DNA from: a marine gamma proteobacterium HTCC2148 | GTDB lineage: Bacteria > Pseudomonadota > Gammaproteobacteria > Pseudomonadales > Halieaceae | Length of the DNA: 64,000 nucleotides | Reading direction: 5' to 3' | NCBI GenBank assembly: GCA_000156295.1 | Contig: DS999238.1 | Span: forward strand, 4,931 to 68,930 | Shown: positions 1 to 64,000 of the stretch, piece after piece | How positions within the stretch are numbered: the stretch's first letter is position 1 | Layout: each line of letters opens with the position of its first letter | The notes under the pieces: model-generated | Told to the model about the DNA's origin: nothing | The model's database searches: none | Seen by the model: only the letters and a program-made list of their open reading frames with translations | Made by a program: the position numbers and the translations under genes

Positions 1-323
1 GTCAGACCAGATCGTACACGTGAGTGACGCCACTTTGATGCCGAAGTACTTAATTCCGATATCCCCGTGCTGGTGGATTTTTGGGCAGAGTGGTGCGGCC
101 CTGCAAAATGATCGCCCCTGTCCTGGACGAGATCGCTGTGGAATACGAAGGCAAGTTAAAAATCGCCAAAGTAGACGTTGACGCCAACCCCGAGATCGCG
201 CCCAAGTTCGGTATCCGCGGAATTCCAACTCTGATCGTTTTCAAAGGTGGCAACGCAGAAGCAACAAAGGTCGGCGCTCTCTCGAAAACCCAGCTGACAG
301 AATTCATTCAGGAAGTGGTCTAA
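1..323 (+). pseudogene. trxA: thioredoxin TrxA, 5' edge and two apparent frameshifts
   Basis: Thioredoxin is a small cytoplasmic dithiol-disulfide reductase. The reconstructed protein is about 108 residues, the usual family length, with the WCGPC active site, the cis-Pro region (GIRGIPT) and the C-terminal KVGALSK segment. Base 1 would be the G of the start codon, so only two bases lie outside the window. Reading needs three frames. A base is missing near 34-37 (ACT TT. GAT) and another near 100-104, where the second active-site Cys should be (CCT .GC AAA). Both sites look like loss of one T in a short T run, so sequencing error near a contig end is at least as likely as a true pseudogene. 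The order trxA-rho is conserved in gammaproteobacteria. Identity is certain; functional status is not. Confidence 0.85.
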
Positions 324-354
324 CAGCCCCTGATTTAATTTGCATCACTGCGAC

Positions 355-376
355 GGCCACTCACTAATAAGTGGCC
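355..376 (+). terminator. hairpin downstream of trxA
   Basis: A perfect 7-bp inverted repeat (GGCCACT / AGTGGCC) with an 8-base loop lies 32 bases after the trxA stop. It lacks a strong U tract, so it may be a weak terminator or a 3'-end stabilising structure. Confidence 0.4.
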
Positions 377-544
377 TAATCGCTTCGCACTGCGCGCGCG
401 ACTAACAGCGTCAACAATCATCTGTCGACAACCAGCGAACCGGCTCACTGTAACCCGCTCAAACATCCTCCTGTGATAGGCAGGCCCAAACATGTTCTGG
501 GTCCATCACTTAGCGCTTGGCCACAAAAAGTGGGACCGCAAAAA

Positions 545-576
545 CCCCTGGAGCGTTTGCAAGCTCCTCGAAGGGG
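545..576 (+). other. two-part hairpin in rho leader
   Basis: Nested arms CCCCT-GGAGC and GCTCC-(TCGA)-AGGGG enclose an 8-base loop about 200 bases before rho. No T tract follows, so it is not a classical terminator. A structured leader or attenuation element is possible, but function is inferred only from position. Confidence 0.35.
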
Positions 577-773
577 CCCCAGATCGTCTGGATAAAGTTA
601 AAATTAGCGGTAGACGGCCCCTTCCCTGCGTGCTACCTTTTCTCTCGTTGCACATTCCTGTGCCGCAATAATAAAACTACCACCCAATTTTAAAGCTCCA
701 ATTTGCTGACCGAAGTCCGCACGTATTCCCAATTAACCCGAATCCCCTCAAGCCTGAATCACACTATTAATCT

Positions 774-2042
774 ATGAATCTTACCGATCTAAAAACCAAA
801 TCCACCCAGGAACTTATCGATATCGCCAAGGATATGGGACTGGACAACATGGCCCGGTCCCGCAAACAGGACATCATCTTTGCCATCCTCAAACGACACG
901 CCAAGAGCGGAGAGGATATTTACGGTGATGGTGTGTTGGAGATCCTGCAGGACGGTTTCGGCTTCTTGCGCAGCGCAGACAGCTCCTATCTTGCCGGGCC
1001 GGATGATATTTACGTGTCCCCCAGCCAGATTCGTCGCTTTAACCTGCGCACCGGTGACACTATTTCCGGCAAAATCCGCCCACCTAAGGACAGCGAACGC
1101 TATTTCGCGCTGCTCAAGGTTGGCGAGATTAACTTCAGCAAGCCGGAGAGCGCGAAGCACAAAATTCTGTTCGAGAACCTGACTCCACTGTTCCCGGACG
1201 AACGCATGACCTTGGAAAAAGGCAATGGCAGTTCCGAGGACCTGACGGGGCGTATCATCGACCTGGTAGCCCCCATCGGCAAAGGACAGCGCGGTCTGTT
1301 AGTTGCACCGCCCAAAGCCGGTAAAACCATTATGATGCAGAACATCGCTCAGGCGATTATCAGCAACAACCCGGATTGCCACATCATCGTGCTGCTGATT
1401 GATGAACGTCCGGAAGAAGTAACGGAGATGCAGCGATCAGTCGGTGCCCGCGGTGCTGAGGTAGTTGCCTCCACCTTCGACGAACCTCCATCGCGTCACG
1501 TACAGGTGGCCGATATGGTCATCGAAAAAGCCAAACGCCTGGTAGAACACAAGAAAGATGTCGTTATTTTGCTGGACTCTATTACTCGTCTTGCTCGTGC
1601 CTACAACACTGTTATCCCCAGCTCCGGTAAAGTATTGACCGGTGGTGTAGACGCCCATGCCCTGGAACGCCCCAAGCGCTTTTTCGGTGCGGCGCGAAAC
1701 ATCGAAGAAGGCGGCAGCCTATCCATCATCGCCACTGCGCTGATTAACACCGGCTCCAAAATGGATGAAGTGATCTACGAGGAATTCAAAGGCACCGGTA
1801 ACATGGAGCTGCATCTGGATCGCAAAGTTGCGGAGAAGCGAGTTTATCCGGCCATCAATATTCGCAGCTCCGGTACTCGTCGTGAGGAACTCCTCACCGG
1901 TGAGGAAGAACTGGCGCGTATGTGGATTCTGCGCAAACTACTGCACGGCATGGAAGATACCCCGGCAATTGAGTTCCTTATCGATAAGCTCAAGGATACC
2001 AAAACCAATGACGAGTTCTTCTTGTCAATGAAGCGCAAGTAA
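774..2042 (+). CDS. rho: transcription termination factor Rho
   Basis: Hexameric RNA-dependent ATPase/helicase that ends transcription at Rho-dependent sites. The 422 residues match the usual ~420. The N-terminal helical Rho_N region (about 1-45) is followed by the cold-shock-like RNA-binding domain (about 50-125; [16 protein letters not shown] is typical). The RecA-like ATPase domain has the P-loop PPKAGKT (about 178-185), the catalytic segment [15 protein letters not shown], Walker B VILLDS (about 263-268) and the Q/R-loop region after [10 protein letters not shown]. The protein is complete and ends in the usual MKRK tail. It follows trxA as in many gammaproteobacteria, with a 450-base gap that suggests its own promoter. 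Confidence 0.98.
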
Positions 2043-2210
2043 GCGCTTCTGCGGTCTGGTAACTCGCAGCACAGTTAGCACTGAACTGGCGTCTCTAAGG
2101 CGCTGGTCCCTGACACTTAAGCCCTAGCGCAAGCCGGGCTGCAATCCCGTTGCTAAGCCCGCATTGAGGGTGTACTGTTTCCCACCAACGTCCGTTGAGA
2201 ATAGTGATCA

Positions 2211-3698
2211 GTGAAGTACAAGGATCTGCGTGAATTTATCGCCGAGTTAGAGCAACGTGGCGACCTGGTTCGCATAACAGCCGAAGTCGACCCCAATCTG
2301 GAAATGACCGAAATCGCCGACCGCACATTGCGCGCCGGCGGCCCCGCACTGCTGTTTGAAAACCCCAAGGGCCACAGCACCCCGGTACTGGCCAACCTGT
2401 TCGGCACCGAGCAGCGTGTCGCACTTGGAATGGGTGAAGAGGAAGTAAGCGCGCTGCGCGATATTGGCGAACTGCTTGCTTATTTGCGCCAACCAGACCC
2501 CCCAAAAGGTATGCGTGACCTGGTAGACAAAGCACCTATTCTGAAGCAAGTGCTCAACATGGGTCCCAGCACAGTGCGTAACCCGCCCTGTCAGTTCCAC
2601 GCCAAAACCGGTGACGAGGTTGACCTGTATCAACTGCCTATACAGACCTGTTGGCCGGGCGATGCCGGCCCCCTGGTCACCTGGCCACTGGTGATCACGC
2701 GCGGTCCGGAGAAAGAACGACAGAATCTCGGCATTTACCGCATGCAGTTAATCGCGAAGAACAAGCTCATAATGCGCTGGCTTTCGCATCGCGGTGGCGC
2801 CCTGGATTATCGCGACTGGCAATTGAAGAACCCTGGCAAACGCTATCCTGTGGCCGTCGCCCTGGGCGCAGATCCGGCGACCACCTTGGGCGCTGTCACT
2901 CCCGTTCCCGATGGCATTTCCGAGTACGCGTTCGCCGGCCTGTTGCGCGGCAGCAAAACCGAGGTCGCGGACTGTTTTACTCCGCTGTGCCGAGAGCAGG
3001 AACTGAAAGTGCCAGCGACTGCAGAGTACATCCTGGAGGGTTACCTTGAACCCGGAGAGGAAGCGGACGAAGGCCCGTTCGGCGACCATACAGGTTATTA
3101 CAATGAGGTCGAGCGCTTTCCCGTGTTCACTGTGGAAGCGATTACCCATCGGGAGTCGCCTATTTATCACAGCACGTATACCGGCCGGCCGCCGGATGAG
3201 CCCGCCGTTCTGGGCGTCGCCTTGAATGAGGTTTTCGTCCCTCTGCTACAAAAGCAATTCCCGGAGATTGTGGATTTTTATCTACCCCCTGAGGGCTGCT
3301 CCTACCGAATGGCGGTGGTCACCATGCGCAAGGAATATCCCGGTCACGCAAAACGCGTGATGCTCGGCGTATGGTCTTTTTTACGTCAGTTCATGTACAC
3401 AAAATTTGTCATCGTTACCGATGAAGACGTCAATGCCAGGGACTGGAAAGATGTGATTTGGGCAATGACCACCCGCATGGACCCGCAGCGAGACTGCGTG
3501 TTTATTGAGAATACACCGATCGACTATCTCGACTTTGCCTCGCCAGTGGCGGGGCTCGGTTCCAAGGTGGGTTTTGACGCCACCAACAAGTGGCCGGGCG
3601 AGACGCAGCGGGAATGGGGTGAACCCATCTCGATGGACCCAGCGGTTAAAGACCGGGTCGACGATATCTGGGATGAGCTGGGTATAACGCTGGATTAA
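2211..3698 (+). CDS. ubiD: UbiD, 3-octaprenyl-4-hydroxybenzoate carboxy-lyase
   Basis: Prenylated-FMN-dependent decarboxylase of ubiquinone biosynthesis; it removes the carboxylate of 3-polyprenyl-4-hydroxybenzoate. The 495 residues agree with the ~490-500 of proteobacterial UbiD. The N-terminus [10 protein letters not shown] is typical and fixes the GTG start at 2211. The family signature [11 protein letters not shown], containing the catalytic acidic residues, lies near residues 287-297, and the C-terminus contains [13 protein letters not shown]. The gene runs with rho but is separated by 168 bases. The partner UbiX is not in the window. Confidence 0.96.
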
Positions 3699-3720
3699 CA
3701 AGCACCCGCAGCTCGGAGCT

Positions 3721-4971
3721 TCAGGTTCGAGCCAGCCGCTGTGCCTGTGGCACCGTGTTTTCTGGCATCGGCAGATCTGGCAAGTCGGCTTCTTTCAATT
3801 GCAAACCTTCACGAAAGTAGGCCCCGGCCACTTTGGGCTCACCCAGAGCAACCAACAAGCGTCCCAACTCCGCGCAAATTTCAGCGCTGCGCTCCAGGCG
3901 ATAGCTACTTTCAAAGTAATCTCTGGCCTTACCCCAAAGTTTTTCCCGGGCTGACAAACGCCCAAGGCACAACAACAGCTGGGCATCTTCGGTGTGAGCT
4001 GGCAACCAGTTCTCGGCCTGTGCAAGTTGCTTTGCACTGTCCTGACCGAGCACATAGCCATACTCGCGCACCAGCTTCGAATCCCAGGTTTGCTTGAGCG
4101 CTCGTGGAATGACTTTCTCGGCTGTCGCGTGGTGCCCGCCCTTTACCAGCAAAGCCACGTACTTATCCAGTGCCGAAGCGTTCTGCTTTAAGTGGGCAGG
4201 CATTGCTTGCCACGCCTGCTGCAGCGCATCGCCGGAATCGTCGCCCTGAGCACTGGATATCAACATTTCCGTGTAAATTTCACGCTCTAATTTTTCCAGC
4301 GCTTCGGCAGAAAGTACTTTATATTTTTTTAGCTCGGGCAACAGGCTAACCAGCTCCTGCCAGTCCTTAAGTCCATAATAGGCACGATGTAAAAGATCCA
4401 ACACGTAGGGATGCCGCCCGGCATTGCGTCTGGCGCGCACCAGTGTCGCCAGGGCCTGTTCAAATTGCCCGGAATGCAGGCGCAGCTCCGCCTGGGTAAG
4501 CTCAACGGCAATACCCGCTTCCGACTCTGCGTCTTCCGCAGCGCCCAGGTATTCGCGCATTTTATCCGGCTCATTCAAGCGATAGCTGGATCGGGCCGCC
4601 ATCAGGTAGTTCACCAGCGGTGCTTCACTATTTTTGGCGCCCCTTAACAATTGACGTCTGGCACGAGTCCAGTTGCCCTCGATAAAGCTAATCAACCCTC
4701 GCGTGGTCAAACGCGAAGAGGCCCGAACCCTGCGACCCCCAATCCAACTGGCCAGAGACTGTTGCCCGCCCAGTAAGCGACGCACCAATCTTAGCGTCAG
4801 GTAGATCAGCAGGGTGAATACGGCAAGCAACACTATGCCCACCCACAGGCTGGTCTCCGCCGTGTAGTTTCCATAGGCCACCAAAATATAACCAGGATCG
4901 GTTTCTATAACGGCGACAATTCCCACCCCCACCAGTAATGCAATGAGCAGCAGTGCAAAGAGTTTACGCAT
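3721..4971 (-). CDS. hemY: HemY, TPR protein of the heme operon
   Basis: Inner-membrane protein of the proteobacterial HemY family. It is distinct from the protoporphyrinogen oxidase called HemY in Gram-positives. It is thought to support late heme synthesis, possibly as a scaffold. Two hydrophobic segments (about 3-23 and 40-61) precede a TPR-rich cytoplasmic region, visible as repeated helical motifs such as EAPLVNYLMAARSSY and AQLLLCLGRLSAREKLWGKA. At 416 residues it has the usual size. It is the last gene of hemC-hemD-hemX-hemY and starts 3 bases after the hemX stop. Confidence 0.93.
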   Translation of the reverse strand: MRKLFALLLIALLVGVGIVAVIETDPGYILVAYGNYTAETSLWVGIVLLAVFTLLIYLTLRLVRRLLGGQQSLASWIGGRRVRASSRLTTRGLISFIEGNWTRARRQLLRGAKNSEAPLVNYLMAARSSYRLNEPDKMREYLGAAEDAESEAGIAVELTQAELRLHSGQFEQALATLVRARRNAGRHPYVLDLLHRAYYGLKDWQELVSLLPELKKYKVLSAEALEKLEREIYTEMLISSAQGDDSGDALQQAWQAMPAHLKQNASALDKYVALLVKGGHHATAEKVIPRALKQTWDSKLVREYGYVLGQDSAKQLAQAENWLPAHTEDAQLLLCLGRLSAREKLWGKARDYFESSYRLERSAEICAELGRLLVALGEPKVAGAYFREGLQLKEADLPDLPMPENTVPQAQRLART

Positions 4972-4974
4972 GGT

Positions 4975-6171
4975 TTACTCCGCGCCTCCCTGTTGCAGGC
5001 GCTGACTGACAGCATCATCCAAAGCCTGCAGAGAACGCGTCAGGTTGGGCATAACAACCTGAATTGTCTGCCCTTCCAGCTGAGCAATCTCCCGCGACAT
5101 CGCGTGAGCGGCAGCGTCGTCAGTGTCGAAGAACTGAGCAACCCAATGCTGCGAACGCTGCAGACTCTCCACATAAAGAGTCTGGTTGCCAGACAGCAAG
5201 GCCACCTGGGCCTGTTCCAGCAACATGCGCAGGTTTTGCCGAACCAAACCCTCCCACTGGGGATCCATCAACGCTTGCATGGGCACGTCTCGACGGCGAA
5301 TCACAATATAGTCAGAGAGCTTGCGTGCCGCTTCTTCATAACCACGCTCCAGGCGAACCTGCCAGTCACCTTCCTCTGGCCTCGCCTCAGGTTGATCTTC
5401 CTGCTCTTGCATTTGAAAAATCACCAACCTGTCAGCCTGCTCGACCAGGGCCGAAAGTCGGAGATAAATACCTTCGACATCGACTTTAGGCACTGCCCGC
5501 AATGCGGCCTGCTCCGCCGCGACCGCGGCGCGAACATCGTGCAAACTAACATCATCCAATTGCCGCAAAATGCTGTCCGCGCTGTCCAGCAGGGCAAGCG
5601 CCGAGTCGGTATCACGGGCCATTACCACACGCTGGTTAGCCAGGCGCAGCAGGTACTGTGCCTCGGCCCGCAGCCAGCTCTCATGATCATTGGCACTAAA
5701 CGCCGCAATCTGCTGGTTCTGGGCATCCAACTGCTGAGAAAACTGCTGCAAGGACGCTGACTGATTGGTTGAGGCTGAATTCGCCGCGTCCAAACCTGTT
5801 TTCAGCTGTTTGCGTATGTCTTGCTCAAGAGATTGTAACTGGCCCTGGAGTTCGGCCTGCTGCCCGCCGGTTTTATTTTCCAGTTTATTGATACGCCGTT
5901 TGAGATCTTTCTCCCGATCCATACCCTGCTGGAGAGACCAACCTGCGGCGCCGGCCAGCACCAAGACCAACAATAAAGCCAACCAGCCAACGAAGGACGA
6001 GCGTCCTTTTACTGGCGCAGGTGCGGGCGTTGCAGACGCTGGTTTATCTGCTTTGGCTGCCACCTCCGCTTTTTTGTCTGGCTCCGGTGCAGTATCCGTG
6101 ACCTCGGCACTGGACTCCGCCGCGGCGGAAATCGAGGTCTCCTCCTCGGGCTTATCTTTTTCTTCGCTCAC
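4975..6171 (-). CDS. hemX: HemX, uroporphyrinogen-III C-methyltransferase-like membrane protein
   Basis: Member of the HemX family encoded between hemD and hemY. The N-terminus is rich in Ala, Pro, Glu and Lys (1-55). One transmembrane helix follows (about 59-82), then a coiled coil (about 90-155, with KRRINKLENKTGGQQAELQ) and a helical periplasmic domain. Many databases label it uroporphyrinogen-III C-methyltransferase, but no SAM-binding methylase motif is visible, so a structural or scaffolding role is more likely. It starts 3 bases after hemD. Confidence 0.92.
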   Translation of the reverse strand: MSEEKDKPEEETSISAAAESSAEVTDTAPEPDKKAEVAAKADKPASATPAPAPVKGRSSFVGWLALLLVLVLAGAAGWSLQQGMDREKDLKRRINKLENKTGGQQAELQGQLQSLEQDIRKQLKTGLDAANSASTNQSASLQQFSQQLDAQNQQIAAFSANDHESWLRAEAQYLLRLANQRVVMARDTDSALALLDSADSILRQLDDVSLHDVRAAVAAEQAALRAVPKVDVEGIYLRLSALVEQADRLVIFQMQEQEDQPEARPEEGDWQVRLERGYEEAARKLSDYIVIRRRDVPMQALMDPQWEGLVRQNLRMLLEQAQVALLSGNQTLYVESLQRSQHWVAQFFDTDDAAAHAMSREIAQLEGQTIQVVMPNLTRSLQALDDAVSQRLQQGGAE

Positions 6172-6174
6172 TCG

Positions 6175-6939
6175 CTAGTCTCCGGCTCGCCAATGCTGCA
6201 GAGCCTGCAGCATGGCGGCATCCGAGGCATTCGCCGCGGTTACCACATCATTAAAACCTGCCTGTTGCGCCAGCTTCGCCACCCGGGGCGAAGGCACAAC
6301 AAGACCTATATCTCTAAAGTTAGTGCTTTCTTTGTCGCTAAGCAATGTCAGCATGTTGTGCAAGCCTTCTCCGCTGCTAATCATCACCACATCAACCGCT
6401 TTGCGGAACAACAATTCAGCCAGGGATCCGGATGCCATTTCCGGGCAGACTCGTCGATAACAGGCCAGCTCGTCTACTCTTGCTTCTCGCTGGTGCAGTG
6501 TTTCCCGCAGGGTTTTACGCCCCCCGGTACCCTTGACGATGAGCACTCGCTGTCCGGCAACCTGCGCCAGTTCAGGCAAAGCAAGCAGTCCCTCGCTGCT
6601 TATTTGCTCTTTGGGGGACAGCGGACTCAAGCCCCTTGCCTCGAGTATCCTGGCAGTGGCATCACCTATTGCATACCAGTTGATTCCGCTAGGAAGCTGC
6701 GGCCAATAATCTTCGATGCACTCAAGACCGAAGCGCACCGCATTGGAGCTAATAAAGATCACGTGCTGATAGCAGTCCAGGTCGAGAACATGCTGACGTT
6801 GCGCCGCGGCTAGCTCTTTAAGGGGCACCAGTTCCAGCATCGGTTGATGGTGAACAGATGCATAACCCGCCTGTGCTAAGGCGCGAAGCAATTCGTCCGC
6901 TTGACCGGCGGGGCGAGTGACTAATACGCTAGTCGCCAT
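6175..6939 (-). CDS. hemD: HemD, uroporphyrinogen-III synthase
   Basis: Cytoplasmic enzyme that cyclises hydroxymethylbilane with inversion of ring D to give uroporphyrinogen III. The protein is 254 residues from the ATG at 6939 ([10 protein letters not shown]), the start chosen because the family begins with VLVTRPAGQ. It overlaps the hemC stop by 11 bases, as usual for hemCD. An upstream in-frame start (6966) would add nine unlikely residues. Weakly conserved family features include [21 protein letters not shown] and [13 protein letters not shown]. The low sequence conservation is normal for HemD. Confidence 0.94.
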
Positions 6940-7861
6940 AAACCTCTGCCAGAATCGCCGCAGCACCCTGCACTAACAGTTCATTGGCAACACTGATGCC
7001 CAAATTCTCCGCATCCTCTGGCGAGCTAATGGCCTCGGCCCGCAAAACTTCTGATCCGTCGGGCCGGCCCACCAGGCCACGAAGGCGCAGGTGACCATTA
7101 TCGAGGTACTCAGCGAAACAGGCGATTGGCACCTGGCAGCCTCCGTTGAGGCGTTGGTTCATTGCCCGTTCGGCAATCACCCGTTGCGCTGTCAGTGGAT
7201 GATGCACCGTTTGCAGCAACTCCAGCACGTCGCCATCACCCTCGCGCAGTTCAATGCCCACTGCGCCCTGACCGCCCGCGGGCAGGGAGTCATCTACACT
7301 AATACTGTCGGCAATGCGCTCGCCAAAGCCAAGTCGAATCAGCCCTGCACTGGCCAGAATTATCGCATCGTACTGTCCCTCATCCAGCTTACGCAGGCGA
7401 GTGTTGACGTTGCCGCGCAGGAATTTTACTTGCAGGTCGGGCCTGCGGGCCCGCAGTTGGCATTCACGCCGAAGACTTGACGTGCCGACGACTGAGCCTG
7501 CCGGCAATTGCGCAAGCGACTCGAAGTTATTGCTGACAAACGCGTCAGTGGGATCTTCGCGCTCACAAATAACGCCCAGGGTCAGACCCTCAGGGAAACT
7601 CATAGGCACATCTTTCATTGAATGAACGGCAATATCTGCACTGCCATCGAGCAGCGCTGTCTCCAACTCCTTTACAAACAAGCCTTTGCCACCCACCTTT
7701 GCCAGCGGCACATCCAGCAGTTGATCACCGCGTGATGTCATACCCAGTAGGTTTACCTCTAATCGGGGATGGGCGCTCATCAGGGCATCGCGAACGTATT
7801 CAGCCTGCCAGAGTGCAAGGGGACTCTCACGAGTGGCGATGGTGAGCGTGCGGGTGGGCAT
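6929..7861 (-). CDS. hemC: HemC, porphobilinogen deaminase
   Basis: Hydroxymethylbilane synthase, which polymerises four porphobilinogens on a dipyrromethane cofactor. At 310 residues it has the normal length. The N-terminal [14 protein letters not shown], the substrate-binding segments VHSMKDVPM and [13 protein letters not shown], and the cofactor Cys in NGGCQVPIA (about residue 240) are all present. It is the first gene of hemCDXY, 69 bases downstream of algR on the same strand, an arrangement also known from Pseudomonas. Confidence 0.98.
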
Positions 7862-7930
7862 GTCTGGGTTTCCTTACAAACAGATGGGCCTATCGTTAGC
7901 CTATTATCATACCATTGTGCAGTGGCGGTA

Positions 7931-8665
7931 TCAGCGCCGCGCGAGCCGTTCCTTCGCCTCGGCCAGATGCCGGCGACTAATCGCAGGAGACATTTCCAGA
8001 CCATCCAAGACCGCGTGCCAGGTGCCATCGTCCGACTTCTCGAGGCGCAACAGGTATTGCAGAGCAACCAGGGCGTTGCGATGAACCCGTAAAAGATTAT
8101 CGCCAAACTCCTGTTCAAGGTCTTTCAGGGTATCCGGAATAAGCAGCTCTTGTGTTGCGGAATGTGCGGTCACGTACTTTTGTTCGGCAATGAAACAGCG
8201 AACCTGATCCACAGCAATGGATTCAAAACCCCGATGGGTATGGCTGCTCACTGACCTGCGCTGATTGCCTGCGCCACCAAGGTCCTGCAAATTAGCCAGC
8301 TGCAGCCGGTTTACCCGCGCCGCGCCCTCCAAAGCTCCGGCCAGCTCCTTCTCTCGCACAGGTTTTAACAAATAAGCCATAGCATGATGCTGCAACGCCT
8401 GCAGCGCATACTCATCAAATGCGGTACAGAATACTACCGCTGGGGGCGAGTCACCGCGTTCCAGCTCCGCCGCCACTTCTATTCCATCCATACCCGGCAT
8501 ACGAATATCCAGCAATAACAAATCAGGCTGCTCAGCGGCCACTGTCGCCAGTGCTTCGGCGCCATCAGACGCCTGCAAACACTGAGCGTCAGGCCGTATA
8601 CGTGAAAGCAAACGCAGCAGGCGCTCGCGGGCCAATTGCTCATCGTCAACGACCAATATCTTCAC
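7931..8665 (-). CDS. algR: AlgR-type LytTR response regulator
   Basis: Two-component response regulator of the AlgR/LytR class. The receiver domain (1-120) has the acidic pair DDE near residues 7-9, the phosphoacceptor D53 in LLLLDIRMPG and the conserved Lys in YLLKPVREKEL. The C-terminal LytTR DNA-binding domain covers about 145-244 (FIAEQKYVTAHSA, LRVHRNALVAL). AlgR controls alginate, type IV pili and virulence in Pseudomonas aeruginosa; targets here are unknown and no alginate genes are in the window. Its start overlaps the algZ stop by 4 bases (ATGA), so the pair is co-translated. The location algZ-algR-hemC with divergent argH matches Pseudomonas. Confidence 0.93.
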   Translation of the reverse strand: MKILVVDDEQLARERLLRLLSRIRPDAQCLQASDGAEALATVAAEQPDLLLLDIRMPGMDGIEVAAELERGDSPPAVVFCTAFDEYALQALQHHAMAYLLKPVREKELAGALEGAARVNRLQLANLQDLGGAGNQRRSVSSHTHRGFESIAVDQVRCFIAEQKYVTAHSATQELLIPDTLKDLEQEFGDNLLRVHRNALVALQYLLRLEKSDDGTWHAVLDGLEMSPAISRRHLAEAKERLARR

Positions 8666-9762
8666 AAACCCTGCTCCGGCGAATAAGTCAGCTCTACCGT
8701 GAAGGCGCCCTCACCCGGGATGACTTTCAATCCCGCACTACTGCCATAAGTGACCAGCAAGCGTTGCTCTACGTTAGCGAGCGCCATGTGATTGCCGGCA
8801 GATTCAACCACGCCCGCTGGCATGGGGTTATCCAGTACAGCCAATATGGAACTCCCGCGCCGATTCACCGAAACCCGAATGAGCCCACCTTCCGGCAAAC
8901 GCGAAATGCCGTGATAAACTGCATTTTCAACCAGGGGTTGCAGAATCAGGCTAGGCATCGGTGCATCACGAGCCTCCTTTGCCACCTGCCATTGGACCTG
9001 TAGTCGCTCACCCAGCCGCAATTGCTCGATTCCGAGGTAGAGTTCACAGAGGCGCACTTCATCGGCCACCGTGGTGCCCTCCCGACTTTCCTTCAGGCTG
9101 GCGCGAAACAGTTCAGCGAGGTCCTCTACCGCCTGCTCTGCCGAATCCGGTCGAGAAACAATCAAACTGGCAATGCTATTGAGGGTATTGAACAAGAAGT
9201 GGGGACGAATGCGCGCACGCAGTGAATCCAGGCGCGCTTCCAACTCCAGCTTTTCCTGTATTCGTAGTTGCTGCTGCAGATAAAAATAGCGCAACACAAT
9301 GCCGCCTATGACCAGTGCTATCAGCAGATTGCGCAAGGTCCACCAGGCCTTATCAGTCTCCCCTGCAAGCCTGGGAAACAACTCAAGCGCTAGTAAGCTG
9401 GTGGCAGCGGTGACCGCAACAATAAGACAAAGGCTGAATACGGTGGAGACGGGCAGGCTGAGACGACTGAAAGGCTTGCGGCTTTGGCACAATAACAATG
9501 CGCTGACCAATACCACCCATTGCACAAACAATGAGCAGTTGGCCAACAAGTCCCAGTTGTACTGCGGCAGGTCACTACTGGCGAGGGTGTAAACCATGAC
9601 CAGTAATTGAGCCAGCAGAACCATGACAAAAACCGGCCGTGGCTCACACAAATCGGGAATAAAAAACTCCCCGAGCTCCGCCGACTCCAGCTCGCGCTCG
9701 CGATCAGTTGGCACGGGGGGCATAGGTGCGTTTTCGTGAAGACATAGCTGGTATACTTGCAT
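8662..9762 (-). CDS. algZ: AlgZ/FimS-type sensor histidine kinase
   Basis: Membrane sensor kinase of the LytS/His_kinase family, partner of AlgR. Four predicted transmembrane helices (about 43-60, 73-92, 104-127, 143-161) are followed by a short coiled linker and the phosphoacceptor motif RPHFLFNTLNS with H188. A reduced ATPase domain contains the N-box ENAVYHGIS and the late segment NVEQRLLVTYG. At 366 residues it is typical. No periplasmic sensor domain is visible, so the signal is probably sensed in or near the membrane. It is divergent from argH with 66 bases between starts. Confidence 0.92.
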   Translation of the reverse strand: MQVYQLCLHENAPMPPVPTDRERELESAELGEFFIPDLCEPRPVFVMVLLAQLLVMVYTLASSDLPQYNWDLLANCSLFVQWVVLVSALLLCQSRKPFSRLSLPVSTVFSLCLIVAVTAATSLLALELFPRLAGETDKAWWTLRNLLIALVIGGIVLRYFYLQQQLRIQEKLELEARLDSLRARIRPHFLFNTLNSIASLIVSRPDSAEQAVEDLAELFRASLKESREGTTVADEVRLCELYLGIEQLRLGERLQVQWQVAKEARDAPMPSLILQPLVENAVYHGISRLPEGGLIRVSVNRRGSSILAVLDNPMPAGVVESAGNHMALANVEQRLLVTYGSSAGLKVIPGEGAFTVELTYSPEQGL

Positions 9763-9828
9763 CCCTTGGTGGCCCGAACAAGGTAAAAAGTTACCCTCGG
9801 GTGGGACGATTCAGCAACAGGACAGGTA

Positions 9829-11250
<1,422 letters not shown>

Positions 11251-11262
11251 CGAAAAAGTCTC

Positions 11263-12231
11263 TTACCAGCCGGCGTATCTAAGGCTCGCCTGAAAGGTCA
11301 CATCGGGCGCTGTTTCCACCTGCACATCTTCAACAATGCTCAGGTCCAGCGCCCAATGTTCGGCGAAGCGCCATCGCCCCCCCGCACTCAACATGATTGC
11401 GGATTCACCCAAGGCGTCAATATCGCTGTCAGTGGGTGCTGCGTGGACATCCAGCTGCCCCAGCAATGACCAGGCCGCAGTCAGTTTCCAGTCCAGCCCA
11501 AGGCCAGCAAACCACAAGTCCTGCTCCTGCATATTGCCGACCAGATCAAGGTCGCCTGCGCGAAGATACCCAAGCTGCCCGTGCCAGCGTAGAGGTAGTT
11601 CACTGCCATGATCGCCTGAAAACCGAACTGCAAGGTAAAAGTCATCTGATCCCGACCCCAGAAACTCATCCTCGTCACCGGTAGAAAACTTGTAGCCCAG
11701 GACAACCGCGGCCGAAGATGTGTCGGCAGTGTAGAAACGATGACTCAGCGCCAGGGTAATATCGCCCAATCCCGATGCATCGTCCTGTAACGAGAAGTCA
11801 TCGCCACCAACGTAGCGGTAATCCAGTAAATCTTGAACGGCCTTGGACCTACCTCCATCGGACATACCCCAAAGGTCATGCCAGCGTTCAATCGCCGAAT
11901 CCAGATTGCCTCCACTGTGGTCCAGCCAGGGCAGATCCAGTTGCAGGTCCCAATTATCGGCAAGGGCATAACGTGCCTCGATCGCCAGACGCACGGTTTC
12001 GCCATCGAAATTGAGAGACTCACTATTGTTATCTTCAGAGACGTAATGGCTGGCAATACTGCCGTGCACCGCCAGGTCTAGACTGCCTGTCGGAGCAATA
12101 TCCGCGCTGCGCTGGGAGGGAAGTCCCAGCAAGCCAGCTATCGGACTCAGGTTCTTTACATAAAGAGGCTCGGCAGCGGCAGAGCACGCTCCCAGCAATA
12201 ATAAGCATAGTGTCTGGGTCTTCAAAGCCAT
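11263..12231 (-). CDS. DUF3187-type outer-membrane protein
   Basis: Predicted secreted protein of 322 residues. The first ~20 residues form a signal peptide (LCLLLLGACSAAAEP). The rest alternates polar and aromatic residues like beta-strands (WDLQLDLPWL, DFYLAVRFSG, WALDLSIVEDV) and ends in an aromatic residue (RYAGW), consistent with a small outer-membrane beta-barrel. The N-terminal pattern LYVKNLSPIAGLLGLPS resembles DUF3187 proteins; that family has no established function. Its start overlaps the cyaY stop by 10 bases, so the two are probably co-transcribed. Tail-to-tail with argH, 12 bases apart. Confidence 0.75.
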   Translation of the reverse strand: MALKTQTLCLLLLGACSAAAEPLYVKNLSPIAGLLGLPSQRSADIAPTGSLDLAVHGSIASHYVSEDNNSESLNFDGETVRLAIEARYALADNWDLQLDLPWLDHSGGNLDSAIERWHDLWGMSDGGRSKAVQDLLDYRYVGGDDFSLQDDASGLGDITLALSHRFYTADTSSAAVVLGYKFSTGDEDEFLGSGSDDFYLAVRFSGDHGSELPLRWHGQLGYLRAGDLDLVGNMQEQDLWFAGLGLDWKLTAAWSLLGQLDVHAAPTDSDIDALGESAIMLSAGGRWRFAEHWALDLSIVEDVQVETAPDVTFQASLRYAGW

Positions 12232-12545
12232 CGGAAGTCAATTTCTCCCTGAATTTTCATTTGCTCCACGACGAAAGGCCGAAACAGGCTACCGTCGCGG
12301 GTATTGCGCCAGTCTCCAGCCTCCGCGTCATATTGATAGTGAAAGCCACCGGAGCGGGCGGCCAGCCATAGCTGCCGCACTGGCGGCTGCCGACTAAAAA
12401 CCATAGTCGTACCATTCTCGAAGGTCACCGTCAGTACCCCGCCACCGGCTTCGTAGTCGAGGTCACTGTCTACCTCATCGAGGGCATACTCCACCGCCTC
12501 GAAAGCCTCATCCACCCGTTCACCAAACTCTGCCTCTGAAATCAC
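12222..12545 (-). CDS. cyaY: CyaY, bacterial frataxin
   Basis: Small acidic iron-binding protein that modulates iron-sulfur cluster assembly at IscS. The 107-residue product has the N-terminal acidic helix (EAEFGERVDEAFEAVE), the acidic ridge and the conserved strand region QPPVRQLWLAARSGGFHY with the invariant Trp. The start is a GTG at 12545. It is divergent from lptM-lysA, the common gammaproteobacterial arrangement. The 3' end overlaps the next gene. Confidence 0.95.
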   Translation of the reverse strand: MISEAEFGERVDEAFEAVEYALDEVDSDLDYEAGGGVLTVTFENGTTMVFSRQPPVRQLWLAARSGGFHYQYDAEAGDWRNTRDGSLFRPFVVEQMKIQGEIDFRWL

Positions 12546-12612
12546 CTTCGATTATCCTGTGTTGAAATTGCCCACATGATACGGGCTGCTCGCATGGCTT
12601 ACTACCGGCGGG

Positions 12613-12618
12613 TATAAT
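12613..12618 (+). promoter_or_regulatory. -10 box before lptM-lysA
   Basis: A perfect TATAAT lies 28 bases upstream of the lptM ATG. No convincing -35 hexamer was seen 16-18 bases upstream, so the assignment rests on the -10 match and its position in the cyaY/lptM divergent gap. Confidence 0.45.
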
Positions 12619-12645
12619 CGCAGCTTTTGCATTTCGGGAAGGCTC

Positions 12646-12792
12646 ATGCGTTACATTGCCACACTGACACTGCTGGGCCTGCTCGCCGGCTGCGGACAGA
12701 CTGGTCCGCTATATCTACCGGGTGAAGAGCCAGAAAGCAGAAGCTCCATGCCGGGCAGCTCCGAGCCAGAGAGCACCACTGAAGAAAACTGA
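12646..12792 (+). CDS. lptM: LptM (YifL) small lipoprotein
   Basis: A 48-residue lipoprotein. The signal peptide ends in the lipobox LLAGC with Cys16, followed by the family hallmark GQTGPLYLP. The tail is polar, rich in Glu and Ser (PGEEPESRSS onward). LptM assists maturation of the LptD/E lipopolysaccharide translocon in the outer membrane of E. coli. The ATG at 12646 is preceded by GGGAAGG. It lies directly before lysA (16 bases), the standard cyaY-lptM-lysA/dapF order. Confidence 0.9.
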   Translation: MRYIATLTLLGLLAGCGQTGPLYLPGEEPESRSSMPGSSEPESTTEEN

Positions 12793-12808
12793 AACAACGA
12801 GATAAATC

Positions 12809-14059
12809 ATGGAAAACTTCCCTTTCCGCGACGGTGAACTGTTCGCCGAGGACACATCAGTCAGCGACATTGCTGACCGCTTCGGCACGCCCTGCTACAT
12901 CTATTCGCGCGCGGGACTGGAAGGCGCCTTTCGCCAATATCAGGATGCGCTGGCCGGTTGCGAGCACCTGGTGTGCTACGCGGTAAAAGCCAACTCCAAC
13001 CTGGCGGTGCTGGATACCCTTGCCCGGCTTGGCGCGGGCTTCGACATTGTTTCGGCAGGCGAGCTTCATCGCGTAATCGCCGCAGGTGGAGACCCCGGCA
13101 AAGTGGTGTTTTCCGGGGTTGGCAAAAAGCCCGACGAAATGGCACAGGCGCTGGAGCTGGATATTGCCTGTTTTAACCTTGAATCCGCCGCAGAACTGGA
13201 AGTGCTGGCAGGGGTTGCCGCACATGCAGGCAAAACTGCCCGCGTTTCGGTGCGCGTAAACCCGGATGTCGACGCCCAGACCCATCCCTACATTTCCACC
13301 GGACTGCGGGAAAACAAGTTCGGAGTTACGATGGAAGAGGCTTTACTGGTGTATCAGCGAGCGGCGAAGCTCCCCAATATTGAGGTAGTCGGAGTCGACT
13401 GCCATATCGGCTCACAGTTGACCCAGATCAGCCCCTTCATTGATGCACTGAAACGCTTGCTGGCCCTGATTGACGAGCTGGCAGAGCAAGGCATTGTATT
13501 GCGCCACCTGGACCTGGGCGGTGGGCTGGGTGTTTGCTACAAGGATGAAGAGCCTCCCTCTATTGCGCAGTACGTCGCAGCAGTGCGCGAAGAACTGGGT
13601 GATCGCCCGCTTCAACTGGTTTTCGAGCCAGGGCGGTCTATCGCCGCTAATGCAGGCTTACTGCTCACCACGGTGGAATACCTGAAGACTACACCTGACC
13701 ACAATTTCGCCCTTGTTGATGCCGCCATGAACGATATGATTCGCCCTGCGCTGTACCAGGCCTGGCTGGATATTCGCAACACTCGCGAAAACAATGTCGG
13801 CCAAAGTGCAAGCTGGGATGTCGTGGGTCCGGTCTGTGAAACCGGCGACTTTCTCGGCAAGCAGAGACAGCTAAGCCTGCAACAGGGCGATTTACTGGCA
13901 CTTTTTGGTGCGGGTGCCTACGGGTTTACGATGAGTTCCAACTACAACAGCCGACCCCGTGCTGCCGAAGTCATGGTAGATGGAGAGAAGGTTCATCTGG
14001 TGCGAGAGCGGGAATCCATTGCTGACATCATTCGCGGTGAACACCGCCTGCCGGATTAA
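12809..14059 (+). CDS. lysA: diaminopimelate decarboxylase
   Basis: PLP enzyme that converts meso-diaminopimelate to lysine. It has 416 residues and the alanine-racemase-like TIM barrel, with PLP-binding K60 in CYAVKANSN. The sequence also shows HIGSQLTQI, the glycine-rich LDLGGGLGV, EPGRSIAANAG, and the active-site GPVCETGDFLG. dapF, the preceding pathway step, starts 3 bases downstream, so the two form an operon. Confidence 0.98.
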   Translation: MENFPFRDGELFAEDTSVSDIADRFGTPCYIYSRAGLEGAFRQYQDALAGCEHLVCYAVKANSNLAVLDTLARLGAGFDIVSAGELHRVIAAGGDPGKVVFSGVGKKPDEMAQALELDIACFNLESAAELEVLAGVAAHAGKTARVSVRVNPDVDAQTHPYISTGLRENKFGVTMEEALLVYQRAAKLPNIEVVGVDCHIGSQLTQISPFIDALKRLLALIDELAEQGIVLRHLDLGGGLGVCYKDEEPPSIAQYVAAVREELGDRPLQLVFEPGRSIAANAGLLLTTVEYLKTTPDHNFALVDAAMNDMIRPALYQAWLDIRNTRENNVGQSASWDVVGPVCETGDFLGKQRQLSLQQGDLLALFGAGAYGFTMSSNYNSRPRAAEVMVDGEKVHLVRERESIADIIRGEHRLPD

Positions 14060-14062
14060 ACC

Positions 14063-14893
14063 ATGCTGCTGAAGTTCACCAAAATGCACGGCGCAGGCAA
14101 CGATTTTATCGTTGTCGACCTGATTAGCCAGCGCTGCAAGCTAAGGCCCCGCGAGATACGCAAGTTGGCGGATAGGCGCTTTGGCGTGGGCTGCGACCAG
14201 GTGCTGATAGTAGAACCTCCTGGAAGTCCGGATGTAGACTTCCGTTATCGAATCTTCAATGCCGATGGTGGTGAAGTTGAGCAATGTGGCAACGGCGCTC
14301 GCTGCTTTGCCCGTTTCGTGCGCGATAACAAACTGACCAGCAAGCGGATCATTTCCGTGGAAACAGCCTGCGGCATAATCCAACTGCGATTGCGCGACAA
14401 CAACCAGGTAGAAGTCGACATGGGCGCGCCGATACTGGAGCCGCAGAAAATTCCTTTCGATGCGCCTGAAGAGGCGACGAGCTATCCATTACAGGTCGAA
14501 GAAAACGTGCTTGAAATAGGCGCATTATCGATGGGTAACCCCCACTCGGTCTGCCGAGTAGACGACGTGGACAGCATAAACATCGAGCACCTTGGCCCAT
14601 TAATTGAACATCACCCTCGTTTCCCGCAGCGAACCAACGCCGGCTTTATGCAAATTGTCAGCGAGACCGAGATCAAGCTGCGAGTGTTCGAGCGCGGCGT
14701 AGGCGAAACCCTGGCCTGCGGAACCGGCGCCTGTGCGGCGGTGGTTTACGGTTTATCTCGCGGATGGCTGCGCGATACCGTGACAGTTAATCTTTCGGGC
14801 GGTAAGCTATCCATATCATGGGCGGGCCCCGGCCAACCTGTGATTATGACCGGCCCTACCGCTTCGGTGTTCGAGGGCACAATAAGAATCTGA
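14063..14893 (+). CDS. dapF: diaminopimelate epimerase
   Basis: PLP-independent epimerase that converts LL- to meso-diaminopimelate for lysine and peptidoglycan. The 276 residues have both catalytic cysteines in their motifs ([13 protein letters not shown] and [12 protein letters not shown]) and the start [15 protein letters not shown] typical of the family. An intercistronic dyad lies between its stop and the DUF484 gene. Confidence 0.98.
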
Positions 14894-14914
14894 GGTGCCA
14901 TGTGTGGTGACCTC
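14892..14914 (+). other. intercistronic hairpin dapF-DUF484
   Basis: GAGGT and ACCTC form the outer stem, with a partially pairing inner GCCA/TGGT. It starts at the dapF stop codon and lacks a T tract. It may stabilise or modulate the operon mRNA. Confidence 0.3.
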
Positions 14915-14937
14915 TGAAAGACCAGGGGAGCGACACC

Positions 14938-15624
14938 ATGTCTAACGAACAGGCGCAGGCTATTGCACCGGCAACAGAGCTTAGCGATGAGCAGGTCAGG
15001 GAATACCTGAAGCTCAACGGCGACTTCTTGCAGCGCAACCCGGATATGCTCGACCACCTGCATATCTCTCACGCCTCTGGCAGCGCGGTTTCACTGGTAG
15101 AAAAGCAGGTGAGCGTGCTGCGCGAGCGCAATATCGACATGCGTCACCGCCTCAACGCGCTAACAGCCAACGCGCGCGACAACGACAAACTCTACGAACA
15201 AACTCGCAAACTGGTGCTTGCCCTGCTGGATGCCAGGAACCTGGACAGCGTTTACAGCGCCTTTATGGATGCCATGGAGAAAGACTTCAAGGTCGATTAC
15301 GCCAGCCTTATCCTGTTTGGCGAGCCGTCTTCTGACGGTAAGTGCCGTGTCGAAACCTCAGAGGCCGCAAAAATAGAGATCGGCGCACTGTTAAAAGGCC
15401 GCAAGCCGGTTTGCGGAGTATTGCGCAAGGAAGAGTTGGCGTACCTGTTTCCCGATGCAGGTGAAGTAGGCTCCGCTGCGCTGATGCCTCTGGCCAACGG
15501 CGAAGAACTGGGACTGATCGCCGTGGGTAGCGCTGACGCCAACCGCTACGGCAGCAGCATGGGTACCTTGTTCCTCACCCATATCGCCGACGTCATTGTC
15601 CGCTTGTTGCCGCACCTAAAGTAA
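14938..15624 (+). CDS. DUF484 family protein
   Basis: A 228-residue protein of the DUF484 family, regularly encoded between dapF and xerC in gammaproteobacteria. The N-terminal part has the family pattern VREYLKLNGDFLQRNPDML. A coiled segment around VEKQVSVLRERNIDMRHRLN follows, then a GAF-like domain (about 85-228; DYASLILFGEP, VGSAALMPLANGEELGLIAVGS). No catalytic motif is seen and the role is unestablished. It is 6 bases before xerC. Confidence 0.9.
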   Translation: MSNEQAQAIAPATELSDEQVREYLKLNGDFLQRNPDMLDHLHISHASGSAVSLVEKQVSVLRERNIDMRHRLNALTANARDNDKLYEQTRKLVLALLDARNLDSVYSAFMDAMEKDFKVDYASLILFGEPSSDGKCRVETSEAAKIEIGALLKGRKPVCGVLRKEELAYLFPDAGEVGSAALMPLANGEELGLIAVGSADANRYGSSMGTLFLTHIADVIVRLLPHLK

Positions 15625-15630
15625 GCTGAT

Positions 15631-16545
15631 GTGAAGAGCGCGCTAACAGACGCCTGTAAGGAGTTTATTGACTACCTGAGAGACGTGCGTCAGTTGTCAC
15701 CTCATACCCTGGAAAACTACCAACGGGATCTGGCTTCCCTGCAGCGCTACGGCGAACAGATCAAAAAACAAACAGCCGCGGAACTGGACGAAGCAGATAT
15801 TCGCGCCTGGGTGAGCCAGTTACATCGCCGGGGGCTGGCCGGCAGCAGCATTCAGCGCAGTCTGTCTGCTGCACGCTCTTTCTTCAACTATCTCAGCCGC
15901 ATCAATGGTCACCCACGCAACCCCGCCGCCGCGGTTCAGGCACCGCGCAAGCCCCGAAAACTGCCCAAAACACTGGATGCTGATCAGGTAGATCGCTACC
16001 TGATGTTCGAGGACGATAGTCCCACCGCCCTGCGCGACCACGCCATGGCGGAATTATTTTACTCCTCAGGCCTGCGCCTGGCCGAACTCAATTCAGTCAA
16101 TATAAATGATATAGATCGCGGCTCCCGACTGCTCACCGTGACCGGCAAGGGCAATAAGACGCGCACAGTGCCTGTGGGAAGTGCTGCCCTGAAGGCGATT
16201 GATAAATGGCTGACCGTGCGCCCCGATATCGCAGCCGATGAAGACGCCAGCGTCGCCCTTTTTACCAGCAACCGGGGACAGCGGATCAGCGTGCGCAATA
16301 TTCAGGCGCGACTGAAGCTGCAGGGGCGCAAGGCGGGAATGCGCCAGGATGTTCACCCCCACATGTTACGGCATTCGTTTGCCAGTCATATGCTGGAGTC
16401 CTCCGGAGATTTACGCGCGGTGCAGGAACTGCTGGGGCACGCCAATATCTCCACTACCCAGATTTACACCCACCTTGATTTCCAGCATCTGGCCAAGGTG
16501 TATGACGCGGCCCATCCCCGGGCCAAGCGACGAAAGCGAGACTAG
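15631..16545 (+). CDS. xerC: tyrosine recombinase XerC
   Basis: Site-specific recombinase that, with XerD, resolves chromosome dimers at dif. At 304 residues it has normal length. The N-terminal SAM-like DNA-binding domain includes LSPHTLENYQRDL. The catalytic residues occur in order: Arg in FYSSGLRLAEL, Lys in VTGKGNKTRTVP, His-x-x-Arg in HPHMLRHSFASHML, His in LLGHANISTTQ and the nucleophile Tyr in IYTHLD. The GTG start follows the DUF484 stop by 6 bases. The genomic position downstream of dapF supports XerC over XerD. Confidence 0.96.
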   Translation: MKSALTDACKEFIDYLRDVRQLSPHTLENYQRDLASLQRYGEQIKKQTAAELDEADIRAWVSQLHRRGLAGSSIQRSLSAARSFFNYLSRINGHPRNPAAAVQAPRKPRKLPKTLDADQVDRYLMFEDDSPTALRDHAMAELFYSSGLRLAELNSVNINDIDRGSRLLTVTGKGNKTRTVPVGSAALKAIDKWLTVRPDIAADEDASVALFTSNRGQRISVRNIQARLKLQGRKAGMRQDVHPHMLRHSFASHMLESSGDLRAVQELLGHANISTTQIYTHLDFQHLAKVYDAAHPRAKRRKRD

Positions 16546-16548
16546 CGT

Positions 16549-17256
16549 GTGACGATAAAAGTAATTACCTTCGATCTGGACAACACCCTGTGGGATGTGG
16601 AACCGGCTTTACTGCGCGCGGAAGATGCGCAGCGTGTCTGGCTGCTGGAGCATCGCCCCGGCACCATAGAGCAATACGATCATCAGGCCCTTTGGGAATT
16701 CAAAAAGTCGGTATGGAAGCGTTTCCCGCATTTTGTCCACAACGTCAGCGCCATGCGTCACCAGATGTTACTGGAGCTGCAAATGGCCGCCGGTTACGAA
16801 GAAGAAAAAGCGCATGAGGGGGCGAAGCGGGCGTTCGCTGAATTCCTCGCAGAGCGGCACCGGGTAGAGCTTTACGAGGAGGCTCTAGGGGTTCTGGAAA
16901 CACTGGCAAAGCAATACAGCCTGGGAGCCCTCACCAACGGCAATGCGGACATTTATAAAACGGACGCGGGCGAGTACTTTGATTTCGCTTTTTTGGCGGA
17001 GGAATTCGGTGCTAGCAAGCCGGCGCCCGATATGTTCCACGCAGCCATGGCCACTGCGAACGTTGCAGCCGATGAAATTATTCACGTGGGTGACAATCCT
17101 GAGCACGATATTCAAGGTGCCCGGGAGGTCGGTATGTTTACGGTGTGGATGAACTCACAAGGCGAGCAATGGCCTGGGGGGGGCAGGGCTGATCAGGAGA
17201 TCGACAACTTGTTGCACTTACCTGACGCCATAGCAGCCATCGCCTCGCGACAATAG
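16549..17256 (+). CDS. HAD-superfamily hydrolase, YigB-like
   Basis: A 235-residue HAD phosphatase. Motif I is FDLDNTLWD with the nucleophile and acid/base Asp pair. Motif II is GALTNGN, motif III the Lys in FGASKPAPDMF and motif IV HVGDNPEHDIQGA. A helical cap lies between motifs I and II. In E. coli the equivalent gene after xerC is yigB, a flavin-pathway phosphatase; the same substrate is plausible here but not shown. GTG start 3 bases after xerC; its stop abuts the convergent glnK stop. Confidence 0.9.
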   Translation: MTIKVITFDLDNTLWDVEPALLRAEDAQRVWLLEHRPGTIEQYDHQALWEFKKSVWKRFPHFVHNVSAMRHQMLLELQMAAGYEEEKAHEGAKRAFAEFLAERHRVELYEEALGVLETLAKQYSLGALTNGNADIYKTDAGEYFDFAFLAEEFGASKPAPDMFHAAMATANVAADEIIHVGDNPEHDIQGAREVGMFTVWMNSQGEQWPGGGRADQEIDNLLHLPDAIAAIASRQ

Positions 17257-17664
<408 letters not shown>

Positions 17665-17727
17665 TCATCGATAGCTGCCGTGCGTCGTCTGCGCAGCTTG
17701 GTGCCCTTTTGCGACCAGCGCAGCCTG

Positions 17728-17756
17728 TAAAAATAAAAAAGGGGCCATAAGGCCCC
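17728..17756 (-). terminator. rho-independent terminator of amtB
   Basis: On the minus strand a 6-bp GC stem (GGGGCC/GGCCCC, loop of 4) is followed by a long T-rich run at 17740-17728. It lies 43 bases after the amtB stop and is the clearest terminator in the window. Confidence 0.9.
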
Positions 17757-17762
17757 AAGTAA

Positions 17763-17782
17763 GGCGCATTTAACCATGCGCC
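17763..17782 (-). other. hairpin between amtB stop and terminator
   Basis: A 7-bp dyad (GGCGCAT/ATGCGCC) lies directly upstream of the amtB terminator in the direction of transcription. It may protect the 3' end of the mRNA. It has no T tract of its own. Confidence 0.4.
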
Positions 17783-17798
17783 TGCAAGATAGTAGTGA

Positions 17799-19031
17799 TT
17801 ACTTGGTCGTAAACTCCGGGTAGGCTTCCATACCACACTCCGCCAGGTCGACACCCTCGTACTCTTCCTCTTCGCTGACTCGAATGCCCATCACTGCCTT
17901 GAGCACTCCCCAGACAATCAGGCTAGTGACAAATACCCAGCCGAAGATAGTTACCGCACCAATCAACTGGCCGCTGAAGGAGGAGCCGTCGTTGGTAAGC
18001 GGCACCAGCAGCAGGCCCAGCAATCCAACCACACCGTGCACAGAGATCGCACCGACCGGGTCATCAATCTTCAGCTTATCGAGGGTCACGATAGAAAACA
18101 CAACCAAAGCCCCACCTATGCCGCCGAACAAAGTCGATTGCAACGCCGTAGGGGTGGAAGGTTCAGCAGTGATCGCGACAAGTCCAGCCAGGGCGCCGTT
18201 GAGGGCCATGGTAAGGTCTGCCTTGCCAAACATAATTTTGGCAACCAGCAGAGCAGCGATCAGGCCACCAGCTGCGGCCGCGTTGGTATTCATAAATACG
18301 ACCGCCACCGAGTTAGCGCTCTCCACGCTGGCCGTTGCCAGCACCGAGCCGCCGTTAAAGCCGAACCAGCCCATCCACAGAATAAATGTGCCGAGCGTGG
18401 CCAGTGGCAAGTTCGCACCGGGAATGGCGTTGATCTGCCCCTGGGGGCCGTACTTGCCCTTGCGAGCACCCAACAAAATAACACCTGCAAGCGCTGCCGC
18501 GGCGCCAGCCATATGCACAATGCCAGAACCTGCGAAGTCAGAGAAACCGAGGTCGCCAAGGGTATACATGCCAAACACCGCATTTCCGCCCCAGGTCCAG
18601 GAACCTTCCATCGGATAGATAAAACCGGTCATGACCACTGCAAATGCCAGGAAAGCCCACAGCTTCATGCGCTCAGCCACGGCACCGGATACGATGGACA
18701 TGGCCGTTGCAACGAATACCACCTGGAAGAAAAAGTCTGCCGATGGTGCGTAAGTGGCAGCCTCCTCAGCGCCTGCAACACCGTCGCCGGTGATGCTGGA
18801 AAGGAACAGATCGCCGCCGTACATAATCATGTAACCGCATATCATGTACATGGTGCAGGAGACCGCATACAACGCGACATTTTTAAGTAATATTTCGGTC
18901 GTGTTCTTGGCGCGAACCAAACCTGCTTCCAGCATTGCGAATCCGGCAGCCATCCACATGACCAGTGCACCGCATATCAGAAAGTAAAAGGTGTCCAGCG
19001 CGTACTGCAGTTGAAAAATATTGTCTTCCAT
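17799..19031 (-). CDS. amtB: ammonium transporter AmtB
   Basis: Inner-membrane ammonium channel/transporter, 410 residues with about 11 hydrophobic segments. The twin pore histidines are visible in GSGIVHMAGAAAAL and PVGAISVHGVVG. The periplasmic gate Trp/Phe region and the MLEAGLVRAKN motif are present. It starts directly with a periplasmic N-terminus and first helix (IFQLQYALDTFYFLICG) and shows no separate long leader. It lies between two glnK genes, the upstream copy ending 31 bases before. A strong terminator follows. Confidence 0.97.
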   Translation of the reverse strand: MEDNIFQLQYALDTFYFLICGALVMWMAAGFAMLEAGLVRAKNTTEILLKNVALYAVSCTMYMICGYMIMYGGDLFLSSITGDGVAGAEEAATYAPSADFFFQVVFVATAMSIVSGAVAERMKLWAFLAFAVVMTGFIYPMEGSWTWGGNAVFGMYTLGDLGFSDFAGSGIVHMAGAAAALAGVILLGARKGKYGPQGQINAIPGANLPLATLGTFILWMGWFGFNGGSVLATASVESANSVAVVFMNTNAAAAGGLIAALLVAKIMFGKADLTMALNGALAGLVAITAEPSTPTALQSTLFGGIGGALVVFSIVTLDKLKIDDPVGAISVHGVVGLLGLLLVPLTNDGSSFSGQLIGAVTIFGWVFVTSLIVWGVLKAVMGIRVSEEEEYEGVDLAECGMEAYPEFTTK

Positions 19032-19062
19032 TAGAATAACTCTCTCTTATTCAGTTCAGGGA

Positions 19063-19455
<393 letters not shown>

Positions 19456-19465
19456 TCAATTTCGA

Positions 19466-20185
19466 CTACATGCTTTTGGATATTGAGAAAACCACGGTGT
19501 CTTCACCCCAGTCAGTGCCGAACACATCTTCCTCATCGAGCGTTGTGCCCACATAAGCAGCACCAAGGTCCACACCCACAACAGACCAGGTCAGGCCCAC
19601 GGAATAGTCGGTATAGGAACCTTCACTGGTACCCAGGAAACCTCCATCTTCTTCCAGGTCGTTATAACCGACATGAACGTCCAGGCCCCAGTTTTCGCCA
19701 AGGGAAAAGCTGTAGTTCGCGTAGTAATAGAAGAAGGTATCGGTTTCACCGTAGTAGTCATCGGAGTAATTCAGGCCGATGGTAAAATCGTGAAACGAGA
19801 AGCTGCCGTAAACTTCCTGATAGTCGCCCTCGGCGCCATCGTCTCCGGGATAGTCGTAGTACATGTAGCCCACATCGATGGCTGAGTTTTCACCCACTTC
19901 CATGGCCCAGCCGGCATAGTAGTCCAGCTCCAGGGAACCGTTGAAACCATCTGTGCTATCGAAATCGACCGAAGAGCCCCAGGTACCGACATAAATGCCG
20001 TTATCGAAGGCGTAATCAAAACCGCCCTGAATAGCGATATCTTCGTTCGACTGCGAGATACCACGGAAGCGATAGTCACTGACCAGTGAAACGTTGGCGC
20101 TAATTTCGCCAGCCTGCACGGTGGTAGCCATAGCTCCAGCCAGTAATGAGACTGCAATTGCTGCGGGAAGTACTTTTTTCAACAT
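19466..20185 (-). CDS. TorF-like putative outer-membrane porin (TIGR02001 type)
   Basis: A 239-residue secreted beta-barrel. The signal peptide (AVSLLAGAMATTVQAGE) is followed by the family opening EISANVSLVSDYRFRGISQS. Many amphipathic strands rich in Tyr and Trp end with the terminal strand VVFSISKSM. The Gcw_chp/TIGR02001 family is described as a putative porin, and its genes often lie beside glnK-amtB; a role in uptake of a nitrogen source is inferred. A sigma-54 type promoter upstream supports nitrogen control of the whole porin-glnK-amtB unit. Confidence 0.85.
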   Translation of the reverse strand: MLKKVLPAAIAVSLLAGAMATTVQAGEISANVSLVSDYRFRGISQSNEDIAIQGGFDYAFDNGIYVGTWGSSVDFDSTDGFNGSLELDYYAGWAMEVGENSAIDVGYMYYDYPGDDGAEGDYQEVYGSFSFHDFTIGLNYSDDYYGETDTFFYYYANYSFSLGENWGLDVHVGYNDLEEDGGFLGTSEGSYTDYSVGLTWSVVGVDLGAAYVGTTLDEEDVFGTDWGEDTVVFSISKSM

Positions 20186-20285
20186 GTTTCAAATCTCCAT
20201 GATTTGTTTGACTGGGTGTTAGCTGTGTAATGCGCCATCTCTTCACGGGCACACTGTGTGCGCTGTGACGCTCTGTCCTGGGTGT

Positions 20286-20301
20286 TGCATCGGCTGTGCC
20301 A
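20286..20301 (-). promoter_or_regulatory. sigma-54 (RpoN) promoter of the porin-glnK-amtB unit
   Basis: On the minus strand TGGCAC-N5-ATGC gives the GG-N10-GC spacing required for sigma-54, with only the first T of TTGC changed. It lies about 100 bases before the porin ATG. The gene content (P-II, AmtB) fits NtrC/RpoN control. Confidence 0.75.
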
Positions 20302-20406
20302 AATAGGAATATTTTCATTAAAATCAAAGTGTTGGACTAAAAACGGCCATTAAATAGCACCCTTGAAGCACTACCGGCGGGCTGCTCAATGCACCCAAAC
20401 TGATCA

Positions 20407-20423
20407 GCGCCACCACTTGGCGC
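20407..20423. promoter_or_regulatory. 17-bp dyad, possible enhancer site
   Basis: GCGCCA-N5-TGGCGC is a perfect inverted repeat about 105-120 bases upstream of the sigma-54 promoter, the expected distance for an enhancer-binding protein. The arms do not match the enteric NtrC consensus well, so the binding protein is uncertain. Confidence 0.35.
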
Positions 20424-20556
20424 ACCAAAATGAAGCGTCTGGCAGAAAGTCTCCTCCTTTTACGCGTCAACAACGGTTTTTGCCCGAATCTGATCTGGGT
20501 TCCCAGCGCCAAATCGACTAACATTCATGCCACCCTGCCCAACAAGGTCGATAGCA

Positions 20557-20820
20557 ATGGCAATTAAACCCCCCCCTCCTCCCTGGGAAGTCCTGCAACA
20601 GGTTAACGAAATGGTGGGTAATTCCGGCCTCAAAGGAGAAGTGGATAAAAGCGTGCGCGCGCTGGCTCAGTCGGCACTTTCCCGCCTGGAGGTTGTAAGC
20701 CGCGAGGAGTTCGACGCCCAATCAGAGATCCTCAAACGCACGCGCGAAAGAGTGGTCACGCTGGAAGCCGAACTGGAAGCCATGACCAAGGAATTTGAAG
20801 CGCTCTCTTCCGAGGGCTGA
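20557..20820 (+). CDS. ubiK: UbiK (YqiC/BMFP) ubiquinone biosynthesis accessory factor
   Basis: An 87-residue coiled-coil protein of the BMFP family that associates with UbiJ and the Ubi metabolon. The start at 20557 (MAIKPPPPPWEVLQQV) is preferred to an upstream in-frame start that would add ten residues. The C-terminal half is a strong coiled coil (REEFDAQSEILKRTRERVVTLEAELEAM), and the membrane-associating N-terminal helix is amphipathic. It is located just before comM, a common gammaproteobacterial order. Confidence 0.9.
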   Translation: MAIKPPPPPWEVLQQVNEMVGNSGLKGEVDKSVRALAQSALSRLEVVSREEFDAQSEILKRTRERVVTLEAELEAMTKEFEALSSEG

Positions 20821-20859
20821 TAAACGCCGGATCACCGGCCCAGTGCTCAAGGACGAGCC

Positions 20860-22347
20860 ATGGAACTGTCTGTTGTTCACAGCCGGGCACTGTCCGGTCT
20901 TTCCGCCCCAGCGGTGCGCGTGGAAACCCATCTCTCCAATGGGCTGCCCGCCTTTAATATTGTCGGCTTACCTGAAACTGCAGTGCGCGAGAGTAAGGAG
21001 CGGGTGCGCAGCGCTATTCTCAACTCCCACTTCGAGTTCCCAGACCGCCGTATTACCATCAATCTGGCACCCGCGGATTTGCCAAAACACGGGGGCCGTT
21101 TTGACCTGCCCATTGCGCTGGGCATTTTAATGGCCTCTGGACAGTTAGAAGACAAACAAACAACGCCCTGCGAATATCTGGGTGAGCTCGCCCTGGACGG
21201 TAGTTTACAATCCGTCCCGGGCGTAGTTTGCGCCGCTCTGGCCGCCAGTGCGTGCGGCAATGGGTTAATAGTACCCACTCCCTGCCAGCGCAACGCCAGC
21301 CTGGTTCCGGACGCCTCAGTCCTGGCCGCGCCTGATTTACTTACCCTGTGTGCCCACATCAACGGCTCTGCAACCCTGCCTGAGCCTGATCGCCACATTA
21401 TGCGAGCAGAAACGAGCTATCCCGACCTCAGTGATGTCATTGGCCAGGAATCAGCTCGCAGGGCACTGGAGATCGCTGCCAGCGGTGGCCATAATCTGCT
21501 GTTCAGTGGGCCTCCGGGCACCGGCAAGACCTTGTTGGCCAGCCGCCTCCCCGGCATATTGCCGCCCCCATCCCGCGAGGAGGCACTGGTTACCCTGGCA
21601 CTGCGAGATTTTCAGGGCAAGGAAGCCAAGGATGCAGCGCTAAGACGACCTTTTCGCAGTCCTCATCACAGCGCCAGCGCCGCCGCCTTAATTGGCGGCG
21701 GCAGCGACCCTCGTCCCGGAGAGGCCTCCCTGGCCCACGGAGGCGTGTTATTTCTCGACGAACTGCCTGAATTCAGCCGCCACTGCCTTGAAGTATTAAG
21801 AGAACCAATGGAATCTGGTCTGGTGACAATCTCCAGGGCGCGACATAAACTCAGCTACCCCGCCAGTTTCCAACTCATTGCTGCAATGAACCCCTGCCCC
21901 TGTGGTTATCTCGGTGATCCGGAGCGGCCCTGCCGGTGCACCCCCGACCAGGTTAAGCGCTACCGTGGTCGAGTTTCCGGACCCCTGCTGGATCGTATAG
22001 ATCTCCACGCTCATGTCCCCCGACTTGCACCGGGCCAATTGCTGGCGCAAGACTGTAGCGGCGAATCGTCTAGCGCAGTTCGCGCCAGGGTAAATCAGTG
22101 TCGGGAGACCCAGCACTCGCGTCAGCACTGCATTAATGCTCGCCTTGGTAACGACCAATTACTGGATATATGTGAGCTGAATAAATCCGCCAAACAGATG
22201 CTGGAGCAGGCGGCAGAGCAAATGCTACTGTCGGGTAGAGCATTACACCGCTCGTTGCGTGTGGCCCGCACGATTGCTGATATGGAGGGCCTTCAGCGAG
22301 TCTATGAGCCCCAGTTGAGCGAAGCCCTGGGGTACCGCGGGCACTAA
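20860..22347 (+). CDS. comM: ComM (YifB), Mg-chelatase-like AAA+ ATPase
   Basis: A hexameric helicase that promotes branch migration during natural transformation in Vibrio and relatives. The 495 residues comprise an N-terminal Lon-S5-like domain (VETHLSNGLPAFNIVGLPETAVRESKERVRS), the AAA+ core with Walker A GPPGTGKTLLA and Walker B GVLFLDELPEF, the zinc-finger-like Cys cluster in NPCPCGYLGD / PCRCTP, and the C-terminal lid. ComM is widespread even in bacteria not known to be competent. Confidence 0.95.
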   Translation: MELSVVHSRALSGLSAPAVRVETHLSNGLPAFNIVGLPETAVRESKERVRSAILNSHFEFPDRRITINLAPADLPKHGGRFDLPIALGILMASGQLEDKQTTPCEYLGELALDGSLQSVPGVVCAALAASACGNGLIVPTPCQRNASLVPDASVLAAPDLLTLCAHINGSATLPEPDRHIMRAETSYPDLSDVIGQESARRALEIAASGGHNLLFSGPPGTGKTLLASRLPGILPPPSREEALVTLALRDFQGKEAKDAALRRPFRSPHHSASAAALIGGGSDPRPGEASLAHGGVLFLDELPEFSRHCLEVLREPMESGLVTISRARHKLSYPASFQLIAAMNPCPCGYLGDPERPCRCTPDQVKRYRGRVSGPLLDRIDLHAHVPRLAPGQLLAQDCSGESSSAVRARVNQCRETQHSRQHCINARLGNDQLLDICELNKSAKQMLEQAAEQMLLSGRALHRSLRVARTIADMEGLQRVYEPQLSEALGYRGH

Positions 22348-22480
22348 AACCCTAACCCTGCAGTGCAGCAGGGAATACCGGTCTGACTTTACCCAATAAC
22401 CGGCTTATGCCAGAATTAACTATGAACTAATAGGCGTTAGTTACACTCCATCCACACAACCAAATTGCCGGGAGGCCATC

Positions 22481-23734
22481 ATGAGCCAATGCCCTTTTTC
22501 CAACTTGCTGGATCCCGATACCTATAAGGACGGCATGCCCTATAAGGACCTGAAGGAAATTCGTGATGCGGGCCCGATGGTTAAAATCGAAGACCCAATC
22601 ACCGGAATTCCCTATTGGGCAGTCACTCGCATTAAAGAGATGGACTTCGTCTCGAAAAACCCCGGGTTATTCTCTTCCGCCGCCCGCTCTGCCTTTCCTA
22701 TGGAAATGGATGAGTTCACCGTGGAGATGCAGCAAAACACCATCATTAACATGGATCCACCCCTTCATCAGAAAGTACGCCGCATTGTGCGCAATGCGTT
22801 CACCCCCAAGCGAGTCGATTCTTACGAGGCCGAATTTCGCAAGCATGCCAGGGAGATCGTCGATGCAGTAGCCAGCCAGGGCGAGTGCGAGTTTGTAGAA
22901 GAGGTCGCCGCTGAACTGCCCCTCATCGCTATCCTTGAGTTACTGGGCGTCCCCCTGAAGGATCGGAAGAAGTTCTTCCAGTGGACCAACACCATGATTT
23001 TCGCCGATGACCCGGATATGTCCATCTCAGAGGAAGAGGGTCAGTTGGCTGCCATCGAAGTTATTGGCTACGCCATGCAATTGGCAGCGCAGCACCACGA
23101 AGAACCTATGGACAACATTACCAGCGCCTTGCTTGACGCTGAGCTGAATGGCGAGCCCGTTTCCGAGGACATATTCGGCTGGATGTTCATTCTCATCCTG
23201 GTGGGCGGCAATGAGTCTACCCGCACGGTTATGTCCCAGGGGATGCGCTTGTTAATGGAACATCCGGAGCAGCTGCAATACCTGGTCGACAACCCCGACA
23301 AAATCAGCAATGCGGTCGAGGAAATGCTGCGCTACAACACAGCGTTCATTTCAATGCGACGCACTGCCACAGAAGATGTGGATATCGGTGGGCAGCTGAT
23401 CAAAAGCGGCGACAAAGTGATTCTTCATTACCACACTGCCAATCACGACGAGCAGGTGTTCGGCGACGACGCCATGGCTTTTGATGTTACCCGCGCTGAG
23501 CGCATGCCTGATCTATACAATCAGCTGCGCTCTTTTGGCATTGGCCAGCACTTTTGTATCGGTACACACCTGGCACGCCTGGAGCTGAATGTGATGTTCG
23601 AAGAAATCATCCCGCGGCTGCGCAACCCACAATTCAGGGGCGAGCCAAAATACGTACGCTCCTTCTTCGTCAACGCCATGAAGGAATTGAACATTACGTT
23701 TGACCCTGAACTCACGGGCGTCACCGCCGCCTGA
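22481..23734 (+). CDS. cytochrome P450
   Basis: A soluble bacterial P450 of 417 residues, a heme monooxygenase that needs separate ferredoxin and reductase partners, none adjacent here. The heme-binding loop FGIGQHFCIGTHLA carries thiolate Cys359. The I-helix has GGNESTR in place of the common AGxET, and the K-helix ExxR is EEMLR. The N-terminal text and MDPPLHQKVRRIVRNAFTP resemble the CYP125/CYP142/CYP107 branch that acts on sterols, terpenoids or fatty acids; subfamily cannot be fixed by eye. A good GGGAGG ribosome site precedes the ATG. It appears to be a single-gene unit, ending in a small terminator. Confidence 0.93.
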   Translation: MSQCPFSNLLDPDTYKDGMPYKDLKEIRDAGPMVKIEDPITGIPYWAVTRIKEMDFVSKNPGLFSSAARSAFPMEMDEFTVEMQQNTIINMDPPLHQKVRRIVRNAFTPKRVDSYEAEFRKHAREIVDAVASQGECEFVEEVAAELPLIAILELLGVPLKDRKKFFQWTNTMIFADDPDMSISEEEGQLAAIEVIGYAMQLAAQHHEEPMDNITSALLDAELNGEPVSEDIFGWMFILILVGGNESTRTVMSQGMRLLMEHPEQLQYLVDNPDKISNAVEEMLRYNTAFISMRRTATEDVDIGGQLIKSGDKVILHYHTANHDEQVFGDDAMAFDVTRAERMPDLYNQLRSFGIGQHFCIGTHLARLELNVMFEEIIPRLRNPQFRGEPKYVRSFFVNAMKELNITFDPELTGVTAA

Positions 23735-23741
23735 CCCAACC

Positions 23742-23760
23742 CGCCCATTCGGGCGATTTT
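23742..23760 (+). terminator. short terminator after P450
   Basis: CGCCC-ATTC-GGGCG is a 5-bp GC stem with a tetraloop followed by ATTTT, 8 bases after the P450 stop. Confidence 0.55.
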
Positions 23761-23796
23761 CGCTGTATCATCGCTTCACTAAATAGGAACCGTCGC

Positions 23797-23810
23797 CGCC
23801 CCGCGGGGCG
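23797..23810. other. GC palindrome upstream of M32 peptidase
   Basis: A perfect 14-bp palindrome (CGCCCCGCGGGGCG) lies 18 bases before the carboxypeptidase start. It could be an operator or a leader hairpin near the ribosome site. With this base composition chance is also possible. Confidence 0.3.
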
Positions 23811-23827
23811 CGTCAATGGAGTGAGCT

Positions 23828-25318
23828 ATGACTGCTTATCAATCCCTGGAAGCCATCCGCAAACGCGTTGCAGCCCTCGGCAATGCGATGGGCATACTGC
23901 ATTGGGACATGGAAACCATGATGCCCGACGGTGTCGCACCCGCCAGAGCCGAAGTGCTGGCAGAAATGAGCCTGATGGTGCACGAACTGGAGACTGGCGA
24001 GCAATTGCCAGACCTGCTTGCGGAGGCTGAAGAGCAAGCAGAGCAGCTAAATCCCTGGCAACGCGCAAATTTGCGAGAGATACGCCAGCTCTATCTGCAT
24101 GCGAACGCCACGCCTACTGATCTGGTTGAAAAAATAGTAATGGCCAGATCGGAAAGCACCATGGCCTGGCGAGAGGCAAGGCCGAAGAACGACTTCAAAT
24201 CTCTCGCGCCAAAACTGGACGCTTTGTTTTCATTGCAACGTGAGGTCGCTACGATCAAATCCGAAGCCATGGGGGTAAGTCCCTATGAAGCTCTCCTGGA
24301 CGAATACGACCCGGGCCGCAGAGAACCCCAGGTCGACGCCATTTTTGCCGACCTGGAAGCCTTTCTTCCCGATTTCGTGCAACAAGCACTCGAGAAGCAA
24401 TCAGCAGGTCCTGACATCCTAATGCCTCGAGGCCCCTTCCCGGTGACGCACCAGGCCCAACTCAGCAAGGAGGTCATGCAAATCCTCGACTTTCCATTCG
24501 ATCACGGTCGTCTGGACACAGCAGCTCATCCCTTCAGTGGCGGTGCCGAAGGTGATCTGCGAATTACTACCCGTTACGAGGAGGATGATTTCACCAAGAG
24601 CCTGATGGCCGTTATTCATGAGACCGGGCATGCGCTTTATGAGAATGGCCGCCCTCACGATTGGCGCGGCCAGCCTGTTGGGGATTCACGGGGAATGACA
24701 CTGCATGAAAGTCAGTCTCTGCTATTGGAAATGCAGGCGGCGCGGTCTGAGGAATTCATCAGGTTCATCGGACCTGTGGCCCAGAAGATTCTCAAGGGCG
24801 AGGGGCCAGCCTGGGATATCGATAACCTGCTGCGCGTTTACCGCAAGGTAGAACCAGGCCTGATTCGGGTATACGCCGATGAAGTCACTTACCCCCTGCA
24901 CGTCATCATGCGCTACAAACTGGAAAAGGCAATTATTGCCGACGACATACCCATCGCCGAACTGCCCATAGCGTGGAACGACATGATGGAACAATATCTG
25001 GGCATACGCCCCAGCGATGACAAGGATGGTGTCATGCAGGACGTACACTGGCCCGAGGGCATCCTCGGCTACTTTCCCACTTACTCTCTGGGCGCGATGG
25101 CAGCGGCGCAAATATTCGCAACCGCCAAAACCGCGGAGCCTGGCATTCTGCCCGGCTTGGCACAGGGTGACTTCAAGCCGCTTTACAGCTGGCTGGATAA
25201 AAATATCCGCAGCCAGGGCTGCCTGTATACGCCGGATGAATTAATCGAAAAAGCCACCGGCGCTCCGCTGGGAACCGAAGCCTATAAACAAGCGATCTAC
25301 GCACGCTACATGGGCTAG
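23828..25318 (+). CDS. carboxypeptidase Taq (M32 family metallopeptidase)
   Basis: A cytoplasmic metallocarboxypeptidase that trims C-terminal residues from peptides. The 496 residues are standard for M32. The zinc motif HETGH is at residues 264-268, and the third ligand is Glu in the following HESQSLLLEMQ segment. Other family motifs are DVRITTRY-like (DLRITTRYEEDDF), YTGRP-like (DWRGQPVGDSRG) and the C-terminal YSLGAMAAAQIF. No signal peptide is present. It stands alone, downstream of the P450. Confidence 0.95.
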   Translation: MTAYQSLEAIRKRVAALGNAMGILHWDMETMMPDGVAPARAEVLAEMSLMVHELETGEQLPDLLAEAEEQAEQLNPWQRANLREIRQLYLHANATPTDLVEKIVMARSESTMAWREARPKNDFKSLAPKLDALFSLQREVATIKSEAMGVSPYEALLDEYDPGRREPQVDAIFADLEAFLPDFVQQALEKQSAGPDILMPRGPFPVTHQAQLSKEVMQILDFPFDHGRLDTAAHPFSGGAEGDLRITTRYEEDDFTKSLMAVIHETGHALYENGRPHDWRGQPVGDSRGMTLHESQSLLLEMQAARSEEFIRFIGPVAQKILKGEGPAWDIDNLLRVYRKVEPGLIRVYADEVTYPLHVIMRYKLEKAIIADDIPIAELPIAWNDMMEQYLGIRPSDDKDGVMQDVHWPEGILGYFPTYSLGAMAAAQIFATAKTAEPGILPGLAQGDFKPLYSWLDKNIRSQGCLYTPDELIEKATGAPLGTEAYKQAIYARYMG

Positions 25319-25490
25319 GCAAGTCGTCCTCATGATGCGGGTGGCCTCTCGCGTTTTTGCCAGTGAGCGCGACGTCAACCTGGCGCTGCCGCAGGTGGAT
25401 ATATCGATGAGCTTGCCACCTGAGGCTCGGTTATTTCCGAGCTCTCTGATAGACTGACGCTTCAGTGATACCTTCCGGTTCCAGAGTTCT

Positions 25491-27488
25491 GTGTCCCAAT
25501 TAAATCCCCGCCAGCGCGAGGCAGTGCGCTACATTGATGGCCCCATGTTGGTGCTCGCTGGAGCTGGCTCCGGCAAGACCAGTGTGATCACCCGTAAAAT
25601 CGCCTACCTGGTGGAGACCTGCGGAATACGCGCCAGCCGCATTGCCGCGGTGACCTTCACCAACAAGGCTGCTCGGGAAATGAAAGAGCGTGTTGGCAAA
25701 CTACTAGGCACTCATTCTACCGAGGGCCTGACGGTAAGCACATTTCATCAGCTGGGTCTCAAGATCATTCGAACTGAGCGTAAACTGCTAGGGCTAAAGA
25801 GCGGCTTTTCGATTTTTGACGGCCAGGACACCCAAACCCTGATCAAGGACTTACTGATCCAAGAGCACGGCTCAGACGGCGATCAGGCAAGCACCATACA
25901 AAACCAGATTTCCAACTGGAAAAATGATCGTGTATTGCCTGAGCAGGCCGTGGCTCACGCAAAGAGTCCGGCGGAAATATTGTGCGCTCAAGCCTACCGC
26001 CGTTACCAGCGTGCGCTGAAAGCTTACAACGCCCTGGATTTCGATGATCTTATTCTGTTACCCACGGTCCTGTTTGAGCAAAACCCGGACACACTGGAGA
26101 AATGGCAGAATACCATTCACTACCTGTTGGTCGATGAATACCAGGACACCAACTCAAGCCAGTACCTGTTGGTGAAGCAGCTGGTCGGTGTGCGCGGTGC
26201 GCTAACCGTGGTAGGCGATGACGATCAGTCCATCTATGCCTGGCGGGGCGCTCGTCCGGAAAACCTGGTGCAGCTCCAGGACGACTTCCCGGGCTTAAAG
26301 CTGGTCAAGCTGGAGCAGAACTACCGATCTACATCACGCATTCTCAAGGCCGCAAATACGCTAATCGCCAATAACGATCACGTCTTCGACAAAAAGCTGT
26401 GGAGCGAAATTGGTTATGGCGATCCGCTGCGGGTCATTCGTTGCAGTGATGAAAACCACGAAGCTGAGCAGGTGGTAGCTGAAATCCTGGATCACAAGCT
26501 GCGCAAGCGTACCCGCTTTGGTGACTACGCCATTCTGTATCGTGGCAACCACCAATCACGTTTGATTGAGCTCGCCCTGCAACAACAACAGGTGCCCTAT
26601 CACCTTTCCGGCGGTACCTCCTTCTTTGCTCGTAACGAGGTGAAGGACATCATGGCCTATCTGCGCCTGTTGATTAACGAGAACGATGACAATGCGTTTC
26701 TGCGCATTGCCAATGTGCCGCGCCGCAAACTGGGCGCTTCTACCCTCGAGTCATTGGGCAGTTTCGCCAACGAACAACACTGCAGCCTGAGTCAGGCTAT
26801 TGGCCGGGTCGGCAGTGGCACCCTCCCGGAGGCCGGCCTCGGACGCTTGCGGGAATTTCGCCTTTGGATGGATCGAATTCGGCGTCAATGCGAGGGCGGC
26901 GGTGGCATCTCTGCGATTCGCCAGATGATCCGCGACATGGAGTACGAGGACTGGTTGAACCAGCTCAGTTCTAGCGAACAGGTGGCCGAAAGGCGCATGA
27001 GTAATGTTCACTTCCTGATAGACAGCCTCAACAAGGTAATGGTCGAGGAAGGCGTTGAACTGGACGATGCCATTGCCCGGCTGGTACTGCGAGACCTCCT
27101 GGAACAACAGGAAGAAGAAGACTCCAGCCCCGACAATGTGCAACTGATGACGATGCATGCCTCAAAAGGACTGGAATTCCCCCACGTATTCATTATCGGG
27201 ATGGAAGAAAACCTGCTGCCGCATCGCGCCAGCGTCGAAGATGGCAACATAGCAGAGGAACGGCGACTTGCTTACGTGGGCATTACCCGCGCCCAACAGA
27301 CACTGGCGATGACCATGGCTGCAAAGCGCCGCCAGTTCGGCGAGACCATCAACTGTGAGCCCAGTCGCTTTATTGACGAACTACCGCAGGATGACCTCAC
27401 CTGGCAGGGGGGCGGCACGGATGATGAGCAAGCCAACGAAGAGCGCGGGCAGGAAACTTTGGCTGGCTTGAGAGGGCTATTTGCCTAG
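25491..27488 (+). CDS. rep: ATP-dependent DNA helicase Rep
   Basis: A superfamily 1A 3'-5' helicase that helps restart and move replication forks. At 665 residues it matches Rep (~670) and is shorter than UvrD (~720). It shows motif I GAGSGKTSVI, motif II DEYQDTN, motif III GDDDQSIYAWRGA, motif IV LEQNYRST, motif V MTMHASKGLEF and motif VI RRLAYVGITRA. The GTG start gives MSQLNPRQREAVRY, the usual Rep beginning. Confidence 0.95.
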   Translation: MSQLNPRQREAVRYIDGPMLVLAGAGSGKTSVITRKIAYLVETCGIRASRIAAVTFTNKAAREMKERVGKLLGTHSTEGLTVSTFHQLGLKIIRTERKLLGLKSGFSIFDGQDTQTLIKDLLIQEHGSDGDQASTIQNQISNWKNDRVLPEQAVAHAKSPAEILCAQAYRRYQRALKAYNALDFDDLILLPTVLFEQNPDTLEKWQNTIHYLLVDEYQDTNSSQYLLVKQLVGVRGALTVVGDDDQSIYAWRGARPENLVQLQDDFPGLKLVKLEQNYRSTSRILKAANTLIANNDHVFDKKLWSEIGYGDPLRVIRCSDENHEAEQVVAEILDHKLRKRTRFGDYAILYRGNHQSRLIELALQQQQVPYHLSGGTSFFARNEVKDIMAYLRLLINENDDNAFLRIANVPRRKLGASTLESLGSFANEQHCSLSQAIGRVGSGTLPEAGLGRLREFRLWMDRIRRQCEGGGGISAIRQMIRDMEYEDWLNQLSSSEQVAERRMSNVHFLIDSLNKVMVEEGVELDDAIARLVLRDLLEQQEEEDSSPDNVQLMTMHASKGLEFPHVFIIGMEENLLPHRASVEDGNIAEERRLAYVGITRAQQTLAMTMAAKRRQFGETINCEPSRFIDELPQDDLTWQGGGTDDEQANEERGQETLAGLRGLFA

Positions 27489-27608
27489 GGGGCAGTATGA
27501 GCGCCGACAATTATCACGGCTCGAACGGCTCCCCTGGCAGACATTCCGATTACTAGCACGTTACCTGTTTAGGCAATTGAACGCGCTGCCTCTAGAGATC
27601 AGGCGATG

Positions 27609-28034
27609 TTACTGACTGCCGGCGATCATATAGTCTACGGCGCCCTCTATCTCTTCATCAGAGCAGTCCATGCAACCGCCTTTGGCGATCATACTAGTAC
27701 CTGCAACACCGTTAATGCCGCTGGCATACAAGACCTCAGTCCCTTTGGCAATCCTGTCAGCCCACGCAGCCACGTCAGCGTAAACCGGAGCACCGCCGGC
27801 GCCTGTTGAGTGGCACGCCAAACAGGCCGAGTTATACACGTCTTCGCCAGAACGGGCACCGCTGCTGGCCATCGTCGCCGCGCCACCACAATGAGTGTCG
27901 CCCTGCAGGCAGACTTCACCAATTGGCTTTAAGCGCTCTTCCATCGCTGCGCGCTGGTCATCGTTAAGTTCTACGGCGGTGGCGGCGAGCGCCACGAGCA
28001 TGGCTGTCAAGCCAAGTGCATATCGAATAATCAC
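27609..28034 (-). CDS. cytochrome c5-like periplasmic electron carrier
   Basis: A monoheme c-type cytochrome of about 141 residues. The GTG at 28034 is chosen: it follows an AGAGG ribosome site and gives a signal peptide (IIRYALGLTAMLVALAATAVE). The heme site is CLACH. The late GGCMDC pair forms the short disulfide loop typical of c5 cytochromes, and MIAKGG supplies the likely Met ligand. An additional upstream cysteine pair (CLQGDTHC) lies in the mature N-terminus and is less usual. It likely donates electrons to a terminal oxidase; convergent with rep. Confidence 0.88.
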   Translation of the reverse strand: MIIRYALGLTAMLVALAATAVELNDDQRAAMEERLKPIGEVCLQGDTHCGGAATMASSGARSGEDVYNSACLACHSTGAGGAPVYADVAAWADRIAKGTEVLYASGINGVAGTSMIAKGGCMDCSDEEIEGAVDYMIAGSQ

Positions 28035-28198
28035 TTTGAGGTCCTCTACAAGTCCGGCGCGCATTATAGCCACTATTGACGATATGAGAAAACTCATCCT
28101 TTACCCTAATAAATGTGCAACATATTGGCACAATGGGCTATTCCCCCTAATATTGACCAACAGAGACCGCAAACTACCGTTAAAAGGAAAACAACCCG

Positions 28199-28819
28199 AT
28201 GAAACTCTACACCTACGATGCAGCCCCCAGTCCTCAGCGCGTAGCCCTGTATATGAAGTACAAAGGCATCACCATCGACACTCAACAAATCGATATGACG
28301 GCAGGGGAGCACCTGGGCGACGAATACAGGGCAATTGTGCCCGACCAGACCGTACCTGCCCTGGTGTTAGACGATGGCACTGTGCTGAGTGAAGTCATTG
28401 GCATTATTGCCTATCTGGAGGCACTTTATCCGGAGACTCCGTTACTGGGCAGCACCCCCCTTGAAAAGGCTATGATCACCAGTTGGAATTCGAAAATTTA
28501 CTCCATGCTTTATTCTTCAATAGCCGATGCTTTGCGCAATACCAGCCCAGGTTTCAAGGGGCGTGCGCTGCCTGGCCCGCTGGATTTGGAGCAAATACCA
28601 GAGCTAGCGGAGCGTGGGAAAATTCGCATCAATTGGGCCTGGAAAGAGTTAAACCGGGAATTGGCGAAGCGCCAGTTTATCGCTGGCGACAAGTTCTCTT
28701 TCGCAGATATCGATCTATTGGTTGCCGTTGGCTTCTCTGGCTGGGTTAAGTGCAAACCACCCGAAGAGCTGACCAGATTGCATGAGTACATCACACGAGC
28801 CACCGCTGAATTGGGCTAA
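28199..28819 (+). CDS. glutathione S-transferase family protein
   Basis: A 206-residue GST. The thioredoxin-like N-domain begins MKLYTYDAAPSPQRV, with Ser in the catalytic position. Glutathione-binding residues follow in QTVPALVLDDG (cis-Pro) and LSEVIGIIAYLE. The C-terminal all-helical domain includes the N-capping box FSFADIDLLV. The substrate is unknown. It begins the operon with the LolA-like protein (16 bases later) and could detoxify or conjugate the compound handled by the transporter, though this is inference from position only. Confidence 0.9.
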   Translation: MKLYTYDAAPSPQRVALYMKYKGITIDTQQIDMTAGEHLGDEYRAIVPDQTVPALVLDDGTVLSEVIGIIAYLEALYPETPLLGSTPLEKAMITSWNSKIYSMLYSSIADALRNTSPGFKGRALPGPLDLEQIPELAERGKIRINWAWKELNRELAKRQFIAGDKFSFADIDLLVAVGFSGWVKCKPPEELTRLHEYITRATAELG

Positions 28820-28835
28820 TCACGAGAGTTATGAC

Positions 28836-29582
28836 ATGAAATACATCATCGGCATAATGCTGGCTCTGCTAACTGCTAGCTCTATGGCCGCAAGCCCGGA
28901 CCCAGTTGACCTGATTCGCAAGGCAATGGACCATTGGCGGGGTGTTACTTCCTATGGCGAGATGACTATGGTCATACATCGCCCCGACTGGGAACGCAGT
29001 ATGTCCATGGAAGCATGGACAGAAGGCGACAAGCTCTCCCTGGTCAGAGTGACCGCGCCCGCCAGGGACGCTGGCAATGGCTCCCTGGTGATGGACGACA
29101 ACATGTGGAGCTATGCCCCGAAAATCAATCGGGTAATCAAGGTCCCCTCTTCGATGATGAGCCAAAGCTGGATGGGTTCAGACTTGTCGAACAAGGACAT
29201 CAGTAAATCGACCGACATTATCGATCAATATACACATACATTACTGGAAACCCGCGAGGGCCAGGGACACCAGACCTGGGTCATACAATCCATTCCCAAT
29301 GAAGATGCAGCGGTAGTCTGGGGCAAAGAAGTCTGGTCCATTCGAGATGACTACGTGCTTATGGAACAACAGTTCTGGGACCAGGACGGTGTCTTGGTGA
29401 AGACCTTCCGCACCCATGAAGTACGCGAATTGGACGGGCGCATGGTAGCTACTGTGATGCGTATGCAGGATGAGGAAAAACCTGATGAGTGGACTGAAAT
29501 GCGCGTGGACAGCAGCAAATTCGACATTGAACTACCCATCAATCTGTTCACCCTGTCCAACCTGAGAAACCCTCGCCAGTGA
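28836..29582 (+). CDS. LolA-like outer-membrane lipoprotein-sorting protein
   Basis: A periplasmic protein of 248 residues. The start at 28836 (MKYIIGIMLALLTASSMAAS) gives a clean signal peptide; an upstream in-frame start does not. The mature part (about 20-248) has the half-barrel pattern of the LolA-like family used by non-Lol exporters: YGEMTMVIHRPDWERSMSMEAW, LSLVRVTAPA and MWSYAPKINRVIKVPSSMM. It probably carries a lipid or hydrophobic molecule between the inner and outer membranes. It overlaps the next gene by 4 bases. The canonical LolA of lipoprotein sorting is a different, shorter protein. Confidence 0.87.
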   Translation: MKYIIGIMLALLTASSMAASPDPVDLIRKAMDHWRGVTSYGEMTMVIHRPDWERSMSMEAWTEGDKLSLVRVTAPARDAGNGSLVMDDNMWSYAPKINRVIKVPSSMMSQSWMGSDLSNKDISKSTDIIDQYTHTLLETREGQGHQTWVIQSIPNEDAAVVWGKEVWSIRDDYVLMEQQFWDQDGVLVKTFRTHEVRELDGRMVATVMRMQDEEKPDEWTEMRVDSSKFDIELPINLFTLSNLRNPRQ

Positions 29583-30805
29583 GCGTGACCCTGCGCCTTG
29601 CCTGGCGCAACCTGTGGCGCCATGGCAGGCGCACATGGTTGACTGTTGGCGCCATGGTTTTCTGCAACTCCCTGCTGGTATTCCTGATCTCCAGCCAGCT
29701 CGGTAGTTACGCCATGATGATTGACGGAACTCTGGGCTTTCTCACCGGCCACCTGCAAGTACAGGAACAGCGATATAACGAAGAATCGAAAATGCGCTAC
29801 ACCGTGCCTGACGGTATCGCGGTTGCCAAGGCACTGAGAGATTCCACTGGCAACCCTGCAATTGCAGCCCGCGGCAGCGCCTTCGCCCTGGCTTCCAGCG
29901 AAGACCGCTCTTTTGGCATTCAGATATTGGGCGTGCAGCCGCAATTCGAATCTGCAGTGTCCACGCTTCCAGGACTCATTGACCAAGGCCGATACCTGCA
30001 AAGCAGCGACGCAGCAGAAATCGTCATTGGAACGGTGCTGGCTCGAAACCTGAAAATTGGGGTGGGCGATGAAATCACATTTCTTGGATCTGGACGCGAC
30101 GACTCCTTTGCCGCCGGTATTGCGACAGTCGTCGGGATTATCAATTCCGGAATAACCGATGTTGATCGCGCGATCGCCGAAATACCTCTCAACTACTTTC
30201 AGTCCATTTTTGCGATGGAGGATGACGTGCACAGTATCGTGGTTAAGGTAGATGACCTTGATAAAGTTGCACCACTGAAAAAACAGATACAAAGCCAACT
30301 GGGTGATTCGTCATTGACCGTACTGGACTGGAACCAACTGCAGCCTGGCCTGGGTCAAGCCATTCAGGCAGACATGTTCAGCTCCTTCTTGACGTATGCC
30401 GTGCTGATTGTACTGGTCGCCTTTAGCGTCCTTAACACCCAGTTAATGTCAGTACTGGAACGCACTCGCGAGTTTGGGGTAATGACAGCTCTGGGCGTGC
30501 GTCCGGGCCAGCTGGGAAGACTGGTATTGCTCGAGACCGCAATTATGTCTTCGCTGGGTTTACTGCTCGGTTGCGTGGCCGGTGGTCTATTAACCGCTTA
30601 TCTGGCACACACCGGAATTTCCCTTGACGCCATGAAAGAGGCCTTGGAGCGCTATAACATTGAAGGCAGGCTCTACCCACAACTCTCCATAATAAGCCTG
30701 TTTGGTGGCCCTCTTATTGTGTTCGTGGGAGGCATGCTGGCTGCAATATACCCCGCACTGCGCCTGCATACTCTGCAGCCTGTTGCGGCCATGAGGGCAG
30801 TGTAA
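29579..30805 (+). CDS. FtsX/MacB-type ABC transporter permease 1
   Basis: A 408-residue permease of the FtsX/LolCE type. The first transmembrane helix lies near 20-42 after the motif LAWRNLWRHGRRTWL. A large periplasmic domain (about 45-265) follows, then three C-terminal helices (about 270-295, 320-345, 375-395) with the coupling region LERTREFGVMTALGVRPGQ. The GTG start overlaps the LolA-like stop by 4 bases. It probably pairs with the next permease as a heterodimer, like LolC/LolE. Confidence 0.92.
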   Translation: MSVTLRLAWRNLWRHGRRTWLTVGAMVFCNSLLVFLISSQLGSYAMMIDGTLGFLTGHLQVQEQRYNEESKMRYTVPDGIAVAKALRDSTGNPAIAARGSAFALASSEDRSFGIQILGVQPQFESAVSTLPGLIDQGRYLQSSDAAEIVIGTVLARNLKIGVGDEITFLGSGRDDSFAAGIATVVGIINSGITDVDRAIAEIPLNYFQSIFAMEDDVHSIVVKVDDLDKVAPLKKQIQSQLGDSSLTVLDWNQLQPGLGQAIQADMFSSFLTYAVLIVLVAFSVLNTQLMSVLERTREFGVMTALGVRPGQLGRLVLLETAIMSSLGLLLGCVAGGLLTAYLAHTGISLDAMKEALERYNIEGRLYPQLSIISLFGGPLIVFVGGMLAAIYPALRLHTLQPVAAMRAV

Positions 30806-32047
30806 ATGGCCGACCATCAACCTGCTGCAGGTATTTTGTTCACCCTCGCCTGGCGCAACCTATGGCGCAACCATCGGCGCACCCTGATCATGCTCATCGC
30901 GATTGTGATCGGAGTCTGGGCAATGATCTTGTTCAGTTCACTGATGGCGGGCATGGTCGACGAAATGGTGCGTGGTGGCCTGCGAACGCTGCCTGGCGAA
31001 GTCCAGATTCATCACCCCGACTATCGTGACGATCCCAGTATTGCCAACAGTATCGACGCCCCGCAAGGGGCCTTACTGGAGCGGCTCAACAACCCACCGG
31101 TAACAGGCTGGGCTGCGCGCATTAAAGTACCCGCCATGATTTCCAGTGAGCGGGCCAATCGTGGCATACAACTCCTTGGGGTTGATCCGGCACAGGAAGT
31201 CAGTCTTGGCTTTGACCCCACCAATATTGTAGAGGGACGTTTCCTCGAGGGGCCCGATGATAAAGGCCTGGTCATTGGCCGCAAATTGGCTGAGCGACTC
31301 GAAACTCGATTAGGCAAGCGCGTAGTGATCATGTCCCAGGACCCAGACAATAATGTCGCGGATCGGGGCATACGGGTTGTGGGCATTTACCAGGCCAGGC
31401 TGCAGGCCACCGAGGAATTAAATGTTTATGGGGGACTGGAAACCCTGCAAAAAATGCTCAATGTCGACAACCAGGTCTCTGAAATCGCCATTACGGGGGA
31501 CGATTTTCGCCAGGTTGCCAGCTGGTGGCCTCAAATCCAGCAAGCCACGGGCCCAGAGCTTGAAACAGTGCCCTGGATGGAGCTAGACGGCTACTTGGAA
31601 AGCATGATGAAGATGCAGACCAGCTTTAATGTCATTATTACGGTGGTCATTTTCCTGACCTTGTCGTTCGGCTTGGTTAACACACTGGTAATGGCGGTAT
31701 TTGAGCGGGTCAGAGAAATCGGCCTGATGATGGCCCTGGGCATGCGTCCCGGGTGGATCATGTACCAGGTTTTATTAGAGAGCATCATTCTGCTTGGCCT
31801 GGGCCTGTTACTGGGCAACTTGCTGGCGGTCGCAACGATTTTGCCACTGGAAGATGGCATCGATATCTCAGCCTTGGCAAAAGGTCTGGAAATGGCTGGA
31901 ATGGGGTCAACGCTGTACCCCTCTCTGCGTCTATCTGACATGGTGCTATCTACCGTGGTGGTGCTGGTTCTGGGCCTGCTTGCCAGCCTGCTTCCCGCCT
32001 GGCGAGCGTCTCGCTACAACCCCATCCAGGCCTTGGCCAGAACCTGA
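30806..32047 (+). CDS. FtsX/MacB-type ABC transporter permease 2
   Basis: A 413-residue paralog of the preceding permease with the same layout: N-terminal LAWRNLWRNHRRTLIML, one helix (about 24-46), a periplasmic MacB-PCD-like domain, then three helices with the coupling sequence FERVREIGLMMALGMRPG. Its ATG follows the previous stop without a gap. Retention of a separate periplasmic domain in each permease suggests one may dock the LolA-like protein, as LolC docks LolA. Confidence 0.92.
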   Translation: MADHQPAAGILFTLAWRNLWRNHRRTLIMLIAIVIGVWAMILFSSLMAGMVDEMVRGGLRTLPGEVQIHHPDYRDDPSIANSIDAPQGALLERLNNPPVTGWAARIKVPAMISSERANRGIQLLGVDPAQEVSLGFDPTNIVEGRFLEGPDDKGLVIGRKLAERLETRLGKRVVIMSQDPDNNVADRGIRVVGIYQARLQATEELNVYGGLETLQKMLNVDNQVSEIAITGDDFRQVASWWPQIQQATGPELETVPWMELDGYLESMMKMQTSFNVIITVVIFLTLSFGLVNTLVMAVFERVREIGLMMALGMRPGWIMYQVLLESIILLGLGLLLGNLLAVATILPLEDGIDISALAKGLEMAGMGSTLYPSLRLSDMVLSTVVVLVLGLLASLLPAWRASRYNPIQALART

Positions 32048-32060
32048 TACGGAAACGATT

Positions 32061-32780
32061 ATGACGGCTATTCGCTGCAGTCAGCTCAACAAAACGTTCA
32101 CCCAGGGTGACCAGATCATTTGCGGCCTGGATGATGTGTCTATTGATATCGAAGAAGGTTCATTTGTCTGCCTGTCCGGCCCTTCCGGCTCAGGCAAAAC
32201 TACCCTGCTCAACGCCATGGGTGGTTTGGACAAACCAGACAGCGGCGAGATTCAGGTGGGAGACAAACGCGTTGACCTGCTGGGTAAAAGTGACCTCGCA
32301 GATATGCGCCTGCACAGTATTGGTTTCGTGTTTCAGGCCTATAACCTGATTCCGGTGCTGACCGCGAGAGAAAATATTGAATTCGTCATGCAAATACAGG
32401 GAGTTCCCACGGCGCAACGTCGCGACAAGGCAATAGCGATGCTGGAAGAGGTTGGCCTTGCCGATCACGAAGATCGCCTTCCGTCTCAGCTCTCAGGCGG
32501 CCAGCAGCAGCGGGTGGCGGTGGCCCGGGCTATCGTCAGCGGCCCGACCCTGGTGCTCGCAGACGAACCCACCGCAAATCTGGACTCCACCAGCGCGACC
32601 CAATTGATCGAATTGTTCGTTTCTCTCAACCGGGAGCGCGGCATCACGTTTGTGATTGCCACTCACGATACCCGGGTCATGGCCTATTGCCCTCGCCTGA
32701 TACGCATGGAAGATGGCAAAATCATCAGCGATGAGGAGCGAACCGGCAAGTCCGGGGAACTTCAGCCCCAACCCAGCTGA
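32061..32780 (+). CDS. ABC transporter ATP-binding protein, LolD/MacB class
   Basis: A 239-residue ATPase. It has Walker [13 protein letters not shown], the Q-loop FVFQAYNLIPVLTARENIE typical of the LolD/MacB/FtsE group, signature LSGGQQQRVAVARA, Walker B LVLADEPTANLD and the switch His in IATHDTRV. The ATG at 32061 is used because it begins the family N-terminus; the longer in-frame ORF reads through the permease gene. Its stop overlaps the next start (TGATG). Confidence 0.95.
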   Translation: MTAIRCSQLNKTFTQGDQIICGLDDVSIDIEEGSFVCLSGPSGSGKTTLLNAMGGLDKPDSGEIQVGDKRVDLLGKSDLADMRLHSIGFVFQAYNLIPVLTARENIEFVMQIQGVPTAQRRDKAIAMLEEVGLADHEDRLPSQLSGGQQQRVAVARAIVSGPTLVLADEPTANLDSTSATQLIELFVSLNRERGITFVIATHDTRVMAYCPRLIRMEDGKIISDEERTGKSGELQPQPS

Positions 32781-34018
32781 TGCGCAGCTCGCTATTCATA
32801 CTGCTACTACTTACCTGTGGAGCCAGAGCTGAATTGCTGCAATTTAACAACGGCCATGCCAAAGGCCAGTATCAAGTGGCCAGCTATCCGGATGACAGTT
32901 TGCTGCGTGAACTGGTGGGAACACCGACCCACGACATCAACGGCGACCTGCGGCTATTGGTAGGTGGCAACCAGGACCGTCTGAACTGGAAAGCTGATTA
33001 CCAGCTCGTTGGCCGCAGCGGCGATACCCTCGATTTGAGCCGCGCACTGCAGGGCAGTTTCCTGATTCCCAGTGCAGACCTCAATGACGACCATCGCCTG
33101 ATGGACTTAACCCGCACCATCTCAGATCACGATGACTATGTGTTGGTGCACCGGCTGGACCGACTCCACGCAGGCTACACCGGCGACCAGGCTGTCGTAA
33201 GAGTCGGTCGCCAGGCGATCAGCTGGGGTAATGGCCTGATTTACAACCCGGTGGATTTCTTCAACCCCTTTGACCCGGCTGCCGTCGATAAAGAGTACAA
33301 GAGTGGCGACGACATGCTCTACGGACAGTACCTGCATGACAGTGGCAATGATTTTGAGTTCGTCGCTGTCTGGAGGCGGGATGAAAACGGCAACACCGGC
33401 AATGACGTCAACACCCAAACCTTGAAGTATCATGCGTTCATCGGCGAAGGAGAACTGGACCTGTTGGCAGCGCGCCACTACGACGACGACATCGTAAGCG
33501 TTGGAGGCCTCAACAACCTGGGCGGGGCCATAGTGCGCGGTGATGCTTTGCTAACCCATACCGAGCTTGATACCTATGCCAGTGCCGTGATCAACCTGAG
33601 CTATTCGTGGGTCGGATTCGATAAAAATATCAGTGGTGTACTGGAATACTTTTTCAATGGTATGGGAGTCAACGAATCCCAGTACCAGCAACTGGAACAG
33701 CACCCAGACCTGACCAAAAGGCTGCAGCGCGGAGAACTTTTCACTCTGGGCCGTCACTATTTGGCTGGGGGCCTGAACATTGAAATGACGCCTCTGTTTA
33801 TGTTCACGCCCAACATGTTCTTCAACCTGGGCGATAGCTCCGGGTTGGTGCAACTGGTTGGCAATTACGACCTGGCCCAGAACTGGCAGATACTGCTTGC
33901 GGGAAATCTGCCCTTTGGCGGCAAAGGCACCGAGTTCGGTGGGCTGGACACACCCATCGATGGGCTGCAGTTCAGCACTGGGCCATCCCTGTTTGCCCAG
34001 ATAGCGTTCTATTTTTAG
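32780..34018 (+). CDS. outer-membrane beta-barrel protein of the LolA-like ABC operon
   Basis: A 412-residue secreted protein with signal peptide MRSSLFILLLLTCGARA. The mature part has repeated amphipathic strands and ends in the aromatic outer-membrane signature IAFYF. The segment VRVGRQAISWGNGLIYNP followed by VDFFNPFDP resembles DUF1302/Wzi-like barrels, but I cannot fix the family. Translational coupling to the ATPase (1-base overlap) implies it is the outer-membrane partner of the ABC/LolA-like system, possibly the acceptor or exit channel. Confidence 0.75.
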   Translation: MRSSLFILLLLTCGARAELLQFNNGHAKGQYQVASYPDDSLLRELVGTPTHDINGDLRLLVGGNQDRLNWKADYQLVGRSGDTLDLSRALQGSFLIPSADLNDDHRLMDLTRTISDHDDYVLVHRLDRLHAGYTGDQAVVRVGRQAISWGNGLIYNPVDFFNPFDPAAVDKEYKSGDDMLYGQYLHDSGNDFEFVAVWRRDENGNTGNDVNTQTLKYHAFIGEGELDLLAARHYDDDIVSVGGLNNLGGAIVRGDALLTHTELDTYASAVINLSYSWVGFDKNISGVLEYFFNGMGVNESQYQQLEQHPDLTKRLQRGELFTLGRHYLAGGLNIEMTPLFMFTPNMFFNLGDSSGLVQLVGNYDLAQNWQILLAGNLPFGGKGTEFGGLDTPIDGLQFSTGPSLFAQIAFYF

Positions 34019-34085
34019 CCGGAGCTCATCGTCACCGAACGAATATGGTGAGCCTATTTGCGCCCCGCCACTGTATAACAGTCGA

Positions 34086-35117
34086 ATGGAAGCTAAGCTT
34101 AAACACTTCACCGCAACTGCCGCGTTTTTGATCACCGTGCTACTGCTCGTCGGCTGTGCCGAGGAAAATGCTGACACCGCATTTCAGGTCTACCTCGAAC
34201 GACTGGGACGGACGTTGGACCTTGGCAGCCAGACCAGGGTGCCGCACGAGTCGGTTGCCCGCCCCCCGCGTCCCGGCAAACTGCGTCTGAAAATTCCTGC
34301 AGACACGCTGAACACACTTGATTTCATGGACTTGCGAGGCTGTGAGCTACAGGTCACTATCGGCAAAACTAACAGCAGCCTGGGGCGATTGGCCCGGGAT
34401 TCCCAAAAATTGCTGCTGGCATTGGAATTCCTGCACCTGGCACCCGCATGCATCGACTACCTGACGGCCGCTGGCGAACTTGAACTGGCCAAAAAACTCG
34501 ATCAGGCGAGGCGCCAAAAGCTTGAACTCCTCCCATCACTCATTTTCAACGCAACGCTGGCCAGTGAAGAATTTCAAGCATTCTGGCGCCCGGCACCAGT
34601 GTCCAAGGAATACCCCGCAAACACATCCAGCGCAGTCATTACTGCGCTGGAGCACATCAACCAGGCTAGCGCCCGCTGGCTGTCCGGAAACTACCTCGCT
34701 GACAACCAGAGCTTCGAGCTGCAATTGAGCGAAGTTTCTGGTGGCGACGGCGGGCAGTTATGGCGCGCCCTGTTGCATCAGGGACAATGGCTGGATTCCG
34801 CCAACGCCAAACTCGAGCAACGCGGCCCATTGTGCACAGCAACCAGGCGGCCCCAATCGGCAGAAATTCTGCCTAACGTAGTGCGAAAATATTTTATCGA
34901 TGGCATTCAGCCCAGGGCGGCGATGTTGGGACGGCGCTACCACCAGTTACTACCGCCTCTGTTCGCTCTGGAACATCAACTCAGGATCAAGCTACCAGCA
35001 AATTACCTGGGCTGGAGCGAAAGTCGGAACTCAGCGCTAAAAGCACTGGCAAGCAAACCGAAACAACACGTTTCGCGATTACAGCAAACGCTCGCCAATT
35101 GCCGTAAGGATTCTTGA
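34086..35117 (+). CDS. DUF3080 family lipoprotein
   Basis: A 343-residue lipoprotein with lipobox LLLVGC (Cys24). The conserved block around DFMDLRGCELQVTIGKTNSSLG and LEFLHLAPACIDYL matches the DUF3080 family, common in marine gammaproteobacteria and of unknown function. It contains four further cysteines that could form disulfides. It lies 67 bases after the beta-barrel gene and may be an extension of that operon. Confidence 0.82.
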   Translation: MEAKLKHFTATAAFLITVLLLVGCAEENADTAFQVYLERLGRTLDLGSQTRVPHESVARPPRPGKLRLKIPADTLNTLDFMDLRGCELQVTIGKTNSSLGRLARDSQKLLLALEFLHLAPACIDYLTAAGELELAKKLDQARRQKLELLPSLIFNATLASEEFQAFWRPAPVSKEYPANTSSAVITALEHINQASARWLSGNYLADNQSFELQLSEVSGGDGGQLWRALLHQGQWLDSANAKLEQRGPLCTATRRPQSAEILPNVVRKYFIDGIQPRAAMLGRRYHQLLPPLFALEHQLRIKLPANYLGWSESRNSALKALASKPKQHVSRLQQTLANCRKDS

Positions 35118-35177
35118 TGCTGTCACCAGCCTGAAAAGTGGATACACTAGTGCTCAACTAACATACCGGAGAAACCA

Positions 35178-35783
35178 ATGACACTGACACCAAAGCAAAT
35201 CTCAACCTCCCTGGGACTTGTATGCTCGTTGCTGCTGCTCGCTGCTTGTGCCAGCACTCCCAAGCCAGTAGTAGACTACAAACAAGACTTCGACTTTTCA
35301 GGAGTGCAGAAGATTGGTTTCTACAAAAACTCAGGACAGGTTTCCGGTGACAACCCGCTGCAACTCAGCGACTTTCAAAAAGAGCGCATCGATAACGCTC
35401 TGGCCAATGCCCTGCGCAACAAGGGACTGGATGTAGTAGATGACCCAGCGCAAGCGGACCTGTTACTAAGCTGGCACCTTGGCACCCAGCACAGAACCGA
35501 CGTGCGAACTTACGAAACTCCTTCCTACGGTGCCAGCTATGGCCGCTACGGTGGTTATAATCGCTACAGCATGTACAACTGCTGGAACTGTTCCAACACG
35601 GAAGTGCGGGTGAGCGATTATACCGAGGGCACTTTTATCATCGATATGATCGACCCCGCCTTGAAAAAAAGCGTTTGGCGCAGTGTTACTCAATCGAAGC
35701 TCAAGGGTAAAAGGGACGAGGATGATCCCAGCGAAATCAATGAAGCAGCGGCGCGGGTGTTAGGCGGATTCCCTCCTTTCTAG
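35178..35783 (+). CDS. DUF4136 lipoprotein
   Basis: A 201-residue lipoprotein with lipobox LLLAAC (Cys24) and the DUF4136 pattern: VDYKQDFDFSGVQKIGFY near the mature N-terminus, then DPAQADLLLSWHLGTQ and a C-terminal DMIDPALKKSVWRSV. A Tyr/Gly/Arg-rich stretch (YGASYGRYGGYNRYSMYN) sits in the middle. Function is unknown; an envelope location is expected. A rho-independent terminator follows its stop. Confidence 0.88.
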   Translation: MTLTPKQISTSLGLVCSLLLLAACASTPKPVVDYKQDFDFSGVQKIGFYKNSGQVSGDNPLQLSDFQKERIDNALANALRNKGLDVVDDPAQADLLLSWHLGTQHRTDVRTYETPSYGASYGRYGGYNRYSMYNCWNCSNTEVRVSDYTEGTFIIDMIDPALKKSVWRSVTQSKLKGKRDEDDPSEINEAAARVLGGFPPF

Positions 35784-35800
35784 ACGACCACGTGTATCCA

Positions 35801-35825
35801 AACCCGGCCAAGGCCGGGTTTTTTG
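35801..35825 (+). terminator. rho-independent terminator after DUF4136
   Basis: AACCCGGCC and GGCCGGGTT form a strong GC stem with a tiny loop, followed by a run of six T. It lies 17 bases after the DUF4136 stop and ends the 34-35.8 kb unit. It may also act weakly for the convergent glycosidase gene. Confidence 0.9.
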
Positions 35826-35839
35826 TGTCTGCAAGAACT

Positions 35840-37543
35840 TCAAGCGAGCTTAGTAGACAGCGTAACGGGCAATTTACCCTCTGCCTCTAGCTGACCACAG
35901 AGCACTTTTGCCAATGCCATGTAAGCGGGCCCAGGAGCACCTGCCACACCAGCGGGAGCACCGTCATAACTAGCCAGTACGGCGTCGGTCAGCGGCTCGT
36001 ACTCCGGGGCTCGATAAGGTGAATTCAGCATAATCACCACTCTTTGCACCGCGGGCGCATGCAGCAAGAGCGCTTTTTGCACCGATGCAGGGCTGTGATC
36101 GGGGAGATCAGGCAGGTCTTCAGCGCCACCCAGGGCCACCGCGCTGATTGCTGGCTCACTGACGCCCACCAGATAGACTTCTGCATTTGCCAGCCAGTCC
36201 CGCTCCTGCGCTGCGTTAAAATTTTCCAGGCTTTGCCAGCTGACTGTTAAGGCGGCGTTCACCTGCAGCAGTGCGGAGCGCAGAGCTAGCGCGGCCTCTT
36301 CGCCAGGCATCAACAGGTGAATCCTTGCAGTTTTCCCCAAAGGTGTGAGCTGGCCGCTCACTAGCGTTAGACTCGCCTCAGCTATACGTTTTTCTAATGC
36401 CAGATGCTGTGGGCAGGCAATCACTGCACTATTGATCGCCTCTGAACCTGGCTGCTGCGGCGCAAATTTTTGTTGCAGGGCAAGAATACGGGTGACGGAG
36501 GCCCGTACCTCGCTTTCATCCAGCTCGCCGCTGTGAATGGCCTCGACGGCAGTCGAGACAAGCTGCTGTAACTGGTTGAAGCTCGCGCTGGAGCGAATTA
36601 ACAGCGGCATCAGGGCAATGTCTACTCCGGCAGCAAAACAGCGCAAAACCGCTTCAGTTGGCGTCATTCTGGCACTGATAGCTTTCATATCCAGGGCATC
36701 CGTAATAATGACCCCGTCAAAGTCCATCTGTTCACGCAACAAGCCAGTCATCATCGCTCGGGAAAGCGTTGCCGGCACCGCGACATCAGTGCCCGCGATA
36801 CAGGAGTCATCCAGGGCTGGATACTGGATATGTGCCGTCATCACCATGGCGGGATTCGCCTGCGCAATCACCCGGGAAAACGGCGCCAAATCAACTGCAA
36901 ACGCCTCATCACGACTTCGACCGACGCAGGGCAAGTCAATGTGGCTGTCCTGGCTGGTGTCGCCATGCCCGGGGAAGTGCTTGAGTGCCCCGGCCACGCC
37001 CCCCTCCTGTAAACCGCTGAGCAACTCGCTCCCAAGGGAAGCAACCGCAGCAGGATCATCGCCGAACGAACGAACGCCGATCACCGGGTTAGCTGGGTCG
37101 CTGTTCACGTCCAGCGACGGAACAAAGTTGATGTTAATTCCCAGCGCTTTCAGCTCCGCAGCCTGCGCCGCTCCAACTTCTCGCGCCAGCTTCTCATTTT
37201 CTCCCGCCGGACAGGCGGCCAGAGCCATATTGCCACTAAAGCTGGTGGATACTTGTCGTGGCAGGCGAGTGACACGCCCTCCCTCCTGATCTATTGCGAT
37301 CAGAGTGTTGGCGGGCAGACATTCACGAATCTCGGCGGTGAGCTGCTGGCATTGCGCTATCGATGCCAGGTTTTCGCGAAACAAAATCACCCCACAGGGG
37401 CTTATTGCAACTAAACCGTGCTTCAGCTGAGGCGGCAACTGCTGCACCGGCACAGGGCCATTCCCACTATCGAAGGTGCGAATGTCCAGCATCAATTTAA
37501 GGCCGATGCACTGCTCAAGTGTCAGGTCCTTGGCGTTAGTCAT
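35840..37543 (-). CDS. family 3 glycoside hydrolase, NagZ-like, two-domain
   Basis: A beta-N-acetylhexosaminidase of GH3, probably acting on muropeptides in peptidoglycan recycling. The N-terminal TIM barrel has IDQEGGRVTRLPR, the NagZ catalytic loop KHFPGHGDTSQDSHIDLP (the His-Asp general acid/base dyad) and the nucleophile Asp in IITDALDMKAI. A second alpha/beta domain (about 370-567) follows, as in Bacillus NagZ. Typical gammaproteobacterial NagZ is a single domain of ~340 residues. The start at 37543 is chosen because upstream in-frame sequence looks non-coding. No signal peptide is visible, so a cytoplasmic site is expected. Divergent from murA. Confidence 0.85.
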   Translation of the reverse strand: MTNAKDLTLEQCIGLKLMLDIRTFDSGNGPVPVQQLPPQLKHGLVAISPCGVILFRENLASIAQCQQLTAEIRECLPANTLIAIDQEGGRVTRLPRQVSTSFSGNMALAACPAGENEKLAREVGAAQAAELKALGININFVPSLDVNSDPANPVIGVRSFGDDPAAVASLGSELLSGLQEGGVAGALKHFPGHGDTSQDSHIDLPCVGRSRDEAFAVDLAPFSRVIAQANPAMVMTAHIQYPALDDSCIAGTDVAVPATLSRAMMTGLLREQMDFDGVIITDALDMKAISARMTPTEAVLRCFAAGVDIALMPLLIRSSASFNQLQQLVSTAVEAIHSGELDESEVRASVTRILALQQKFAPQQPGSEAINSAVIACPQHLALEKRIAEASLTLVSGQLTPLGKTARIHLLMPGEEAALALRSALLQVNAALTVSWQSLENFNAAQERDWLANAEVYLVGVSEPAISAVALGGAEDLPDLPDHSPASVQKALLLHAPAVQRVVIMLNSPYRAPEYEPLTDAVLASYDGAPAGVAGAPGPAYMALAKVLCGQLEAEGKLPVTLSTKLA

Positions 37544-37729
37544 AGGCTTGGGGATAATTTCCGTGTCTGGAGGGTCCAATATGCCAAGATAACTCCTGAC
37601 GGGCCACAGGGGAACCATTGGAGGGACGGTGATGGCAGTTTCTCTCAAGAGGAGTTACTGCTACCCTAGCGCCCGTTTACCTTTACGCCCAACACCGGCC
37701 GCGAGCTGGCAGTACTATCGGAGCAGCAC

Positions 37730-38989
37730 TTGGATTCAATCATCGTTCGCGGCGGTCATCGCCTCAATGGTACCGTCAGCACCAGCGGCTCAAAAAACGC
37801 CGCCTTGCCCATTCTGTTCGCCTCATTGTTGGCAGATGGTCAACACCGTTTTACTAACGTCCCCTATCTGAAAGACATCGAGTCCACCCAATCGCTGCTG
37901 GAATCTCTCGGTGCCAGCAGCGCTCGTGAGGACGACACCCTGGTGGTCGACGTCAGTTCACCCGCGGCCCACGTGGCCGATTACGAAATGGTGCGGAAGA
38001 TGCGCGCAGGTATTCTCTGCCTGGGTCCGCTACTTGCGCGATATGGTGAGGCCAAAGTGAGTCTTCCCGGTGGTTGTGCCATCGGCTCACGCCCCATAGA
38101 CCTACACATTGAAACCATGCGTCGACTGGGAGCAGATATCACCAGCGAGGGCGGCTATGTGATCGCCCGGGCCCAGCGATTGGTCGGCGACCGTATTCTG
38201 TTTGAAAAAGTGACCGTGGGTGGTACCGAAAACGCCTTGATGGCTGCGAGTCTGGCTCGCGGCATCACGATTATCGAAAATGCAGCCAAGGAGCCCGAAG
38301 TGGTAGACCTTGCAAATTACCTGATAGCCATGGGCGCGAAAATTGAGGGCGCTGGCACCAGCGTGATTTCGATAGAAGGTGTTGATGAACTTTCGCCTGC
38401 GTCGCATCGGATTGTGCCAGATCGCATTGAGGCGGGAACCCTGCTGATTGCCGGTGCAATTACCGGTGGCAAAGTCACCGTCGATAATTGCGTACCGGGG
38501 CACCTACAATCTCTCGTTGAAAAAATGCGTGATGCTGGTTTTCGGATTGATACGGACGACAGCTCATTGACGGTACAGGCGACCAAAAGCTGGCAGGCTG
38601 TCGACATTGCTACCGCACCTCACCCCGGTTTTCCCACCGATCTGCAAGCCCAATTCATGGCATTGATGACTCAGGCTAGCGGCACCTCGGTTATCACCGA
38701 ACAAATATTTGAAAACCGATTCATGCATGTGCAGGAATTGGTTCGTCTGGGAGCAGACATCACCCCCATGAGTCAGGTCGCCGTGGTCCGCGGCAACAGC
38801 GGGGGCCTTGGAGCTGCTCCGGTGATGGCTACCGATTTACGCGCCAGCGCTTCCCTGGTCCTGGCCGGACTGGTGGCCGAGGGTGAAACCGAGGTCAGCC
38901 GTATCTACCATCTTGACCGGGGCTATGAACACCTGGAAAACAAACTGGCTAGCCTGGGGGCTGATATCGAGCGGGTCGCAGCCGAGTAA
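37730..38989 (+). CDS. murA: UDP-N-acetylglucosamine 1-carboxyvinyltransferase
   Basis: First committed step of peptidoglycan synthesis: transfers enolpyruvate from PEP to UDP-GlcNAc. The 419 residues include the active-site loop with Cys116 in [14 protein letters not shown], the target of fosfomycin. The N-terminal [24 protein letters not shown] and the C-terminal [14 protein letters not shown] are typical. The apparent start is TTG at 37730, unusual but giving the right N-terminus. Confidence 0.97.
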
Positions 38990-39057
38990 CCAGGTAATCC
39001 GAACAGCCTGGGAGCCCGTATCTTAAAGCATTCAACACACTCCAGGAGAATCTGGAT

Positions 39058-39636
39058 ATGAAGCGCTTTTATACGACTCTGTTAGCACTCACCCTGGGCA
39101 ACACAGCCATGGCATCCGATATCGAAGAACCCTCCTGGACTCTGGTGGACACGGTTGAAAAGGTCGAGTTACGCGAATACGCCCCGAGCATTCAGGCGGT
39201 AACGCAGCTCGACCACTCAGGCCAAACTTCAGCCGGCTTTCAGCGCCTGGCGGGATTCATTTTTGGTGGCAATGAGACTGGCGAGAAGATAGCCATGACC
39301 GCGCCGGTAGAAGAATCACTGGAGGCGAACCAGCCCCTGATGGCATTCACTTTGCCCAGTGAGTACGAATTAGAAGACCTTCCTGAACCTGCCGACGACA
39401 GCGTGCAAATCCAGACGGTTCCCGGCCGCACAATGGCCGCCATACGCTTTTCCGGGTGGGCGACAGACGGCAAGGTGAAGCGCAACACACAGCAGTTGAT
39501 CGCCACACTTAAGCAACATGGCATTGAATCCGTTGGCACGCCTTCCTTGAATCAGTACAACCCGCCCTGGACTCCCCCGTTTCTGCGGCGCAACGAGATC
39601 ATGGTTGAAGTGCAGATCCAGGACGCGGGCGCCTGA
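39058..39636 (+). CDS. SOUL family heme-binding protein
   Basis: A 192-residue protein with a signal peptide (LLALTLGNTAMAS) and a SOUL/HBP domain: VELREYAPSIQAV, FQRLAGFIFGGNETGEKIAMTAPV and NPPWTPPFLRRNEIMVEV. SOUL proteins bind heme or tetrapyrroles in eukaryotes; in bacteria function is not settled. It has a good CAGGAG ribosome site. Convergent with the TonB-dependent receptor gene, 13 bases apart. Confidence 0.92.
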   Translation: MKRFYTTLLALTLGNTAMASDIEEPSWTLVDTVEKVELREYAPSIQAVTQLDHSGQTSAGFQRLAGFIFGGNETGEKIAMTAPVEESLEANQPLMAFTLPSEYELEDLPEPADDSVQIQTVPGRTMAAIRFSGWATDGKVKRNTQQLIATLKQHGIESVGTPSLNQYNPPWTPPFLRRNEIMVEVQIQDAGA

Positions 39637-39649
39637 GTCAGCACTTGGT

Positions 39650-42259
39650 TTATTCGAAAGAGTAGCGTAGTTCCATTCCATACATGCGCGGCAACCCGGA
39701 AGTGGTTTGAAAAGTGCCGGTCGAATCACCTACTGCTGCCGCCCCCATGTAGTAGAACTCGTCGGTCAGATTGGTAACGTAGAGCGCACCTTCAAACCGC
39801 CCTTCGGGGCTTGACCAACCCAGGCGCGCGCTCACCAGCCCGTAATCGTCAAACGTTGACTGGTCTGGGTTTTGCCCCGAGCCAGCGTCCAGCCCCATGA
39901 AAATCTCATCCACGTAGCTGTAATCGATTCGCGGAACGAAGGTCCCCCAACTACTCTCCCAGGTGTATTGAACACCAAGACTAAATGTCGACTCGGGCAC
40001 TTCCGCAAACGTTTCGCCGCTGCGGTCTACCACGGGCAGAGGCACCTGAGTAAATAAAGCCTTGCTGCTGAACTGCTGCTCTTCAAAATCGAGATACTTG
40101 TAATCGTTATAACTGGCGGTCGCAACTAGCAGCAAATTATCGGTGGGCAACCAGGACCACTCCAATTCACCGCCCACAATGCGAGTTTTAGAAGCGTTAT
40201 TTAACACCACGCGGGGCGTGCCACCGCTGTCCAGCAGCACCTGCCGCAGCTGCATGTTATCAAAGTTGGTGCGAAACGCCGCACCGTTCAAGCGCATCCG
40301 CGCGTCAAGAAAATCAAGCTTGAAACCAAATTCGTAGTTCTCCACAAGCTCAGGCTCCACAGTCTGCTGACCATCGACGCCGATAGGCTCAAAAGTACCT
40401 GACTTAAAGCCCTCGCCATAACTTACGTAGAACATGGCGGCATCCACACCAGAATCTCTGAGTAAGTTATCTGGCAGATGATAGGCCAGGCTCACCATGG
40501 GTGTAATCTCTTTCCAGGTCTCGGAGGCATCCTCGTCAATGTCCGGCACCAGCTCTCTAGCCGGCACCAAGTCATAAACAAACTGGTCATTGGCATCGCG
40601 AGGGAATTCGGCTGCAATCAGCGAAAAAATATCAGCGGCGATTAATGCGTCCAGGTCAGTAACCAACCCTATCCCCGAAGCCTTTATAGGCACTATCCCG
40701 GGGACACCTTCAATGGCAGCAAAAGCTATATCCCTGAAGGCAGCCTGATCCAGGAACTCCAGATCAACGGTCTGCTCGCGCTTCTCACTGGTCCAGCGCA
40801 AACCGGCCGTCAATTCCAGATTGTCTGTCAGGTCATAGCTACCCTGGAAAAACACCGCGTAAGTGGTATTTTCCAGGTCATAGGTCTGGCGCTCCGTGCT
40901 GGGATCATTAATCAACATGAGTGGCTGCGGAACATAAAGCAACGAACCAGATGGAGATCCAGACGATGTGTCGGTGCCATCGTCTATGTCTTCCTTCATC
41001 GCAAATAGGCCTGCCGTGTAGGTGAAACGATCATCAAAGGCCGTGCCGTTGAGTTGAAATTCCTGGCTTAGGTGCTTGCGCTTACTGGACGTATCGCCAA
41101 CGCGATAGCGCGCAGAAATCACCTCGTCCGTTACATCATTATCAGGGTTACCAAAGTTGCCGGACTTCTCCTGATCGCCATAGCCGGTAATGCTTTTGAA
41201 ACTAAGGTCATTGCTGATCTCCCATTCCAGCGTCAGGCCCAACAGCAGGTTATCGAGTTCAAAGTTGATACGGTGCTCGGAAATAGACCGGTAATCTTTA
41301 TTTTGAGCATTCGAACGAGCGCACCCTGCCTCTAATATCGGGCTCTGGGCAACGTGACCCTCGCGCAGGGGCGTATCGTTATCATCGTAGGCATCGACAG
41401 GAACAGTATCTCCGGGAAATATGCGATTGCCGAACAGGGAGTCTTCGCCGTTGAAACTACTGCCCACCATAAAGCGACAGTTGGTCGTGGGTTGCACTTC
41501 ATCCGTTTTACCGTAGTACGCCAGCGCATCCATACTAAAGCTATCGCTTGGCAGCCATGTCAGCTGCAGGGCAGCGGATTTTCGATCCTCTGATGCGGCA
41601 CGCTGGCCGGTATTGATATTGCGCTGATAGCCTTCTCGCGAGATGGACCCCAGGGTAATCTTCGACAGCAACGTTTGATCGATTAGGGGTACGCTGACCG
41701 TTGCTTTCAGGTCCTGCCGATCGTAGTTACCAACACGAACGTCAACAAAGCCGCCAAAATCTGCCTCGGGCCCATTAGTGGTAATCACAATAGCACCGGC
41801 AGTTGTATTCTTGCCAAACAAGGTGCCCTGGGGACCTCGCAAGACCTGAATGCTTTGGGTGTCTAGCAGATCCAGTAACTGACCATCTTTACGCGGAATG
41901 TAAAGACCATCGATATAGACGCCAACCGGGGCATCAACTCGCGAGCCATCATCCCGCTGACCAATACCCCGTATCCAAATCTGGGCTGCACTGCTCTGGT
42001 CTATTTGCAAACCAGGCGTCTGGTATCCCAGGTCTTTCAGGTTAACAATGCCCGCATTACGCAGCTGATTGCCGGTGAAAGCCGTCACTGATACTGGCAC
42101 GTCCTGCATCGCTTCTGCACGTTTACGCGCAGTAACAATCACTTCTTCCAGCACCTGGGCAGCGGCCAAGGTACTAAACATCGATGATGAAAGCGCGGTT
42201 GCCGTAAGAAAAGTTCCTGAAATCAGCGCAGCGTGCAGTCGACTATCTTGTCTGTTCAT
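39650..42259 (-). CDS. TonB-dependent outer-membrane receptor
   Basis: An 869-residue ligand-gated barrel. A signal peptide (about 1-33, ending AAAQ) precedes the TonB-box-like EEVIVTARKRAEAMQDVP. The plug domain (about 45-165) carries IWIRGIGQRDDG and QVLRGPQGTLFGKNTTAGAI. About 22 beta-strands follow, ending in LRYSF. The style (long loops, VTARKR box) is that of receptors in marine and sphingomonad-like catabolic clusters, where many have steroid, terpene or aromatic ligands. It is the last gene of the SnoaL-dehydrogenase operon, 107 bases after the previous stop, so the ligand is probably the substrate of those enzymes. Confidence 0.92.
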   Translation of the reverse strand: MNRQDSRLHAALISGTFLTATALSSSMFSTLAAAQVLEEVIVTARKRAEAMQDVPVSVTAFTGNQLRNAGIVNLKDLGYQTPGLQIDQSSAAQIWIRGIGQRDDGSRVDAPVGVYIDGLYIPRKDGQLLDLLDTQSIQVLRGPQGTLFGKNTTAGAIVITTNGPEADFGGFVDVRVGNYDRQDLKATVSVPLIDQTLLSKITLGSISREGYQRNINTGQRAASEDRKSAALQLTWLPSDSFSMDALAYYGKTDEVQPTTNCRFMVGSSFNGEDSLFGNRIFPGDTVPVDAYDDNDTPLREGHVAQSPILEAGCARSNAQNKDYRSISEHRINFELDNLLLGLTLEWEISNDLSFKSITGYGDQEKSGNFGNPDNDVTDEVISARYRVGDTSSKRKHLSQEFQLNGTAFDDRFTYTAGLFAMKEDIDDGTDTSSGSPSGSLLYVPQPLMLINDPSTERQTYDLENTTYAVFFQGSYDLTDNLELTAGLRWTSEKREQTVDLEFLDQAAFRDIAFAAIEGVPGIVPIKASGIGLVTDLDALIAADIFSLIAAEFPRDANDQFVYDLVPARELVPDIDEDASETWKEITPMVSLAYHLPDNLLRDSGVDAAMFYVSYGEGFKSGTFEPIGVDGQQTVEPELVENYEFGFKLDFLDARMRLNGAAFRTNFDNMQLRQVLLDSGGTPRVVLNNASKTRIVGGELEWSWLPTDNLLLVATASYNDYKYLDFEEQQFSSKALFTQVPLPVVDRSGETFAEVPESTFSLGVQYTWESSWGTFVPRIDYSYVDEIFMGLDAGSGQNPDQSTFDDYGLVSARLGWSSPEGRFEGALYVTNLTDEFYYMGAAAVGDSTGTFQTTSGLPRMYGMELRYSFE

Positions 42260-42366
42260 GGCTTACCCACCTGTTGACCGTATTATTATAGACACACCAG
42301 ACGATAGCGTCGGCTGGATTTATACAAATAGCCACAGCTTCAAGCCGCCGCTAATGGCGTTTTAAC

Positions 42367-43431
42367 CTAGGCCGGTTTATACAATCCCCGGCCAGTAATT
42401 TTTGGTAAATCCAGGGCAGCCACCAAACCGGGCGCCTGCGCAACGACTGCCGGCACAGCGTTAACAATCGCCGTTGCCGTCTGAATAACGCCTGCCACAG
42501 CATGATCACCATGACGATCCTCCATATCCATACTGACCTCCATACGCGGCTCGCCCTCAATAATCACTTTATACCCTTTGCCCTTGGGCCAATCGGGGGC
42601 AATGTCATCGGTGAGCCGGGTAACATGTTCAAGCACGATAACATCGCGGCCATCAACCACCCCTCTCACTTCAAAGCGCATGGCACCAGTAGTGCCCGCT
42701 TCAAACTTGCCCATGCCATTTTCAATGTCTTCGGCCAGGGGTAGGCGTTCGTGTATTTCGTATACTTTCTCCAACTCAACACCTAAACCTGCTGCCACCG
42801 AACGTACCGATCCGCCCCATCCAAGCGACAGCATTCCCGGCCGAAATAACATGCAGTCATGGTCAACCGGATAGCCAAAGCCCATTACCTCACGAATCGT
42901 GTGCTCCTGCTCATAGGTAGCGTAGTTGATCACCTCGCGCATGCGAACACTGCTCCAATACTCGGATAAACCGGTGAAGACCAGAGGGAAGGTATCGTTG
43001 GCGAAACCGGGATCGATGCCATTGTTAAAACATGTAGTGCCTCCTTCCTCGCATGCGGCTTTCAACGGGTCTGCTAAAAAGGAGATATCGGGGCTGTCAG
43101 GATACTGCAACATGAACAGCGAGCTGGAAACGACATTAATACCCTGGCGCAAGCAGCGCGCCTGGTCCTCGGCGGCCTCCATCATCCGGGTTTCGGAATG
43201 AGCCGTGTAAACAATACAGTCTGGTTTCAGCGCCAGCGCAGTATCGATATCGTCGGTTGCTAAAATGCCGCAAGATTCGCCCAGTCCCGCCAACACGGCA
43301 ACGTCCTGGCCTGACTTTGTCGAAGAGCTGACAATATGCCCAACCAACTCAAGCTCCGGGTGATTGAGCACCGCACGCACTGCATAACAGCCCACATTTC
43401 CGGTGCCCCAGGTAACAACTCTTAAACTCAT
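42367..43431 (-). CDS. Rossmann-fold dehydrogenase, DapB-like/NAD(P)H-dependent amine dehydrogenase family (copy 1)
   Basis: A 354-residue oxidoreductase. It starts with a nucleotide-binding motif (VVTWGTGNVG), followed by a DapB-like arrangement: LVGHIVSSSTKSGQDV, LKPDCIVYTA and GINVVSSSLF. The C-terminal part holds FNNGIDPGFAND and ends LPKITGRGLYKP. Database naming for this family is NAD(P)H-dependent amine dehydrogenase, but members in catabolic clusters have uncertain substrates. It is a paralog of the next upstream gene, with similar length, order of motifs and end. Confidence 0.8.
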   Translation of the reverse strand: MSLRVVTWGTGNVGCYAVRAVLNHPELELVGHIVSSSTKSGQDVAVLAGLGESCGILATDDIDTALALKPDCIVYTAHSETRMMEAAEDQARCLRQGINVVSSSLFMLQYPDSPDISFLADPLKAACEEGGTTCFNNGIDPGFANDTFPLVFTGLSEYWSSVRMREVINYATYEQEHTIREVMGFGYPVDHDCMLFRPGMLSLGWGGSVRSVAAGLGVELEKVYEIHERLPLAEDIENGMGKFEAGTTGAMRFEVRGVVDGRDVIVLEHVTRLTDDIAPDWPKGKGYKVIIEGEPRMEVSMDMEDRHGDHAVAGVIQTATAIVNAVPAVVAQAPGLVAALDLPKITGRGLYKPA

Positions 43432-43450
43432 TTTATGCTTCCTTTAGTCA

Positions 43451-44512
43451 TCATTCAGCTACCGACAATGCTGGCGCTGCGCGTCCGGCAATTAACGGAA
43501 GATCAAGGTAAGTTTTTATGCCAGGTTCTGCCTGGCAAACATAGGGAATGGCGCTGACGCCGTGATTCGCAGTGGCAACAATGCCAGGATTTCGCTCAAG
43601 TCCGGCCGCAATAGACTCCGGGTGCCAACCGTGGAAGGTGACATGGGACGAAGGGTCACCGGTCACCTCAACTTCGAAACGCTCGCCGCCTTCGCCAAAG
43701 CCCCAACCAGAATCCAGGTTCTCCTCACCCATGAACCAGTTGACCCGCACGGTAATCACAGGCTCGCCTTTTATTGTCCGCTGCCAGGTAAAACGCTGTG
43801 CGGCAACCAGCCCCGGCTCAATCACACCAATAGGAGATTCAATGGGCGCTGTGGCAACCGCAACCTCATGCAACGCGCGCGGATCGGGGTCAAGGTCAAA
43901 CCCCAGTTCTGCTGCAATCATTTCCATAGACTGGCCAAAGCCATCGCCTAAAAACTGAACCATGGGACTGGTGGCAGCTTCCTCCGGTGTCTTGCCAAAC
44001 AGCATGATGTCGCTGATAACAGCGGGCGCGCCGTAGGTGCGAATATCCGAAAACTCCTCTGCTCTAACGTGCGTGATGCTCGCGGAGAGCGCAGACACCA
44101 TTAGCGGGAAGCGCTCTGTTATACCGCCAGGGTGAATACCAGTGCCGTGCAGTGTTGTGCCTCCTTCCATGCACGCAGCCTCGAGATCACTGACATCTCT
44201 GTCCCCCGGATAAAACCACCCCAACGGGGTCACGACGTTTTTACCTGAAGCCAACAGACGGCTCACTAATGCTCGGTCCGCCATTACCGGACTGTACATA
44301 ACGCAATCTGCGTCCAGCGCCATTAACACTTCCACATCGCTGGTCGCGATCACGCCCAGTGCCGGCAGCCCGCAAATTTCACCGACGTCTCGCCCCACTT
44401 TATCATCGCTACTCACCCAGCAACCGACCAGCTCCAGTTGCGGATGTGCGGCGATGTAGGAGATTGCCGCCTTACCCACACCTCCGGTGGCCCATTGAAT
44501 GACCTTAAACAT
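43451..44512 (-). CDS. Rossmann-fold dehydrogenase, DapB-like/NAD(P)H-dependent amine dehydrogenase family (copy 2)
   Basis: A 353-residue paralog of the downstream gene. It has the nucleotide-binding motif VIQWATGGVG, then LVGCWVSSDDKVGRDVGE, LDADCVMYSP and GTGIHPGGITERFP, and it ends in LDLPLIAGRAAP. The tandem suggests either a heteromeric enzyme or two steps on related intermediates. Its start overlaps the SnoaL-like stop by one base (TAATG). The gap to copy 1 is 19 bases. Confidence 0.8.
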   Translation of the reverse strand: MFKVIQWATGGVGKAAISYIAAHPQLELVGCWVSSDDKVGRDVGEICGLPALGVIATSDVEVLMALDADCVMYSPVMADRALVSRLLASGKNVVTPLGWFYPGDRDVSDLEAACMEGGTTLHGTGIHPGGITERFPLMVSALSASITHVRAEEFSDIRTYGAPAVISDIMLFGKTPEEAATSPMVQFLGDGFGQSMEMIAAELGFDLDPDPRALHEVAVATAPIESPIGVIEPGLVAAQRFTWQRTIKGEPVITVRVNWFMGEENLDSGWGFGEGGERFEVEVTGDPSSHVTFHGWHPESIAAGLERNPGIVATANHGVSAIPYVCQAEPGIKTYLDLPLIAGRAAPALSVAE

Positions 44513-45045
44513 TATTCTGCCCCCGCGAAAACGTCAGGTAAATGCACCCAGGCAGCTGGCAAATGCGTGGACCAATCCGGTTTGCCAGGAGGCATGTTGA
44601 ACTCTGCTGGCGGTTTCCAGGCCATAGCTTTCATAGTTTCGCCGATGTACGTCATATTGAGATAATCGTGGCTGTAACAAAACAGTCCATCACCCGCGTA
44701 GTAGAGAATAGATAACCCTGGAACAATCCACTGGCCGCCGTCGGGTTTATCACCCAACACCTGGTCCCAATGACTCACAAGACGATGGCCATCGCTCATG
44801 GTCCAACGCTCGGGCGTGGACCAACCATAGCCGGTAAGCCCTGCCATGGATCGGATGAAGAAATCGCGTATCGTTTCACGCCCCTCCTGGCGGCCCCAGG
44901 CCGGGTCCAGATAGACGGCGTCTTCAGTAAAGAAATCAGCGAGGCTGCCCCAACCGACATCTCCGATGTCAATTCGGTCGCGCTGGGCGACAAATCGATC
45001 GTAGGTTTCGAGCGCCTCACGCTCAATTTCGTTCTTTTTATGCAT
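44512..45045 (-). CDS. SnoaL/NTF2-like protein
   Basis: A 177-residue protein with the cone-shaped NTF2-like fold pattern: an N-terminal helix (REALETYDRFVAQRD), FFTEDAVYLDPAWGRQEGRETIRDFF and strands such as LVSHWDQVLGD and GLSILYYAGDGLFCYSHDYLN. This superfamily includes SnoaL cyclases, ketosteroid isomerases, dehydratases and simple binding proteins, so the reaction cannot be read from sequence. As first gene of the operon it likely acts on the same compound as the dehydrogenases. Confidence 0.8.
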   Translation of the reverse strand: MHKKNEIEREALETYDRFVAQRDRIDIGDVGWGSLADFFTEDAVYLDPAWGRQEGRETIRDFFIRSMAGLTGYGWSTPERWTMSDGHRLVSHWDQVLGDKPDGGQWIVPGLSILYYAGDGLFCYSHDYLNMTYIGETMKAMAWKPPAEFNMPPGKPDWSTHLPAAWVHLPDVFAGAE

Positions 45046-45336
45046 ACTGAATGTTCCCGATAGTGTTCCCGTGCCTGAGCGCGGTTTTTTTGGGCTACAG
45101 ACAGGTTACTTCAGCTATGCACATTCGGCCTTTTACCTGGTTTTAATACTTATACCGGATAAAGCTATACTAGGATTAGAGACAAGACTCAAGGTTTGTG
45201 GGGGTGGCCTGCGATAACGACCCGAGGACCGGTGTGGCCGAGCGGGAGTCAGGAGCCAGAGGGGTTTGAGTGAACAGTGACCTTGCGCTACCAGGCGGTA
45301 TTACCCTGAAATTTCCGCGACAGTTACAACAACCGG

Positions 45337-45774
45337 TTACTTTTTCCAGGCCGGCAGGTCGCGCATCATTTTTATATCGTTGATCATCGCCAGCGCTTGC
45401 CACTCTTCGAGGGGAAAGTGAATGCCACCCTCCTCCTCTCCGTATTTGTCCTTCAGTTCTTTTTCTATTTTTTGATTAAAATCGAAGGCGCCAATTCCAC
45501 GCATGCCCCAGCCGCCAAACAGCCGCGCATCGATAATACTAAAAGCAACAATGCTTATTTCCGTGTGTCTTTCATCACGACAGATGCGCCGGAAAGTCGC
45601 ATTCACATCTTCGAAATTACCTTCAATCGCTTGCATAAAGTGGGTTCGGCTCGCTAACAGCACACCGGTCAAACCTACGCCCTCATTGTAAACCTCACTT
45701 TTGCTGGTGATGCTGCGCACGATCTCCCAGTTCAGAGGCTCAACACTTCGGCTTCTGTATATCATCCTGTACAT
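45337..45774 (-). CDS. BLUF-domain blue-light photoreceptor
   Basis: A 145-residue single-domain BLUF protein that binds FAD and senses blue light. The key residues are in place: Tyr6 in MYRMIYRS, Asn30 before the strand VGLTGVLL, and Gln48 in HFMQAIEG. The flexible beta-5 Trp/Met region appears as GGWGMRG. The C-terminal ~50 residues are helical. No output domain is fused, so it must act through a partner. Short BLUF proteins occur in aerobic marine gammaproteobacteria. It lies alone, 39 bases from the DJ-1-like gene on the same strand. Confidence 0.9.
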   Translation of the reverse strand: MYRMIYRSRSVEPLNWEIVRSITSKSEVYNEGVGLTGVLLASRTHFMQAIEGNFEDVNATFRRICRDERHTEISIVAFSIIDARLFGGWGMRGIGAFDFNQKIEKELKDKYGEEEGGIHFPLEEWQALAMINDIKMMRDLPAWKK

Positions 45775-45813
45775 AGCGCCTCCTCTGACAGGCCTTAGCT
45801 TCGCGGATACAGC

Positions 45814-46497
45814 TTACTTTCCATTGAGCGCCGCAAGCAAATGATCGGCGGTAATCTCCGATGAACCCGGGTTCTGCCCGGTAATAAGCAAACCATCGAC
45901 AACTGCGTGGGGGTGCCAGTCCTCTCCCGCGGTGTAATGTGCACCCAGAGCTTGAAGGCGATCTTCGAGCAGGAACGGCACAATCTCGGTCAGACCGACC
46001 GCGGCTTCTTCACTGTTACTAAAGCCAGTGACATTAAGTCCTTTAACCAGTGCGCCGCCGTCTGCAGCGCTGGCATTAACTAACACCGCGGGTGCATGGC
46101 AAACTGCCGCAACGGGTTTGCCCTGCTGCATAAACCTTTCTATCAGTGCAATTGAATCGCTATCGACCGCTAAGTCCCAGAGCGGCCCGTGACCGCCCGG
46201 ATAAAAGACGCCATCGAAGTTGTCTGCGCTCACCTCAGCCAACCGCAGGGTATTAGCAAGTTGGGCCTGGGCGCCTGAATCAGCATCAAATCTTCTTGTA
46301 GCATCGGTTTGGGCATCAGGTTGACTGCTTTTCGGGTCTAGCGGAGGCTGTCCACCGGCCGGAGACGCGAGTGTCAAATCTGTCCCGCCGTCCAACAACC
46401 GATAGTAAGGGGCGGCAAATTCCTCCAACCAAAAGCCGGTTTTCTCTCCGCTATCACCCAGTTGATCGTGAGAGGTCAGGACGATAAGTACGCGCAT
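45814..46497 (-). CDS. DJ-1/PfpI family protein (Hsp31-like)
   Basis: A 227-residue class I glutamine amidotransferase-like protein of the DJ-1/PfpI superfamily. The nucleophilic elbow is AAVCHAPAVL with Cys133 and His134. Glu25/26 in GFWLEEF is the residue that activates the Cys, and FYPGGHGPLWDL is the family glycine loop. The closest described groups are Hsp31-like glyoxalases/chaperones. It is likely cytoplasmic. It is probably co-transcribed with the BLUF gene. Confidence 0.92.
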   Translation of the reverse strand: MRVLIVLTSHDQLGDSGEKTGFWLEEFAAPYYRLLDGGTDLTLASPAGGQPPLDPKSSQPDAQTDATRRFDADSGAQAQLANTLRLAEVSADNFDGVFYPGGHGPLWDLAVDSDSIALIERFMQQGKPVAAVCHAPAVLVNASAADGGALVKGLNVTGFSNSEEAAVGLTEIVPFLLEDRLQALGAHYTAGEDWHPHAVVDGLLITGQNPGSSEITADHLLAALNGK

Positions 46498-46747
46498 TGC
46501 TTTTATTTCTCTATTGAATCAGATCACTCAAGTATACGATACGAAGCGAATGAAAGATCCCAATGTCCAACTATTGAATCACGCCCATAAAAATTGTCGA
46601 TGTGCTCCTATTGGCGACGGTAGTGTGACGCGCCTTTCCCCATGCTTAAAGCAACTGAACGCCGCCGCCATGCTTCTGTCCGGCAAATCGTCGCCGCTGT
46701 AACCGTTTATTCCCGCCCCGACGGCTGCAAGGTTCAGCAGAGGGCGC

Positions 46748-46776
46748 TTGCTACTAGGAGCAATTTTGTCTATACA
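46748..46776 (+). promoter_or_regulatory. sigma-70-like promoter of the Tad-like operon
   Basis: TTGCTA and TATACA are separated by exactly 17 bases, four of six matches in each hexamer. The predicted start near 46783 would give a leader of about 120 bases before the first small pilin-like gene. Confidence 0.5.
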
Positions 46777-46849
46777 TAGAGATAGATACATAGCTTTACG
46801 ATGCTAGTTCTAGCTAAGGAAGGCTTTGGCATGCATCACACCGAGCGAT

Positions 46850-46873
46850 CGGCCGTTAATAATGTTACGGCCG
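46850..46873 (+). promoter_or_regulatory. leader hairpin before first pilin-like gene
   Basis: CGGCCGT and ACGGCCG form a 7-bp stem with a 10-base loop within the predicted 5' leader, 31 bases before the first start codon. There is no T tract. It could influence translation or mRNA life. Confidence 0.4.
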
Positions 46874-46904
46874 GGTACCCGCAAGCGATGACTCAGGTGA
46901 CAGG

Positions 46905-47096
46905 ATGGTGGCATCTACTCAAAATACCGTATGGCGACGATTGCACCGCGACGATAGCGGGGAGCAAGCTATGGAAGTGTTAATGATTTTGACTTTCGGT
47001 GTACTCCCCATGATCGGTGCGGCGTGGTTGTTGGAAGATGTCATTCGCGAGTATGTTACGTTTGGGCAGATTTTTATCACTTCACCGTTTTTTTAA
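46905..47096 (+). CDS. small pilin-like protein (Flp candidate 1)
   Basis: A 63-residue protein. A short charged leader (1-19) is followed by a class III prepilin-type site: Gly19 then EQAME, with the conserved Glu at +5, and a hydrophobic stretch (about 25-43, VLMILTFGVLPMIGAAWLL). This fits a Flp-type prepilin cleaved by the prepilin peptidase encoded just downstream. The C-terminus (FGQIFITSPFF) is short and hydrophobic. It is not a close textbook Flp: the EY pair is EV here. The first in-frame ATG at 46905 is used. Confidence 0.65.
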   Translation: MVASTQNTVWRRLHRDDSGEQAMEVLMILTFGVLPMIGAAWLLEDVIREYVTFGQIFITSPFF

Positions 47097-47147
47097 AAAA
47101 ACCAGGTGGCCATTGAAGTCACTGATAATAAGGAATGGAGACATACT

Positions 47148-47348
47148 ATGAAGTTTATTCAACTCGCACATATCAAACTGATGCAATTGCATGTAGACAC
47201 GCGCGGAGACAATGAAAACCTGGGACGCCTGCTACTTCTGGCGCTAGTGCTTATCCCGCTGATTATCCTTATTTCTATCTTCGGACAAGAAATCTACACA
47301 GCAGCGCAAGGCAAATGGAATGAGGTAATGGGCGTAGAATTGGGCTAA
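47148..47348 (+). CDS. small single-helix protein (Flp candidate 2)
   Basis: A 66-residue protein with start at 47148 behind an AATGGAG ribosome site. A charged leader (1-27, ending DTRGDNENLGR) precedes one hydrophobic helix (about 28-46, LLLLALVLIPLIILISIFG) and an amphipathic tail. Gly20 could be a prepilin cleavage site, but Glu is at +3 instead of +5. It could be the major or minor pilin, or a small anchor of the machine. No homolog recognised by name. Confidence 0.6.
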   Translation: MKFIQLAHIKLMQLHVDTRGDNENLGRLLLLALVLIPLIILISIFGQEIYTAAQGKWNEVMGVELG

Positions 47349-47392
47349 ACAGTGCGCTAAACACAAAAAGGGCAACGGCATTACTCTTCGGC

Positions 47393-47929
47393 ATGTATAG
47401 CTACGCTACCGAAGCACAACTTTATCTGCTGCTGGCACTGCTGGTCCCGGCAACGGTGATGGATTTTACTCGCCATCGCATTCCCAATTACCTCACCTAC
47501 CCCGCGTTAGTGCTGGGCCTATGTCTGGCTGCGCTGAGCTGGGGCTGGACGGGGTTGGGCAATCACCTCATTGGCACTTTCGCCGCAGGAATCCCTCTGT
47601 TCCTAATCTTTCTCAGCGGCTCTTTGGGCGGCGGAGACGTCAAGCTAATGGCCGCAGTAGGTGCCATAGTCGGCTTCCCCAACGCACTCAATGCTCTGCT
47701 TGCCTCGATTATGGTTGGGGGTTTGTGCGCGGCGCTGATTCTAATCTGGCAGGGACGACTTTGGGGCTTGGTGCAGTATGCGTGTAGTACGCTAGGGTAT
47801 CGTGCAGGCATTCTTTCTCAGGCGCCGCAACCGCCACCGGCGCACCGGGACTCATTTCCCTTTGGCGTCGCCATAGCGATTGGCAGCTGCTTGATTGTTG
47901 TGCCGCCAACCCTGATGGGTAGCGGCTGA
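47393..47929 (+). CDS. prepilin peptidase, TadV/CpaA type
   Basis: A 178-residue inner-membrane aspartic protease (A24 family) that cleaves Flp and TadE/F-type prepilins. The catalytic Asp24 is in VMDFTRHRIPN and Asp82 in GGGDVKLMAAVG (GxGD). About six hydrophobic segments are present, with no N-terminal methylase domain, as usual for TadV/CpaA. It lies between the pilin-like genes and the TadE-like genes. Confidence 0.93.
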   Translation: MYSYATEAQLYLLLALLVPATVMDFTRHRIPNYLTYPALVLGLCLAALSWGWTGLGNHLIGTFAAGIPLFLIFLSGSLGGGDVKLMAAVGAIVGFPNALNALLASIMVGGLCAALILIWQGRLWGLVQYACSTLGYRAGILSQAPQPPPAHRDSFPFGVAIAIGSCLIVVPPTLMGSG

Positions 47930-47939
47930 GTATTCAGTC

Positions 47940-48854
47940 ATGGAAATGGGACTCGCCAACGGAGTGACCAGCGCCAGCATCCAAAATAACTTGGACCACT
48001 GGCTTCTTTACGGGCAGCTAAGCCTGGGGCTTGCAATATTATTATCCCTGATGCTAATGCTGCTACTACCGCTTCGCCGGGGCGCCTTCGACCGCCTGCG
48101 AGCATTCAGGCGCGATGAACAAGCCTCTGCCTCGCTTGAATTTTTGCTGGTTTTCTTTCCCCTGCTTGTGCTCGTGCTTGCAGTATGGCAACTGGCCTTT
48201 ATGGTAAACGCACAGGTTCACGTCGGTTACGCGGCCTACGCTGCCGCCCGCAGCGCCAGCACAGTGGCTTTCACGGAACTGGACAACGAGGCTGAGGGTG
48301 TACTGCTCAATCGCAACGAACCCGAAGCTGAGAAGTGGCAGCGCATAGAGCGCGCAGCGATTCCCGGCACCCTGGCCATTTCACCTGGCAGCGCAGAGTC
48401 GGCTGGCAAAGCGTATTTGTCCACTCAAGCCCATGGAATGCTGGGAGACGGCCCGGCGCCGAACTTTGACAGCATCGACTTCGGCAGCCTGCCCGGGCAA
48501 ATTGGCGCTCTCACCATTCACCGCCCCGGCATGATACTGAGCGGCTCGAGATTGCGCAGGGCCGCAGTGAAAGCCCTGTATGCGCAAGCCGCCACTCGTG
48601 TGTTAATTAACGGCAGAGATTCTCGCGGCAACCTGGCAGATGGCAACACCGCCAACGGTCCCTATGATCTCTCCTCCAGCGACACTTTAAGCGTTACAGT
48701 GGAGTATGATTTTTGGCTGCACGTGCCCTACGCTGGGCGCATGATGTATATAGCCTTTGGCGGCAGCGAACTAACCAGTGGCATTACTGAGCCTACGTTG
48801 ACCTTACGCAGCACCGTGGTGACGCCCACCTGGCCTCAGCTGGTGGCCTACTGA
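47940..48854 (+). CDS. TadE-like pseudopilin with extra N-terminal helix
   Basis: A 304-residue protein. It carries a TadE-type prepilin segment: Ala62 then SASLEF, with Glu67 at +5, leading into a hydrophobic helix (about 68-90, LLVFFPLLVLVLAVWQLAF). The following NAQVHVGYAAYAAARSAS is the typical TadE continuation. Unlike normal TadE it has a second hydrophobic helix upstream (about 24-45). Either the true start is internal or the protein is double-spanning before processing. The C-terminal part (about 110-304) is a periplasmic domain of unknown fold. Its last base overlaps the next start. Confidence 0.78.
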   Translation: MEMGLANGVTSASIQNNLDHWLLYGQLSLGLAILLSLMLMLLLPLRRGAFDRLRAFRRDEQASASLEFLLVFFPLLVLVLAVWQLAFMVNAQVHVGYAAYAAARSASTVAFTELDNEAEGVLLNRNEPEAEKWQRIERAAIPGTLAISPGSAESAGKAYLSTQAHGMLGDGPAPNFDSIDFGSLPGQIGALTIHRPGMILSGSRLRRAAVKALYAQAATRVLINGRDSRGNLADGNTANGPYDLSSSDTLSVTVEYDFWLHVPYAGRMMYIAFGGSELTSGITEPTLTLRSTVVTPTWPQLVAY

Positions 48855-50749
48855 TGGCTAATGCTCTCGACCGGCTGCATTACGACGACAGTGCCCAGGT
48901 ATCTTTCCTGGCGGTGGCTGCTGCGGTGTGCTTCGTGGCCTTATTGGCAATGGTGATGAACAGCAACGACATAGTGCGCGAGAGAATGCGTGTGCAAGAA
49001 GTTGCCGATGTAACAGCGCTCTCGGCCGCCACTTGGCAGGCTCGCGGCTTGAATATGATCTCCATGATCAATGTTCTCAACAGTAAAATCCTGAGCATGA
49101 CCGTGCTGGTTAACTCGCTCAACAAAACTCTGCCCATCGTAGTGACAGTTGCCGAAGTACAGGAAACTGCTTTTCAGGCCTGCAGCGCGGTGCCCTTTGT
49201 GGGGCCATTTTGCGCGGTGATGGCGACCATTGTGACCGTACAAAAAAACGTCATTAAAGTGATGGAAAGCGTTATAGAGAAAATCGCTACTATCACCGCC
49301 TGTAAAAAAGCTGCCTGGACGATTATGGAGGGCCTGCAGAGTGCAGCCGAAGGCGTTCGTCAAACCTTTCCCAGCATTGCAACCGTCAGTGCTGTAGCCA
49401 TCGCCAGTGAGAACGGAGCATCTTTTGGGGTGGCTTTGAACGGCGGACTCATCACCGGCTCACCCACAACCGCGCTGCAGCTACCAGTCACATCTGACGG
49501 CTACAAGACATCAGATTTTTGCTCCGCTATGAGTGACGGCGGCCCAGGCTATGTAATGGAGGGCTATGACAACAATCAGGGACCAGTGCGACTCGGTAAA
49601 AAAATTTGGGACATCGTCTTTATTCCCTTTTTCAATTTATTACCCCACCCTATTTTCTATGGTTTCTACAGTTTTTACATGGCGCAGTTGGGATGTACAC
49701 CCGACGCTCAATCGGAAGATAACAAATCTAAAACCCAATTTTACGACCTGCCGACCTGCCGCAAATACAACGCTAGCGCCACCTGGCGTTTATTTTTTTC
49801 ACGCACCGACTGGGTTACAGCGGGAGACTGGGATGCTGACGATTTCGTGGCCTGGACATCCCTCAATGACAACAGCTCAAGCGGCGGCCTCTCACAAGAG
49901 GAGCAGGACAAGTTTGGTGATCTCGGTCAGTATGGCGAAGACGTGCCAGCCGCTGAACCCCAACCCGTACTGTCTCGAGGGCCCGGCTATCAAGCACTGG
50001 TAACCGAGTCGCCTTTATTGAAAGTCAATGCCGCTTGCACGGAAGGTAATTCTGGCAGCGGTTACCCGCTGCTGAACGAAACGGGCACGAGCCAAATTTG
50101 CGGTTCAAGCTTTGGGCAGTGCCGTTGGCTAAACGGCCATCCCAAATTTACTCGTTACAGCGGGACCCACTCCCGCAATCCCAGCGGTCTGGACGCCGAG
50201 CGCACCGGAATTTATTTTCTGAGTGAAACCAGAGAAAGTGGCATCTTCATAGAAAACGACGAGGAAATTACCCGCTATCGCTACACCATTTACGTGTGGG
50301 CGCTTAGCAGCTCAGGCGAGAAAGTACTCGAGGGTGATGAACTTGAGGAGTATGTGCAGGACCAAACGAACGGCAGCGCCAGCACCGAAGCGAGCAACAG
50401 CAATGACAGCGCTGACTCCAAAAGCTGCCGCAATCGGATACAACCACTGTTAATCGACAAAGGTGACAACCCTGAGAACCGCATGCGCTACATTGCCATG
50501 GTCTATACCGACATACGCCCCCCATTTTGGAGCAATTTGTTCAACGAACCTCCCGCCCGAGTAACGGCCTATGCCCAGGCTCAGGTGTACAATAAATTAT
50601 CTGAAGACATGTTCACTCAGGACTGGCGAGCGCGTCTGGAACACTCGAACTTACTCGAGTCGGCACTGAGCAGCGACCAGGGGTTATCCCTACCGGGCAG
50701 CGAAGCCGGCATAGCCGAAGGAATTCTGGGCAGTGTTAACAATCACTAA
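48854..50749 (+). CDS. TadG-like pilus assembly protein
   Basis: A 631-residue protein. The N-terminal hydrophobic helix (about 17-38, SFLAVAAAVCFVALLAMV) and following NDIVRERMRVQEVADVTALSAATWQARGLN are in the style of TadG/TadE N-termini. The large outer region is Cys-containing (at least ten Cys, several in spaced pairs such as CSAVPFVGPFC) and has no recognised VWA motif. Low-complexity Ser/Asn near 515-530 (TNGSASTEASNSNDSAD). It probably forms the extracytoplasmic part of the machine. The function in Tad systems is not well defined. Confidence 0.7.
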   Translation: MANALDRLHYDDSAQVSFLAVAAAVCFVALLAMVMNSNDIVRERMRVQEVADVTALSAATWQARGLNMISMINVLNSKILSMTVLVNSLNKTLPIVVTVAEVQETAFQACSAVPFVGPFCAVMATIVTVQKNVIKVMESVIEKIATITACKKAAWTIMEGLQSAAEGVRQTFPSIATVSAVAIASENGASFGVALNGGLITGSPTTALQLPVTSDGYKTSDFCSAMSDGGPGYVMEGYDNNQGPVRLGKKIWDIVFIPFFNLLPHPIFYGFYSFYMAQLGCTPDAQSEDNKSKTQFYDLPTCRKYNASATWRLFFSRTDWVTAGDWDADDFVAWTSLNDNSSSGGLSQEEQDKFGDLGQYGEDVPAAEPQPVLSRGPGYQALVTESPLLKVNAACTEGNSGSGYPLLNETGTSQICGSSFGQCRWLNGHPKFTRYSGTHSRNPSGLDAERTGIYFLSETRESGIFIENDEEITRYRYTIYVWALSSSGEKVLEGDELEEYVQDQTNGSASTEASNSNDSADSKSCRNRIQPLLIDKGDNPENRMRYIAMVYTDIRPPFWSNLFNEPPARVTAYAQAQVYNKLSEDMFTQDWRARLEHSNLLESALSSDQGLSLPGSEAGIAEGILGSVNNH

Positions 50750-51353
50750 TATTGCGACAAGGCAGCGACAACGGGGCTCAGCCGCGCTGGAAACCCTGAT
50801 GTTATTTGTGTTTTTGATCGTACCGATCTGGATGCTGCTATTCACCATGGGCTACGCCGGCATCCGTCTTCAGGCTGCACAAGTTACCACTCGCCTGGCT
50901 GGCCATGAAGTGATGAAGAAAAAAACCAAAGGTGAAAATGTTCAGGGCGATGCACAGAGCCTGGCCAACCAGGTGGGCAGCCAGGTATTCCCAGCCGAGG
51001 AGAATGCCGTCTCTCTCAACGTCACCAATATTTCAGTGACCAGCGAAATCAGCTCCGGCAATGACGATTTAATGTCCTTTATGGGTGGGCTGATTTCCGG
51101 CCTGTCCGGCAGTTCCAGATTAGAGGTCTCGGTTTCCCGAAAAGCACCTTATGGGCTGTTTGAGGCCAGCGACATCACGGTACCCTTGACCATAGGTGGC
51201 ACCGCCTATACCTACTGTGAAATGAAAAATACCGATTTCGACCCTTTCGCCGGCGAGGGCATCAGCATAGGTATACTGGATAAGCTCACCAGTGGCAGCA
51301 ATATTTTGCTCGCACCGTTTGGCGGACTACCCACAGGCAGCAACAAATGTTAG
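50733..51353 (+). CDS. TadE/TadF-like pseudopilin
   Basis: A 206-residue protein with a textbook TadE/F prepilin site: Gly15 then SAALE, Glu20 at +5, and a hydrophobic helix (about 21-44). It continues with the family segment IRLQAAQVTTRLAGHEVM. The C-terminal domain is periplasmic. The GTG start overlaps the TadG-like stop by 17 bases, so translation is coupled. Confidence 0.8.
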   Translation: MLTITNIATRQRQRGSAALETLMLFVFLIVPIWMLLFTMGYAGIRLQAAQVTTRLAGHEVMKKKTKGENVQGDAQSLANQVGSQVFPAEENAVSLNVTNISVTSEISSGNDDLMSFMGGLISGLSGSSRLEVSVSRKAPYGLFEASDITVPLTIGGTAYTYCEMKNTDFDPFAGEGISIGILDKLTSGSNILLAPFGGLPTGSNKC

Positions 51354-52141
51354 CGCCCTTTTGGACCATTGCCATGAAGCTACTGAGCTCGGTGCTTATC
51401 ATCGTGCTGTTTTTCTACATCAGTAGCCAATTACCCTATTTCCAGCCAGACCGCCCCTTCACGATTGCGGGCCTGGCGCCGCAAACCGGTCACAGCAGCG
51501 CTGGCACCACGCTACCTTCGACGATGCTGATCACCGATGGTGATGCGCGCTTTACCGGCGACTTTTTCGACAGCGACAGCAACATCGGCTTCACCATGCG
51601 TGAAATAGATGTGTCAGGCCCCTGCGAGCGGGCTGGGGAGCGCTACATTCATGACACCTGCCCCCAGTGCAACGTAACCCCGGCAATCAGTGACAACAAT
51701 GAGCCTCCGACACTGTTTTGGATGCACCAGGAGGCCGAACAAGCAACCGTAGGAACAGTTTTTCGCGACTGTGCTGCCGATCTGGGCAACGGGCAAGTTC
51801 GCGTACCTTTGCTATCCTTTGATGGCAATGAAATCGATTTAACAGATTCCGAGAGTCACGTTAACACCAGTCAAATTCCCACCCTGGCCGGCAGTGTGCG
51901 CGAAAGCAATATGACTTTAGGCAACTGGGCAATTGCAGTTGATACCGTGACTCGTGGCGGGAGGGCAATGGATCAGATGGGGTTGCTATTAGGCGATGCC
52001 GGCTGGCGTGAGGTTCCCCAAGGAAACGAAAAACCCCAATTAGCACAAAGAGTTTACTCTCGTAATGATTCGCGTTTATGCGTGGTTACACTCAACCGGA
52101 TTGACGAGGCTTTTCAGCTCGTCACCATGATGAATATTTAG
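51347..52141 (+). CDS. unknown membrane-anchored Tad-operon protein
   Basis: A 264-residue protein I do not recognise. One N-terminal hydrophobic helix (about 10-29; MKLLSSVLIIVLFFYIS) anchors a periplasmic domain with a CERAGERYIHDTCPQC cysteine cluster and two further Cys (FRDCAAD, RLCVVT). The end RLCVVTLNRIDEAFQLVTMM may be a packing strand-helix. The start may be 51374 instead of 51347. It overlaps the previous gene by 7 bases and precedes cpaB, so it belongs to the apparatus. Confidence 0.6.
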   Translation: MLAPFWTIAMKLLSSVLIIVLFFYISSQLPYFQPDRPFTIAGLAPQTGHSSAGTTLPSTMLITDGDARFTGDFFDSDSNIGFTMREIDVSGPCERAGERYIHDTCPQCNVTPAISDNNEPPTLFWMHQEAEQATVGTVFRDCAADLGNGQVRVPLLSFDGNEIDLTDSESHVNTSQIPTLAGSVRESNMTLGNWAIAVDTVTRGGRAMDQMGLLLGDAGWREVPQGNEKPQLAQRVYSRNDSRLCVVTLNRIDEAFQLVTMMNI

Positions 52142-52157
52142 ATAAGCGAGGCAGGCC

Positions 52158-52946
52158 GTGAACAATAAAATTCTTTTGGTGATTGCTATAGTGGCGGGTT
52201 TAGGGGCGACATTCTTCGTCAAACAGCACATTGATGAAATGAAAGGCGACACGATAACAGTCTACAAAGCCACGAAAACCAAAGGCGTGGGCGACATACT
52301 GGGCGGTGATCTTGAGGCAATTACCCTGCCGGCCGGCCTGTTTCCAGACGCTTTGGAGGAGGCCCCTGATCAGAACTTTCTCGACTACATGCGCACAACA
52401 AGGTTGCGCGCAAAAGTGGCGATCGGCGATATTTTGCTTTTCCGCCACTTCGACTCCAGTATAGATCCCGGCGTACTCCCGAGCATTCCCGCCGGCAAAA
52501 AAGCTATTTCAGTCGGTGTGGACCAGAAAACCTCGGTGTCGTATTTTATTCAACCGGGCGATCTTGTCGACGTACTGGGCACATTTCCATCACTGGACCC
52601 CGGGGCTACATCCGCTGGCGATCTGCCGCGGATTGAAGCATCGACGCGACCAATTCTACAAGCTGTTGAAGTTCTGGCAGTGGGCAGCGAATACCGCGCA
52701 TCGGAACGTCATAATATGGAGCCCTATGGATCAGTAACACTGCTGGTAGACAGTGAGGAAGCGGCCAAGCTGATATTTGCCCAGGATTACTACGACGCCA
52801 ATATCACTCTACTGTTGCGTAGCAAGGATGACACCGACATCGCCTCACGACTGCCCGAGGTAGGCGTTCGGTCCGGCAATTTTGATTCCATCGGTAACCG
52901 CCCCAGTCACAATGTCATCATTAAAAAGCCGGAGGCTAAAAACTAG
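52158..52946 (+). CDS. cpaB: CpaB/RcpC-type Flp pilus assembly protein
   Basis: A 262-residue periplasmic protein with an N-terminal anchor (ILLVIAIVAGLGATFFV) and an SAF-like domain: GGDLEAITLPAGLFP, TTRLRAKVAIGDILLFRHF, then LPSIPAGKKAISVGVDQKTSVSYFIQPGDLVDVL, the CpaB core. CpaB normally works with the outer-membrane secretin CpaC/RcpA, which was not recognised in the window. GTG start; the next gene begins directly after the stop. Confidence 0.9.
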   Translation: MNNKILLVIAIVAGLGATFFVKQHIDEMKGDTITVYKATKTKGVGDILGGDLEAITLPAGLFPDALEEAPDQNFLDYMRTTRLRAKVAIGDILLFRHFDSSIDPGVLPSIPAGKKAISVGVDQKTSVSYFIQPGDLVDVLGTFPSLDPGATSAGDLPRIEASTRPILQAVEVLAVGSEYRASERHNMEPYGSVTLLVDSEEAAKLIFAQDYYDANITLLLRSKDDTDIASRLPEVGVRSGNFDSIGNRPSHNVIIKKPEAKN

Positions 52947-54797
52947 GTGTCTGTGCTGATTCACATTCGTGATTTGCAGGACCAGCGCATTGGAGAATTC
53001 CGGCTGGATCAGAGTCTGACTCTGGGCAAATCAACAGACTGCGATATTGTATTGGAGTCACCGTATATTTCCGCCGAACACGCACGCTTCGAAACCGAAG
53101 GCCCCCAGGTATATGTGCATTCCAAGGGCCTCAACGGCGTAATGGTAAATGACCAGGATGTCGCCCGCGGCCAGCGTATGGAGCTGCATTCCGAAGATAT
53201 CATTTCCTTGCCCGGATTCGTGCTGCACATAACGGGATTGCGGCCTACCAAACAAGCTAGCGACTTCGAAAAAGAGCGTGACCTTTCTGAACTCAAACGC
53301 ATCATCCATTTTGACTTACTGGAAAAAGCCAACCTCACCGGTGTGGTGATGGAGTCCAAAGACGCAGAAATGGCCAGCGAAATCGAAGTCAAACTTACCG
53401 AACTGCTGGAACGCGTGCACAGCATCGATGATGAACTGCTAGAACATATTGTATTAAGGTCCACCCGAGAAGAAGCAGTTAACACAGTGGTACGAGGCCG
53501 CCTCAAGGATAGCAGCCGCGGCTCCCTTGATTGGGAAAACAGCGCCGATCGCATTGCCTTCGACCAGTTGGTCTCTACCTGTTTGGCTGACATCGGCATC
53601 GACGAGAGTTATGACAATTTACGCATTGCCGATGTGCGCGACAAGTTCAACGAAGTGTTTGCTCGCAACTCTCAAGCCCTATCCCCCGGACAAAAACAGT
53701 ACATTGCCAAAGGTTCTATTCGCTCCGATATCCTTTCGCTGGTTTACGGCCTGGGACCGCTGGAAGACCTCATGAAGCTGCCAGACATCACCGAGATTAT
53801 GGTTGTGGGCAAGGATAAAATATTCATTGAAAAGGGTGGCGGCCTGGAGGAAACCGGCCGCGCCTTTCCCAGCGAAGACGACCTGAACGTAGCGGTGAAT
53901 CGGATGGTTCGCCCCATTGGCCGCGCGCTTAACCGGGCCGACCCCATTGTCGATGCCCGCCTTGAAGACGGCTCGCGCGTGCACATTGTAATTCCACCAG
54001 TGGCTATTCACGGCACCTCGGTTACCATCAGGCGCTTCCGTGAAGAACCCTTCACCCTGGCGGATCTGATCGGCTTTGGTTCGATGACACCGCAGGCTGG
54101 CCGCTTTCTCGCCGCCTGCATCGTAGCACGCAAGAACATGGTGATATCCGGGGGAACCGGCTCAGGTAAAACCACACTGCTGAATGTGCTCGGGTCTCAA
54201 ATCCCTTTCGATCAGCGCCTGGTAGTGATCGAGGACAGCGCTGAACTGCAACTGCCACAACCTAACCAGGTCAATCTTGAAACCCGCAAAGCAAATCTCG
54301 AAGGTAAAGGTGAAATCCCCATTAAAGCTTTGGTTCGTGCTTCTCTGCGCATGCGGCCCGACCGAATAGTCGTGGGTGAGTGCCGCAGCGGCGAGGCACT
54401 GGACATGCTCCAGGCCATGAACACTGGACACGACGGCTCGCTGACCACCGGCCACGCTAACTCTCCGCGGGAAATGATTCAGCGGCTGCAAGTGATGGTG
54501 ATGGAAGCCGGTGAAGACATGCCAATAACCGCTATCCGCCAACAGATTGCCGCCGCCGTCGACATCATCGTACAGATACAGCGGCAGCGAGATCGCTCAC
54601 GAAAGATTACCCACATCAGTGAAATTGTCGGCTACGATGTCACCGAGGGTGAAATCGTAATGGAGGATATCTTCAAACTTGTGAGTCTGCCCGAAGGCGG
54701 CTCGGAGCTGCGCTTCACTGGCTACCTGCCGAGCTTTGCCGACAGCTTGTTGGATAGCAGCGACCTGTCGCTGGAGGAATTATTCGCATGGGATTGA
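52947..54797 (+). CDS. FHA-CpaF fusion, Tad secretion ATPase
   Basis: A 616-residue protein joining two families. Residues about 1-100 are a forkhead-associated domain ([26 protein letters not shown], then [13 protein letters not shown]) that binds phosphothreonine. Residues about 120-600 are a CpaF/TadA hexameric ATPase: the all-helical N-domain, [12 protein letters not shown] (about 399-410), the Walker B region [23 protein letters not shown] and the His box [11 protein letters not shown]. Normal CpaF has no FHA. With a kinase and second FHA protein downstream, phospho-control of pilus extension or secretion is a reasonable inference. The start is GTG, and the stop overlaps the tadB start by 10 bases. 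Confidence 0.92.
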
Positions 54798-55639
54798 TCA
54801 TTGCCTACGCACTTATTGCCGTCTCTGTCACCGCATTGGTGTACGCAGGTTTACAAAGCTTCGTGCCGGTGGCTGTAACGCGCTGGCGCAGCGACCAAGA
54901 AGAAATCGACGACAAGCTGCAAAACATTTTCTACACCAGTAGCGAAGCACGCACCTTTTTGATCCTTAAGTATGGGGGCACCCTGGCCGCTTTTTTCATC
55001 GGCTTGTGGTTCATGAATAGTCTCGTATTCGGCATATTCCTTGGCATTGTCATCTACTTGCTTCCGGAAGTACTACTGGACAATATCCTGCGCCGTCGCC
55101 GTGAACGCCTGGAGGCGCAAACAGCCGACGTGATGACCGCTCTTAGCGCCAGTATCAAAAGCGGTATGACCATCGAGCAAGCCTTTTCTGAAATGGTTGA
55201 TAACATGTACCCGCCGATATCTGAAGAATTTGCACTGATTCGCGAACGCATAGACGCCGGACAACCGGTGATAGCAGCCGTTAAATCTGCCGATGAACGG
55301 CTGCAGGTGCCGCGGCTGTCACTGATATTCCAGACTATTTGCATCTCGCTGGAACGCGGCGGCCGCCTGGCATCGCTAATGGACCGCTTAGCGGAGTCGA
55401 CTCGTGAAATAGAGCGGGTCGAAGAGCGGGTGCGCACTGAAACCGCCGGTCTGCGTTTATCGGCGCGAATCATGTTTCTCATGCCCTTCTTCATTTGCGG
55501 CTTGCTTTATTTGATCGAGCCTGACCAAGTCATGCTGTTATTCGACAATTTGGTTGGCAATATCGTTCTGGTTATTGCGATCGCTATGGACATCAGCGCG
55601 TACTTCATAATGAAAAAGCTTATTGAGCTGGACATTTAA
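54788..55639 (+). CDS. tadB: TadB-type inner-membrane platform protein
   Basis: A 283-residue T2SSF-domain protein. Transmembrane helices lie near 3-22, 60-95, 222-242 and 255-275. The cytoplasmic T2SSF region has SASIKSGMTIEQAFSEMV, a GQPVIAAVKSADE loop and ISLERGGRLASLMDRLAESTREIERVEERV. It forms the rotating platform with TadC over the CpaF ATPase. Confidence 0.92.
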   Translation: MGLIIAYALIAVSVTALVYAGLQSFVPVAVTRWRSDQEEIDDKLQNIFYTSSEARTFLILKYGGTLAAFFIGLWFMNSLVFGIFLGIVIYLLPEVLLDNILRRRRERLEAQTADVMTALSASIKSGMTIEQAFSEMVDNMYPPISEEFALIRERIDAGQPVIAAVKSADERLQVPRLSLIFQTICISLERGGRLASLMDRLAESTREIERVEERVRTETAGLRLSARIMFLMPFFICGLLYLIEPDQVMLLFDNLVGNIVLVIAIAMDISAYFIMKKLIELDI

Positions 55640-55644
55640 TTATT

Positions 55645-56535
55645 ATGAATCAGACACTGCTTATTGCTCAGGTTGCCGCTTTCATTGCCACCAGCTGCAC
55701 AGTACTTTTTATAGGTTTCAGTATCCGCGATGCCCTCAAGCGCAGAGAGCAATTATGGATCAAAATACGCGCCTCACATGTCAGCAAGGCGGAAGCCGGT
55801 GCCGAATTCGTGCGCACGGTTTTACTGGAGACAGTTCGGCCAATGTCCTCTGTACAAAAACTTCTTCGGCAAACACAGAAGAACCTGCTGCGCGCTGGCG
55901 TTGGCCGCAATGCCGAAGACTATGTCGCTGACGGACTATGGCAGGGTTTGTTAGGTGGCATTAGCATCATGCTGGCCGTTAGTCTGCTGTCGTCGCCAGT
56001 TTCAGGATTACTCCTTGGCACAGCGGGCGGGGTGCTATGGGCAATGTGGATTAAACCCTCCATGCTCGACAGCAACGCCACACAGCGCAGCCGGCTGATT
56101 TATCGTCGCATTCCTTACGCCCTCGATTTATCGGTCCTGGTATTAGAAACTGGTGGCACGCTGCGAGAAGGCCTGGAAGAAATTTCATTACAGAATGACC
56201 CTCTGGCGGAAGAGTTGCGCATCACTCTGCTGGAAATGGATTCAGGTTCCACCCAGGCCGCGGCGCTGCGTGGCATGGGCCAGCGAGTTGGCTTAGAGTC
56301 ACTTGAAACTATTCTCACAGCGATTAATCGAGGCGAGGAAACCGGTGCACCAATGGTTGCCACTCTGATAACTCAGGCGGAAATGTTTCGCGAACGGAGG
56401 CTGCAGGAGATCGAGAAAATGGCAGTGGAAGCACCTACAAAAATGACTTTTCCCAATATGATGATCATGGTGTCAGTGCTGTTGCTGATCATTGGCCCCC
56501 TTCTAATTCAACTCGTTTCTTCAGGACTCTTCTAG
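55645..56535 (+). CDS. tadC: TadC-type inner-membrane platform protein
   Basis: A 296-residue T2SSF-domain protein and partner of TadB. It has an N-terminal helix (about 3-25), a middle helix pair (about 97-135), the T2SSF core (IPYALDLSVLVLETGGTLREGLEEISLQ; LETILTAINRGEETGAPM) and a C-terminal helix (MIMVSVLLLIIGPLLIQLV). It follows tadB by 5 bases. Confidence 0.92.
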   Translation: MNQTLLIAQVAAFIATSCTVLFIGFSIRDALKRREQLWIKIRASHVSKAEAGAEFVRTVLLETVRPMSSVQKLLRQTQKNLLRAGVGRNAEDYVADGLWQGLLGGISIMLAVSLLSSPVSGLLLGTAGGVLWAMWIKPSMLDSNATQRSRLIYRRIPYALDLSVLVLETGGTLREGLEEISLQNDPLAEELRITLLEMDSGSTQAAALRGMGQRVGLESLETILTAINRGEETGAPMVATLITQAEMFRERRLQEIEKMAVEAPTKMTFPNMMIMVSVLLLIIGPLLIQLVSSGLF

Positions 56536-56536
56536 G

Positions 56537-57271
56537 ATGCAAGCACTGCAGATACGTTTTACTCAGGGCCCCATGCAGGGGACTACCAAACAATATGACC
56601 TAGGCTACTTACTAATCGGTCGCGAACCACGTCCGGAGGTGGACCAGCAGGCGCTGATCCTCACGGGCGCCGACGGCTCGGTGTCGCGAAACCATGTTGC
56701 ACTCTTTGATCGCGACGGCCAGGTGATACTGCAAAACATCAGCGGCAACGGAACGCGAGTAGACGGCACTCTGATTATAGAGGAAGCGGTGCTCAAGCCC
56801 GGTGCCCAGATCACCATAGGCAGCCACCACCAACTGGAAGTAAAGTGGCAATTGGTTGGCCGGCAAAAGCAAGAGGACAAAGACGCGAAAGCGCCAGCCG
56901 CAACGAAAGCGGCCTCCTCGGGCTTACTGGCATCACCCGTTGTGCGTGCGCTCCTGGCAGTGTACCTGGTCGCCATTATCGGTGTTGCCGCCTACCTCAG
57001 CTGGCAAGGAGGCCGTAACGCGGGTATTCCCGACGACTGGCCGCAGTTGAGCGCCGCTTACGAGGCCTACCAGCCCACCGAAATCAGTGCCGCAGAAAAG
57101 ACTCGGCGGGCGAACTTGGCGGAGGCACTTTTAGTGCGCCTGCGGGTATTGCGCGCCAACGAGAGAACATACGAAGTAAAACGCTTGTGCCGCGTGCTCA
57201 TGCGTTTGGATGCAGATATTCAATCACCGATTTATCGCTACGGGGCCACGTGCCTGGGATCGATCAACTAA
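56537..57271 (+). CDS. membrane FHA-domain protein
   Basis: A 244-residue protein. An N-terminal FHA domain (about 5-105) has the phosphothreonine-binding pattern: GREPRPEVD, GSVSRNHVALF and NISGNGTRV. A charged linker and one transmembrane helix (about 137-155) follow, then a periplasmic helical tail (about 160-244) with two Cys. The cytoplasmic FHA could read the mark placed by the kinase encoded next, and the tail could contact the Tad machine. It starts one base after tadC. Confidence 0.88.
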   Translation: MQALQIRFTQGPMQGTTKQYDLGYLLIGREPRPEVDQQALILTGADGSVSRNHVALFDRDGQVILQNISGNGTRVDGTLIIEEAVLKPGAQITIGSHHQLEVKWQLVGRQKQEDKDAKAPAATKAASSGLLASPVVRALLAVYLVAIIGVAAYLSWQGGRNAGIPDDWPQLSAAYEAYQPTEISAAEKTRRANLAEALLVRLRVLRANERTYEVKRLCRVLMRLDADIQSPIYRYGATCLGSIN

Positions 57272-57281
57272 CGAGTTAACA

Positions 57282-59066
57282 ATGGCTAACGAGCGCTACG
57301 AGAATAAAACCTATGTCGGCTCAGGTGGCATGGCGACCGTATACCGCGCCTGGGACAGCGTGGTAGGGCGCGATGTCGCCCTAAAAGAAATCGCCGAAGA
57401 ATTGCGTCAGGACCCGGAGGTTCGCGACATGTTCATGCGCGAGGCTCGAAAAATGGCCAAGGTCAGACACCGCAACGTGGTGCAGGTTTACGACGTACTG
57501 CTCGAAAATGAAGCGGCAACCCTGGTGCAGGAGTACATGGATGGAGGCAGCCTCGCGAACCGCGTGGGAGCCTCGACCATGTCACCAGATGAAACATTAA
57601 AAATGCTACAGGACGTATGCTGCGGCTTGCAGGCCATACACGACGCCGGCCTCATTCACCGTGACGTAAAGCCCGACAACATTCTCGCCCACCAGGGTGA
57701 ATGGAAAGTGGCAGACTTCGGTGTAGCGATGAGCGGCGATGAAGACGTACTGCCCTTCGTCGGCAGCAAGTACGCTGCGCCGGAAGTATTGAATGCTCCG
57801 GATACGATCTCCGTGCGTTCAGACATCTACTCTGTTGGGGTGATGGCCACTGAGTTGATTTTGGGTTCTCAGCAGTACGAAAAGAGCGCTCGCGAGGCAA
57901 TGTTGATTCAGCTCGGTGAAGGCGCTGCGCCGACACGCGATAGCACGGCCACATTTTGGCAGCGCTGGGTGTCCAGCAATGTCGTCATGCCACTGCTGTG
58001 TGAACTGAATCCGGTCATATCTCGAGAAATTAGCGAGTTCATCGCCAACCTGACTGCTCGCGATCCCGAACAGCGACCGGCTGACTGCACCAAAGTTATC
58101 GCTGAAATTAACGCCCTGCGCGAAGCCGAAGCTATGCGGCTGGGTGCTCCCACCGCCCGCGATCCCAGAGTCAAGGCGCGCAAAGCAGAGAGTGGAGCGG
58201 ATGGCGACGAGAAAAACAGAAAACCACTGTGGTTCAAACTGACCATGGGCGTTAGCGTACTCTTGCTCACCGCTGTGGGGGCCTTATTATTGCTGCCCTC
58301 AAAGCCCAAGGTCTACAACATCGAACTTCTCAGTACACCAGCCGATGCCGCCTTTAGCATTAACGGCGCAGCGCAAAAGGCCGTCACGCCCACCACCGCT
58401 GAGATTAAAATTGGTGATATTCTCAGCTTTAGCAAAACCGGCTATCAGCCGGTGGAGTTAACGGTGGCCAAGGGTCTTTCACAACTTACCTCTAAAACCG
58501 ACGGTCAACTGCAGATCAAGGCGGAGTTGGAACGCAGTTTCTACCTCGGCGATAGCGCTAGCGCGATGAAATTTCTCAGCGAGAAGTGGGCCGAGGTTCC
58601 ACATTTTCGAGCCACCATTCCCACGGCTACGCTAAACAATGGCAGCTACACACTGCCAATCGATACCCCTTTGCACATCGCTATCAACCCGCCTATGGAA
58701 GGAGCCATCACTTTTATCCACCTGAGTTCCGATAATTTTGCCACCTTGGTATACCCTAATCCAGCTGGCGCCACACTGGGGGTATTGGCCGACACTAATA
58801 TCACCGTAGGTGATGAATTAGACATGGCTGCGTCGGAACCTCTGGGCCAAGAGTGGATTGTGCTGGTGCTAACTCGAAAACCACTCATGCCCCCAAAAAT
58901 AGAGGGCTCCGGCCTGGTAGAGGACTGGGCCCGCTACCACGAGTTTGGCGAAATGGCCTCTCCCGGCGAGCAATTAATAATGTGGCTCACCGAGGCAGCG
59001 GGAACCCCGCTGGCGGTCGAAATAGTAACGGTAAACATCGTACCCAAGGGTGACACCGCACCATGA
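57282..59066 (+). CDS. transmembrane Ser/Thr protein kinase with PEGA/DUF4384-like outer part
   Basis: A 594-residue Hanks-type kinase. The start at 57282 is set by MANERYENK; an upstream in-frame start adds unrelated residues. It has the glycine loop GSGGMATVY (13-21), Lys35, catalytic HRDVKPDN (Asp128) and DFG (145-147), with APE at 166-168. All catalytic residues are present. A transmembrane helix (about 317-338) leads to a PEGA-like domain (about 345-395; STPADAAFSINGAAQKAVTP) and a DUF4384-like beta domain (about 460-575; DTPLHIAINPP, ATLVYPNP). DUF4384 is often paired with caspases, and one is encoded nearby. It probably phosphorylates ligands of the two FHA proteins in this operon. It overlaps the next start by 4 bases. 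Confidence 0.93.
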   Translation: MANERYENKTYVGSGGMATVYRAWDSVVGRDVALKEIAEELRQDPEVRDMFMREARKMAKVRHRNVVQVYDVLLENEAATLVQEYMDGGSLANRVGASTMSPDETLKMLQDVCCGLQAIHDAGLIHRDVKPDNILAHQGEWKVADFGVAMSGDEDVLPFVGSKYAAPEVLNAPDTISVRSDIYSVGVMATELILGSQQYEKSAREAMLIQLGEGAAPTRDSTATFWQRWVSSNVVMPLLCELNPVISREISEFIANLTARDPEQRPADCTKVIAEINALREAEAMRLGAPTARDPRVKARKAESGADGDEKNRKPLWFKLTMGVSVLLLTAVGALLLLPSKPKVYNIELLSTPADAAFSINGAAQKAVTPTTAEIKIGDILSFSKTGYQPVELTVAKGLSQLTSKTDGQLQIKAELERSFYLGDSASAMKFLSEKWAEVPHFRATIPTATLNNGSYTLPIDTPLHIAINPPMEGAITFIHLSSDNFATLVYPNPAGATLGVLADTNITVGDELDMAASEPLGQEWIVLVLTRKPLMPPKIEGSGLVEDWARYHEFGEMASPGEQLIMWLTEAAGTPLAVEIVTVNIVPKGDTAP

Positions 59067-60100
59067 ATACGATATCGGAAGGAGTATTCAATGCCGCCTT
59101 GGGCTATTTTTTAGCGCCCATTAGCGAGCTTATGGCAGACGAATCCGTGCGCGAGGTGATGATCAATGGCTACGACCAGATTTTCATCGAACAAAATGGT
59201 GAACTTAAACTCAGTGATTACCGCTTCACCGATGCGGAGCAATTGATGGCCGCGGTACGTAATATCGCCCAGTACGTGGGTGTGCACTTGCACGATGAAG
59301 TGTCACGTTTCGACGCCCGCCTACCCGCCGGACACCGAGTACACGTTGTGTTGCCCCCGGTTTCACGGGCGGGCATATCAGTGACCATACGCAAGCACAG
59401 TAAAAGCAGCTTTGGTCTCAGCGATCTGGTGAAGCTGGGTTCCATTTCCGAGGAGTCCACCGAATTTTTGCGCCGGGCCATGGAACGCGAGCAGAACATG
59501 GTAATTTCTGGTGGAACCGGCACCGGTAAAACGACCTTTATTAATGCGCTATCGGCGCTGATACCCAACAGCGACCGTATCGTCACTATTGAAGACGCGG
59601 CTGAACTGCAGCTCGATCAAGAGCATGTGGTTTCGCTTGAAACCCGCGCGCCCGACCGCAAGGGCAAAGGAGCAGTGAGCATTCGTGACCTGCTGCACTC
59701 CTCCCTCCGCATGCGGCCCGATCGCATCATTGTAGGTGAGTGTCGCGGCGGCGAAGCCCTCGATTTGTTACAAGCAATGAACACCGGCCACGGCGGCTCT
59801 ATGTCCACTGTGCACGCCAATTCCCCGGTGGAGTCTTTGCGTCGACTGGAAACGCTTGCGCTGTTTTCCGGAGAAGAAATTCCACTGCGTTTTTTGCGCG
59901 CCCAGGTGGCTTCGGCTATTAATATCGTGGTCCAACTGCAACGGTTGGCGGGCAAACGCACGGTGGCCACCATCGCCGAGGTTCTACCGTTGAGCGAAGA
60001 CGGAGAGTACCGGGTACAAGATATTTACCAGTTCGACTACAACAGCGAGCAACTCACCCGTTGTGCTCAAGCTAACTTCGAAACCGTCGCCGGCCACTGA
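59063..60100 (+). CDS. second CpaF/TadA-type secretion ATPase
   Basis: A 345-residue ATPase without the FHA and with a shortened N-domain. It shows GGTGTGKTTFIN (about 149-160), the [23 protein letters not shown] region and the His box STVHANSPVESL, so it is predicted active. A Tad operon usually has one ATPase; the second may drive the reverse movement or a different substrate. Its start overlaps the kinase stop and its stop overlaps the methyltransferase start, consistent with one polycistron. Confidence 0.93.
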   Translation: MNTISEGVFNAALGYFLAPISELMADESVREVMINGYDQIFIEQNGELKLSDYRFTDAEQLMAAVRNIAQYVGVHLHDEVSRFDARLPAGHRVHVVLPPVSRAGISVTIRKHSKSSFGLSDLVKLGSISEESTEFLRRAMEREQNMVISGGTGTGKTTFINALSALIPNSDRIVTIEDAAELQLDQEHVVSLETRAPDRKGKGAVSIRDLLHSSLRMRPDRIIVGECRGGEALDLLQAMNTGHGGSMSTVHANSPVESLRRLETLALFSGEEIPLRFLRAQVASAINIVVQLQRLAGKRTVATIAEVLPLSEDGEYRVQDIYQFDYNSEQLTRCAQANFETVAGH

Positions 60101-60807
60101 TGCTGTGGTTACTTGTGGCAGTAGCAACGATCGCCGGTGTCTGGGCAATTTACCCCGGTGAGCTCAGCTGGCTGCCGTGTAAGGGCAACCGCTGGCTGTA
60201 TAATCGGGCCGCAGCGGGCTACCACCAAAAATGGCAGCGGCACGATTACCGCGCCTACGATGCGCTTATTCTCGAGGCCGCCACTGTATTGGGACACAAC
60301 GATAGCCCCGCCAGGATAGCTGACCTGGCTTGCGGCAGTGGCCGCGCCACACTGGTAGCCGCCTCCCGGTTAGGCATCAAAGCACACTATTTGGCAGTAG
60401 ACTTTTCTGCCGCTATGTTGGCTCAATTCAAACAGCAGATTGCCAACGACAGCACCTACCAAGCTTGCGATATCACCTTGCAACAGCAAGACCTACACAC
60501 TTGGCTCAGCATGCAAAATGAAAGGTTTGATTTACTGTTATTCATGGAGGCAGCAGAGTTTATTGCCGACAACCGCTCTTTGCTTGCAAAGCTGGGCGCA
60601 ATCGCCGCGCCCGGTAGCGAACTGATTATGACGCGCCCAGCGAGTTACTGGGGCTTCCTGTTTCCCGGCCGGCACCAAAGCAGGGCAGCCATGCACCGAG
60701 CGCTGCAAACAGCGGGCTTTGAAGCAGTGGAGTTTCTCCCCTGGCGGGCGCGCTACGAGTTGGTGCGCGCCAAACGATCAGCTATTCCTGAAGCTGCCAG
60801 CCCATAG
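60100..60807 (+). CDS. membrane-anchored SAM-dependent methyltransferase
   Basis: A 235-residue class I methyltransferase with one N-terminal hydrophobic helix (about 2-17, LWLLVAVATIAGVWAI). SAM motif I is IADLACGSGRATL, followed by HYLAVDFSAAML, the acidic loop FDLLLFMEAAEF and a C-terminal GFEAVEFLPW. The substrate is unknown: lipid, small molecule or a component of the apparatus. It overlaps the CpaF stop by one base. Its 3' end overlaps the convergent gene by 26 bases. Confidence 0.85.
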   Translation: MLWLLVAVATIAGVWAIYPGELSWLPCKGNRWLYNRAAAGYHQKWQRHDYRAYDALILEAATVLGHNDSPARIADLACGSGRATLVAASRLGIKAHYLAVDFSAAMLAQFKQQIANDSTYQACDITLQQQDLHTWLSMQNERFDLLLFMEAAEFIADNRSLLAKLGAIAAPGSELIMTRPASYWGFLFPGRHQSRAAMHRALQTAGFEAVEFLPWRARYELVRAKRSAIPEAASP

Positions 60808-61918
60808 GAATATCGTACCGCTGCGCAGGAATGGGATCGTTGTCCCATTCGGTGATCTCGGTGACAATACGAAACACGGTAACTGGCCCATTGGCTGACT
60901 TTTTCTTCTTGGTTGCTGTTTTTTTCTTCTTGCTAAACAAACCGCCGATGATCTCGCCCGTCGCCGCGCCTATCGCCGAACCACCAATGGAGCCGCCTAT
61001 ACTGTCCCCCATGGCCTCGCTGGTGGCATCACTAATCGCACTGTTAGCCTCACTGCCGGTGGCGCCAACGGCAGCGCTAGAGGCACTGTCTGCGGCATTG
61101 CCCCACATATTATCTTCCTCAGCTGCCTCCCCTTCCCCATTGAAGCAGGCACGGCCACCAATTTTCATGGTCATCATCGTGCGCATGGGGTAGCCCTTAA
61201 AAGCCTCTAATTCATCAAGCAGGCTTTCCCAACGGTTAGGAAAAAGCGCTAATAGCATTTGGCTGGCACCGGACATCTGGGGAATGAGATAGTCCATACC
61301 CAGATAGTCGGCAAAATCGGCATAATAACCGCTCACTTCTTCATAGCCGGGCAGCTTGTTTGCTAGCCAAGGCTCCATAATCCACTGCATATCACACGAC
61401 TGGCCACTGATTTCATCGGTGCAGGACTGGCTCATAGTGAAAATATGGCGCGTAGCCCGCTTGCCGGCAATGCGCTCTTTCTCTTTGGTTTCCTTGGCTT
61501 TGAAACGCGCCTCCGACCACTCGCAGTTTTCCGTCGCCACCGGTAACACCTGACCACCAGCCTCAGCGTTTAGCTGACTTCGCAGGCCGGCGAGTTCATC
61601 CGCCAGGGCCTCGAGCGTAAATTGGCTATAGCTTTGCATATCGGGTTTGAGTATGTAGCCCATTTCCTGGTCGAGCCGGATGAGCCGCACATCTGCGACC
61701 GACAGGTCGGCGGCCATGTCATCGGAGGGAATCACTTCAGTGCGGCTGCGATCGGAGGATACCTGGGTTTTAACGCGGGTTTCCGCGCTTAAACTGGCCA
61801 CCGGCCCGGAGGCCCGCACTGATATCGAGCGCTCGAAACTCACGTCAGCAACTGCCACCAACGGCACTATTGAGCAGATTAGAACCGCTGCTCGTAAACA
61901 CGATGACCGACTCTGCAT
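60782..61918 (-). CDS. secreted glycine-zipper protein of unknown family
   Basis: A 378-residue protein with a signal peptide (CLRAAVLICSIVPLVAVAD). The start at 61918 is preferred because a GGGG ribosome-like site lies 8 bases before it; the alternative is a TTG at 61930. The middle part (about 30-240) has a pair of Cys segments and resembles DUF4412-type periplasmic proteins only loosely. From about 290 a glycine-zipper helix (IGGSIGGSAIGAATGEIIGGLF) precedes a lysine run (SKKKKTATKKKKSANG). Such zippers insert in or span membranes. It is the last gene of the block with the caspase and TolB-like genes. Confidence 0.65.
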   Translation of the reverse strand: MQSRSSCLRAAVLICSIVPLVAVADVSFERSISVRASGPVASLSAETRVKTQVSSDRSRTEVIPSDDMAADLSVADVRLIRLDQEMGYILKPDMQSYSQFTLEALADELAGLRSQLNAEAGGQVLPVATENCEWSEARFKAKETKEKERIAGKRATRHIFTMSQSCTDEISGQSCDMQWIMEPWLANKLPGYEEVSGYYADFADYLGMDYLIPQMSGASQMLLALFPNRWESLLDELEAFKGYPMRTMMTMKIGGRACFNGEGEAAEEDNMWGNAADSASSAAVGATGSEANSAISDATSEAMGDSIGGSIGGSAIGAATGEIIGGLFSKKKKTATKKKKSANGPVTVFRIVTEITEWDNDPIPAQRYDIPMGWQLQE

Positions 61919-61945
61919 AACTGACCCCAACCGTTCTACCGGCTA

Positions 61946-62974
61946 TTAAAGTTGCGGATTAAAGCTGAACAAATTCCAATGTCCACCGCGATTTGAACGG
62001 AACACAATGGTGCGGCCGCGGCGGTCGAAGACCGGAGCGTCGTCGTGACTAAAGTTTTCCGTGAGCTGTTCGCGCTGGGTACCATCGGCGCGCATAATCC
62101 AAATATTATAATCGGCGAAGACATCGCCCTGAACCACCATGGCGTCAGATGCGAATACGATGTAGCGGCCATTGGGGTGCCAACTGGGGTCCACATCGTT
62201 GGCATTGCCCGAACTCAGTTGGGTGAGGCCCGAGCCATCAACTTGCATGCTCCACACCTGATCCTTGCCAGTACTGGCGTCGGGGCGCACAAACACAATG
62301 CGCCGGCCATCGGGCGAGATACTTGGCGAACGTCCTTCCGTCAACTGGGTGAGCAGACCCCCGTTCATATTGATACTCCAGATGGACGCCGCTTGATTAT
62401 TTTTGCGATGACTCTGGAAAATAATAGTTTCGCCGTCGGAGGCGATGGCCGGCTGCCAATCGAAGGAGTTGGAGCTAGTAATCTGGGTAATGCCACCGGC
62501 GCCGTCGGAGCGCTTTCGCCAAAGACTCTGGCTTTCACCAGAGCGATCCGAACTGAAAATTAGAAAACGACCGTTAGGTGTAAACGCGGGCGTGAGATTC
62601 ATGCCCGCATCACTTGAAATTGGGGACTTGGCAGGCGAGCCCAGGCTCTGACGATAAATACTGCTTTTGCCGCCAGCAAACTCCACGTAGACCATTGCAT
62701 CCTGGTTCGGCGACAAAGCCGGGCGGTTATACTGGTTGCTCCGCTCGGTATTATTAGTGAGTTGTTTTAGGTTGGTCACTCGAGGACCATCAGTGGTGTC
62801 GAGAGCGGCTGTGGTGGACTTGGGTGTAAAAACGGCAACAAACTCATCGTCATCGTATTTTACGCCCGTCTGCATTAAGTCCACGCGCACAGAATCTGGT
62901 TGGGTGGTGGCGCAGCCTGCCACTACGGCGATGCTACTTGCGAGAAAAAACTTGCCTAGACGTCCGGCCTTCAT
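61946..62974 (-). CDS. TolB-like beta-propeller lipoprotein
   Basis: A 342-residue lipoprotein with signal MKAGRLGKFFLASSIAVVAGC, so Cys21 is lipidated. The ATG at 62974 sits behind AAGGAG. Residues about 60-342 hold WD40-like PD40 repeats with the recurring pattern of ALSPNQDAMVYVEF, FTPNGRFLIFSSDRSG, SISPDGRRIVFVR and WHPNGRYIVFASD, forming a propeller as in TolB. This suggests an envelope-anchored protein-protein interaction module. It is 32 bases downstream of the caspase-like gene. Confidence 0.88.
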   Translation of the reverse strand: MKAGRLGKFFLASSIAVVAGCATTQPDSVRVDLMQTGVKYDDDEFVAVFTPKSTTAALDTTDGPRVTNLKQLTNNTERSNQYNRPALSPNQDAMVYVEFAGGKSSIYRQSLGSPAKSPISSDAGMNLTPAFTPNGRFLIFSSDRSGESQSLWRKRSDGAGGITQITSSNSFDWQPAIASDGETIIFQSHRKNNQAASIWSINMNGGLLTQLTEGRSPSISPDGRRIVFVRPDASTGKDQVWSMQVDGSGLTQLSSGNANDVDPSWHPNGRYIVFASDAMVVQGDVFADYNIWIMRADGTQREQLTENFSHDDAPVFDRRGRTIVFRSNRGGHWNLFSFNPQL

Positions 62975-63006
62975 CAAAGCTGTCTCCTTATAAAACTAAG
63001 TCAGCG

Positions 63007-64000
63007 CTATCGCGATTGCTTTACGAACAAGAAATCCCCACCGTCGCTGTCGATAAAACGAATATTACTATATTGTGGCACCTGTTCAGAGGTCATGACC
63101 ACTGGCTCACGAATGGCCTGGTAAAGGCTGGTGCCGTCGATAATCTGATCCGATGAGCGCAACTTGCGAATGAGGTTACGGGCGAATACCGAGTGCCCGT
63201 CACCACCCTCATCCATCACTGGTTCAATACCGCCGGAGGTCATCACCAGGCGGGCACTGCGCCCGGCCATACGCTCATAAAAACGGCCAGTGCGTTTTAC
63301 ATCAACGTTGCGCAGCAGGGTGCCAGAAAAACAGGAGTCGGCCACCAAAAGAACGTGCTTGGCTTTCATGCCTTTGATGGCGTCGGTAATTGCGCTATTG
63401 CGTATCCAGGCTTCTTTGCTCGCCAGAGAGGCATCGGTGGGCAACCAGTATCCCAAGTCGACATCTTCGTCGTAATAGCCGTGACCCGCGTAGTACACCA
63501 GCAAGTTATCCTGCGGGCCGAGCGAGCGCGACTGTTCATCCAGTGCCGCGATAATTTGACTACGGGTAGCATTCTCCAGCAGGTTGACATCGAAGCTGTA
63601 ATCGCTTTCTAGCACTTCGGCCACTGTTCTAGCGTCGTTTACCGCCGAGCGCAGCGCTGGAATATCGGCTGCCGGGTAGTTGTTATTACCAATGATCAGG
63701 GCATGGTAGCGACCAAAATCCACCGCCGCCATGAGCTCCGCCAAGTCGCCATCGGACTGCAACTGACCCTGTTCGGTACGAACCACTCTAATAGTGGTAC
63801 TGCCGATAACGCCGCGGTCGTCCACGGCGTCCACAGTGATCTCGGTTTGCCCCAGTGGCACGCTAAGCTGCTTCACAAAGGCGCCGTTAGGCAGAATTTC
63901 TGTTTGCTGACCGTCGACAAAAAGCTGGCGCACCGGCCGGCTGTGAATCACATTGCCCAGCACCTCTACCGTGGCGCGCTCGGTGAGCAACTGACCACCG
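63007..64000 (-). CDS. caspase-like (C14) peptidase, N-terminus outside window
   Basis: The reading frame is open to the right edge, so the start is missing. About 330 residues are visible. The first ~70 (VEVLGNVIHSRPVRQLFVDGQ and on to STTIRVVR) look like an Ig-like domain. The peptidase domain begins at YHALIIGNNNYPAADIPALRSAVNDA, with the catalytic His in LLVYYAGHGYYDEDVDLGYW and Cys in LLVADSCFSGTLLR. Sequence VMTSGGIEPVMDEGGDGHSVFARNL is also typical. Bacterial caspase-like proteins cleave after acidic or basic residues and occur in signalling and defence loci. Convergent with the Tad operon, whose kinase shares a DUF4384-like partner domain. Confidence 0.92.
   Translation of the reverse strand, partial: GGQLLTERATVEVLGNVIHSRPVRQLFVDGQQTEILPNGAFVKQLSVPLGQTEITVDAVDDRGVIGSTTIRVVRTEQGQLQSDGDLAELMAAVDFGRYHALIIGNNNYPAADIPALRSAVNDARTVAEVLESDYSFDVNLLENATRSQIIAALDEQSRSLGPQDNLLVYYAGHGYYDEDVDLGYWLPTDASLASKEAWIRNSAITDAIKGMKAKHVLLVADSCFSGTLLRNVDVKRTGRFYERMAGRSARLVMTSGGIEPVMDEGGDGHSVFARNLIRKLRSSDQIIDGTSLYQAIREPVVMTSEQVPQYSNIRFIDSDGGDFLFVKQSR

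Follow-up and report, generated by a model that had tools for sequence, protein, structure and literature searches.

A Tad-like operon with two CpaF-type ATPases, a Ser/Thr kinase and FHA proteins represents a separate lineage of probable type IV filament machines

Introduction

The canonical Tad/Flp (T4c) systems of Caulobacter and Aggregatibacter comprise the ATPase CpaF, the platform proteins TadB and TadC, CpaB, an A24 prepilin peptidase and TadE-like pseudopilins, together with a secretin and TadZ (PMC12019362, PMC6668835). The Caulobacter motor has been reported to be one bifunctional ATPase (PMC12019362). Co-option of the secretin CpaC/RcpA has been called the founding event of Tad (PMC6668835). 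An FHA domain fused to CpaF has already been described in class III CpaF (PMC12019362) and in KilF (PMC8460266). The closest described system to the one studied here is Kil of Myxococcus xanthus, also reported from Bdellovibrio. Kil is Tad-like and has one ATPase, KilF, whose N-terminus bears an FHA domain, along with several other FHA proteins and the short secretin KilC; its genes form two clusters (PMC8460266). That paper proposes a signalling cascade with reference to the one of the type VI secretion system (T6SS), and its main text never uses the term 'kinase' (PMC8460266). In the T6SS, the gating of a secretion machine by a kinase and an FHA protein was experimentally tested (PpkA-Fha, PMC3953482).

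Here, we analysed a 64,000-nucleotide stretch of contig DS999238.1 from the marine gammaproteobacterium HTCC2148, hereafter referred to as the window. It carries an operon from a distinct lineage of Tad-like type IV filament machines, rather than an ordinary Tad locus that happens to have a kinase beside it. In contrast to Kil, this single operon encodes two ATPases and a kinase, and the locus has no secretin.

Methods

Gene content, orthology, co-inheritance, the absence of a secretin, the conserved motif and the retention or loss of catalytic and binding residues were computed. The 22 loci of the lineage (system loci) at which the kinase could be judged are the window, L249/L259, L243, L262/L263, L253, L264/L265 (two contigs of one genome), L282-L292, R. 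johnstonii 3841, R. lusitanum, two Chthonobacter loci and G787. Among 42 loci, six (L245-L248, L250, L254) were set aside as probably ordinary, because their stretches have no CpaF2 and their CpaB-CpaF gaps measure 645-1391 bases. The remaining Rhizobium loci of the 42 have flanks too short to judge the kinase and do not enter its count, and contig ends truncate L242, L252 and L298. The 20 Planctomycetota stretches include 11 with both ATPases (L282-L292), three with FHA-CpaF only (L294, L298, L300) and six with CpaF2 only (L293, L295-L297, L299, L301); the CpaF of L294 falls in the canonical group of the tree. L300, which has a kinase and no CpaF2 in its stretch, is counted among the 15 competent kinases and not among the 22 loci. 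FHA states in the independent-pairs test were read by eye, and L238, illegible there, was checked separately. The residue test omits L213 and L234, for which no kinase was seen.

Results

ORF calls and Pfam place an uninterrupted plus-strand run of 15 colinear genes, of about 14 kb, at 46905-60807 (Table 1). Twelve of the 14 gene junctions lie within -17 to +10 bases and the remaining two are +44 and +16, in agreement with the preliminary description of a single co-directional Tad-like operon whose genes, from the TadE-like one onward, mostly overlap or lie within about 20 bases. The gene set that it listed is also correct, and the conserved block continues beyond the end that it set at 60807 into convergent genes. 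The kinase ORF as listed, from 57210, overlaps the gene of the membrane FHA protein (FHA-TM) by 62 bases; we prefer the start at 57282, from which the L249 homologue aligns.

Table 1 Features of the operon and of the adjoining convergent genes, in window coordinates.
Feature	Position	Strand	Evidence
Pilin-like protein 1	46905..47096	+	prepilin-type ...SG/EQAMEVLM, Glu at +5, by eye; positional homologues in L252 (G005), L249
Pilin-like protein 2	47106..47348, start more likely 47148	+	...RG/DNENLGRL, no Glu at +5; homologues L042, L249; similar ORFs in Rhizobium
A24 prepilin peptidase	47393..47929	+	Pfam PF01478 8.6e-20
TadE-like pseudopilin	47940..48854	+	Pfam PF07811 7.6e-07
TadG-like large pseudopilin, 631 aa	48854..50749	+	position; homologues in gamma, Rhizobiales, Planctomycetota loci; 'Tad domain-containing' annotation in Rhizobium
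TadF-like pseudopilin, 206 aa	50733..51353	+	position and N-terminal prepilin-like segment; homologues L042, L249
264-aa protein without family	51347..52141	+	one TM and predicted periplasmic part; homologues L042, L249
CpaB/RcpC	52158..52946	+	Pfam 1.1e-21; NCBIfam TIGR03177 over cut-off
FHA-CpaF (N-terminal FHA and CpaF/TadA ATPase)	52947..54797	+	Pfam FHA 3.2e-14, T2SSE 1.9e-53; own clade
TadB inner-membrane platform	54788..55639	+	Pfam T2SSF 6.3e-17
TadC inner-membrane platform	55645..56535	+	Pfam T2SSF 7e-11
FHA-TM: cytoplasmic FHA, one TM, small C-terminal domain	56537..57271	+	Pfam FHA 7.6e-10; topology by eye
Transmembrane Ser/Thr kinase	57282..59066 (ORF from 57210)	+	Pfam 3.2e-48; K, HRD, DFG kept; APTARDP juxtamembrane motif
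CpaF2, second short CpaF-like ATPase	59063..60100	+	Pfam T2SSE 2.9e-57; one clade of 24, SH-aLRT 100
Class I methyltransferase-like, N-terminal membrane segment	60100..60807	+	Pfam 8e-14
382-aa exported protein, convergent	60782..61930	-	positional orthologue L259 (373 bits), G005 (422 bits)
PD40 beta-propeller lipoprotein-like	61946..62977	-	Pfam 6.5e-32; orthologue L259 (488 bits), G005 (554 bits)
C-terminal part of 811-aa propeller-caspase (Peptidase_C14), past window end	63007..63990	-	Pfam; orthologue L259 (984 bits), G005 (1236 bits)

The Tad features of the window are two CpaF/TadA-type ATPases, a split TadB and TadC platform, CpaB/RcpC, an A24 prepilin peptidase and a TadE-like pseudopilin. 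Flp-type pilins are marked by a Glu at position +5 of the mature protein. This residue was seen by eye in the first pilin-like ORF and is absent from the second, and neither ORF has a Pfam match. Pfam likewise gave no match for the 631-aa TadG-like and 206-aa TadF-like proteins, and the former matched NCBIfam TIGR03816 weakly, with 21.5 bits (cut-off 50.95). As a single-protein query of GTDB contigs, TadG found no match, while an alignment query succeeded. At the place of the 264-aa protein, the alphaproteobacterial loci have an ORF that is only 13-17% identical. The AF2 model of the 264-aa protein (pLDDT 58.9) had no PDB match with E < 0.001. The methyltransferase gene after CpaF2 is kept in L259 and G005, and none was seen beside the loci of non-gamma lineages. 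No T6SS core genes were found among the 20 window proteins scanned. The block conserved with the operon in both other gamma members comprises the three convergent genes (60782 to beyond the end of the window) and, outside the window after the propeller-caspase gene, one for OmpA-DUF4384.

The lineage is characterized by a stand-alone CpaF2, its own clade of (FHA-)CpaF, a CpaB gene that usually abuts CpaF (a 343-aa ORF lies between them in L243), the absence of secretin and TadZ from the locus, a membrane FHA protein and a kinase-fold protein. Besides the window, its members are two gammaproteobacterial MAGs, Rhizobium and Chthonobacter, a Rhodospirillaceae MAG and Planctomycetota. In the CpaF tree, CpaF2 forms one clade of 24 (SH-aLRT 100). 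The 26 system FHA-CpaF sequences also form one clade, with a support of 85, and their branching matches that of CpaF2. Furthermore, a CpaF2 profile (A3) at 440 bits parts CpaF2 from other CpaFs in two Proteobacteria samples. L249/L259, from another gamma MAG, is a colinear orthologue from the pilins through the kinase, CpaF2 and the methyltransferase. The Rhizobium members lie on megaplasmids, including pRL11 of the sequenced strain 3841. Near the host, the operon is patchy, as it is present in one of seven congeners (G005), and no close FHA-CpaF was found in other genomes of the same family among the 57 relatives searched; the FHA-CpaF Tad loci of G011 and G036 are of the ordinary type. The gene order is not conserved across the host's own family, where, along with Spongiibacteraceae, the preliminary description had proposed to look for it, but in other lineages instead. 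In G005, the stretch expected to carry the genes from TadB to the kinase falls between two contigs, which is neutral with respect to the kinase.

No secretin, the usual outer-membrane pore of Tad, was found by Pfam in the run, nor on the window's contig. A secretin is present in one of 36 system stretches from 27 loci (L285) and in 71 of 76 other CpaF/Tad loci; these controls are the best-scoring matches rather than a random sample, do not include canonical Tad loci of Planctomycetota, and contain two loci (L121, L122) that show no TadB/TadC and may not be Tad. There is no room for TadZ/CpaE between CpaB and CpaF in the window, and TadZ/CpaE gave three weak matches (24-31 bits) in the 36 system stretches versus 29 of the 76 controls; two class III loci inspected gene by gene likewise have no TadZ at this place. 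Loci with class III CpaF (PMC12019362) and the ordinary gamma loci examined share with the window FHA-CpaF, CpaB, TadB and TadC in the same order. However, they have a secretin between CpaB and CpaF, with a gap of 1312-3474 bases in the 14 measured, no CpaF2 was found in them and they almost never have a kinase. The tree, CpaF2 and the absence of secretin set the operon apart from an ordinary class III Tad.

To our knowledge, the kinase and FHA-TM are not among the parts of the canonical Tad/Flp pilus. The preliminary description had considered that the kinase and FHA genes might be sporadic neighbours absent from orthologous loci. On checking, a kinase-fold gene, degenerate in some, is present at 22 of 22 judgeable system loci versus three of the 76 controls, where the kinase profile was trained on most of the kinases that it finds and independent evidence comes from phmmer with single kinases and from RefSeq annotation (Rhizobium). 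The second, membrane FHA protein is present at 19 of the 22; L282 and L290 showed none, nor did L288, where the contig ends. The kinase density in random 20-kb stretches predicts about 1.05 of 19 loci with a kinase by chance; from this and the control rate, we rejected the reading of the kinase as a chance neighbour. Kinase relationships follow both ATPases, and kinase distances track CpaF distances (r 0.95; 0.94 in 17 thinned loci). Most system kinases have a WxxW/I-H type element in the C-lobe, which none of seven background kinases has at that place; the L289 kinase lacks it and branches apart. The G787 kinase is a degenerate fold detected only by the custom profile, while Pfam sees none. 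The slot of the kinase within the operon varies, and elsewhere kinases sit a few kb further or in other slots, so that an add-on confined to the window's lineage is the wrong description.

Both gamma kinases retain the catalytic Lys and the Asp of HxD and of DFG, and so do 13 of 16 Planctomycetota kinases (system loci and L300). The FHA-TM of the window keeps GR, with its Arg, SxxH and N, and its FHA-CpaF has Lys where Arg is usual. A competent kinase goes with a kept R/K and H in the FHA domain of CpaF (15/15) and a degenerate one with the loss of one or both (8/8), a link that represents three independent changes only (sign test p 0.25). Among the 15 'intact' FHA-CpaFs, seven have Ala or Asn in place of the Ser of SxxH. 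An intact FHA domain is no proof of a local kinase partner, since 38 of 51 FHA-CpaFs of other Tad loci, beside which kinases are nearly absent, keep R/K and H. Before the transmembrane segment, 12 of the 15 competent kinases have T[AV]x[L/I/D]P, against 0.21 expected by shuffling, in a test made after the motif had been spotted; three lack it. This juxtamembrane motif is a plausible candidate for an FHA docking site. The C-terminal part of the L259 kinase orthologue matches PEGA and, weakly, DUF4384. A structure model of the kinase (pLDDT 56.7), with an ectodomain too poorly modelled for use (pLDDT < 50), gave no lead on its unknown part.

Discussion

The gene set and its spread from planctomycetes to rhizobia suggest a pilus or secretion machine that is switched by a kinase. 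On balance, we favour a Tad-like machine with two motors in which the kinase and FHA proteins would gate filament extension and CpaF2 would be a counter-motor or second-step motor. Such a machine would retain the Tad inner-membrane core of prepilin peptidase, pilins and pseudopilins, CpaB, CpaF and TadB/TadC, with two CpaF-type motors. The C-terminal part of the kinase may sense an envelope signal, and the kinase would then phosphorylate a threonine, either within its juxtamembrane linker, where the window has APTARDP, or on a neighbour. This phosphothreonine would be bound by the FHA domains of both CpaF and FHA-TM. Such binding may dock the motor at the TadB/TadC platform, or release it, and so gate extension. 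CpaF2 could be an unregulated counter-motor for retraction or serve a second step. We infer phosphorylation, docking, a division of labour between the motors and an extruded cargo from the genes. Tentatively, and with clearly less confidence, the scheme could be narrowed to a secretin-less two-motor Tad in which a juxtamembrane T-A-x-[L/D]-P, autophosphorylated by a receptor kinase, recruits FHA-CpaF as a switchable motor for extension and CpaF2 retracts, coupled to caspase-fold proteases in gammaproteobacteria and Rhizobiales, with the rhizobial switch fixed by a pseudokinase. The T6SS PpkA-Fha pair (PMC3953482) offers a functional likeness and not membership, as a membrane-linked Ser/Thr kinase and an FHA protein control an envelope machine there; the window has a kinase with conserved catalytic residues and an FHA domain with phosphothreonine-binding residues, and the same control is here proposed from genes.

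The same machine could instead use the kinase fold and the FHA domains as a scaffold that keeps CpaF at the membrane for assembly, with catalysis secondary or lost. Pseudokinases are maintained in Rhizobiales (4/4 examined), with a very degenerate one in the Rhodospirillaceae MAG, and the Rhizobiales FHA-TM retains the R and H that FHA-CpaF has lost there. Yet the catalytic residues are kept in the gamma and most Planctomycetota kinases, and the phosphate-binding residues of FHA-CpaF go together with kinase catalysis, which leaves this reading rather unlikely. We consider it quite improbable that the operon encodes an ordinary class III Tad/T4c adhesion pilus that borrows a secretin from elsewhere, with the kinase as a genomic hitch-hiker. 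The core Tad genes are present and the host genome has three secretins, but these are all on other contigs, and two lie near large T2SSE ATPases (one at <1 kb, one at about 8 kb; C31, C17), as expected for PilQ/GspD-type secretins. Moreover, both secretins of the one-contig Rhodospirillaceae genome belong to two other Tad loci, and the co-inheritance of CpaF2 and the kinase with the core speaks against a hitch-hiker.

The neighbourhood raises another reading, a kinase-triggered death or killing device, in which the machine would deliver or release effectors and the caspase-like protein, trypsin-caspase and serpin would be executioners and brake. A caspase/OmpA block flanks the locus in gamma and Rhizobiales members. 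Caspase-fold genes adjoin 3/3 gamma members and 4/4 examined Rhizobiales loci versus 0/76 other CpaF/Tad loci in the stretches searched, the Rhizobium loci have in addition a serpin and a trypsin-caspase, and contact-dependent killing of prey is described for the related Kil system (PMC8460266). Such a device is nonetheless quite improbable, given that no caspase was found in Planctomycetota and Rhodospirillaceae stretches at E 1e-4 and no toxin or immunity gene was recognised.

The proposal of an undescribed Tad variant regulated by a kinase and FHA proteins is supported; since the FHA-CpaF fusion was already known, what is new is the additional CpaF, the lack of a secretin and the presence of the kinase. 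In line with the preliminary description, which knew of no well-described equivalent for Tad, no description of this kinase/FHA two-motor Tad set was found in the open-access PMC literature. If the gated two-motor machine that we favour is correct, a lineage spanning two phyla would offer a natural system for telling extension and retraction apart and an instance of phospho-control over a type IV filament motor, and would bear on the entry of Tad into diderm bacteria. The analysis also provides a context for a recurrent caspase/serpin/DUF4384-OmpA cluster, and the Rhizobium megaplasmid members, such as that of strain 3841, make the lineage directly testable.

Results

The operon in the window

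By ORF calling, the forward strand of the window carries a gene run without interruption, in which 12 of 14 junctions lie at -17 to +10 bases and the CpaB and FHA-CpaF genes abut. Pfam and NCBIfam matches were obtained for an A24 prepilin peptidase, TadE, CpaB, FHA-CpaF, TadB, TadC, an FHA protein, a Hanks-type kinase, a second T2SSE ATPase (CpaF2) and a methyltransferase. No firm family could be assigned to two pilin-like ORFs, the TadG-like and TadF-like proteins and a 264-aa protein, all of which have same-slot counterparts in other loci. Several pilins or pseudopilins, including examples in stretch L180, have a segment L-H-x-D-x-x-(G/A) before the hydrophobic start (LHRDDSG, LHYDDSA; LHRDERG in Rhizobium), which is perhaps a common leader motif. 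A BLUF blue-light sensor gene lies upstream of the operon.

Coordinates of the features in the window and in the fetched stretches
Feature	Source	Positions	Strand
Two-motor Tad-like gene run	Window	46905-60807	+
Pilins/pseudopilins with L-H-x-D-x-x-(G/A)	Window	46905-51353	
Hanks-type kinase (start probable)	Window	57282-59066	
BLUF sensor	Window	45337-45774	opposite to operon
Pseudokinase, 1045 aa	L179	10103-13237	
Secretin (180 bits)	L285	2-1738	
Pseudokinase, serpin and caspase stretch	L271, R. johnstonii 3841 pRL11	630898-648140	
Homologue (88 bits) of the 382-aa exported protein	L123	16737-17894	

Members and spread of the lineage

A CpaF2 query of 398 Pseudomonadota gave loci of the same order with a divergent CpaF2 in G787, a Rhodospirillaceae MAG, and in genome G809. 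A TadG alignment searched against GTDB contigs gave 42 loci, from Rhizobium, Chthonobacter, G787, Planctomycetota/Phycisphaerae, the congener G005, a second gamma MAG (JANSYN010000007.1, L249) and a short Granulosicoccaceae contig, together with six probably ordinary loci. L249 is colinear with the window from the pilins through the membrane FHA protein (FHA-TM), the kinase (649 bits), CpaF2 (83% identity) and the methyltransferase to a convergent 382-aa protein and the PD40, caspase and OmpA genes. In G005, one contig holds the pilins through FHA-CpaF, and another holds CpaF2, the methyltransferase, the 382-aa, PD40 and caspase genes and an OmpA fragment. A CpaF2 profile found more paired loci in 246 Planctomycetota genomes, from which 20 stretches were fetched. 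Above 440 bits a CpaF2 profile recovered only G787 among 240 sampled alpha genomes and the window's own genome among 229 gamma genomes, so the system is rare in these samples. The TadG gene occurs in 89 plasmid records, 88 of Rhizobium and one of Neorhizobium.

The tree of 87 ATPase cores, made by a quick method without bootstrap, places CpaF2 in a single clade (24 rows, SH-aLRT 100) and the FHA-CpaF of the system in a separate one (26 rows, SH-aLRT 85), with L294 outside. Both ATPases branch concordantly, for example as L283-(L285-(L291, L292)) in Planctomycetota, and the kinase tree has the same branching in these groups, with L289 apart. Kinase distances track FHA-CpaF distances, with a correlation of 0.948 for 22 loci and of 0.942 when the set is thinned to 17 (permutation p 0.0005); common species history adds to this agreement. 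Two CpaF-like ATPases of 364 aa (L121, L122), both from one gamma family and with no TadB/TadC matches nearby, sit on a long branch near the CpaF2 end of the tree.

Comparison with ordinary Tad loci

Among 57 relatives, a close FHA-CpaF was found only in G005, one of seven congeners. Seven further matches above 300 bits, in seven genomes (47-52% identity), resemble ordinary Tad loci, as do the loci fetched after a class-wide search of 369 genomes. Of the 76 control CpaF/Tad loci, which are best-scoring matches, 71 have a secretin, 29 have TadZ and three have a kinase; two of these kinases, both single-domain ORFs, lie some 17.7 kb into their stretches, and the third is a fragment at an edge. 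The CpaB-to-CpaF gap is 1312-3474 bases in 14 ordinary loci and -62 to 165 in system loci with reliable ORF starts, except L243, where 1115 bases enclose a 343-aa ORF. Three class III loci were examined gene by gene. In two of them the interval from CpaB to FHA-CpaF is taken up by a secretin-type ORF (381-441 aa), and in the remaining one the gene caller chose an antisense ORF. One Planctomycetota system locus, L285, has a secretin upstream of CpaB. A second FHA ORF (376-669 aa), reminiscent of Kil, lies 3' of TadC in nine of the 76 ordinary loci (L093, L096, L097, L100, L103, L139, L140, L142 and L049), and in L049 and L142 a single-domain kinase-like ORF is also close by.

The kinase and the FHA domains

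A kinase-fold gene is found at all 22 judgeable system loci, either inside the run or no more than about 10 kb away; with 2-59 Pfam kinases per genome in the 19 genomes counted, random 20-kb stretches would be expected to include a kinase in about 1.05 cases of 19. Its slot is after FHA-TM in the gamma loci, L289 and G787, between TadE and TadG in most Planctomycetota, and elsewhere near CpaF2 or, in Rhizobiales, convergent downstream. Catalytic residues are retained in the gamma kinases and most Planctomycetota (competent kinases) and lost in L290, L291/L292, G787, where Pfam detects no kinase, and all four Rhizobiales kinases examined. The protein after FHA-TM in L179 is a very degenerate pseudokinase (HGGLVPEAV replaces HRDxKPxN) in a genome without a Pfam-detectable kinase. 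A W-x-x-[W/I]-H-like element in the C-lobe, represented by WQRWV in the window, is common to most system kinases; it is missing in L289 and one Chthonobacter row and was not found at the corresponding position in seven other kinases compared. In the window kinase the segment from DFG to APE (DFGVAMSGDEDVLPFVGSKYAAPE) lacks threonine, which is unusual for activation via loop threonine phosphorylation.

The states of the FHA residues come from reading by eye, with L238 checked separately. Where the kinase is competent, FHA-CpaF retains R/K and H (15 of 15 loci); where it is degenerate, FHA-CpaF has lost at least one of the two (8 of 8 loci; Fisher p 2e-6 with related loci treated as independent; p 0.25 on the only three independent changes). 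The FHA Ser is replaced in seven of these 15, and R/K and H are retained in 38 of 51 FHA-CpaFs of other Tad loci. FHA-TM, present at 19 of 22 system loci, retains R and H in Rhizobiales and has lost R in G787.

A candidate docking motif, T[AV]x[L/I/D]P, stands directly before the TM helix in 12 of 15 competent kinases (0.21 expected by shuffling, for a pattern noticed first and tested afterwards) and in none of four pseudokinases tested; PTA is missing in those of R. johnstonii and R. lusitanum. Its variants are APTARDP in the window, APTALDP in the second gamma MAG (L259) and PTAALP and similar in Planctomycetota. According to PMC4037201, recognition by FHA domains frequently, though not invariably, depends on the +3 residue (for Rad53-FHA1, Asp or Ile), and the same source cautions against a +3 rule.

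Caspase and OmpA companions

In all three gamma members and all four Rhizobiales loci examined, the locus has caspase-fold and DUF4384-OmpA genes next to it; none were found in the Planctomycetota or G787 stretches searched, and a caspase in none of the 76 other CpaF/Tad loci. In Rhizobium, a serpin and a trypsin-caspase-DUF4384 protein are also present. In L271, one stretch near the Tad-like locus holds the pseudokinase, both of these, a caspase and DUF4384-OmpA, with an additional caspase protein further on; a bacterial cluster here combines a protease and its inhibitor. The L123 homologue of the window's 382-aa protein lies in another gamma genome close to an ordinary Tad locus, in a stretch where no caspase was found.

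Discussion

Both a CpaF that carries FHA and the presence of FHA proteins in a Tad-like system are already known (PMC12019362 and PMC8460266). For the two-motor, secretin-free, kinase-bearing set we found no description in the literature covered, mostly open-access papers. A precedent for the logic of kinase-FHA control is the type VI pathway, in which PpkA phosphorylates TssL and Fha then binds TssL, starting secretion (PMC3953482). From the observed gene set, orthology, co-inheritance and residue states of the lineage, we infer a Tad-like motor that would be gated by the kinase, with the FHA domains reading the signal and a second motor working alongside.
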